Part shown: one piece after another, positions 1 to 35,799 of the stretch
Position numbering within the stretch: the first letter of the stretch is position 1
How the letters are laid out: each line of letters begins with the position of its first letter
DNA from: Deltaproteobacteria bacterium
GTDB taxonomy: Bacteria > Bdellovibrionota > FAC87 > UBA2466
Assembly (NCBI GenBank): GCA_900299195.1
Contig: OMIX01000041.1
Coordinates: forward strand, 1 to 35,799
Direction: 5' to 3'
Length of the DNA: 35,799 bases
The notes under the pieces: generated by a model
What the model saw: only the letters and a program-made list of their open reading frames with translations
Told to the model about the DNA's origin: nothing
The model's database searches: none
Position numbers and translations under genes: made by a program

Positions 1-195
1 ACTTTTAAGATCTGCTCGTGTGTCACTGATCGCAGTTTTCAAGATGGAAAGATTGAGCTCCATGACGAAGAGTTTTTTATCTTCAGAAAAAGTTCGGTAG
101 GCTAAAGCAAAGAAAGTACTGAATCCCAGTGCTAAAGTAGCGAGCAGCACAAGAAGAAATTTGTACTTCAGAGAAATTTTAAGTTTCTTTGCCAT
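1..195 (-). CDS. N-terminal part of a membrane-anchored protein, possibly a sensor (runs off the window)
   Basis: The minus strand reads 65 codons without a stop from an ATG at 195 down to base 1. The protein starts with a basic stretch (MAKKLKISLKYK) followed by one hydrophobic segment at about residues 13-32 (FLLVLLATLALGFSTFFALA), then a charged region beginning YRTFSEDKK that should lie outside the membrane. This is the usual opening of a membrane-bound sensor such as a histidine kinase, cyclase or chemoreceptor, but the output domain lies outside the window, so the family cannot be named. It lies 105 bases downstream of a lipoprotein gene on the same strand. An exact match to the flagellar sigma-28 -10 element lies 28 bases upstream of the ATG. 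The reading frame is secure; the function is a guess. Confidence 0.6.
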   Translation of the reverse strand, partial: MAKKLKISLKYKFLLVLLATLALGFSTFFALAYRTFSEDKKLFVMELNLSILKTAISDTRADLKS

Positions 196-223
196 GAATT
201 TGTTGTCGATCTATTCCAATGTC

Positions 224-231
224 TTATCGGC
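224..231 (-). promoter_or_regulatory. Possible sigma-28 (FliA)-type -10 element
   Basis: On the minus strand this octamer reads GCCGATAA, identical to the consensus -10 element of flagellar sigma-28 promoters, and lies 28 bases upstream of the ATG at 195. The matching -35 (TAAA about 15 bases further upstream) is not present, so this may be chance. Confidence 0.25.
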
Positions 232-300
232 AAAAACTTGGCAAAAAATGAGATTTTTCAGTGGTTTACGTTAATCTGAAAATGCAGGAAGGGATGGACT

Positions 301-651
301 TTAACGCCCCAACACTACGGGTTCCCATTCTTTTAAAATATGGAAGGAATCGAAGTATAAATGCAGCACGTCGAAATATTCGTAAGGTGAGAGGTCGAGA
401 GCTAAACCATCGGATTTTTTAAACATGTCAGGAATCGGATCGTTTTGTGAGTAAGCAGACCGATATTCACATTTTTCATATTGTCCTTCAGCTTTGCAAA
501 AAACCGGGTTTCCAAGCAATGTGTTGATTTCGGCTTTTTTGGATTGCCCAATTTTGGGGTTTAACAAAGATTCGTATTTTTTGACTTTGCTAGTCGTACA
601 ACCCGCTATGCACACCACCGCAATGAGTGAACCTATAAGAGAAAGTTTCAT
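301..651 (-). CDS. Small lipoprotein, possibly with a BamE/SmpA-like fold
   Basis: This 116-residue protein opens with a short lipoprotein signal (MKLSLIGSLIAVVCIAGC); the lipobox IAGC places the acylated cysteine at residue 18. The mature part contains the phrase KIGQSKKAEINTLLGNP, which resembles the helix and 'LG-P' turn of BamE/SmpA-type small lipoproteins, followed by a short beta-rich region. That resemblance is weak and the function is unknown. An AGGGG ribosome-binding site lies about 8 bases upstream of the ATG. The gene is divergent from the nuclease gene at 873, with a 221-base gap, and upstream of the membrane protein gene at 1-195. The second cysteine pair (FCKAEGQYEKC) could form a disulfide in the periplasm. 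Confidence 0.7.
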   Translation of the reverse strand: MKLSLIGSLIAVVCIAGCTTSKVKKYESLLNPKIGQSKKAEINTLLGNPVFCKAEGQYEKCEYRSAYSQNDPIPDMFKKSDGLALDLSPYEYFDVLHLYFDSFHILKEWEPVVLGR

Positions 652-797
652 GAAAGCACCCCTAGTTTCAAATTATAAATAGATTTGTCCTAAGTTTCTT
701 TAGTAAATGTTTAGACATTGAAGAAAGTCACAGTTTTTCGATGAGTTAAGTAATCCCTTTTAAGTTTGGTTTGCTCTGTTTCCAAGTTCTTCAAGCG

Positions 798-826
798 TTG
801 ACCGCCTCATTTGTGGCTGTTAAAAG
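798..826 (+). promoter_or_regulatory. Probable sigma-70 promoter for the S1/P1-type nuclease gene
   Basis: TTGACC (798-803), a 17-base spacer and TAAAAG (821-826) resemble the -35 and -10 consensus. Transcription would begin near 833, about 40 bases before the ATG at 873. Confidence 0.45.
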
Positions 827-872
827 TGGAAATCTCATCTTCGCTGGGTGAGAGTTTAAATGGGGGGTAAAC

Positions 873-1895
873 ATGGGGCGATTTTCCTTTTCGTTAATAA
901 CGTTAGTTTTCATTTCTTTTGTTTCTTTAAAATCGTTTGGATGGGGAGAACGAGGGCATCACACCGTTTGTGAGGTGGCTACTCGTTTGATTGATAACCC
1001 GGAGTTAGCGAACTTTCTTCAGGGACGAGGTCACTTGTCGGGGCACGTTTGTAATATTCCAGACATTCATTGGAAAGATCACCCAGAAAATTCCAAAGTC
1101 ATCGATGCGAGCCATTTCATGGATCCCGAAAACTTGAATTATAAAATTTCGGAGGTGCCATTGGATTTTAATCAGGTCATCAAAGAAAAATCCAAATCGA
1201 AGGAACAAGTGGCGCTTGAGTTAGGTTCTTTGTGGTGGAGAGCTGAGCAGTTTTACCGAAGAGCTACAGAGGGAGTGAAGTTAGCCAAGGGGGCAGAATT
1301 TCCAGATAAAAATGATTACCAGAGTAAAACTCACCCCTATAACCGAGGTGTATTTGATTTTATCGTCAATATTTCCTTGATGGGCCATTTTGTGGGAGAT
1401 GCCTCAGTTCCCTACCATAATACTTCCGACTATGACGGTTGGGAGAAGGGGAGAGGAGGGATTCATGCGTACTATGAGTCACTCTCCGTCAATGCTTTGG
1501 GATTAGATTTGGAAACTAAAGTTTACGAGCAAGCGCTCTTGATCAAAAAGCAATCCAAAGAGAGTGGTTCTCAAGGGACTACATCGGTAACTGCGATGAT
1601 GAAAGAATTGAGTTCTCAGGCCCTCAATGAGCTTACTCAAGTCGAAGATGCTGATCCTTTATCTGTTCCTTCAGACAAAGAAACTAAGACCTACGCAAAA
1701 AGACCGTCTGCTGAAAAAGGAGCTGCTGTTTTTAAAGCCCTGATCATCCCCCAGATGGCCCGTTCCAGTATCGTTTTAGCGAAACTTTGGGAAAAAGCAT
1801 GGGAGGCCGGTGGATCGGTGAGCTTCAAAGGTTATAAAAGCTACAGATATCCCTTGGCTCCTGAAATCGTTCCCCTAGATTATCTAGGGCAATAG
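873..1895 (+). CDS. Secreted S1/P1-family zinc-dependent nuclease
   Basis: This 340-residue exported protein carries the metal ligand pattern of S1/P1 nucleases, which cut single-stranded nucleic acid with a three-zinc site. Residues 1-23 are a signal peptide; cleavage before Trp24 would expose the N-terminal tryptophan that in this family binds zinc through its amino group. The spacing then follows P1: Trp24 and His29 (five apart), Asp64 in NIPDIHW, His81 in ASHFMD, and His172-Asp176-His182 in GHFVGDASVPYH. The last pair is His198 and Glu202 (HAYYE), where the family normally has HxxxD. Length fits the family. A G-rich ribosome-binding site (GGGGGT) precedes the ATG. The substrate could be DNA, RNA or, as in related phospholipase C folds, a phospholipid; nuclease is most likely. 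Confidence 0.85.
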   Translation: MGRFSFSLITLVFISFVSLKSFGWGERGHHTVCEVATRLIDNPELANFLQGRGHLSGHVCNIPDIHWKDHPENSKVIDASHFMDPENLNYKISEVPLDFNQVIKEKSKSKEQVALELGSLWWRAEQFYRRATEGVKLAKGAEFPDKNDYQSKTHPYNRGVFDFIVNISLMGHFVGDASVPYHNTSDYDGWEKGRGGIHAYYESLSVNALGLDLETKVYEQALLIKKQSKESGSQGTTSVTAMMKELSSQALNELTQVEDADPLSVPSDKETKTYAKRPSAEKGAAVFKALIIPQMARSSIVLAKLWEKAWEAGGSVSFKGYKSYRYPLAPEIVPLDYLGQ

Positions 1896-1921
1896 GGTTT
1901 AAATAAAAATCAAAACCAGGC

Positions 1922-1950
1922 TTGCTTTCGATAATAAACGACTGTAGAAA
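1922..1950 (+). promoter_or_regulatory. Possible tRNA-Ala promoter
   Basis: TTGCTT (1922-1927) and TAGAAA (1945-1950) are separated by 17 bases and would start transcription about 12 bases before the mature tRNA. Both hexamers match the consensus only partly. Confidence 0.3.
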
Positions 1951-1968
1951 TTGGATTCCGCCAAAGTT

Positions 1969-2044
1969 GGGGGTGTAGCTCAGCTGGGAGAGCACTAGCT
2001 TTGCAAGCTAGGGGTCAGGGGTTCGATCCCCCTCACCTCCACCA
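1969..2044 (+). tRNA. tRNA-Ala (anticodon TGC)
   Basis: A complete cloverleaf can be folded by eye. The acceptor stem is GGGGGTG (1969-1975) with CACCTCC (2034-2040), including one G-T pair; the D stem is GCTC/GAGC; the anticodon stem is CTAGC/GCTAG around loop TTTGCAA with anticodon TGC at 2002-2004. The T arm contains the standard GTTCGATCC. Discriminator base A2041 is followed by an encoded CCA (2042-2044). Confidence 0.97.
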
Positions 2045-2102
2045 TGTTTGGCAGGTTAGGTTTAGGGAACTCTAGCCCTTAAATGAAGGATTCTTCTTCT
2101 GC

Positions 2103-2852
2103 ATGTTGAATCAAAAAAAAGTTGTCGTAGTTTTGCCAGCCTACAACGCCGAGCTAACTTTAGAAAAGACTTACCGAGAAATACCTAAAGATATTGTGGA
2201 TGAAGTGATTTTGGTCGATGATGCCAGTTCCGACAAAACAGTAGAATTAGCAAAAAAATTAGGAATTCATACCATTCAGCACAAAAAAAATAGGGGATAT
2301 GGTGGCAATCAGAAGACCTGTTATGAGGCTGCCTTAAAAACCGGTGCCGATATTGTAGTCATGGTACATCCTGATTATCAATACACTCCCAAATTAATTA
2401 CCCCAATGGCATCCATGATTGCTTTTGGAGTTTATGATTGTGTTTTGGGATCTCGAATTTTGGGTGGTGGAGCTCTTGCTGGAGGGATGCCGGTTTATAA
2501 ATACATTTTCAATCGGATGTTGACCGCTATTCAAAACATTTTATTAGGTCAGAAACTGTCTGAGTACCATACCGGATACCGAGCTTTCTCTAGAAAAGTT
2601 CTGCAATCTCTTCCCTTAGAACGAAACTCGGATGATTTTGTTTTTGACAGTCAAATGTTGGTTCAAATTGTTGCAGCCCATTTCAATATGGGTGAAATCT
2701 CTTGTCCTACAAAATATTTTCCTGAAGCCTCTTCGATCAATTTTTCTCGTTCTGTGACCTATGGAATTGGTTGTTTGATTTCAGCCATTCAGTTTCGATT
2801 ACAGAAATTGGGATTTAAAAAGGTCGAGTATTTAGATTTTAAAGTTGCCTGA
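2103..2852 (+). CDS. GT2 family glycosyltransferase, DPM1/polyprenyl-phosphate sugar synthase-like
   Basis: A 249-residue GT-A fold enzyme without membrane segments. It has the nucleotide-sugar binding start [16 protein letters not shown], the acidic VDDASSD motif near residue 39, and the conserved block [16 protein letters not shown]. The usual DxD is replaced by [10 protein letters not shown], a form typical of one clade of dolichyl-phosphate mannose synthase-like bacterial enzymes; a second signature is [11 protein letters not shown]. It likely transfers a sugar from a nucleotide donor to polyprenyl phosphate at the inner face of the membrane. The 3' end overlaps the convergent GT-C gene by 21 bases, and that gene could use the lipid-linked sugar. 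The acceptor and sugar cannot be read from the sequence. Confidence 0.85.
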
Positions 2853-4268
2853 TTTTCTTTCCATTCTAATTCCATACCCGAGAGCTAAGAGTAAACCTAT
2901 CCAACGAATCCCAAACTTCAGAGCGTCAGATTGAAAGGTAAAAACTTTTGTATAGTAGGAAATTAAAGTGATTTCAGGGGGAGGGGTTTGCCCTACCGCT
3001 AAAACAATCGAAAAGAATACAACAGAGTAAATAAGAGTGAGCCACAGAAGACTGCGCTCCGTTCGATTAAAACGATCCCAATAAAGAGCTCCTGCTAAAG
3101 ACAAACAGGGAAAAGCCGCAGTCAGATATCTGGGTCCAGGTGCTGAACCGCCATGCCACCCGTTGAAACCTGCATTCATCCATAATAAAGCTAAAAGAAA
3201 TGCTATCCCCACAATTCCAGTTAGAAGCTTTTTCTCCAAGGGTTCTTTTGAACGTCGGGAACGAATCACACTTGCCAAAATAAATCCCACTAAAAAAAGA
3301 ATGTAGGGCTGAGTAAATAAAATACCTCGGGTAGTTCCGAAAAGGAGTTTTAGCAAAATATTGAAATTAGGAAGCCAAGAAATAACACCAAAGTTTTCAA
3401 ATTGGGCAGAACTATCGACAAAAAGAGGATTCTGAAATTTTTGAGGAAGAGTTAGAACTCCTCCAAAACATTTCCAATGATAAAATGCAAAAATAATCAA
3501 AGGGAAAAAAAGTCCTATTCCCAACTTTAAACAAATCGAACCCCATCGATTTTTGGAATGCAAGAAAACATAGAACCCTATGAGAGGAATGAACAATCCG
3601 GAACTGTAATCTCCCAATGTTCCCAACCCCAGAGCAAGGCCTGCCCAGATCCAATGCTTCTTAAAAACAAAAAGTAACGTCATTAATGCTAAAACCATGG
3701 CGTAGCCGTGACCGTGAAAGCTGTTCATATAAAAATCACCGGTATTTCCGAATAGGGTGGCCAAAATAAAAAAAAGAATGGCTGAATGAGGTATGTTGTT
3801 CTGGGTTAACCATTTTACCCATTGGGACATGACCCAAGCTAGTGGCAGGATCTGAAATACGATAGAGATCACCCACATAATGAATGCCAGCATATTGTTC
3901 CAAGCGACGTTAAAATCCTTTCCCTTGGTAAATCGGCTCTTCACAAAAAAATTGAGGGGTTTGTATAGTGCCGCAAATAGAGGGGCTGCTAATAAACTAG
4001 GCGCTGGGGCTTTGTTAGAATAGTAAGAACCTTCGGGCGTTCTCGACCAGTCAAGGGTCAGTTCCTGCCACGGGCTGATTTCAAAGGAATATTTTTCGGT
4101 AAGGGCTAACATTAAGGCCACTCGGGACATAACATTGGTATTCAAACCTGTTCGATTAGAGAAAACAGCAAGTAACAAAGAGAGCCAGACAATCCAAAAT
4201 TTAAAAGAGGTGGGGTTGGAGCTTGAACTATGGTCGGGCTGATTCCCAAAGTGAATTATCTTGGCCAT
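2832..4268 (-). CDS. GT-C-like multi-pass membrane protein (paralogue 2, catalytic Asp replaced)
   Basis: This 478-residue protein has about ten or more hydrophobic segments and is clearly paralogous to the gene just upstream (4256-5596). Shared signatures are a first outer loop ending [18 protein letters not shown], a central GHGYAM segment, and late NGWHGG and PGPRYL motifs. This layout fits GT-C enzymes that move sugars from polyprenyl phosphates to periplasmic acceptors (PMT/ArnT-like). In the position where the paralogue has NADSR, this protein has NVMSR, so Met47 replaces the likely catalytic aspartate. Its ATG overlaps the end of the upstream gene by 13 bases, indicating one transcript. 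It may be an inactive partner or act through another acid. The GT-C assignment is inferred from motifs and topology. Confidence 0.7.
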
Positions 4269-5596
4269 TTCAAAGTTTTTATCACTAAAGTTGTTAGTAG
4301 GGGAACGATTAAAAAAAGTCTAGATATCGTGGATATTGAAGGGGTCATAAAATTAAGCTTCAGGTAGAGGGGCCACAGAGGTGTTTCTGGAGGTGAGATG
4401 TGGGTACTGTAAACCAACGCAGTGAAAACCAGAGAAAAGATAACCGAGAGAAAAAGAATTTTCTGAGTTGGAGGTTTTAGGCTATCGATCACAAGTCCAA
4501 GGCCCAGAGCCAAAGCTGGAAAAGTTGGGCTCAGATATCTGGGGCCGGGAGTGAGTCCTCCGTGCCATCCCCCGAAACAACTGTTCACCCAAAGAAGTAA
4601 ACCGAAACCCCATGTGGCGAACTTCAATGGAGCGGGAACTTCCGAAGTTTTTCCTTGCGCAGTCTTAACTCCAACCCATCCAAGGATAACCAAAATCCAA
4701 GGGGCTACCCAAAGGATTCCTCGACTAGTCACAAAAAATAGTTGATAGAGTGTAGATAATTGAGGAACGGGCAAAAGGATTCCCCAGAGATTATGAGCTT
4801 CAGATTTGACATCTTGATAGAGGGGATTTTGAAATTGGTTGGCTATAGCAAAGGGACTTCCGAAACAACGGCTGTGATACCAAGACCAAAGTGCCAAGGG
4901 AAAGATTCCGCCCAAAAAGATTTTCAAGTAAGTTTTTGCACTGGGCTTAAGAATGAGAAGAAGAGGGATTATCAACAAGGCCCCGCTGTAATCGCACAAA
5001 ATAGTGAAGCCCAAAAATAGTCCTAAACAAAAGAAACGGGAACTTTCTAAAGCGAGTAGAGTGGCTAAAATAAACACTGCGGTCATTGCATGGCCGTAAT
5101 AGGTACTCATAAAAAGGGAGGCTGTGTTTCCAAAGAGAAGTGTCGCTAAAGTCATGAAAATGGCAAAGTCGGATTTGTTTTCTTGGATGAGTTTATTTGC
5201 AATCATCCAGGTCAAAAATAGAAAGGGGAGTAATTGAAACAAATAGGAAAAAAGTTTAAGCCAGCTAGCTTTGTGTTGGATCAAAAGTCTAATGCGTTCT
5301 TCTTTATTCTCATGGTGGCCTAGCCAACTTTTCTCAAGCCCCCAAAAAAGAGGTGCTGCGATTAACATGGGCCCAGGGGCTTTGTTGGAGTAATAGTGAC
5401 CGTCGGGGGTTCTCGCCCAATCGGTAGTTAAATCTACATAAGGATCAATTTTGAAAGAGTGGTCCTCTACCATGGCAATGAGAGTGGCGAACCTGGAATC
5501 TGCGTTGTTCCCGGCGCTGAGATGACAGGCTAAGTTGATCAATAGAAAACTTAGAATCAAGAATAGTACCCATCTTTTTCTTTGCTTTGGAGTCAC
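4256..5596 (-). CDS. GT-C-like multi-pass membrane glycosyltransferase (paralogue 1)
   Basis: A 446-residue polytopic membrane protein and the first gene of a two-gene unit. After the first membrane helix (about residues 9-26) comes a loop with NADSRFATLIAMVEDHSFKI, in which Asp33 sits where GT-C enzymes carry their catalytic acid. The loop continues with DWARTPDGHYYSNKAPGP; later motifs are YYGHAM and FGGWHGG followed by PGPRYLSPTFPAL near residues 360-385. GT-C enzymes take sugars from polyprenyl-phosphate donors on the periplasmic side, and two DPM1-like synthases flank this pair, which supports that role. The acceptor (lipid A, glycan or protein) is unknown. The gene is divergent from the GT2 gene at 5721 with a 124-base gap. 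Confidence 0.75.
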   Translation of the reverse strand: MTPKQRKRWVLFLILSFLLINLACHLSAGNNADSRFATLIAMVEDHSFKIDPYVDLTTDWARTPDGHYYSNKAPGPMLIAAPLFWGLEKSWLGHHENKEERIRLLIQHKASWLKLFSYLFQLLPFLFLTWMIANKLIQENKSDFAIFMTLATLLFGNTASLFMSTYYGHAMTAVFILATLLALESSRFFCLGLFLGFTILCDYSGALLIIPLLLILKPSAKTYLKIFLGGIFPLALWSWYHSRCFGSPFAIANQFQNPLYQDVKSEAHNLWGILLPVPQLSTLYQLFFVTSRGILWVAPWILVILGWVGVKTAQGKTSEVPAPLKFATWGFGLLLWVNSCFGGWHGGLTPGPRYLSPTFPALALGLGLVIDSLKPPTQKILFLSVIFSLVFTALVYSTHISPPETPLWPLYLKLNFMTPSISTISRLFLIVPLLTTLVIKTLKWPR

Positions 5597-5720
5597 TCAT
5601 TCACTCAAATTAATTTCTCTTTGATTCTACTCTTTTACCTGATAATTTTTATGTTTTGCAAAGAAATTAAAAGGTCGGGGCGCTAGCTCGAACGGGCGGT
5701 TTACCTGGGGAGTAGCTGAA

Positions 5721-6536
5721 ATGTCTACAGGTTCGCAGTTATCTTTGTTAATTCCTTTTTTTAACGAGAGGGACAATCTTCCGTTTCTTTTTGAGAGTAT
5801 TTTACGGGTTTCATGGCCCTGGCCCATCGAAATGGTTTTAGTAGATGATTGTTCCCGAGATGGGTCTTGGGAGGTTCTTCGACAGGTTCTCAATCAGAAG
5901 CAGAAAGAGTTACAAGAGAGGAACATTCAATGCGTGACTTTCCGTCACGATGTTAATCGAGGAAAAGGTGTTGCGGTTCATAAAGCGATTTCGTTGTCTG
6001 CAGGCCAAGTTTTGATTGTTCAGGATGCGGATGGAGAATACGATCCGTGTGAGATTCCCAAATTGGTAAATCCTATTTTAGAGGGAAGAGCGGATGTTGT
6101 TTTTGGAAGTCGATTTCGCCAAAATGTAAATCAGGCGCATCGTACTTATCATTATTTGGTCAATCGCTTTCTCACTTTGCTCAGCAATCTGGCGAGTGGT
6201 CTGCATCTGACCGATATGGAAACTTGCTATAAAGCCTTTCGAGGGGATATTCTTCGAAGTATTCAGCTAAGGAGCAAGAGGTTTGGATTTGAACCTGAGA
6301 TCACAGCTCATTTGGCACGTCTCAAGTTGATTGTTTGGGAGTTGCCGATTAGTTACTATCCGAGAAGTTACATCGAAGGTAAAAAGATCACTTGGAAAGA
6401 TGGCCTTGCAGCTTTGTGGCACATTATCCATTTTAATTTCTTTTGTTCCTACGAAGATAGGTTTTTCTCTTCGATGCCTAAGAGATTCTTATTGAAAAAA
6501 TACGCTTCTAGAGTCCCACTCAAAAATCAAACTTGA
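5721..6536 (+). CDS. GT2 family glycosyltransferase, dolichyl-phosphate glucose/mannose synthase-like
   Basis: A 271-residue cytoplasmic-side GT-A enzyme with the full DPM1-type signature: LLIPFFNERDNLPFL at the start, VDDCSRDGSWE near residue 41, the metal-binding QDADGEYDP, then TDMETCYKAFRGDIL and RFGFEPEITAHLARL. These motifs are typical of synthases that place glucose or mannose on polyprenyl phosphate. No C-terminal membrane domain is present, so it probably works at the membrane surface. A GGGGAG ribosome-binding site precedes the ATG. The gene is divergent from the GT-C pair and convergent with the exported protein gene ending at 6565. It is a different clade from the GT2 enzyme at 2103, whose acidic motif differs, so the two probably handle different sugars or acceptors. 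Confidence 0.88.
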   Translation: MSTGSQLSLLIPFFNERDNLPFLFESILRVSWPWPIEMVLVDDCSRDGSWEVLRQVLNQKQKELQERNIQCVTFRHDVNRGKGVAVHKAISLSAGQVLIVQDADGEYDPCEIPKLVNPILEGRADVVFGSRFRQNVNQAHRTYHYLVNRFLTLLSNLASGLHLTDMETCYKAFRGDILRSIQLRSKRFGFEPEITAHLARLKLIVWELPISYYPRSYIEGKKITWKDGLAALWHIIHFNFFCSYEDRFFSSMPKRFLLKKYASRVPLKNQT

Positions 6537-6564
6537 AATCAAACCTATTCAAAAAAGTTTTTAT

Positions 6565-7080
6565 TTAGTTAAACCCGTAGTTGTAGGTGGTTTTTTTTCC
6601 TGAACGATCGACGATTGCCCAAAAAATATGATCGGAAAGCGTGGGTATTTTGAGTCGAATGATCCAGTTTTTAGTTAAGGATTCACCTCTCTCAGGTTCT
6701 TGGCCCAAAGAAACAAAAGTAATGGTGGAGGTAGGCTGATTAAGATGAGCAGAAAGAAGTCGCCTAGCTTTTCTTAGGACTTGAGCGTCTTGAGCTGCAG
6801 TTTCAGGGAGATTTAACTCCTCTAAGGCTTGTTCGGTAGCTAAGGCCAAAGGGCTCTCCACATCTGAGCTGTCTTTTAAAAAACTTTCGATGGCTAGAAT
6901 CGCTGCGTTTTCTGCTGTTACAGTTCCAGAAAAGGCTTTCTCCTGTTTTTGTGCTTCTTCGACTCTTAGATCATTCCGAACTTTGTCTAATCGAAATCTC
7001 GCCACGGGAGAACTTAAAACAGCGTAGTGGCCAAACAGGGAACACGAACTAAGTATCAGGGCTAAGCCAAGCTTTCTCAT
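6565..7080 (-). CDS. Exported protein of unknown function
   Basis: I chose the ATG at 7080 (171 residues, MRKLGLALIL) because AAGGAG at 7087-7092 lies six bases upstream; an ATG at 7083 and a longer in-frame start at 7125 are possible but worse placed. The N-terminus is hydrophobic to about residue 25. It contains LSSC at residues 10-13, which could be a lipobox, although the segment before it is short. The middle is helical and charged. The end (NWIIRLKIP, HIFWAIVDRSGKKTTYNY) reads like a PepSY-type beta sheet, a weak resemblance. It is convergent with the GT2 gene and divergent from the 12-cysteine secreted protein gene. I do not recognise the family. Confidence 0.6.
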   Translation of the reverse strand: MRKLGLALILSSCSLFGHYAVLSSPVARFRLDKVRNDLRVEEAQKQEKAFSGTVTAENAAILAIESFLKDSSDVESPLALATEQALEELNLPETAAQDAQVLRKARRLLSAHLNQPTSTITFVSLGQEPERGESLTKNWIIRLKIPTLSDHIFWAIVDRSGKKTTYNYGFN

Positions 7081-7282
7081 CATCAACTCCTTAGAAAAGA
7101 GAGAACTCGATATCATAGGTGACACTAAGCGTCCAGGCTCGGTTGCGGGGAAGTTTCAAGTCTAATGGGAGGAGAGACTCAGGGAAAGCCTAATTACCTG
7201 GTTGTAGAGGGATTGTAACGTATTGAAAATAGGTTACTTAATCGCTTTTTTGGCGAATAGCCTTTCTGGGCGAAGTTCCAGA

Positions 7283-7312
7283 TTGATTTGATGCGTCATT
7301 TTTTGGTATAAA
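7283..7312 (+). promoter_or_regulatory. Probable sigma-70 promoter for the 12-cysteine secreted protein
   Basis: TTGATT (7283-7288), an 18-base spacer and TATAAA (7307-7312). The start site would be near 7319, about 29 bases before the ATG at 7348. Confidence 0.45.
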
Positions 7313-7347
7313 GCTCTAACTCAATAACTGTTTTCCATGGGGGACTC

Positions 7348-8619
7348 ATGAAATCGGTTCTATTTCTGTCGCTTTTACTCATCACTTCACAATTCGCTGT
7401 CGTAGAAAAGGCCTTGGCCTCTGAACCTGAACGTCATGAAAACAAAGCCGCTGATCTCGACAAGGAGATTTTAAAATATCAGTTCGATGCTCTTCTGTGT
7501 GCCGCATCTCCCATTGTGGCCAAAATCCCAGGAAGTTCTCATGTCCTTGAAGCTTCGAAATGCGCGCTTGTAGCTGGGTTGGGGGTGACCGAGATTGTTC
7601 GAAGTCTCACCGAATGTGCTCACATGAGGCACAGCCAAAATGACAGAGATTTTCTGGGGTGTTTGAAATCGGGTTCGTCCTATTTTGCCTCTAATAAAGA
7701 AGCCCTGGCTTGTCTTTTAGGAAACTCTCTTGAGAAGAGTGGCAAAAAAATGCTGCATCATTTGGGAATTGTAGGAGACATTGTGACCTGTAGTTTAACT
7801 GTCGCTCAAGGGGCTACGTTGCTGGTAGACACTACCAAAGCAGCTAATGCCGCTCGTCAGGAAGCTCGAAATTCGGCTGCTACTTTAGCGCAGACGATTG
7901 CATCTTTAAAAGGAGGTCGTCTTTACAACATGGGATTTTATCGAGGGTGTTTCAATGTAACGAACGTTTATCCTGGTGATGAAAACCGATGCGTTCATCT
8001 TTGTGAAAGTCAAAAACAGATGGGACGAGGAGCATTGGCGGGGGTTCTTAATGCTGAACAACAAGCCCACACGTTAAGAGCTTGCCAATCGGGATGTAAA
8101 GCGACCGAGGCAGTTCCCAACTCTTGGATCTACACCCTGTTTGTTTCTTCTGAACCTGGAGTAGAAAGAAAAGGTTGTGAAGCGGTGGTGAGTAAAGTGA
8201 AACATACTTTAGAGGGAGTCACTCAAACCAACTTCAGGGTTTTACCGTTGCCTGGGGTGAACGAGGGAAAATCGGAGCAACGCTTAGGTGCTTTTTTAGC
8301 GTGGAAACTCAGAATCACTGCGGCCTTAGACGCTATTGAACAACAGTGGAAAAATGTCAGAAAAACCCCAGGGGGTTTGGCCAAAACTGAAGACATCGTG
8401 GCTTTAGGAAATTCTGACACTGCGGAAGCAAAACTGATTAGCTCTGTCTTTGGAAATAAAGATTTGGGAGTTTACGCTTTTGCCTCTCATCAGACTGAGT
8501 TGCCCATTCTAGCAGCGTATCTTGACTCCACTCAAACTGGAGAAGTGGATGGTTGGATAAGCTTATCGGACATCTTGGCTTTTAAAGAAGAGATTAATCG
8601 CTACTATTACGGTGGATAG
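7348..8619 (+). CDS. Secreted 12-cysteine protein with a twin CX3C motif, function unknown
   Basis: A 423-residue exported protein. Residues 1-24 form a signal peptide with a likely cleavage site after KALA. The mature protein contains twelve cysteines, at 51, 72, 90, 105, 122, 148, 201, 215, 219, 246, 250 and 277, and none in the last 146 residues. Two CX3C pairs (CVHLC at 215-219 and CQSGC at 246-250) are 26 residues apart in a helical region and could staple a helical hairpin. The C-terminal part has LDSTQTGEVDGWISLSDIL, which looks like a calcium-binding loop but lacks the acidic residue at loop position 12. A G-rich ribosome-binding site (GGGGGA) precedes the ATG. The even cysteine number suggests disulfides, consistent with the VKOR-DsbA gene nearby. 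No family is recognised. Confidence 0.75.
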   Translation: MKSVLFLSLLLITSQFAVVEKALASEPERHENKAADLDKEILKYQFDALLCAASPIVAKIPGSSHVLEASKCALVAGLGVTEIVRSLTECAHMRHSQNDRDFLGCLKSGSSYFASNKEALACLLGNSLEKSGKKMLHHLGIVGDIVTCSLTVAQGATLLVDTTKAANAARQEARNSAATLAQTIASLKGGRLYNMGFYRGCFNVTNVYPGDENRCVHLCESQKQMGRGALAGVLNAEQQAHTLRACQSGCKATEAVPNSWIYTLFVSSEPGVERKGCEAVVSKVKHTLEGVTQTNFRVLPLPGVNEGKSEQRLGAFLAWKLRITAALDAIEQQWKNVRKTPGGLAKTEDIVALGNSDTAEAKLISSVFGNKDLGVYAFASHQTELPILAAYLDSTQTGEVDGWISLSDILAFKEEINRYYYGG

Positions 8620-8657
8620 TGATAGGCGAGAAATCCTTAAAAACTCGACTGTAAAGA

Positions 8658-9230
8658 TTAAATAGGATTTCCAGGTTGGTATTTGAAGTAGCCCAGTGTT
8701 TCCAATACATCCAGTTTAGGGGCCGAAGAGGCCTGCCCTGCTACTTTACTAGGATCAAGTGAGTCGGGGTTCTTAATAGTGGTCACCGGGGTCATGGGGG
8801 GAGGCTCATTATTTGAGTCTTTATCCCCTTCATCCTTCTTCTCATTCTGTTGAGGAGGCTGAGAGGGAGGAGAGCCGCCGCCGGGAGAGCCACCCCCAGA
8901 GTCTCCACCTCCAGATTTTCCACCTCCGCCAGAACCTTGATTCAATTGGTTGGCAGCCATTTGATTCTGTAATTCAGAAATTTGGTTTGCTAAGATTTGG
9001 TTTTCTAATTTCAGATTTTCTTCTTTTAACTTATCAATTTTGTCTTTGTCTCTGTCGGGATCCAATTTAGCCATTTCTTCATTGTTTTTCTTGATTTGAT
9101 CTCGGAGCGGCTGGTTTGTGGCAGCAGTCGCTGCTGCCGCCCCGGTAGCGAGGGGGGCCCTGGCCTCGGCTCCCGCACTTAGAGTGGTGCAGAAGCCTGA
9201 AAAAAACATTGCGATGATTAAAATTTTCAT
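8658..9230 (-). CDS. Secreted low-complexity protein: coiled coil, Gly-rich linker and acidic Pro-rich tail
   Basis: The frame is open to 9347, but the ATG at 9230 is chosen because a signal peptide starts there (MKILIIAMFFSGFCTTLSAG, likely cleavage after AEA at residues 21-23) and GGGGGAG lies just upstream. The 190-residue product has an alanine-rich segment, a charged coiled coil at about residues 42-97 with repeated Asn and Leu, a glycine/serine linker at about 99-119, then a Pro/Gln/acidic segment. A conserved-looking end carries LDVLETLGYFKYQPGNPI. Such layouts occur in periplasmic or surface scaffold proteins, but no function can be assigned. It is convergent with the 12-cysteine protein gene, whose stop is 38 bases away. 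Confidence 0.65.
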   Translation of the reverse strand: MKILIIAMFFSGFCTTLSAGAEARAPLATGAAAATAATNQPLRDQIKKNNEEMAKLDPDRDKDKIDKLKEENLKLENQILANQISELQNQMAANQLNQGSGGGGKSGGGDSGGGSPGGGSPPSQPPQQNEKKDEGDKDSNNEPPPMTPVTTIKNPDSLDPSKVAGQASSAPKLDVLETLGYFKYQPGNPI

Positions 9231-9451
9231 AACTCCCCCAAAGGATATTCCCTCAACAAAAAGAAATTGCATCTTAGATACCAAGTATTCGAGCAGGATT
9301 TGGCTTGAGTTGACGTTAAGGAACGAGGAGCGAATAGACGTATTCAAAGAGTAATAACTTTAACTAGCTAAATTTGCACAACCCTTTTACTTGTTAAAAT
9401 TTAAACAACATGTGTTGAAAGGTTTAACAGGTGTTTCCTTGTAGGGCGCAT

Positions 9452-9483
9452 AAAAAATGACCGCTACTTTTCAAGCTTAGCGG
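9452..9483 (-). terminator. Rho-independent terminator downstream of the VKOR-DsbA gene
   Basis: On the minus strand CCGCTA (9483-9478) pairs with TAGCGG (9466-9461) around an 11-base loop, followed after TCA by a run of six T (9457-9452). It lies 18 bases beyond the stop of the VKOR-DsbA gene. Confidence 0.65.
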
Positions 9484-9501
9484 GAGACTGACACCGATAA
9501 A

Positions 9502-10758
9502 TTATTTATGCAAACTTTCTTCAAGAGAAATTAACTTTTCTAGACTCTCGACGGTCACGGGAATGGTGATCAATTTTCCGTTGATGTAGATAGAAGGAGT
9601 GGCTTTCACTTTGAGTTGAGTTCCCTGTTCGATGTCTTCTGTGATTTTCTTGAGAGTTCGGCTATCTGATAAACATTCAGAAATAGCTTCTTTTGAGAAC
9701 ACCGGTTTTAATTTCTCGGAGATGTAATCGAACCCTTCTTTAATATCTTCGTCGGTCATATTTAAAAAGGCTTCATCATGAAAGTCCCAAAACTTACCTT
9801 TCATTTGAGCGCAGGCCGCCAAACGGGCTAGTTTACAAGCGTGAGCATGGAGTTGATACGGCAAATTGGGGTTGCAGGTGGAGTCTAGCGGAAAGTTTTT
9901 GAAAACAAAATGGACCCGTTTTTCAAAAAACTTTAAAGCGGTATGAAGCGTAAAAGCTGCTTTTCTACAAAAGGGACATTCGAAATCACTGAACTCGACA
10001 ATTTGAATAGGGCTATTGGGATTCCCCCAAGTTCCATCTCCGGAACTTACGGGTAACTTTTTCTGAGGGAGGTCTTTCCATTGAGCATAAAACTGTTGAA
10101 TCGAGTTTTCCACAAAAGTATTTGCCGAGCTTTTGCTTCGGACGAAATAGGGAAGTAGAGAAACCACACCGATAAAACTGATGACACTGATTCCTGCGTA
10201 AACCCATCGCATTCTAGGGATGGTTTGAAAGGTTTTGAAGTCTGGCTTTCTGAATACCCTTTTTAGTTTGTCTCTGAACTGTTTTTCCGAAATTCCAAGA
10301 TTTTTAATGTTCAGGGCCAAATGGCCACCCGTGCAAAGATAAGTTAAAAAACAAAGGATACAAAAGGTTTTAAGAATCAGGAGTTGAACTCCCAAAAAAA
10401 GAATCAAATTGTAAAGGGTGGCAGCGCTCGTCAACCAAGCCAAACACTGCTGAAGGGGTATGTAACACTTGTCTTTTTGAGTTACGAAAACCGCAGCTGC
10501 AAACAGTAGAAAAAAATACACAGCGCCCAGAGCCGCAATTGGAATTCCCAAAAACTCTGCATATCGGCTGACATTAACGGAATCGCAATCCATGAATTTA
10601 CCGAAAGAACAAAAGCTTGCTGATTCTTGGATTCCGCTTTCGAGTCGGGTATGATGAACAAATAGGTAAAGGCTAGTAGCCAAACCCATAAGAGAGAACA
10701 CTACTTGCCAAGCTGTGATATTTTTGAAAATTTTATGAATATTGAGTTGAACTTTCAC
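9502..10758 (-). CDS. VKOR-DsbA fusion: disulfide-forming membrane enzyme with a thioredoxin-like domain
   Basis: A 418-residue fusion that can both oxidise proteins and pass electrons to quinone. The first ~150 residues form a vitamin K epoxide reductase (VKOR) helical domain: the loop cysteine pair in SFCSFGKFMDCDS (about residues 50 and 58), the motif YAEFLGIPIAALG, and the quinone-side CILC (about 133-136). A further membrane segment at about 186-206 leads to a periplasmic DsbA-like domain with VEFSDFECPFC (active CPFC near 261-264) and the cis-proline loop KVKATPSIYINGK. The start is a GTG without a clear ribosome-binding site. Only 39 bases separate it from the divergent LOG gene. Exported Cys-rich proteins in this window are plausible substrates. 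Confidence 0.9.
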   Translation of the reverse strand: MKVQLNIHKIFKNITAWQVVFSLMGLATSLYLFVHHTRLESGIQESASFCSFGKFMDCDSVNVSRYAEFLGIPIAALGAVYFFLLFAAAVFVTQKDKCYIPLQQCLAWLTSAATLYNLILFLGVQLLILKTFCILCFLTYLCTGGHLALNIKNLGISEKQFRDKLKRVFRKPDFKTFQTIPRMRWVYAGISVISFIGVVSLLPYFVRSKSSANTFVENSIQQFYAQWKDLPQKKLPVSSGDGTWGNPNSPIQIVEFSDFECPFCRKAAFTLHTALKFFEKRVHFVFKNFPLDSTCNPNLPYQLHAHACKLARLAACAQMKGKFWDFHDEAFLNMTDEDIKEGFDYISEKLKPVFSKEAISECLSDSRTLKKITEDIEQGTQLKVKATPSIYINGKLITIPVTVESLEKLISLEESLHK

Positions 10759-10797
10759 AGTGTTTAGATTTTCTCTTAAACTGAGCGAGCAGGCAAA

Positions 10798-11856
10798 TTG
10801 AAATCAAAAATAAATAATAAAAGTAAGGTAGATGACCTGGGAGCCGATTGGGAGCATCTCGAAAAAGCTCTTCATGCTATGGTGGGAGAACAAACTCCGC
10901 TTCGGCGTAAAATTATTTCCGAGATTTTTCGAGCTACCATAAAACTTGCTAAGGAAAATCCTGGTAGCCTTAACTTAAAAATTTCTGCTACTGCCTTAAA
11001 AGAGCTTCGATATTCTTTCAAGATGTTTCGCCCTCATCGGCAAATCCCCAAAATCACCATGTTTGGATCAGCGCGAATCGCACCCAATGATCCCCTTTAT
11101 CAACTCGCTAAAGAGTTCGCTCAAAAAGCGGTTAAACGAAAGTATATGGTGATTACCGGTGGAGGTCCCGGAATCATGGCCGCCGGAAATGAGGGGGCGA
11201 CTGCCAAGGGAGGTTTTGGCCTTAATATCAAGCTTCCTTTTGAACAGAGTGCCAATTCCTTCATTGATCCCGAGAAGGGACTGATTCACTACAAGTATTT
11301 TTTCACTAGGAAACTTTTTTTAGTGAAAGAGGCTTGGGCTTTTGCCTTTTTTCCAGGAGGATTTGGAACCTTTGATGAGGCTTTCGAGGCTTTAACTTTG
11401 TTGCAAACCGGAAAAACTAACTTAGTGCCCGTCGTCTTTATTGAAACCAAAGGGTATGGTTACTGGTCGGAAGTGGTCGAGTTCTTAAACAAAGTCATGC
11501 TTAAAAAAGGTTTGATCTCTTCTACAGATAGTCATTTGTATAAAGTATGTCACACGGCAGAAGAGGCTTTGAACCATTTTGAGATGTTTTATAAAAACTA
11601 TCACTCAACGCGATACGTTGGGGATTGGGTTTCTATTAGAATTAAAAAACCGATTTCAGAAAAAGCTATCGATAAAGCTAATCAACACTTTAAAGAGTTG
11701 TTTTCGGCTGGAAGTTTACATTCCTCTAAGCCCTTGCCGGAAGAAGAGAATGAGCCTGAGATTAAAGAACTTCCCAGGTTAGTGTTTAAATGGGCTAAAA
11801 AAGATTTCGGCACTCTGCGCCACCTTATCGACTTTATTAATGAACATACGGTATAA
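10798..11856 (+). CDS. LOG-family protein (nucleoside 5'-monophosphate phosphoribohydrolase-like), long form
   Basis: A 352-residue cytoplasmic protein with the LOG (LONELY GUY, TIGR00730) core at about residues 83-270. The signature motifs are ITGGGPGIMAAGNEGA near residues 119-134 and PGGFGTFDEAFE at 186-197, with the catalytic-site Arg171 in FTRKLFL. LOG enzymes split cytokinin-type or other nucleoside monophosphates into base and ribose 5-phosphate. This is longer than plant-type LOG proteins (about 200 residues), with an ~80-residue helical N-terminal extension and a C-terminal extension of similar size, so it belongs to the long form, whose substrates are less clear. The start is a TTG preceded by GAGCAGG. 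It lies 69 bases upstream of the GT4 gene that leads into ftsQ. Confidence 0.85.
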   Translation: MKSKINNKSKVDDLGADWEHLEKALHAMVGEQTPLRRKIISEIFRATIKLAKENPGSLNLKISATALKELRYSFKMFRPHRQIPKITMFGSARIAPNDPLYQLAKEFAQKAVKRKYMVITGGGPGIMAAGNEGATAKGGFGLNIKLPFEQSANSFIDPEKGLIHYKYFFTRKLFLVKEAWAFAFFPGGFGTFDEAFEALTLLQTGKTNLVPVVFIETKGYGYWSEVVEFLNKVMLKKGLISSTDSHLYKVCHTAEEALNHFEMFYKNYHSTRYVGDWVSIRIKKPISEKAIDKANQHFKELFSAGSLHSSKPLPEEENEPEIKELPRLVFKWAKKDFGTLRHLIDFINEHTV

Positions 11857-11925
11857 TGAGCTAACAAAGCCTTAAAGCTGTCGTCTTTTTCCTTTCATTA
11901 GGCATCCTAAAAAATTTTAACGTGC

Positions 11926-12942
11926 ATGACCAAAAACCGACTCAAATGTTTTCTATTTAATGATTTAGAGCCTTGGGAGCGAAGATCTGTCGAGGCCCTC
12001 CTTGAAGAGATTTCAACTCGGATTTCGGTAGAGACCATTTGGGTTACTGAGTCACAGAGGCGCTTTTTCCATTTTACGGGTGAAGGCCAATATTGGATCG
12101 TTGCTAAAAATTGGCAGCGCGCTTTACATTTTCTTAGTTCAAAAAGGTTCAAGTCCGGAAAACTCTATGTTTCGGTTTTGGATGTGAATCAACACAAAAG
12201 TTCCTTATATGGTCTTTCATTCCAATCGATCTTATCTCGATCATCGAAATCTCTGACTTTTTTAGTTCATAGTCCTATGGAATATCGATTTTTACGAGAT
12301 ATCAAAAAGGTACCTCAAGAACAGGTTCAACTTTTGCCTTTGCCGTTTTATCGTTCCTCGAGAAGCTATCAAAGAAAAAACTCGGATGAATTTCGATTAG
12401 GAACTTTATGTCAATTTGATACCGAAAGTAATATTCCTTTTGCGATTGCAGTTTCTCATTTCATCAAACAGTGTGCGCCTCAGGTTCGCATGGATATCAT
12501 GGGCAGAGGACCGCTTTATAACCATTTTGCCAAAATGGTAAATGAACTTGAGATCGGAGAAATGACTAATGTTGTCGAGACAGTTTCTGACTTTGATATT
12601 TCTCAATGGGATCTGTTTTTGTATTTTCCGTTGCGAAACGCGCATTTTATTCCGGTGATGTTAGCTGCGGCCTCTAAGGTTCCAGTGTTGAGTGTTGATA
12701 TTCCCGGAATAGAAAAATTCATCACTTCGGGAAAAAATGGGGTTGTGTTATCCAGTTACGAAATTAAATCGATGGGAGAAAAAATCATCGAGTTAATGAA
12801 CAACCCATTCCAACGAAAAACCATGGCTGAAAACTTGTGGAATGATTTGCGAGAAAAGTATTCATTAGAAACTATTTCTGAACAATATTATCGATTGTTT
12901 TTTAAAACTAGCAGTATTTCCGATTGGAAAGAAGCTGCCTAG
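11926..12942 (+). CDS. GT4-like (GT-B fold) glycosyltransferase upstream of ftsQ
   Basis: A 338-residue protein with the C-terminal half of a group 1 glycosyltransferase: DIMGRGPLYNHFAKMVNELE, then VSDFDISQWDLFLYFP, and MLAAASKVPVLSVDIPGIEKF followed by SGKNGVVL, matching the donor-binding helix-loop arrangement near residues 230-285. The usual EGFGLPxxE acidic signature is degenerate (FPLRNAHFIPVML), so activity is uncertain. The N-terminal half is divergent. The stop codon lies 9 bases before the ftsQ GTG, and the stop overlaps the ftsQ ribosome-binding site, so the two are almost certainly co-transcribed. In many bacteria murC, murB or ddl occupy this place; a role in envelope glycan synthesis is possible. 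No clear ribosome-binding site precedes the ATG. Confidence 0.7.
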   Translation: MTKNRLKCFLFNDLEPWERRSVEALLEEISTRISVETIWVTESQRRFFHFTGEGQYWIVAKNWQRALHFLSSKRFKSGKLYVSVLDVNQHKSSLYGLSFQSILSRSSKSLTFLVHSPMEYRFLRDIKKVPQEQVQLLPLPFYRSSRSYQRKNSDEFRLGTLCQFDTESNIPFAIAVSHFIKQCAPQVRMDIMGRGPLYNHFAKMVNELEIGEMTNVVETVSDFDISQWDLFLYFPLRNAHFIPVMLAAASKVPVLSVDIPGIEKFITSGKNGVVLSSYEIKSMGEKIIELMNNPFQRKTMAENLWNDLREKYSLETISEQYYRLFFKTSSISDWKEAA

Positions 12943-12951
12943 GAGGGAATT

Positions 12952-13722
12952 GTGTCCCAAGAAGTTGAACATCGAGCTGGGGTAGAGTTGCTACCTCATT
13001 GGAAAAATTTTTTAGCACTTCTCCTGTTTTTATCGGGAGTGATTTTCGTTGTGTTCCTCAACGAAAAAGGATTTTTGGGAGAACGCTTGTATCAGCTTTC
13101 TCCTTTTCGAATTCAAGAAGTTAAAATCGTCTCCGAATGGCCCCTATCCGTTTCTGAAATCAAGGCATGGTTGCCTCCTCTTGAGGGCAGAAGTCTTGTC
13201 GATATTTCCGCTAAAGATTTGGTGTTTAATTTAGAACAGCGCCCTTGGATTGAGCATGTAACGGTAAAAAAACAATTTCCCGATCATTTATGGATTGAGA
13301 TTAAAACGGACCGACCCCGAGCCCTCTCTGTGGTGAAGGGCACGGCCTATTTTATCGATTCTCGAGGAAATATTATTGATAAGGCTCGTCCAAGAATTAT
13401 TAAATCGCTGGATCTTCCCTTTCTATCGATTACTGAAGATGCCTCTTTGTGGGATGTTTCAGCCGTTCTAGCGGTGACCGAGCAGTTTAAGACTCTCTTT
13501 CAGTCTAAATACAGCATTTCCCAGTTAATCTTAGGAAATTATCCGTATTTAAAAATTTTTCTTGATAATCCAAAACTCGAAGTGCTATTGAACATCGAAA
13601 ATTGGGAGTCTCAGTCAAAAATTTTAAAAAGTTTGTTGTTAGACCCACCCAGTCAAATCCCACAAGTTCAGAGAATTAATCTGATATTTCCAAAAAAAGC
13701 AGTTGTCAGCCTTCACAATTAG
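12952..13722 (+). CDS. ftsQ: Cell division protein FtsQ/DivIB
   Basis: A 256-residue bitopic protein with a short cytoplasmic N-terminus, one membrane helix at about residues 18-36, and a periplasmic POTRA domain from about residue 49 (LSPFRIQEVKIVSEWPLS) to about 118 (LWIEIKTDRPRALSV), followed by the beta domain (YFIDSRGNIIDK). This is the standard FtsQ architecture; the protein bridges FtsB/FtsL and the septal synthase complex. The start is GTG, chosen because AGGAGG at 12941-12946 lies five bases upstream. Position directly before ftsA and ftsZ confirms the assignment. Sequence similarity in this family is low, so identification rests on the POTRA pattern plus context. Confidence 0.9.
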   Translation: MSQEVEHRAGVELLPHWKNFLALLLFLSGVIFVVFLNEKGFLGERLYQLSPFRIQEVKIVSEWPLSVSEIKAWLPPLEGRSLVDISAKDLVFNLEQRPWIEHVTVKKQFPDHLWIEIKTDRPRALSVVKGTAYFIDSRGNIIDKARPRIIKSLDLPFLSITEDASLWDVSAVLAVTEQFKTLFQSKYSISQLILGNYPYLKIFLDNPKLEVLLNIENWESQSKILKSLLLDPPSQIPQVQRINLIFPKKAVVSLHN

Positions 13723-13741
13723 AACTACAGTTACCTCAAGG

Positions 13742-13774
13742 GCACTTTTAACCCAGTGCTTATACACTGAGTGC
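13742..13774 (+). promoter_or_regulatory. Clustered inverted GCACT/AGTGC boxes upstream of ftsA
   Basis: Within 33 bases are GCACT (13742-13746), AGTGC (13755-13759), CACTG (13765-13769) and AGTGC (13770-13774), giving two overlapping dyads, with TATACA between them. They lie in the 143-base ftsQ-ftsA gap, so they may be a regulator site or a separate ftsA promoter. No factor can be named. Confidence 0.3.
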
Positions 13775-13865
13775 TGTGAAAACTTCACTCTGTGTTAAGC
13801 GGAGAAAACAGTGACCTCACGTCTTTAATCGTTTCAACAGAAGTATTTAAAAAAAAGGGATGTTT

Positions 13866-15113
13866 ATGTCTGGCTCTAAAAAACCGGCAAAGCAATCCGA
13901 TCTTCTTGTGGGTATTGACTTCGGGACGACGAAGATCTGCGTTGTCATTGGAAAAATGACTTCCGAAGGTATCGAGATTATCGGTATCGGCAAGCAAGCT
14001 TCTCTAGGAATTAGAAAAGGTATTGTGGTCAACATACCTTCCACAGTCGAGGCGCTTAAAAAAGCGATTGAAGTCGCAGAACTCATGGCCGGAGTTGAAA
14101 TTACGAACGCCAAATGTGGTATTGCGGGAGCCCATATCAAAGGCTTCAACAGTGCTGGAGTTGTGGCCATTAAGAATAAAGAAGTGGGGACTCAAGACGT
14201 TGAAAGGGCGATTGACGCTGCCAAAGCGATTGCCATTCCCACCGATCGAGAAGTTCTTCACGTCATTCCTCAAGAATTTACCATTAACGATCATGATGGA
14301 GTTAAAGATCCGATTGGAATGAGTGGAGTTAGGCTTGAGTCTAAAGTTCATATCGTTACCGGAGACGTAGCTTCGGCACAAAATATTATTAAATGTGTTA
14401 ATCAAGCTGGCATTAATGTTTCTGACATTGTTTTAGAATCCTTAGCTTCATCTGAAGCTGTTTTAACTTCGGATGAAAAAGAGCTAGGGGTTGCCTTGGT
14501 AGATATCGGTGGTGGAACCACTGATGTCGCTATTTTTGTTCGGGGCAGTGTGGTGTACACGGGTGTGGTGCCCATGGGTGGAAATCACATTACCAATGAT
14601 ATTGCAGTCGGCCTAAGAACCTCGATCCAAGATGCAGAGAAAATTAAAGTTGCTTCCGGTTGTGCGATGACCTCGATGTTACCTAACGAAGAGATGATTG
14701 AAGTGCCTATGGTCGGGGGAAGAAAATCTAAAGAGATATCCCGTTCAGTACTGACAAAAATTATCGAGCCTCGTGTTGAAGAAATTTTATCGATGGTCAA
14801 TCAAGAGATTGCCAATAGCGGATTTAAGCATTTGATGTCAACCGGAGTGGTGATTACTGGAGGAGCTTCGCTGTTGGAAGGCCTTCCCGAGTTGGCTGAG
14901 TTTATTCTTGAAATGCCTGTAAGAAGAGGGACCCCTCAAGGGATTGGCGGGTTACTCGATGTGGTCAATTCTCCGATGTATTCGACAGCGGTTGGATTGT
15001 TGATGTACGGCAAACCTTCAGTTTCGGAGGTGGCATTCAAGATTAGAGATGATGAAAATATTTACGGAAAAGTTCTGACCAGAATGAAAAACTGGTTAGG
15101 CGATGTATTTTAG
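13866..15113 (+). CDS. ftsA: Cell division protein FtsA
   Basis: An actin-fold ATPase of 415 residues that anchors FtsZ filaments to the inner membrane. Visible motifs are the phosphate 1 loop [15 protein letters not shown] near the start, the 1C domain beginning about residue 85, the phosphate 2 loop [15 protein letters not shown] near 208-222, the adenosine motif [16 protein letters not shown] near 332-347, and a C-terminal amphipathic helix ([10 protein letters not shown]) that binds membrane. I chose the ATG at 13866 over one at 13860 because AAGGGA (13855-13860) is then spaced five bases away. It is followed by ftsZ after 32 bases. Length and order are typical. Confidence 0.96.
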
Positions 15114-15145
15114 AAAGGCAACAGACCCCAATTAGGAGGAACCAT

Positions 15146-16357
15146 ATGTTTGAAATCGTCGAAAAACAAACTGCTCAAGGCGCAAAAATTAAAGTAGTGG
15201 GTGTGGGAGGTGGAGGAACCAATGCGATTGCAACCATGATTACATTGGGCCTCAACGGGGTAGATTTTGTTGCCGCCAATACCGACAATCAAGCTTTAGA
15301 TCACAACCCAGCGCCTCATCACATTCAACTCGGAACCGAGTTAACTAAAGGACTGGGTGCTGGAGCCAATCCTGAGGTCGGTAAAAAAGCTGCTCTAGAA
15401 GACAGCGCTAAAATTGCTGAGATGCTCCATGGTTCGGACATGGTATTTATCACTGCCGGAATGGGTGGCGGAACAGGAACGGGAGCTGCTCCGGTCATTG
15501 CTAACATTGCCAAAGAGGCTGGAGCATTGACGGTCGGGGTAGTGACCAAACCGTTTAATTTTGAAGGAAAAAAACGAAGGAAGAATGCAGATAAAGGGAT
15601 CGCAGAACTTAAAGAGGCTGTGGACACTTTGATTTGTATTCCTAATCAACGACTTCTTTATGTCGCCAATGAAACCACCACCATGTTGGATTGTTTCAAA
15701 AAGGCAGATGAAGTGCTTTACCAAGCCGTGAAGGGGATTTCTGATCTGATTAACATTCGCGGACTGATCAATTTAGATTTTGCTGACGTTAGAACAGTGA
15801 TGTCCAACAAGGGACTAGCTTTGATGGGAACTGGAATAGCATCAGGGGAGAACCGAGCTATTGAGGCAGCTCGAAAAGCCATCTCCTCTCCTCTTCTCGA
15901 GGATGTTGCCATTAATGGTGCCACTGGAATTATCATTAACATCACTGGCGGTCCTGATTTGACCTTGTTTGAAGTCAATGAAGCCTCTTCTTTGATTACA
16001 GAAGAAGCTCACGAAGACGCTGAAATTATCTTTGGTTCAGTGATCGATGAAAATTTAAAAGATGAAGTGAGAGTGACTGTGATAGCCACTGGCTTCAATC
16101 CCGATGTAAAAACTGGAGTTGAACAGGTGGTAGTGACTTCAGAAACTCAAGTAGAAGTTCAAGCCCAAGTACAAATGGCTGCTCCAGAGATTCAAAATCC
16201 GGTTGTTACTACAGTAGCGAGCCCAGTGATTCAGAAGCGTGAACCTTTGTCGGAAGATCTAAAATCGGCACGACAATTGGCTAGAGAAATTGGAAAACGC
16301 TTTTTTGAAACTGAGGAATACGACATTCCTACTTTTTTAAGACGCCAGAACGATTAA
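15146..16357 (+). CDS. ftsZ: Cell division protein FtsZ
   Basis: The tubulin-like GTPase that forms the division ring, 403 residues. It shows the nucleotide-binding start [20 protein letters not shown], the tubulin signature [13 protein letters not shown] at about residues 108-120, FNFEGKKR, and the T7 synergy loop [12 protein letters not shown]. The core ends near residue 320; a short variable Val/Gln-rich linker leads to the conserved C-terminal peptide [14 protein letters not shown], which binds FtsA. AGGAGG lies just upstream of the ATG. A strong terminator follows the stop. The N-terminal glycine motif reads GGGGTNAI instead of the common GGGGGNAV, a minor variation. Confidence 0.98.
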
Positions 16358-16367
16358 TAGATTTTTC

Positions 16368-16404
16368 CCCACAGGAGAGTCGAGAGGACTCTCTTGTGGG
16401 TTTT
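16368..16404 (+). terminator. Rho-independent terminator after ftsZ
   Basis: A 14-bp stem (16368-16381 with 16387-16400, one G-T pair) closes a five-base loop and is followed by TTTT at 16401-16404. It lies 10 bases beyond the ftsZ stop. The small exported protein gene follows only 16 bases later. Confidence 0.85.
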
Positions 16405-16420
16405 ACGAGGAAAAAATAAA

Positions 16421-16699
16421 ATGCTGAAATGGTTAGCCCTCATGATTGTCACTACGGTGTTATGTTTTGGAACCGATGGAACTCATTCCAATCAGAGCCC
16501 TTCAAATAAGGCTAACTCCGGTCGACCCGTCGTAGAAGAGAGGAAGCCCAGCGTAGAGGGCGAAGTAGAGGATAGTCTGACTGCTTCTGATAAAGAGGAA
16601 CTCAAGAAACTGATCGAGGAACTAGATACAGTTAGCCAAAGTCAAAAACGCACCATTGGGGAACAGCGCTCGGAAGAAACTACCATTCCAAATCTTTAA
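16421..16699 (+). CDS. Small exported acidic protein, function unknown
   Basis: A 92-residue product starting MLKWLALMIVTTVLCFG; ACGAGG at 16405-16410 lies ten bases before the ATG. An in-frame TTG at 16394 is unlikely because it lies inside the ftsZ terminator. After the hydrophobic start the protein is Ser/Asn-rich, then acidic with a helical stretch (DKEELKKLIEELDTVSQ) and a charged end. No family is recognised. Its last 20 bases overlap the 3' end of the convergent motB. It has no obvious promoter of its own, so transcription may depend on read-through of the ftsZ terminator, and the gene could be weakly expressed. Confidence 0.55.
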   Translation: MLKWLALMIVTTVLCFGTDGTHSNQSPSNKANSGRPVVEERKPSVEGEVEDSLTASDKEELKKLIEELDTVSQSQKRTIGEQRSEETTIPNL

Positions 16700-17468
16700 T
16701 ATTTTGATCAGGAGTGATCACTGAAATTTCAACGCGGCGGTTTTTTCTTCGCCCTTCAGCGCTATCATTCGAAGCTAATGGCACGGCATCGCCGAAGCCT
16801 GCCATGGAAATATGAACTTTAGGAAACTCAGCCCCTTCGACGAGAAATTTTAATATATTAAAAGAACGATTCACCGAGAGTTGCCATCCCTGTGGGTTAC
16901 GGTCCCCGGGTTTGATATCCTCTGTCTTATCGCTGTGCCCCTCAATTTGAATTGGGAGATCTAACCTAGCTAAGCGTTTCCCCATTTCAAAAAGAAAAGG
17001 AATATTCTCTCTTTTTAACTTGTCGCTGTTAGGTTTAAACAGCATCGTTTCACCCATTCGGATTTTGAAACCGTTGGCAGTCTTAAGAACTTCAAGCTCG
17101 TTTTTCGAGGGGCTTAAACCTGTGACCCGTTCGAAAATACCTTTGAGTTGCTCATTGATTTTATCTAAAACTTCCTGCTCAGCTTTCGAGTTTTGACCCA
17201 TGTCTTTAGGTTTGGGTGGAACTTGGGTGCCTTTGTCTTGTTCTTTTTCAAACGGGGTGAAAGGGGTTCCTCGTTGAGGGAACACTCCACCACTGGTCAA
17301 AAAAGCTTTTTGAATGCTTTCAATTGCTTTTTGAATTTTGGCTTTATCGGTTTGTCCCAAGGCATAGAGAGCAGTGAAAGTTGCAAATAGGAGAGTGATA
17401 AAATCGGCGTAAGAAACAAGCCACCGTTCTAGGTTTTCGTGTTCTTCGTGATGTTGTTTCTTTGCCAT
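16680..17468 (-). CDS. motB: Flagellar motor stator protein MotB
   Basis: A 262-residue stator subunit with one N-terminal membrane helix (WLVSYADFITLLFATFTALY); Asp22 is the ion-binding aspartate of the MotB family. A plug and linker region follows, then an OmpA-like peptidoglycan-binding domain with FKPNSDKL, IEGHSDKT, WQLSVNRSFNI, GFGDAVPLASN and EGRRKNRRVEI. It anchors the stator to the cell wall. The long linker (about residues 55-110) is rich in Pro, Lys and Gln. The ATG lies three bases after the motA stop, so the two are co-translated, as stoichiometry requires. Its 3' end overlaps the convergent small gene by 20 bases. Confidence 0.96.
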   Translation of the reverse strand: MAKKQHHEEHENLERWLVSYADFITLLFATFTALYALGQTDKAKIQKAIESIQKAFLTSGGVFPQRGTPFTPFEKEQDKGTQVPPKPKDMGQNSKAEQEVLDKINEQLKGIFERVTGLSPSKNELEVLKTANGFKIRMGETMLFKPNSDKLKRENIPFLFEMGKRLARLDLPIQIEGHSDKTEDIKPGDRNPQGWQLSVNRSFNILKFLVEGAEFPKVHISMAGFGDAVPLASNDSAEGRRKNRRVEISVITPDQNIKDLEW

Positions 17469-17471
17469 GAG

Positions 17472-18257
17472 TTAAGCTGCTTTCTTCTCGCCCTCTCCAC
17501 CCTCGGAGTGACCGTGATCCCCAGCTAAATTGTTCATTTTGTCTTCAATGACCCGTGGATTGAGTCCAGCTTGGATTCCTAAAATTCCCTGCATAATAAT
17601 TTCCATTTCATGAACTTCATTGAGCCCTAGTTTTTTGAGTTTATTTCCCATGGGGATAAATAGAATATTAGCTGAGCCCACACCGTAAACCGTGGCTACG
17701 AAGGCTACTGCAATTCCGGCTCCTAATTTTGTGGGGTCGTTAAGATTTTGCATCACATGGATGAGACCTAATACCGCTCCGATAATTCCGATAGTAGGGG
17801 CAAAGCCTCCAGCCGTTTCCCAAACTTTTCCGATCGCATTATTGGTTTGTTCCGTTTTGAAAATTTTCTCTTCCATCATTTCTCTCAAGACGTTCGGATC
17901 GTAGCCGTCGACCACTTTTCTTAAATTGGAAGAGAGGAAAGGGTTTTTAATATTAGCCATGTTTTTTTCAAGGGCGAGAATCCCCTCTTTGCGGGCGATA
18001 TTAGCCATGTCTACAATCTCTTTAATCAGATTGGCAGAATCGTGTTTGTCGCCTTTTAAGAAGATATTAAGCACTCCTTTGATGGCGGCACTAAATTCCG
18101 CAGTAGTAGAGGCTAGCATGGTGGCTCCGATGGTTCCGCCGAATACAATGATAGCAGCGGTAGGCTGGATTAAAGCTTCAATATGAAGCCCCTCCAAAAT
18201 AGCTCCGCCAAACACCGCAAAGGCCCCTAATAACACTCCAATCCAGTTTAGAATCAT
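17472..18257 (-). CDS. motA: Flagellar motor stator protein MotA
   Basis: A 261-residue polytopic membrane protein that with MotB forms the ion channel driving flagellar rotation. Signatures are the N-terminal helix pair with LEGLHIEALIQPTAAIIVFGG, the cytoplasmic block ARKEGILALE containing the rotor-contact residues Arg89 and Glu97, and the pore helices GGFAPTIGIIGAVLGLIHVM and GVGSANILFIPMGNKLK with the conserved prolines. The C-terminus is His/Gly/Glu-rich. Its ATG overlaps the flbD stop in an ATGA arrangement, so flbD, motA and motB form one operon. Whether the motor uses protons or sodium cannot be settled from the residues visible here. Confidence 0.96.
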   Translation of the reverse strand: MILNWIGVLLGAFAVFGGAILEGLHIEALIQPTAAIIVFGGTIGATMLASTTAEFSAAIKGVLNIFLKGDKHDSANLIKEIVDMANIARKEGILALEKNMANIKNPFLSSNLRKVVDGYDPNVLREMMEEKIFKTEQTNNAIGKVWETAGGFAPTIGIIGAVLGLIHVMQNLNDPTKLGAGIAVAFVATVYGVGSANILFIPMGNKLKKLGLNEVHEMEIIMQGILGIQAGLNPRVIEDKMNNLAGDHGHSEGGEGEKKAA

Positions 18258-18466
18258 GACGCTTTCCTTAAGCTAGAGGGTGATTGTACATACTGCTTCC
18301 GCTTGTATTCCTCAAAAGCAGAAACCACTTCACCTGAACTTTCTTTAACCAATATTTTTAGGCCAGTGGTGAGAGTAATCACGGTATCCGGTGTTTCCTC
18401 TACCGACTGAATTAAATCGGGATTGAGCAGCAGGCTTCGTCCATCAAATTTAGTCACACGGATCAC
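18254..18466 (-). CDS. flbD: FlbD/SwrD-family flagellar protein
   Basis: A 70-residue protein of the small FlbD family: MIRVTKFDGRSLLLNPDLIQ, then VEETPDTVITLTTGLKILVKES followed by a helical tail. In other bacteria FlbD/SwrD proteins increase stator function or torque, which fits its position as the first gene before motA and motB. The start is GTG with AAGGAG spaced six bases upstream. It is not the unrelated Caulobacter transcription factor that carries the same name. It is divergent from the cobalamin adenosyltransferase gene with a 147-base gap. Confidence 0.88.
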   Translation of the reverse strand: MIRVTKFDGRSLLLNPDLIQSVEETPDTVITLTTGLKILVKESSGEVVSAFEEYKRKQYVQSPSSLRKAS

Positions 18467-18560
18467 GCAGTACTCCTTGCTTACCGTATCGGTACAATGG
18501 GGAAAAACATGAAGGGCAGCTTGCTTTGACAGGGGATGGCAACAGATAATAATCGTTCAG

Positions 18561-18589
18561 TTGAAGTCTTGGGCGTGATGCCCTATAAG
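18561..18589 (+). promoter_or_regulatory. Probable sigma-70 promoter for the cobalamin adenosyltransferase gene
   Basis: TTGAAG (18561-18566), exactly 17 bases, then TATAAG (18584-18589). Transcription would begin near 18596, which rules out the longer open frame starting at 18536 and supports the ATG at 18614. Confidence 0.55.
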
Positions 18590-18613
18590 AATCCAATAAA
18601 CGCGGAGTATAAT

Positions 18614-19165
18614 ATGAAGATTTACACAAAAACCGGAGATGAGGGAACCACAGGACTTTTTGGTGGTAGAAGAGTCTCCAAAAGCTCTCCGCGGATTGCT
18701 GCTTATGGTGATATTGATGAATTGAACGCCGTACTAGGAGTAGTGATTGCGCACAGCAATCAAAATATCATTCAAAGCACCTTACGGCAGATTCAAAATC
18801 ATCTTTTTATTTTAGGAGCCCAATTGGCTTCACCCTCGGCAGACCCTAAAATTGAAAGAATCACTTCGGCTCACATTGATTTTCTTGAAAGACAAATGGA
18901 TGTCATGACCGAAAGTCTTCCTCCATTGACCCATTCTATCTTGCCTGGGGGAAGTAAAACCGCTGCCCATTTGCACTTGGCTAGAACTGTTTGCCGTAGA
19001 GCCGAAAGAAATGTGGTTTACCTAAGCCAATTGCCAGAGGAGCCCGTCGATAACTGGGTGATGATGTATATCAATCGACTATCCGACTTCTTATTCGTTT
19101 TTTCTCGATTGATTAACCAGTTGGAAAAGGTGAGTGATATCGAGTGGGTTCCTCAAAAACGCTAG
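18614..19165 (+). CDS. pduO: PduO-type ATP:cob(I)alamin adenosyltransferase
   Basis: A 183-residue trimeric-type enzyme that attaches the adenosyl group of ATP to cob(I)alamin, giving coenzyme B12. The signature start is MKIYTKTGDEGTTGLFGGRRVSKSSPRI in two blocks, with ATP-binding TGDEGTTGLFGG; then AAYGDIDELNAVLG, the ILPGGSKTAAHLHLARTVCRRAER block with the catalytic arginines, and a helix with INRLSDFLFVFSRL. The length is usual for the family. GGAG at 18604-18607 lies six bases before the chosen ATG, while an earlier in-frame start at 18536 lies upstream of the likely promoter. It stands alone; no other cobalamin gene is visible in the window, so the cell may salvage cobalamin or encode the pathway elsewhere. 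Confidence 0.94.
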   Translation: MKIYTKTGDEGTTGLFGGRRVSKSSPRIAAYGDIDELNAVLGVVIAHSNQNIIQSTLRQIQNHLFILGAQLASPSADPKIERITSAHIDFLERQMDVMTESLPPLTHSILPGGSKTAAHLHLARTVCRRAERNVVYLSQLPEEPVDNWVMMYINRLSDFLFVFSRLINQLEKVSDIEWVPQKR

Positions 19166-19211
19166 TATAAATGATTGAAATTAATCAATAAAAAGTGTCT
19201 CACCTATGACA

Positions 19212-19259
19212 TTGACTCTTTTTTACTCCTCATTTAAACAAGTATTGAAATGAGAAGTA
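19212..19259 (+). promoter_or_regulatory. Promoter and dyad operator of the arsR-FTR1 operon
   Basis: TTGACT (19212-19217) is a good -35; 17 bases on is TAAACA (19235-19240), a weak -10. Over the -10 region and start codon lies a 12-bp inverted repeat (19224-19235 and 19248-19259, one mismatch) with a 12-base spacer; the ATG at 19250-19252 is in the right arm. This is where ArsR/SmtB operators usually sit. Start of transcription would be near 19247, giving an almost leaderless message, in line with the lack of a ribosome-binding site. Confidence 0.5.
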
Positions 19260-19603
19260 GTATCAAAATAGAGTCTTCGGTGCCCCTTTCTGCAAAAAAG
19301 CTGTTGTGGTCTCGGCAAAGCCGCAAGTACCAACTGCTGGCCAATACTTTCAAGACACTGGGAGATTATTCGAGAGTTAGAATCGTTTCAGCTCTGGTTG
19401 AAGGTGAAAAGTGTCCTAGCGAAATCGCGGAGCGGGTAGATTTAAGTCCCTCTGCCGTAAGTCATCACTTAAAAATTTTACGTCGAGCTAATTTAGTTCG
19501 TGTTCGTAGGGAACATCGCCAAATTTTTTATGCTTTGGATGATCAACATATCAACGAGCTTTTTGAAGCGGGTGTTGAACATGTTGAGGAGTTGAGAATA
19601 TGA
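19250..19603 (+). CDS. ArsR/SmtB-family metal-sensing repressor with an alpha5 zinc-type site
   Basis: A 117-residue winged-helix repressor with the ArsR fold: LLANTFKTLGDYSRVRIVSALVEG in helices 1-2, then the recognition helix region EIAERVDLSPSAVSHHLKILRR and the wing LVRVRREHRQIFYALD. The C-terminal helix reproduces the SmtB alpha5 metal site exactly in spacing: Asp98-x-His100, then His111 and Glu114 (D-x-H-x10-H-x2-E). This pattern binds Zn(II) in SmtB and relatives and releases DNA. A lone Cys55 sits in the alpha3 region without the CxC of lead/cadmium sensors. The gene overlaps the cytochrome c-FTR1 permease gene by four bases (ATGA), so it probably regulates that gene and itself. No ribosome-binding site is seen. 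Confidence 0.88.
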   Translation: MRSSIKIESSVPLSAKKLLWSRQSRKYQLLANTFKTLGDYSRVRIVSALVEGEKCPSEIAERVDLSPSAVSHHLKILRRANLVRVRREHRQIFYALDDQHINELFEAGVEHVEELRI

Positions 19604-21501
19604 AAAGATTATTCCAAATATTGTGCTTGAGTTTTTTATTGGGCCCGAAATTAACCCTCTCGGCGCCAGAATCAGCTCGTAACATCATTCATCTTCTCAG
19701 TTATATCGCTTCCGATTATTCGGGTGCCGTTCAAAATGGAAAAGTGGTTTCAACTTCGGAGTATGAAGAACAGGTCGAGTTTTCCAAGTCAGTTGTGGAT
19801 ATGGCTAAAGTTGACTCAGAAATGAATCTTCATCCTGAAATTTTAAAAAGTTTAGAAGCTTTGAGAGGCCTCATTATTCATAAGTCCTCTGCAGAAAAAG
19901 TTCGGGAGACCGTCGAGCAGTCGCAAAACTTAATCTTTAAAATTTCAAGTGTTCAGCGAGCCCCGAGAAAATGGCCCAATATTACACATGGAAAAGAGAT
20001 CTACTCCAAAAACTGCACTCAGTGTCATGGAGTGAGTGGTCAGGGAGACGGTCCATCGGCTGGAAATTTTGATCCTAAACCTACCAATTTTTTAGATTCT
20101 AAAAGTGATTTTATTTCCCCATTTCAATTTTTTAATGCCATTCATTTAGGAGTTCCTGGAACTGCGATGTCAGCGTTTCAGTCCATTTCTGAAACCGAAA
20201 CTTGGGATTTGGCTTTTTACCTATCTTCATTAAGACACAAAAACAAAAATGTTGAAGCGGCTTTAACCCATCCATGGACTTTAGAGCAGGTGGCTTCTTT
20301 GTCGGATAATGAGCTTCGTAAAACTTTGACCTCAACTGAAAATGTCGAATCTGCCTTAACGTTGGCTAGAACATTTAATGTCTCTGAAGGAAGTGAAAAC
20401 TCTTTAGTTTCGCTAACTCGGGAAAATTTATTAGCCTCTTTCGACGCCTTCAAAACGAAAAATTTTGAATTGGCAAAGTCTAAGGCAATAGCCGCCTATT
20501 TGGACGGAATTGAACCCCTGGAGCCCAAATTAAGATTAAATGATTCTGAGTTTACCTTGGGGTTGGAGGAAAGCCTTGCTTTATATCGAAGACAAATTGA
20601 TGAGAGAGTTTCAGTCAGTGAACTAGAGAAAAGTCTTTCAAAGGCTTTAGATATGTTAGACCAAAGCTCTAAAGTTTTACAATCCAAACCGACTTCTTTC
20701 GGAGTTACCTTCGTAGTAGCTGCTGGTATTTTTTTGAGAGAGGCCTTAGAGGCCGCTCTTCTTTTGATCACTCTTCTTGGGGTAGTTCGTTCTTTAGGAA
20801 ACGTCAAAGCTGTTTACTCTATTCATTGCGGATGGGTATCGGCCGCCCTGGTGGGAGTTGTTTCCTGGTTTTTTTCAGGATGGTTGGTGAAGTTTTCGGG
20901 GTTGGGCAGAGAAGTCCTTGAGGGAAGTATTTCTCTTCTTGCTGTGTTGGTTCTTCTTTATTTTGGGTTTTGGTTGCACAGAAAAACAGAGATTGGAAAG
21001 TGGAGAGGGTTTATCAATCAGCTTGTGAAATCGGCGATTGATAATAAGAAGCTGGCGGGGTTAGCTGTGGTAGCGTTTATGGGAGTTTTTCGAGAAGCTT
21101 TTGAAACCGTTTTGTTTCTTAGAGCACTCTTATTGGAGTCCCCAGGTCAGGAATTGGCTTTAGGGCTGGGTGTTTTGGGTTCTTTTGGCGGGGTTTTGTT
21201 AGTTTCCTCTTATGCCGTGAAATACAGCGCGAAGTTGCCTTTGAAACAGTTATTTAGTTTGTCTTCTGTCATGATGTTGTTGTTGGCTTTTATTTTAATG
21301 GGAAAATCGGTTCATGCTTTCCAAGAAGCCGGTATTTTATCTGCGACTGTGGTGAGTGGTTTAGGTCGAATCGAATGGCTAGGGATCTTCCCCACACTTG
21401 AAAATCTTTTGCCGCAGATGGTTTTATTGACAGTAGCTTTTATGATTTGGCTCAAACCTAGATTGCAAAAAAATGGCAGTTCGTTTTCAGCAAATTCCTA
21501 A
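19600..21501 (+). CDS. Cytochrome c-FTR1 fusion: metal (iron or lead-type) permease
   Basis: A 633-residue fusion. Residues 1-21 are a signal peptide. A periplasmic region leads to a class I cytochrome c domain with heme site CTQCH (139-143) followed by GVSGQGDGPSA and a likely axial Met190 (GTAMSAF). A helical linker (about 225-365) precedes an FTR1-type oxidase-dependent permease domain with seven or so helices. It keeps the two REXXE motifs that bind iron: Arg380-Glu384 (REALE) and Arg498-Glu502 (REAFE). FTR1 moves ferric iron; PbrT-type relatives with a fused cytochrome are linked to lead uptake. Coupling to an SmtB-like sensor is unusual for iron. The final four bases overlap the convergent GT4 gene. 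Confidence 0.88.
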   Translation: MKRLFQILCLSFLLGPKLTLSAPESARNIIHLLSYIASDYSGAVQNGKVVSTSEYEEQVEFSKSVVDMAKVDSEMNLHPEILKSLEALRGLIIHKSSAEKVRETVEQSQNLIFKISSVQRAPRKWPNITHGKEIYSKNCTQCHGVSGQGDGPSAGNFDPKPTNFLDSKSDFISPFQFFNAIHLGVPGTAMSAFQSISETETWDLAFYLSSLRHKNKNVEAALTHPWTLEQVASLSDNELRKTLTSTENVESALTLARTFNVSEGSENSLVSLTRENLLASFDAFKTKNFELAKSKAIAAYLDGIEPLEPKLRLNDSEFTLGLEESLALYRRQIDERVSVSELEKSLSKALDMLDQSSKVLQSKPTSFGVTFVVAAGIFLREALEAALLLITLLGVVRSLGNVKAVYSIHCGWVSAALVGVVSWFFSGWLVKFSGLGREVLEGSISLLAVLVLLYFGFWLHRKTEIGKWRGFINQLVKSAIDNKKLAGLAVVAFMGVFREAFETVLFLRALLLESPGQELALGLGVLGSFGGVLLVSSYAVKYSAKLPLKQLFSLSSVMMLLLAFILMGKSVHAFQEAGILSATVVSGLGRIEWLGIFPTLENLLPQMVLLTVAFMIWLKPRLQKNGSSFSANS

Positions 21502-22649
21502 AAAGATTTGTCGATGACTTTTTGATACGTTTGGTAATGCTGTTCAGCTAGCCTATCCCAACTAAATATTTTCGCCCGTTCTTTCCCTAAGGGAATCAAT
21601 CGGTTTCTTGTGGCGGGTTCTAGGACAGCTTCCAAAGATTGAGCTATTTTGTTTTCGTCAAAGGGATCAAATAACAAAGCGGCATTTTGAGCTAATTCGG
21701 GAAAAGGTCCGGCATTGCTTGCTACTACAGGACAACCGGCCGCCATGGCTTCAATTAAAGGCAGTCCAAACCCTTCATAGTAGGAGGGAAAAACGAAAGC
21801 AACTGCGTTTTGATAAAGAATAGGAAGCTCGGCCTCGGGAACACTGGGAATCCAGGAAATTTTATTTTGTAATTCGAGTGATTGAATTAAATTTTTTTCA
21901 TCTTCATTCCAAGGGGTTCCGACTACAGCTAGATTGTGATCCCGACTAGCCACACTCAGGGCAAAACCTTTAAGAAGACGGATGAAATTTTTATGATGAA
22001 GTCGGCCACCGACATAAAGAAAGTAAGGACTATTTAAGTGGTGTTTGCTTAAGAGGGCCTGGGTGATTCCTTCGGAGGGTTTGGTGGCAAAAAAGGTGTA
22101 GTCGACTCCTAAGTGAATCACATCGATTAAATGCTCTTGAATCCCGTAAACTTTTTGAATGTCTCTTTTGGTGGTTTCAGAAATAGCAATAATTTGGCTC
22201 GCATTTTTGATGGCTTTTGATTTGGCCTCTCGGGTTTCTTTAATGTGGGGAAGTTCAAATGTTTCAGGGAATATTTCACTGATCATGTCGTAAACCGTCG
22301 TGACTTGGGGCATTTTTTTCCAGGGACATGCGGTGTAATAGGTGGAGTGAAAAATCGAGTTTTGGACTCCTGAAAATTTTCTTTTCAGAATTTGTTTTTG
22401 CAAAGCGTGTTTGACGTGTCTTAAATTGTCTTTGATCCACCCTTCCGGAAGCCATTTTCCAGTGGGTAAAGTATCCTGTTCGATTTTTAAATGGGTTCCC
22501 GAAGGAAGATGAGTTGGGTTCTTTCGAGTATAAATATTAATTTCGGCGTCAGGAAATTGCGAAAGACGGGTGATCAACTCATTGAAGTAACGGTAGCCCC
22601 CCCCTGACGGAGCTGATGAATAGATAAGGCCATCGATAATAATTTTCAT
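21498..22649 (-). CDS. GT4 family glycosyltransferase (mannosyltransferase-like)
   Basis: A 383-residue GT-B enzyme with the complete group 1 signature. The N-terminal domain opens with KIIIDGLIYSSAPSGGGYRYFNELI, the acceptor side; the inter-domain region has HLGVDYTFF; the C-terminal domain has FLYVGGRLHHKNFIRLLKGF, and the donor-binding acidic motif SYYEGFGLPLIEAMAAGCPVVAS, here read as two adjacent pieces (EGFGLPLIE near residue 284). It likely adds mannose or another hexose to a cell-surface glycan. It follows the methyltransferase gene after 55 bases on the same strand, so the pair may modify the same polymer. The start ATG has AGGA seven bases upstream. A TATAAT lies 12 bases upstream, which may be a promoter. 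Confidence 0.92.
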   Translation of the reverse strand: MKIIIDGLIYSSAPSGGGYRYFNELITRLSQFPDAEINIYTRKNPTHLPSGTHLKIEQDTLPTGKWLPEGWIKDNLRHVKHALQKQILKRKFSGVQNSIFHSTYYTACPWKKMPQVTTVYDMISEIFPETFELPHIKETREAKSKAIKNASQIIAISETTKRDIQKVYGIQEHLIDVIHLGVDYTFFATKPSEGITQALLSKHHLNSPYFLYVGGRLHHKNFIRLLKGFALSVASRDHNLAVVGTPWNEDEKNLIQSLELQNKISWIPSVPEAELPILYQNAVAFVFPSYYEGFGLPLIEAMAAGCPVVASNAGPFPELAQNAALLFDPFDENKIAQSLEAVLEPATRNRLIPLGKERAKIFSWDRLAEQHYQTYQKVIDKSF

Positions 22650-22704
22650 ATTGAATTCCTATTATATCAGTTGGCCGCGATAACGCGGAAAGTCGCTTAT
22701 TTTG

Positions 22705-24297
22705 TTAATCAATGAAAAATTGATTTTGAGAAAAAAGTAAGATCCAAAGCTGCCGAAGCTCGGATAGGGAAAATTCTCCAAAAGACGAGTGGGAAAAACT
22801 CTTTAAAAAATGGTGAACCTGATTGAAATTCTTTGCTTCCCTAGGTAACGCAAAGTCATCAAAGGTAATCTCTGGTGCAGAGAGGTAACTTTCTTTGATG
22901 GGTAAGATGTTTTCCTGTTGTACCTTAAAAGTTCCATATGGGGTTAAGCCCCAGGAGATATTTTGGGTTTCTAAAGGGAAAGCTTCATTTTCCCAGATTT
23001 GAATCTGTGCTTCTAAGTCGGGTAGGGAATTCGGAAAGAGATAGTTAAAAGATTGGTCGAAAGTATAAGTATCAAACAGGTAGTCGTAGAGGGGATTCAG
23101 AATTCGCTTTCCTTGCCGCAGAATAAAATGTTTTTGAGGAATGAGTTGATTTAATCTTAAGTCAAATTCAGTATTCCATTTTTCGCTATGTAGTCTGATA
23201 TCGATAGGTGAAGTTTCCAGTTTAGGTTCAGCTTTCTTCCAAATTAGTTCTGACATTGTTTTCGAACTCAATTTTAAAGCGCTTTCATTTGTTCGCGAAG
23301 GCAATTGAGCCCCGGTAATTGAGTACCGAATAAGTTTGGCTTTTTGAAATAGGCTTAACTTTGGGTTACTTAGGTCAAAAAGTGGATGTCTATCTGGATT
23401 GAAATGTTCTATTGTGTCTAAATCTTTTTTTGTTAAGCACAGAATAAAATTGGAGCGAATACTTTGCCATAAGTCCAAATAATGAAGCCAAAAAGCAAAG
23501 TTTCTTTCTCCAAGAACAGAGAGTTTTTGAGACATGACACTGGGATTTCCCCAAGGACGATGAAAGCAGAATCTGGGTTTGAGTTCAGCTTCGTCAATCA
23601 TGGAGCAAATTTCAATTCCAGTAAATCCACGGTCCGAGGCGTGCAGGAAACCGTCAATAATTCCTGAGAGGTTTTGAGAGTCCCAGTACGAGGAAAAAGC
23701 GTAATGAAGTGGGTGATTTTTTGGGAGGTGAGTCAAAATATTTTTAAGAAGGCGAGGGTGTTTCGGATTTCGATAATCTAATTTCAAAAGTTTGGCTAAA
23801 CGCTGAATTTGAAAAATTCTCTGACGACTGTAGTGGGGGTAGACCATGATTCTCAAAATGCCGTCCGGTTTGAGCCTTGCACTTAAATTCTTTAAAGTTT
23901 CCAATGGATGGGGAAGACACATTAAAACCCCATAGCATTCAATGAGATCAAATTTTTCATCAGGAAAATTTTCGCCTTGTGATAAATCAATCGGGCAGAG
24001 TTCAACATTTTTTAATCTGTGCCAACTGAGGCGTTTTCTAGCTAGGTTCAGCGAATTAGAAGAAATGTCACTTGCTAGTATTTGTGCGTCGGGATTGGCT
24101 TTGGAAAAAAGATAAGGTTCAAAAGTGCCGCATCCCGCAATCCAAATTTTGGATGCGGTTTTTAAAGGTGGAATACCGCAGCGGCTGCGGATCCAATTTA
24201 GATGTAATTGCCAAAGATTCTCTTGAGGAACTGAAGCTACTCGGGGGATAGAAGGGTAGGGCCATTTTTCATATTGTTCTTGAACTAGGCTCACCAT
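22705..24297 (-). CDS. Class I SAM-dependent methyltransferase with a long C-terminal extension
   Basis: About 530 residues from the ATG at 24297. It opens MVSLVQEQYEKWPYPSIPRV, a signature seen before methyltransferase domains, followed by SAM motif I IWIAGCGT (about residues 51-58), the acidic end of strand 2 in ASDISSNSLNLARKRL, and motif II/III FDLIECYGVLMCLPHP and KPDGILRIMVY. The last ~300 residues are unrecognised and rich in Leu, Phe and Trp. A longer frame starts with TTG at 24396 but lies across a likely promoter and lacks a ribosome-binding site, so I prefer 24297. The substrate is unknown; the GT4 gene downstream suggests a glycan, and GTG 24409 of the barrel gene is divergent. 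Confidence 0.75.
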   Translation of the reverse strand: MVSLVQEQYEKWPYPSIPRVASVPQENLWQLHLNWIRSRCGIPPLKTASKIWIAGCGTFEPYLFSKANPDAQILASDISSNSLNLARKRLSWHRLKNVELCPIDLSQGENFPDEKFDLIECYGVLMCLPHPLETLKNLSARLKPDGILRIMVYPHYSRQRIFQIQRLAKLLKLDYRNPKHPRLLKNILTHLPKNHPLHYAFSSYWDSQNLSGIIDGFLHASDRGFTGIEICSMIDEAELKPRFCFHRPWGNPSVMSQKLSVLGERNFAFWLHYLDLWQSIRSNFILCLTKKDLDTIEHFNPDRHPLFDLSNPKLSLFQKAKLIRYSITGAQLPSRTNESALKLSSKTMSELIWKKAEPKLETSPIDIRLHSEKWNTEFDLRLNQLIPQKHFILRQGKRILNPLYDYLFDTYTFDQSFNYLFPNSLPDLEAQIQIWENEAFPLETQNISWGLTPYGTFKVQQENILPIKESYLSAPEITFDDFALPREAKNFNQVHHFLKSFSHSSFGEFSLSELRQLWILLFSQNQFFID

Positions 24298-24314
24298 GCT
24301 TAATTTTAACACAT

Positions 24315-24342
24315 AGAATAAATTTTGTGTTTTCTTTGTGAA
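24315..24342 (-). promoter_or_regulatory. Possible promoter for the methyltransferase gene
   Basis: On the minus strand TTCACA (24342-24337), a 16-base spacer and TATTCT (24320-24315). The start site would be near 24308, 11 bases before the chosen ATG at 24297 and inside the longer open frame. Confidence 0.35.
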
Positions 24343-24408
24343 GTTTAATTCAAGATCCTTTCCGAAAGTTCCGATATTAGGCTTAGACCTTTTCAATGGG
24401 AGATCATT

Positions 24409-25134
24409 GTGCGCAGTTACTACTTAATCATGGTACTAATTGGGTTGAGCTGTTCCTCATTTTTATTGCAAGCAGCTTCAAAGCAAAATAAGCCAATCAA
24501 GAACAAGACTTCTAAAAAACTCAATGTTTCAGAACATAGAAAATTGGTTAAAGAAGTTCATGAGGCTTTGAAAGATCCTCAAGAAAAAGAATTAGAAAAA
24601 ATAGCTTTAGAGCCCAGTCCTCGTCCAGCAGCTCCTAGCGTGAACCCTGCACCAGCGATTCGTCCTGCCAGAGTTTCTAGACAAGTCACAAGTCAGTCAA
24701 ACTCCAATCAGGCCCGAATTGTTTTGAATTGGTTTAGTTTGGGAGTGGGAGCTATCGCAGACACCGATGGAGGAACCTCAATGGCGGCTGCAGTAAACTG
24801 GACTCCTACTTATATTTTCGATCCTATTCTTCGAATCAAAGGACAGGTGGGATTAACGGCGGGAAATCTATTTACGAAGGGAACTTTTAGTGGGTTAGAA
24901 GGTTCTTTAGCTTTGGTCTATTCGGGAATGCGACCACTCCTTTTTGAAGCAGGAGGGGGATATCAATATTGGAATGATCGAGGGGGATGGATGCCTGAAG
25001 CCAGGGGATCCGTCGGATACCGTCTACCAGGAAAAGGGGGCTATGTTCACGCCATTCACCTGAATTACGCCCGAGTGTTTAGTGATTTATTAGATTGTAA
25101 TGTAGCCACCGTATCTTTGGCTTTTAGATTTTAG
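24409..25134 (+). CDS. Exported protein with a predicted outer-membrane beta-barrel domain
   Basis: A 241-residue product from a GTG preceded by GGGAG at 24398-24402 (six-base spacing). Residues 1-23 are a signal peptide (ending LLQAAS). A lysine-rich helical region (about 25-65) and a Pro/Ala linker lead to a C-terminal ~140-residue domain of alternating hydrophobic and polar strands with many Gly, Tyr and Trp residues (NWFSLGVGAIADTDGG, GYQYWNDRGGWMPEARGSVGY), ending in the barrel-type terminal AFRF. This pattern fits an eight-stranded outer-membrane barrel. The stop overlaps the ribosome-binding site of the giant lipoprotein gene 12 bases downstream, so the two form an operon and may act together at the cell surface. 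No family name is certain. Confidence 0.75.
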   Translation: MRSYYLIMVLIGLSCSSFLLQAASKQNKPIKNKTSKKLNVSEHRKLVKEVHEALKDPQEKELEKIALEPSPRPAAPSVNPAPAIRPARVSRQVTSQSNSNQARIVLNWFSLGVGAIADTDGGTSMAAAVNWTPTYIFDPILRIKGQVGLTAGNLFTKGTFSGLEGSLALVYSGMRPLLFEAGGGYQYWNDRGGWMPEARGSVGYRLPGKGGYVHAIHLNYARVFSDLLDCNVATVSLAFRF

Positions 25135-25146
25135 GAGAACAACCCA

Positions 25147-28100
25147 ATGAAAATGATGAACATGATAAAATCGGTTGCCTTAATGATTTTTGTGCTCTCC
25201 TTGTCAAGCTGTAAACCTATTGGAGAAATTTTTGAAGATAAGACAGCTCCGCAAGATACTTCAGTGAGTATCAATAGTGGTGCTGACCAGACAAACTCCC
25301 TTAGCGTGACTTTAACTCTGGAGGGTGATGATGCCACTCAGATGTTCATCACTAACACAGCCGGTTGTAGCTCAGGGGGAAGTTATGAAGCGTTTGCTGC
25401 GACTAAAGCTTGGACGTTAGGCACCAGCAATGGAACCGCCACTGTGTACGTGAAATTTAAAGATAGAGCAGGAAATGAGAGCGCATGCGTAAGTGACACG
25501 ATTGTCCACGACAATGTGGTCCCTACAGTATCCAATGTGACCTCTTCGACGGCTAATGGATCTTTTAAAGTGGGAGATACGATTTCTATTCAAGTGAACT
25601 TTAGTGAGAGTATGACCGTCACTGGAACTCCGCAGTTAACTCTTGAAACCGGAGCAACTGATCGGGCTGTGAACTACGCTACGGGTTCAGGCACTAGTAG
25701 CCTAACCTTTACATACACAGTTCAGTCGGGAGATACGAGCAGTGACTTAGATTATACCTCTACCACTGCTTTGGCTTTGAATAGTGGGACAATCAGAGAT
25801 GGAGCAGGAAATAATGCTACGTTAACTTTAGCGACACCAGGCGCTGCCAATTCTTTAGGAGCCAACAAAGCTCTTGTGGTTGATACTTCGGTACCCACTG
25901 TCTCGAGCGTAAACTCTTCGACTGCCAATGGTTCTTACAAAGTAGGAGATTCGATTTCTATCCAAGTGAACTTCAGTGAGAATGTGACAGTTTCAGGAAC
26001 TCCACAGTTAACGCTTGAGACTGGAGCAACCGACCGTGCCGTAAACTATGCTTCGGGTTCAGGCACTAGCACCCTAAACTTTACTTATACAGTACAATCT
26101 GGAGACACGAGCAGCGACTTAGATTACACATCCACTACGGCTTTGGCTTTAAATGGTGGAACCATTCGAGATGCCGCATTAAATAATGCGACTTTAACTC
26201 TAGCTACTCCTGGGACCGCTAATTCATTAGGGTTCAATAAAGCTCTTGTAGTCGACACTACAGCACCTACCGTAGCGAGCGTGAACTCTTCGACCGCCAA
26301 TGGTTCTTACAAAGTAGGAGATTCGATTTCTATCCAAGTGAACTTCAGTGAAAGTGTGACTGTGACAGGTACTCCTCAGTTGACCCTAGAAACTGGGGCA
26401 ACCGATCAGGTTGTGGATTGCGCTTCTGGAACAGGGACCAGTATGACCTGTACCTACACCGTTCAATCGGGAGATACGAGCAGTGACTTAGATTACACAT
26501 CCACCACTGCGTTGGCTTTAAATGGTGGGACCATTCGAGATGCGGCATTAAATAATGCCACTTTAACTTTGGCGACTCCAGGAGCTGCCAATTCTTTAGG
26601 AGCCAATAAAGCTCTTGTAGTTGATACTTCGGCACCCACTGTCTCGAGCGTAAACTCTTCGACTGCCAATGGTTCGTACAAAGCAGGAGATTCGATTTCA
26701 ATTCAAGTCAACTTTAGTGAAAGTGTGACTGTGACAGGGACTCCTCAGTTGACCCTAGAAACTGGGGCAACCGATCAGGTTGTGGATTGTGCGTCGGGAA
26801 CAGGGACCAGTATGACCTGTACCTACACCGTTCAATCGGGAGATACGAGCAGTGACTTAGATTACACTTCCACCACTGCGTTGGCTTTAAATGGCGGAAC
26901 CATTCAAGATGCGGCATTAAATAATGCTACGTTAGCTTTAGCGACTCCAGGAGCCGCTAATTCACTGGGAGCCAATAAAGCTATTGTAGTCGATACTTCG
27001 GCACCTACCGTTACCAGTGTAGATTCATCGACAGTCGATGGAACTTACAAATTTGGAGATACAATTTCGATTCAAGTGAACTTTAGTGAGAGTGTAACCG
27101 TCACAGGGACTCCTCAGTTGACTCTAGAAACTGGGACGACCGATCAGGTTGTTAATTGTGCGTCTGGAACAGGAAGCAGCATGACCTGTACCTACACCGT
27201 TCAAGCTGGAGATAATAGCAGTGATTTAGATTACACTTCCACCACCGCTTTGGCTTTAAACGGGGGAACGATTCAAGATGCGGCATTAAATAATGCGACT
27301 TTAACTTTAGCGACTCCAGGAGCTGCCAATTCTTTAGGAGCCAATAAAGCTCTTGTGGTTGACGGAGTGATTCCAACTGTGGCCAGTGTGAATTCTTCGA
27401 CAGCTAATGGAATTTACAAATCCGGAGATACAATTTCGATTCAAGTGAACTTTAGTGAGAGTGTGACCGTCACTGGAACTCCGCAGTTGACTCTAGAAAC
27501 TGGGACGACCGATCAGGTTGTTAATTGTGCGTCGGGAACAGGGACCAGTATGACCTGTACCTACACCGTTCAACCTGGGGATAATAATAGTGACTTAGAT
27601 TACACATCCACTACTGCTTTGGCTTTAAATGGTGGGACCATTCAAGATGCCGCATTAAATAATGCGACGTTAACTTTGGCGACTCCAGGAGCCGCTAATT
27701 CATTAGGGTTCAACAAAGCTCTTGTGGTCGACACTACAGCACCTACCGTAGCAAGCGTGAACTCTTCGACCGCCAATGGTTCGTACAAAGCCGGGGATAT
27801 TATTTCGATTCAAGTGAACTTTAGTGAGAGTGTGACCGTCACAGGGACTCCGCAGTTGACTCTAGAAACTGGGGCGACTGATCAGGTTGTAGATTGTGCG
27901 TCTGGAACAGGAAGCAGCATGACCTGTACCTACACCGTTCAGTCTGGCGATAATAGTGGTGATTTAGATTACACTTCCACCACTGCTTTGGCATTAAACG
28001 GTGGAACGATTCAAGATGCCGCATTAAATAATGCGACGTTAACTTTAGCGACTCCAGGAGCTGCTGATTCTTTAGGAGCCAACAAAGCTCTAGTGATAGA

Positions 28101-31047
28101 TACTATAGCGCCCACTGCACCTAGTATCGCTATTAACAACGGTGACCCTCAAACTAATTCAACCCTAGTGGATCTGACTTTGGCAGCAGCGGGGGCTTCA
28201 GAAATGTACATTACCAATACGGCGGGTTGCGCCAGTGGAGGCTCTTATGAAGCCTTTGACACTTCTAAATTAGCTTGGGTTCTAAGTCAGACCAGTGGAA
28301 CGGCAACTGTATATGCCAAGTTTAAAGACTTGGCTGGAAATGAAACTACTTGCGAATCTGACACTATCGAAATCGCTCCAAGAATTATAAACGTGACTTC
28401 GAGTTCACCCAACGGAATCTACACCACTGGGGAAACCATCAGCATTCAAGTTGTTTTTGAAAGTGCTGTGACTGTGTCTGGAACTCCAACCTTAACCTTA
28501 GAGACCGGAACGACTGATGCTGTGGTTAGTTATGCTAGTGGAAGCACCACCAATACGTTGACCTTTAACTACACAGTGGCATCTGGTGAAAATAGCTCTG
28601 ATCTAAGCTACGTCAATACTTCTTCTTTATCTCTTCCCGGAGGAGCCACCATTAAGGTAGGAACGATTGATGTCAATACCACTTTGCCCACAGTGGGCGC
28701 TGCTGGCTCTCTTTCTGCGAATAAGGCTCTGGTAGTAGATACTGAACCTGTCGTAAGTTATGTGACTTCAAACAAAGCCAATGGCACCTACGGTCTAGGA
28801 GAAGTTATTCCTATTCATGTGGTGTTTAGTGAGAATGTTACGGTAAACGGAGTTCCACAATTAACACTAGAAACTGGCGTTTCAGATGCAGTGGTAACTT
28901 ACGTTCAAACTCTCAATGGAAATACCTTAGTCTTTAATTACACGGTAGCTGCGGGTCATGAGAGCTCTGATTTGGATTATAAATTAACTAGCTCTCTAGC
29001 TCTCAACGGAGGAACGATTCGAGATTCAGCTTCTAACGACGCCGATATCACATTGCCGGCAGTGGGAGGCGCTAACTCGCTCGGCGGACAAAAAGCTCTT
29101 GTCATTGATACGACTCCTATTATTACAAATGTCACCTCATCCACTCCGAATGGAACTTATGTAGCGGGTAATGCTATTGCCGTGGATTTCGAATTTAGCG
29201 AATCGGTGACCGTCACAGGTACACCTACTTTAACTATGGAAACTGGTGCCACCGATCGTACGATCAATTGTGCATCTGGAACTGGAACTACCATGACCTG
29301 TACCTATACGGTTCAAAGTGGAGACACCAGTCTTGATCTAGATTATGTCGCGGGTTCACTCACTTTAGGAGGGGGAGTATCTATTAAAGATGCAAGCAAC
29401 AATGATCTTGATTTAAGTTCATTGCCAGTACCAGGTGCTGCCCATTCTCTTTCTGCTAATAAAGCTATTGTGATAGACCCTGTTCCTGTGGTTACCAATG
29501 TGACCTCAAGCTCGGCCAACGGAACCTACGCGGCTGGAACTGTGATTCCCATCCAAGTGAGCTTTAGTGAAGATGTGAGTGTGGGGGGAGCTCCCACTCT
29601 TACTTTGGAAACGGGTGCAAGTGATGCGGTGGTGACTTATAGCTCGGGTAGTGGTTCTTCGACGCTCACATTCAACTATACAGTGGGAGCCACAGATTCC
29701 TTCACCGATTTGGATTATGTCACAACCACTTCTCTAGATCTAAATGGGGGAACGATTGAAAGCGCTACTTTGCAAGCTGCAACTTTAACACTGGCCGCTC
29801 CGGGAGCGTCAGGCTCTTTAGGAAATAACAAAACCTTCAAAAGTCTGTTCCGAGGCAGTTTGGCAGGTGCTAGTGTTGATAATGAGGCTTTTGGTTCAGT
29901 GTTGGCTTCGGGAGATCTGAATGGAGATGGCAAACCTGATTTAGCTGTAGGATTTCCGAATTACAACGGAGGTGATGGTAGGGTGATTGTCTATGATGGC
30001 ACTGACCTCACCACTTCACTATTAACCATTACAGGAAGCTCCGGAGAAAATTTAGGTGCTGCCTTAGCTTTCGCAGATGTGGATAACGACACTAAGTATG
30101 ATTTGATTGTGGGTAGTCCGTTATCAGATGGTGCCGGAACCGATCGAGGTAAAGTTGAGGTATATAGCGGTGATACCGGATTGTTACTTTACTCTATCTT
30201 AGGTTCTGCGGATGGCGACAAGTTAGGTAGCTCTGTTTCTCGATTGGGTAATATCGATGGTTCCTCTGGTGAGGAGTTCATTGTGGGAATCCCCTTTGCA
30301 GATGTGAGTGCAAAAACCGATGCAGGTATGGCCAAAGTTTACAAGGGGGCTGATGGTAGTCCCTTCACCTCGATTTCAGGAAACGAGGCGAATGCTCGAT
30401 TGGGCAGTAATGTTTCGGGTGTTGGAGATGTGGACAATGATGGCACTGCTGATTTCATGATTGCTGAGACCCACGCTGCTGCGGGGGGTACTGCACGAGG
30501 TAGGGTTCGAGTTTACAGCGGAGATGACTTGAGTGTTCTCTACGTCAAACTTGGAACTGATGATAACGATCACTTCGGAGCGTCCTTAGCAGGTGGAGCC
30601 GATGTCAACAATGACGGTCGCGTTGATTTTATGATCGGTTCTCCAGACGCGGATGGAGCCGGCACCGATCGGGGCCAAGTGATCGTGTATAGCGGAGTCG
30701 ATGGTAGTGTGCTTTACACCAAAACGGGTTCTGCAAATAACGATCAGCTAGGGTACTCCATTGCTCTGCTAGGAAATGTGGATGGAGCTGTGGGAAATGA
30801 TTTTATCATTGGTATTCCTGGCGCAGCCGGGGGAGGAACCAGTAGAGGTCAAACTAAGGTTTTTAGTGGTGACACTGGGAATGTATTTTATACTCTGAAT
30901 GGAGATGAAGACAACGGAGCTTATGGTCGTGCTGTCATAGGGCTCACTCCAGGAATCGAAGCCGATACCGAGGATGACTTTGCAGTGGGAGCCCCTTTAG
31001 TAGATGGTGCTGGAACCGACCGAGGTAAAGTTTTTGTTTACCGGTAG
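25147..31047 (+). CDS. Giant surface lipoprotein with Ig-like repeats and a seven-repeat FG-GAP propeller
   Basis: A 1966-residue lipoprotein. The signal ends in LSSC (Cys22). Residues ~35-125 form an Ig-like domain; eleven ~123-residue Ig-like units follow: seven near-identical at 126-988, another first-type domain at 989-1077, and four diverged units at 1078-1570. Each has ANGxYxxGD-IxIQVxFSE, a TPxLTLETG strand and SLGxNKAxVxD. From about 1572 to the end are seven FG-GAP repeats with calcium-type loops (GDLNGDGKPD, ADVDNDTKYD, GDVDNDGTAD, ADVNNDGRVD) and GAGTDRG phrases, as in integrin alpha chains. It is a probable adhesin or prey/surface-binding protein. AGGAG lies in the upstream gene's stop region. 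It overlaps the convergent kinase by 10 bases. Confidence 0.9.
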   Translation: MKMMNMIKSVALMIFVLSLSSCKPIGEIFEDKTAPQDTSVSINSGADQTNSLSVTLTLEGDDATQMFITNTAGCSSGGSYEAFAATKAWTLGTSNGTATVYVKFKDRAGNESACVSDTIVHDNVVPTVSNVTSSTANGSFKVGDTISIQVNFSESMTVTGTPQLTLETGATDRAVNYATGSGTSSLTFTYTVQSGDTSSDLDYTSTTALALNSGTIRDGAGNNATLTLATPGAANSLGANKALVVDTSVPTVSSVNSSTANGSYKVGDSISIQVNFSENVTVSGTPQLTLETGATDRAVNYASGSGTSTLNFTYTVQSGDTSSDLDYTSTTALALNGGTIRDAALNNATLTLATPGTANSLGFNKALVVDTTAPTVASVNSSTANGSYKVGDSISIQVNFSESVTVTGTPQLTLETGATDQVVDCASGTGTSMTCTYTVQSGDTSSDLDYTSTTALALNGGTIRDAALNNATLTLATPGAANSLGANKALVVDTSAPTVSSVNSSTANGSYKAGDSISIQVNFSESVTVTGTPQLTLETGATDQVVDCASGTGTSMTCTYTVQSGDTSSDLDYTSTTALALNGGTIQDAALNNATLALATPGAANSLGANKAIVVDTSAPTVTSVDSSTVDGTYKFGDTISIQVNFSESVTVTGTPQLTLETGTTDQVVNCASGTGSSMTCTYTVQAGDNSSDLDYTSTTALALNGGTIQDAALNNATLTLATPGAANSLGANKALVVDGVIPTVASVNSSTANGIYKSGDTISIQVNFSESVTVTGTPQLTLETGTTDQVVNCASGTGTSMTCTYTVQPGDNNSDLDYTSTTALALNGGTIQDAALNNATLTLATPGAANSLGFNKALVVDTTAPTVASVNSSTANGSYKAGDIISIQVNFSESVTVTGTPQLTLETGATDQVVDCASGTGSSMTCTYTVQSGDNSGDLDYTSTTALALNGGTIQDAALNNATLTLATPGAADSLGANKALVIDTIAPTAPSIAINNGDPQTNSTLVDLTLAAAGASEMYITNTAGCASGGSYEAFDTSKLAWVLSQTSGTATVYAKFKDLAGNETTCESDTIEIAPRIINVTSSSPNGIYTTGETISIQVVFESAVTVSGTPTLTLETGTTDAVVSYASGSTTNTLTFNYTVASGENSSDLSYVNTSSLSLPGGATIKVGTIDVNTTLPTVGAAGSLSANKALVVDTEPVVSYVTSNKANGTYGLGEVIPIHVVFSENVTVNGVPQLTLETGVSDAVVTYVQTLNGNTLVFNYTVAAGHESSDLDYKLTSSLALNGGTIRDSASNDADITLPAVGGANSLGGQKALVIDTTPIITNVTSSTPNGTYVAGNAIAVDFEFSESVTVTGTPTLTMETGATDRTINCASGTGTTMTCTYTVQSGDTSLDLDYVAGSLTLGGGVSIKDASNNDLDLSSLPVPGAAHSLSANKAIVIDPVPVVTNVTSSSANGTYAAGTVIPIQVSFSEDVSVGGAPTLTLETGASDAVVTYSSGSGSSTLTFNYTVGATDSFTDLDYVTTTSLDLNGGTIESATLQAATLTLAAPGASGSLGNNKTFKSLFRGSLAGASVDNEAFGSVLASGDLNGDGKPDLAVGFPNYNGGDGRVIVYDGTDLTTSLLTITGSSGENLGAALAFADVDNDTKYDLIVGSPLSDGAGTDRGKVEVYSGDTGLLLYSILGSADGDKLGSSVSRLGNIDGSSGEEFIVGIPFADVSAKTDAGMAKVYKGADGSPFTSISGNEANARLGSNVSGVGDVDNDGTADFMIAETHAAAGGTARGRVRVYSGDDLSVLYVKLGTDDNDHFGASLAGGADVNNDGRVDFMIGSPDADGAGTDRGQVIVYSGVDGSVLYTKTGSANNDQLGYSIALLGNVDGAVGNDFIIGIPGAAGGGTSRGQTKVFSGDTGNVFYTLNGDEDNGAYGRAVIGLTPGIEADTEDDFAVGAPLVDGAGTDRGKVFVYR
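25522..28110 (+). repeat. Seven in-frame tandem repeats (two of 372 bp, five of 369 bp)
   Basis: Repeat boundaries at the Pro codon of each unit fall at 25522, 25894, 26266, 26635, 27004, 27373 and 27742, ending at 28110. The first two units are 372 bp, the rest 369 bp. They are highly similar at DNA level and remain in frame, so recombination could add or drop units without breaking the gene. Confidence 0.92.
28378..29841 (+). repeat. Four diverged copies of the same Ig-like unit
   Basis: Units start at 28378, 28747, 29116 and 29485; the first three are 369 bp. They keep the same protein pattern as the upstream tandem block but have drifted at DNA level, and are separated from it by one different Ig-like domain (28111-28377). 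The end of the last unit is approximate. Confidence 0.85.
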
Positions 31048-32465
31048 GGGTGTTTAGGAACTTCAACGCCCACTTCAGGAACCGAAATCGTTATTTGAGT
31101 TCCTTGGTTGACGTTCGATTCAATGTTAATCATTCCGCCCCATTTCTCAACAGTCTGATGGGCATGGAATAATCCCAACCCAAGCCCTTTGGGTTTCCCA
31201 AACGAAACTCTTTCTCGCCCCAGTTTCTTTAAAACCGTTTCTGGAATGCCTTTACCATTGTCACTGATCTGAAGATAATTGACGGACTGATTTCTTCTCA
31301 GTCGAACTTCGATAGATCCCTCGGTCTCGACAGACTCCATTGCATTATCTATGAGATTTGAGACGACTCGAGAAAATTCCAAAGTGTCTATTGAAGTCAC
31401 AAAATCATTTCCATCCAGGATCGATTCGAGTTTGAGTCCACTCTCCAGTCTCTGACGATACAATATTTTCTTTTCAGCTAGAATATTGTCCAGCACTGTT
31501 TTGAGGTTTTTCTCTCTTCCGGAGTCATTCCGATCAGAAGAAAGGAGCTCTTTTCGTGCATGGACAAGGCTATTGCAAATGTCAGTGATTCGATTCACAG
31601 CACCTAGAATGAGCGACTGATGGGTTTTGGGTAAAAGGGAAAGATCTTGCGTAACGACTCCCAGTGCCATCAGCGGAGAGCGAATGTCATGGGCCACCTG
31701 AGAAGTGATTTTCAAAGTCGCTTCGACTTCTTTCTTTTTTGCTTCTACTTCAGCCGATGAGGCTGCACGCTTCATCAAATCGTCGTAGCCCTCATAAAGT
31801 TCTTGCACTTCGCTCGCCGCATTGGGATTGACTCTAGGGGTAATCTGGGATTGAGAGAAATCAAAAGCGAGCATGCTTTTGTGTAGATTCTGGATAGGTT
31901 CAGTCACATCTGTCTTCACTGCGAAAACCAAAGAACGAAGGGCGTTGTTAAGAAAAATCAATGAAAGTGCCCAAATGAAAAGTGAAACCAAAATCACTAA
32001 ACCCAAAGCGATGGGTTTGAGAGCAGCTGTACAAGACATTTCTCCCATGAACTTTCCACCCAAAAAAAGGTTCTCGTGAAAAGTTAATTGAAAATTTCTA
32101 AATGAAAACCTGACTTCACTGATGAGTTCCTCTGCATGTTTTCCATTGCCTGTAATCTTTTGTTTTTGAGAGTCAGAAATCAAAACCGAGTAATTTCCAT
32201 AGGTAGGCTGCAAACTATTGATCTGTTGGGCTCTGAATTCTACTGCAGCGTTATTTTTGATAAAAAGAGCCTCTTCAATTTTTGGAGTGTTCTCATGAAT
32301 CCAACCATTCAAAGCGAGAGAAATCTGGCTCATCAAATAATAATAAACAAGAACAGAGAAGCTAATTGAAAAAGAACCTAAAAGCACAGCCGCTAACACC
32401 ATCAGAGATCGAAACTTTCTTTCAATCAAAGTCGCAATGGGAAGAGATTGAACCTTATTTAACAT
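31038..32465 (-). CDS. Membrane sensor histidine kinase
   Basis: A 475-residue kinase and last gene of a three-gene overlapping operon. Two membrane helices (about residues 20-45 and 151-172) enclose a periplasmic domain of ~100 residues; a linker with HAMP-like character and a coiled coil follow. The catalytic core has the H-box AHDIRSPL with phospho-accepting His259, N-box NLIDNAMES (Asn374), G1 DNGKGIP (Asp402) and G2 GLGLGLFHA. No response regulator is encoded in the window. The start overlaps the end of the periplasmic binding protein gene by 11 bases, suggesting that the binding protein presents its ligand to the kinase. Its 3' end overlaps the giant lipoprotein gene tail to tail. Confidence 0.93.
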   Translation of the reverse strand: MLNKVQSLPIATLIERKFRSLMVLAAVLLGSFSISFSVLVYYYLMSQISLALNGWIHENTPKIEEALFIKNNAAVEFRAQQINSLQPTYGNYSVLISDSQKQKITGNGKHAEELISEVRFSFRNFQLTFHENLFLGGKFMGEMSCTAALKPIALGLVILVSLFIWALSLIFLNNALRSLVFAVKTDVTEPIQNLHKSMLAFDFSQSQITPRVNPNAASEVQELYEGYDDLMKRAASSAEVEAKKKEVEATLKITSQVAHDIRSPLMALGVVTQDLSLLPKTHQSLILGAVNRITDICNSLVHARKELLSSDRNDSGREKNLKTVLDNILAEKKILYRQRLESGLKLESILDGNDFVTSIDTLEFSRVVSNLIDNAMESVETEGSIEVRLRRNQSVNYLQISDNGKGIPETVLKKLGRERVSFGKPKGLGLGLFHAHQTVEKWGGMINIESNVNQGTQITISVPEVGVEVPKHPYR

Positions 32466-33567
32466 AGCTATGCTTTCCCCCGAGAAACTTCAAAATCACG
32501 ACTTGACGATCAGGGCTTGGGTTCTTGGCATCTTTGTAAACGATGGGTCCAGTCGTCGTTTCAAAGGCTGTTGAAAGAAGAACTTTCTGAATTTCATTGG
32601 CATTAAGGTTGGCCTTTTTAAGTTTAGTTAAAACCTCCCTTGTCACTTTGAGAGCATCAAACATCATGGCTGCCCCTAAACTGTAAGGCTCCTCAGGATA
32701 AAGTTGTTTCCAGCCTTTTTTAAACTTTTTGTTTGTCGGCGTTTCGATCTCCTGGGCCCAGTGCGTGGCATAATAGGCTTTCAATTCAGGAAGGGAGCTT
32801 AATTTGGCTTCGAGAACTTCTCTCCCTCCCCATCCGTCACTTCCTAAAAATACGATTTGATTGTTCTCTGCATAAGCTAACCGGACGATCTCTGTGGCGG
32901 TGTTAACATAATCTGGAATAAAAATGAGGTTCGGCTTAAAGGCTTTGATTTGGTCCAATAAGTTTTTTTTATCTAGAGCTCCGCCTAAATATTTAACCTC
33001 GGATACTTGAGTTTGAGCGGAAAGGGCCGCTTTAAAAGCTGCAGAAAGTCCAACTGAATGAGCCGTATCTAAATTCGTACAGATCATGACTTTTTTCGGG
33101 CTAAATTTCTCGATTGAAAAACTGGCTAAAGACTTCGCTTGAGATGAATCAGAAAAAGTTGTTCGAAAAAAATGAGGATGTCCTAACGTAATCTCATCGT
33201 GAGTTGCCATGGGAGTGATGAAAATAATTTCCTGATTATCTAAAACTGGAATGAGAGACAGAGCTTGGTTGCTTTTTGAGAGTCCAATTAAGATTTTAGC
33301 TTTTGAATTTAAAATCAATTCAGCTAGTTCAACGGTCTTCTTCACTTCGCCTTGGTTATCATAAGTCACTACAGACAGCTCAGACTTGGCTTCAGGGAAA
33401 ACAGCAAAAAATACTTTCACCCCTTTTTCTAAATTAAAATCGGTCAAAGAAATATCTGAGGTGGGATTCGAAAGACTTGCCATAAAAGCCACTGGAATAG
33501 GCTGTGCCCCCACCGATTTTAAAAAAAGACCCAAAACAAAAAAGACTGTTTTAATAGTAGACTTCAT
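32455..33567 (-). CDS. Periplasmic ligand-binding protein, LivJ-like (Peripla_BP_6)
   Basis: A 370-residue exported type I periplasmic binding protein. Residues 1-21 are a cleavable signal peptide (ending KSVGA) without a lipobox. Family signs are PVAFMASLSNPTSD at the start of lobe 1, VTYDNQGEVKKTVELAELIL, then IIFITPMATHDE, HFFRTTFSD, and in lobe 2 FLGSDGWGG and EPYSLGAAMMFDALK. Such proteins bind branched-chain amino acids, amides or related small molecules. No ABC permease or ATPase genes lie nearby; instead the gene overlaps the upstream phytochelatin-synthase-like gene by four bases (ATGA) and the downstream kinase gene by 11, so a role as the sensing component of that kinase is more likely than transport. 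The ligand is unknown. Confidence 0.88.
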   Translation of the reverse strand: MKSTIKTVFFVLGLFLKSVGAQPIPVAFMASLSNPTSDISLTDFNLEKGVKVFFAVFPEAKSELSVVTYDNQGEVKKTVELAELILNSKAKILIGLSKSNQALSLIPVLDNQEIIFITPMATHDEITLGHPHFFRTTFSDSSQAKSLASFSIEKFSPKKVMICTNLDTAHSVGLSAAFKAALSAQTQVSEVKYLGGALDKKNLLDQIKAFKPNLIFIPDYVNTATEIVRLAYAENNQIVFLGSDGWGGREVLEAKLSSLPELKAYYATHWAQEIETPTNKKFKKGWKQLYPEEPYSLGAAMMFDALKVTREVLTKLKKANLNANEIQKVLLSTAFETTTGPIVYKDAKNPSPDRQVVILKFLGGKHSYVK

Positions 33568-34235
33568 GCACTTACCCTCAGAAGTCCCCTATAACTTCCC
33601 TGGTCCAGAGTATTCATGGCTCTTAAAAGATTTTTCATCTCAATCCAAAACCAGATATTTTTATGTCGAGCGACATCTAAAACCAAAACTCGGTCAGAGG
33701 CCTCATGGTAAGCTGCGATGGGGGAGAAGTGCCCCCCTCGGGATTCTATGACCTGACTATAATCAAAATTAACTAAGATAACCGCGTCTAAAGAAACCAA
33801 ATGGTCTCGAATAACACTTCTCAATGCCTCCTCTGTCAGTTCGGCATCTGCAAAAGTCTTTTTGCAGGAGAAAGAAAGAGATTCGATTAAATCTTTAAGC
33901 TCACTGAGTGAAAGCCCTGGAGCCACTCCAGGCACATTTCCCAAAATTTCCGTGAGAGGTTTTAAGGTTACCTTTAGGGGGTTCAACAAAGTGTGCTGAT
34001 GATATTTTTTCTCTTTTTGCAAAGTATTGAAAGCCACCACCGAACTCGCAATGGCGCAAAAAGTAGAATGGACCTGAGGCTCAAAGTTTTGAACGAGGTC
34101 AAAGAAAGGAGCTTTGTATTTAGCTTCTTCCAAGAAAAGGCGCCCTTGTAGACTGCTAAAGGGAATATGTTGGGGCAAAAGCCCACCCTTCACAGCCGGA
34201 GTTCCTATGAGATCAGAATTAAAACCCAAAAACAT
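33564..34235 (-). CDS. Phytochelatin synthase-like gamma-glutamylcysteine peptidase/transpeptidase
   Basis: A 223-residue papain-fold protein of the phytochelatin synthase family. The catalytic triad is clear: Cys60 in PQVHSTFCAIASSVVAFNTL, His169 in GGHFSPIAAYH and Asp187 in VLVLDVARHKN; the His-Asp spacing of 18 equals that of Arabidopsis PCS1 (His162, Asp180). Plant enzymes join gamma-Glu-Cys units from glutathione; short bacterial forms like this, without the Cys-rich C-terminal domain, mostly hydrolyse glutathione or its conjugates. No signal peptide is visible, so it should be cytoplasmic. An AGGG element lies upstream of the ATG. It is first in an operon with a binding protein and a histidine kinase, an unusual context that suggests signalling rather than simple metal detoxification. 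Confidence 0.9.
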   Translation of the reverse strand: MFLGFNSDLIGTPAVKGGLLPQHIPFSSLQGRLFLEEAKYKAPFFDLVQNFEPQVHSTFCAIASSVVAFNTLQKEKKYHQHTLLNPLKVTLKPLTEILGNVPGVAPGLSLSELKDLIESLSFSCKKTFADAELTEEALRSVIRDHLVSLDAVILVNFDYSQVIESRGGHFSPIAAYHEASDRVLVLDVARHKNIWFWIEMKNLLRAMNTLDQGSYRGLLRVSA

Positions 34236-34257
34236 CCATGACCCTATTAATTAACGC

Positions 34258-34286
34258 ACTATACCATTTGATACCGTGATGTCTAA
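34258..34286 (-). promoter_or_regulatory. Probable promoter of the phytochelatin synthase-kinase operon
   Basis: On the minus strand TTAGAC (34286-34281), 17 bases, then TATAGT (34263-34258). The start would be near 34251, about 16 bases before the ATG at 34235. Confidence 0.4.
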
Positions 34287-34466
34287 TTGAATTCGAAAAG
34301 TTTCGCGCCAAAGCGGCGCATGGCGCGGGCGATGGCGCAAAAAGACAACCCAATAAACGCTGTTTTGTGCCTAAAAAAGAGCTCAGACTCGTTGGCAACC
34401 CTTGTGCAATTGCTACCTCACGAAAGAGTAAAAACTCTTAAACCACAAACTTATGAGGAGGTAACT

Positions 34467-34937
34467 ATGGCAACAACAAAACAATTCATGACTCGAATGG
34501 GGTTAGGAACTATCGCTGCTATTATTTTAGCAATGGGTGTGGGAACTCAAGCTTTAGCAACCGATTGCAATACCGATTGCGGAGCTAAAGCCAGATTCAC
34601 CTATCCTTGTCCGACGTTAAGAAATCCTGGTCGCAAATGCACAGGAAAAAATCCTGTCATCTATGGCGCTTGTGAAGTTGAAAGAGCTGTCGCGTGTGAC
34701 AACTTCTTAACCCAGGAACTCTTCGATAAGGCTAAGTCACTCTTAAGCAAAAACTTCAACGCGACCGTTTGGTCTCAATCCAATCCGGATGTTTACATGG
34801 CCGAATGTTACATCGCCGCTGAAAGCATCATAACACTGATCGGAGCTGAAGTTGGAGGGCCTTACGGAGCTGCCATTGCAGGCGGAGCAGGGCTGTTTGT
34901 AGCTCACCGTCTTTGTGAACAATCCACTAAATGGTAA
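34467..34937 (+). CDS. Small secreted protein with eight cysteines and a Gly-rich hydrophobic C-terminus
   Basis: The ATG at 34467 is chosen because AGGAGG (34456-34461) is five bases upstream and a signal peptide begins there (about residues 1-31, ending TQALA); the same frame is open upstream to 34287 but reads like non-coding leader. The mature ~125 residues contain eight cysteines (TDCNTDCG near the start, then FTYPC, GRKC, GAC, VAC, AEC and LC), enough for four disulfides. The C-terminal part has a Gly/Ala-rich hydrophobic run (ITLIGAEVGGPYGAAIAGG), which could be membrane-inserting. No family is recognised. It is monocistronic, followed by a strong terminator, and preceded by a 230-base leader region. 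A toxin, surface or binding protein are all possible. Confidence 0.7.
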   Translation: MATTKQFMTRMGLGTIAAIILAMGVGTQALATDCNTDCGAKARFTYPCPTLRNPGRKCTGKNPVIYGACEVERAVACDNFLTQELFDKAKSLLSKNFNATVWSQSNPDVYMAECYIAAESIITLIGAEVGGPYGAAIAGGAGLFVAHRLCEQSTKW

Positions 34938-34954
34938 ACGTACTGACCTAAAGA

Positions 34955-34991
34955 AAGGGGATCTCTCTTGGAGATCCCCTTATTTCTTTCC
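34955..34991 (+). terminator. Rho-independent terminator of the eight-cysteine protein gene
   Basis: A perfect 11-bp stem, AAGGGGATCTC (34955-34965) with GAGATCCCCTT (34971-34981), closes a five-base loop and is followed by a T-rich tail (ATTTCTTTC). Confidence 0.8.
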
Positions 34992-35031
34992 CATTTCCTT
35001 AAAAAATTTCCCTTTAGAGATTCATTCTTTT

Positions 35032-35083
35032 TCATAAGGGTTCAGTACACTTTCAATATTGAAGGAGTACTGAACCTTTATGA
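35032..35083. repeat. 52-bp near-perfect palindrome
   Basis: The two halves pair along 26 positions with three mismatched or wobble pairs, at the GGG/CTT step and near the centre. The core TTCAATATTGAA is itself a perfect 12-bp palindrome. No T-run follows on either strand. As RNA it would form a long hairpin; as DNA it could be a protein binding dyad or a cruciform/recombination site. Confidence 0.85.
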
Positions 35084-35282
35084 CTTTAAGAACAATTGTT
35101 AAATTTTGATCACAATTAGGAGCTCGATATTATTTATAGTGTTAAGGCAAGCGCGAGCTTCGCATATTGAGTGTCTCAAATGAAAGCGAGACAAATGTAA
35201 AAAAAACTTCACAATTGCCTACTAGAACTTCACTGTTTTTTTAGATTAAACTGAAAGAGATTTGAATCATTCTGGAGGACGT

Positions 35283-35799
35283 ATGCTGAAAGGGACGGTT
35301 CTTTTATTGACCTTTCTGTTTGTGTTTAGTTGGGCTCAAGCCGAGAGTGGAACTCCGCCGGCACCAACTGCTGTGGCAGTGACTCCATTAGCTTCAAGTC
35401 AGATGGCCATGGTAGTCTGGGCCATTTCACCCTCATCCCCCCCGGTCTCGGGTTATCAGATTGAAGCTTGTGTTGACGGCTCTCAATGTCAGACGGAAAA
35501 CGCCTCAGGGTGGGAGCGTTTTTTAGACAGGGATGGCAATTCCATTAACACACGAGCGTTGGTAATCGTTGAGCCGGGAAAAGCGTATCGTTTTCGGGTG
35601 AGAGCGCAAAATTTGAGGAGGTTCGGTCCGTGGGGAGTTGGGAGGTGGATACAGATCCCCCCAGTTCGCCCCTCTGATCCGCCCAACATTTTTGCCGGTC
35701 CACAAGACTGAAGTGTTCAACTCTCTTGGATCCAACCGCACAACAAGGGAGGAAGTGCAATTAGCGACTATCAAATTCAGTTTTCTTCTAATCGGGGTA
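35283..35799 (+). pseudogene. Secreted fibronectin type III protein, interrupted by an in-frame TGA; runs off the window
   Basis: The ATG at 35283 follows GGAGG (35274-35278) and begins a signal peptide (MLKGTVLLLTFLFVFSWAQA). Residues ~25-115 form a Fn3 domain (PTAVAVTPLASSQMAMVVWA, GYQIEACVDG, YRFRVRAQNLRRFGPWG). The frame meets TGA at 35709-35711, yet directly beyond it in the same frame continues a second Fn3 domain (SVQLSWIQPHNKGGSAISDY), open to the window end. The TGA stands where Fn3 domains of this type usually carry a small residue, commonly Gly (GDGSV-L-W), so a single GGA-to-TGA change would explain it. Other genes here stop at TGA. The gene is therefore a nonsense mutant, a sequencing error, or a truncated secreted protein of 142 residues. 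Confidence 0.75.

What the first reader, a model, noticed from the sequence alone, without database searches (positions are those of the whole stretch)
31038..34235. Overlapping operon of a phytochelatin-synthase-like enzyme, a periplasmic binding protein and a histidine kinase
Three minus-strand genes overlap by 4 and 11 bases: a triad-complete (Cys60, His169, Asp187) phytochelatin-synthase-like enzyme, a LivJ-like binding protein without transporter genes, and a two-helix histidine kinase without a response regulator. Seen: overlaps, motifs and absence of ABC or regulator genes in the window. Known: short bacterial PCS-like enzymes cleave glutathione or its conjugates. Inferred: the system senses a gamma-glutamyl, cysteine-containing or amino-acid-like ligand and links thiol-peptide processing to gene control. 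I know of no described system with this trio.
Basis: partly seen in the sequence, partly recalled or inferred. Interest (0 to 1): 0.75.

Follow-up and report, generated by a model that had tools for sequence, protein, structure and literature searches.

The report
Binding-protein sensor kinase pair with glutathione enzyme
Three overlapping bacterial genes encode a small glutathione-cutting enzyme, an amino-acid-type periplasmic binding protein and a sensor kinase; the last two are a recurring sensing pair in this bacterial group, while the enzyme's place beside them is found in this genome alone.

Summary
Three minus-strand genes overlap by 4 and 11 bases: a PF05023 (phytochelatin-synthase-like) enzyme with an intact Gln/Cys/His/Asp active site, a LivJ-type Peripla_BP_6 protein with a signal peptide, and a two-helix histidine kinase. 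The binding-protein/kinase pair is a real recurrent module in this phylum (Bdellovibrionota). Adjacent pairs occur in three other genera, and as a paralogue in this genome and in 4 of 5 congeners. By analogy it works like known solute-binding-protein-activated kinases. The trio itself was found nowhere else. The enzyme gene is absent from all 13 same-genus and same-family genomes, the congener sharing the left flank lacks the trio, and related pairs have other upstream genes or none. The enzyme has no signal peptide, unlike nearly all its relatives in the phylum, so it probably acts on cytoplasmic glutathione, which this genome can make. It therefore cannot simply process the periplasmic ligand. 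A link between glutathione processing and the sensor is possible but unproven. An unexpected side result is a phytochelatin-synthase–gamma-glutamyltranspeptidase gene pair in another genus of the phylum, twice with a LivJ-like protein, and again on a Pantoea plasmid.

The parts
33564..34235 (-). PCS-like (PF05023) cysteine peptidase, 223 aa, no signal peptide, catalytic Gln54/Cys60/His169/Asp187
32455..33567 (-). LivJ-type periplasmic binding protein (Peripla_BP_6), 370 aa, N-terminal signal peptide; Ser99, Thr122 and Asp244 at the amino-acid head-group positions
31038..32465 (-). sensor histidine kinase, 475 aa: two membrane helices, about 105-residue PAS/PDC-like periplasmic domain, DHp and HATPase_c, no receiver domain
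34258..34285 (-). promoter-like site TAGACA-16-TATAGT with TG extension, just upstream of the PCS start (consensus match only)
33564..33567 (-). 4-bp PCS stop / PBP start overlap
32455..32465 (-). 11-bp PBP stop / HK start overlap; overlap of PBP and HK is also seen in most of the related pairs (14-20 bp)

Best explanation
The core is a solute-binding-protein-activated sensor kinase. A LivJ-type periplasmic protein binds a small amino-acid-like ligand. The loaded protein docks on the PAS/PDC-like periplasmic domain of the kinase and changes its activity, and an unlinked response regulator is then phosphorylated (related kinases carry their own C-terminal receiver-like domain; this one does not). 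A lineage-specific PCS-like gene sits in front of the pair, translationally coupled to it, and makes a cytoplasmic peptidase that cuts Gly from glutathione or its conjugates to give gamma-glutamylcysteine. Shown: gene overlap, families, active-site residues, recurrence of the pair, lack of a signal peptide on the PCS, glutathione synthesis genes. Inferred: docking, ligand class, phosphotransfer, enzymatic product, and any functional reason for the PCS to be there.
For: PBP-HK pairs adjacent or overlapping in G279 (39%/32% identity), G249 (31%/29%), G217 (PBP 30%, kinase cut by contig end), a paralogous pair in the own genome (C114), and pairs in congeners G283, G284, G286 and G287. The kinases align along their whole length, including the sensor region. 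The PBP model is LivJ/LivK-like (TM 0.83 to 3TD9). The kinase sensor model is PAS/PDC-like, closest to WalK and CitA domains (modest confidence). In 10 of 11 characterised SBP-kinase couples the genes are neighbours (PMC11113362). Residues corresponding to LivJ Ser79/Thr102/Glu226 are Ser99/Thr122/Asp244 and are invariant in the four closest PBPs (LivJ numbering from memory). GshA-type (C78) and GshB (C76) genes are present in the genome. Prokaryotic PCS cleaves Gly from GSH and GSH conjugates (PMC7411734).
Against: Neighbouring SBP and kinase genes are not always partners (no interaction was seen for AgtS or AruS; PMC11113362). No interaction, ligand or enzyme activity could be tested. The sensor-domain model rests on 4 sequences. 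The cognate response regulator is unknown. PCS-PBP coupling could be incidental operon membership.
Confidence: 0.62

Rival explanations
1. A dedicated thiol-peptide system, the first reader's idea: the binding protein senses glutathione, gamma-glutamylcysteine or a related peptide, and the kinase adjusts thiol-peptide processing by the PCS.
For: Overlapping three-gene operon. The PBP keeps alpha-amino-acid head-group positions, which a gamma-glutamyl end could use. Independent PCS neighbourhoods show gamma-glutamyl metabolism: PCS followed by GGT in 7 genomes of one genus, two of them with a LivJ-like PBP, and PCS-ggt on a Pantoea plasmid.
Against: No other genome with the trio was found. The closest pairs have a methyltransferase, a GNAT or nothing upstream. 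The PCS has no signal peptide.
Confidence: 0.2
2. Chance neighbourhood: a PCS gene landed in front of a working sensor pair and only shares its promoter; the functions are unrelated.
For: PCS absent from 13 same-genus and same-family genomes; the congener with the syntenic left flank lacks the trio (L170); variable upstream partners of related pairs.
Against: A 4-bp coupled overlap and common strand make shared expression likely; GC and GC3 of the three genes match the surroundings, so there is no sign of a very recent insertion.
Confidence: 0.4
3. The binding protein serves an ABC transporter encoded elsewhere (the genome has a complete LivJHMGF operon) and the kinase works alone.
For: LivJ-type fold; complete liv operon in contig C56 (L172).
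Against: That operon has its own LivJ (26% identical to this PBP). The pair recurs without transporter genes in several genera and as a paralogue.
Confidence: 0.12

Closest known systems
Solute-binding-protein/histidine-kinase couples (LuxP-LuxQ, TorT-TorS, AioX-AioS, BctC-BctE)
   Same: Adjacent genes for a periplasmic binding protein and a two-helix sensor kinase (PMC11113362, PMC5908839, PMC9602780)
   Different: The binding protein is a LivJ-type Peripla_BP_6; the sensor is a single PAS/PDC-like domain (TorS is all-helical, LuxQ has tandem PDCs); no response-regulator gene alongside; PCS gene in front
Nostoc Alr0975 / bacterial half-size PCS (PF05023)
   Same: Catalytic domain only, about 220 aa, same catalytic residues
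   Different: CA instead of CG after the catalytic Cys; no signal peptide, unlike most relatives in this phylum; sits in front of a sensor pair
LivJ/LivK branched-chain amino-acid binding proteins
   Same: Fold and head-group positions
   Different: Not next to LivHMGF; paired with a kinase
icd-[PBP]-PCS-GGT clusters in another genus of the phylum (G305, G309 and others)
   Same: PCS-like gene, in two cases next to a LivJ-like PBP
   Different: No kinase; PCS has a signal peptide; followed by gamma-glutamyltranspeptidase

Membership tests
Phytochelatin synthase-like, PF05023 | Profile match over the curated cut-off | tested here: met
   125.9 bits against cut-off 24.9
Phytochelatin synthase-like, PF05023 | Cys-His-Asp triad plus oxyanion Gln | tested here: met
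   Gln54, Cys60, His169, Asp187 align with Alr0975 and are invariant in 12 relatives
Phytochelatin synthase-like, PF05023 | Cleaves Gly from GSH, or makes phytochelatins | not testable with these tools
   needs an enzyme assay
LivJ-type binding protein, Peripla_BP_6 | Profile match, type I periplasmic-binding fold, signal peptide | tested here: met
   93.6 bits against 31.7; model pTM 0.86, TM 0.83 to 3TD9; hydrophobic N-terminus (by inspection)
LivJ-type binding protein, Peripla_BP_6 | Genes for LivHMGF in the same operon | tested here: not met
   no ABC genes in the window; the genome's liv operon is on C56
Sensor histidine kinase | H-, N-, G1- and G2-boxes, HATPase_c, two membrane helices | tested here: met
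   the HisKA profile itself is not hit, the H-box is seen by alignment
Complete two-component system | Cognate response regulator in the operon or fused | tested here: not met
   none in the window; receiver-like domain present in G279, G249, G354 and G013 kinases but absent here
SBP-activated histidine kinase couple | SBP and kinase genes adjacent and conserved as a pair | tested here: met
SBP-activated histidine kinase couple | Ligand-loaded SBP binds the kinase periplasmic domain | not testable with these tools
   needs ITC or two-hybrid
Conserved PCS-PBP-HK trio | Same three genes together in at least one other genome | tested here: not met
   not found among 369 phylum genomes nor in the genome-contig scan with the PBP alignment

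The most novel reading that the evidence does not exclude
A sensor system in which a LivJ-type binding protein and its kinase detect a gamma-glutamyl or thiol compound outside the cell and control, through one operon, a cytoplasmic PCS-like enzyme that breaks down glutathione; this would be the first two-component sensing of glutathione-type peptides coupled to a PCS-like enzyme.
Probability: 0.13. Interest if true: 0.55.

Novelty: new member of a known kind. Interest (0 to 1): 0.3.

Why it matters
The pair adds a LivJ-type family of binding proteins that appear to work with PAS/PDC-type kinases in an understudied phylum of largely predatory bacteria, with gene overlap that makes partner assignment easy to test. 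If the PCS turned out to be functionally linked, it would give bacterial PCS-like enzymes, whose role is poorly understood, a regulatory context. The PCS-GGT gene pairing seen on the way points to glutathione breakdown as their role.

Tried and rejected
Scanning genome contigs with the PCS protein alone found no relatives by the pattern method. The sensor half of the kinase is too divergent to find more than G279, G249, G283 and the own paralogue. PDB sequence search with the sensor region gave nothing. Recent transfer of the trio judged by base composition: GC and GC3 are like the neighbours, so there is no support. A PCS tree places the window's copy on a long branch beside the signal-peptide clade of other families in the phylum; position unsure because long branches meet. 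The G353 PCS and PBP on one contig belong to separate units: the PBP heads a liv operon several kb away, with genes between. No paper mentioning PCS, a histidine kinase and a periplasmic binding protein together was found. An earlier count said the paralogous pair is in 5 of 5 congeners; the correct count is 4 of 5 (not seen in G285).

Full report
What is there. Profile matches are far over the curated cut-offs. The PCS-like protein aligns over 19-215 with Nostoc Alr0975 (E 1e-22), with Gln54, Cys60, His169 and Asp187 in the catalytic positions. These residues are invariant in 12 PCS-like proteins of the phylum. The kinase has the H-, N-, G1- and G2-boxes. An extended -10 promoter-like site lies just upstream of the PCS start, and no transporter or regulator gene is in the window.

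The pair is the conserved unit. In 369 genomes of the phylum the closest PBP relatives are G279 (39%), G217 (30%) and G249 (31%). In G279 and G249 the next gene, overlapping it, is the closest relative of the kinase (32% and 29%). In G217 the next frame is the sensor part of a kinase cut off by the contig end. The own genome holds a second, paralogous pair on contig C114, and congeners G283, G284, G286 and G287 hold that pair too; it was not seen in G285. The kinases align through the sensor region with a shared W...K/RI.Q/E.LF.xN motif. A scan of genome contigs (about 85,000 species) with the PBP alignment returned only the same three genomes. Two further kinases of the family, in G354 and G013, sit next to SBP_bac_5 binding proteins instead, so pairing with a binding protein is a habit of this kinase family.

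The trio is not conserved. PF05023 is found in 58 of 369 phylum genomes but in none of the other 5 same-genus or 8 same-family genomes. I read the neighbourhoods of 50 PCS loci. None has a binding-protein-kinase pair; a LivJ-like gene is directly next to PCS in two (G305, G309). Upstream of the related pairs are a methyltransferase overlapping by 4 bp (G249), a GNAT (G217), or no same-strand gene (G279). In congener G283 the block to the left (cobalamin adenosyltransferase, FTR1-like, glycosyltransferase and methyltransferase genes, lipoprotein, Ig-like protein) is conserved, but the trio is not next to it. The GC and GC3 of the trio are like the flanks, so the arrangement need not be very recent.

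Compartments. Almost all PCS-like proteins of the phylum start with a clear signal peptide; this one does not (maximum 13-residue hydropathy 0.99 against mostly 1.4-3.2), and no upstream start could add one. The enzyme should be cytoplasmic. The genome has a GCS2-type ligase gene on C78, ATP-grasp GshB-family genes on C76 and C90 and a GGT gene on C56, so cytoplasmic glutathione is a plausible substrate. The PBP has a signal peptide and is periplasmic. Direct processing of the sensed ligand by the enzyme is therefore unlikely unless the ligand is imported.

How it probably works. The PBP model is a LivJ/LivK-type fold (pTM 0.86; best matches 3TD9 and 4GNR). The residues at the LivJ amino-acid head-group positions are Ser99, Thr122 and Asp244, and all are invariant in the four closest PBPs (LivJ numbering is from my own knowledge). 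An alpha-amino-acid ligand, which includes the glutamyl end of gamma-glutamyl peptides, is thus likely but unproven. The kinase periplasmic part is modelled as one PAS/PDC-like domain (pLDDT 75.6; best matches WalK and CitA domains, weak E-values). By analogy with LuxPQ, TorT-TorS, AioX-AioS and BctC-BctE, the loaded PBP should bind this domain. In 10 of 11 characterised couples the genes are neighbours, yet two neighbouring cases in Pseudomonas showed no binding (PMC11113362). Relatives in G279, G249, G354 and G013 carry a receiver-like C-terminal domain that this kinase lacks, so its partner regulator must be elsewhere.

Is it new. The PBP-kinase pair is a new member of a known kind. A PCS in front of it is an arrangement I could not find elsewhere or in the papers searched, but as a single-genome arrangement it does not establish a system. 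The side observation of PCS followed by GGT, in 7 genomes of one genus and on a Pantoea plasmid, is better evidence for what bacterial PCS-like enzymes do: glutathione breakdown, probably in the periplasm in those cases.

Noticed in passing
L099 (G309), L121 (G305), L111, L114, L115, L123, L138: PCS-like gene with signal peptide followed, usually overlapping, by gamma-glutamyltranspeptidase in seven genomes of one genus, mostly after icd; in G305 and G309 a LivJ-like binding protein lies between icd and PCS. Looks like a periplasmic glutathione-degradation operon.
   Followed up: partly
L181 (Pantoea sp. JZ29 plasmid NZ_CP045242.1): DsbB-like, PCS-like and ggt genes in a row, an independent PCS-GGT pairing in Enterobacterales.
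   Followed up: partly
window 25147-31047: 1966-aa Ig-like/FG-GAP repeat protein; the congener's version is 1280 aa (L170), so repeat number varies. Its stop overlaps the convergent kinase stop by 10 bp.
   Followed up: no
window 34467-34937: Small secreted cysteine-containing protein with an AGGAGG ribosome-binding site and a strong terminator (34955-34981), divergent from the trio; no relative in 19 related genomes.
   Followed up: partly
L101 (G354) 4243-7640, L102 (G013) 4706-8337: Kinases of the same family, with receiver-like domain, adjacent to SBP_bac_5 (peptide-type) binding proteins.
   Followed up: partly
window 19600-21501: FTR1 iron permease domain joined to a cytochrome c domain in one protein.
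   Followed up: no
window 9502-10758: VKOR domain fused to a DsbA-like thioredoxin domain.
   Followed up: no
L103 (G080) 3116-5380; L122 (G321): PCS-like domain at the C-terminus of long (about 690-750 aa) proteins with unrelated N-terminal parts.
   Followed up: no
L180 (Salipiger plasmid NZ_CP014600.1): PCS-like gene overlapping c-type cytochrome, multicopper oxidase and GMC oxidoreductase genes.
   Followed up: no
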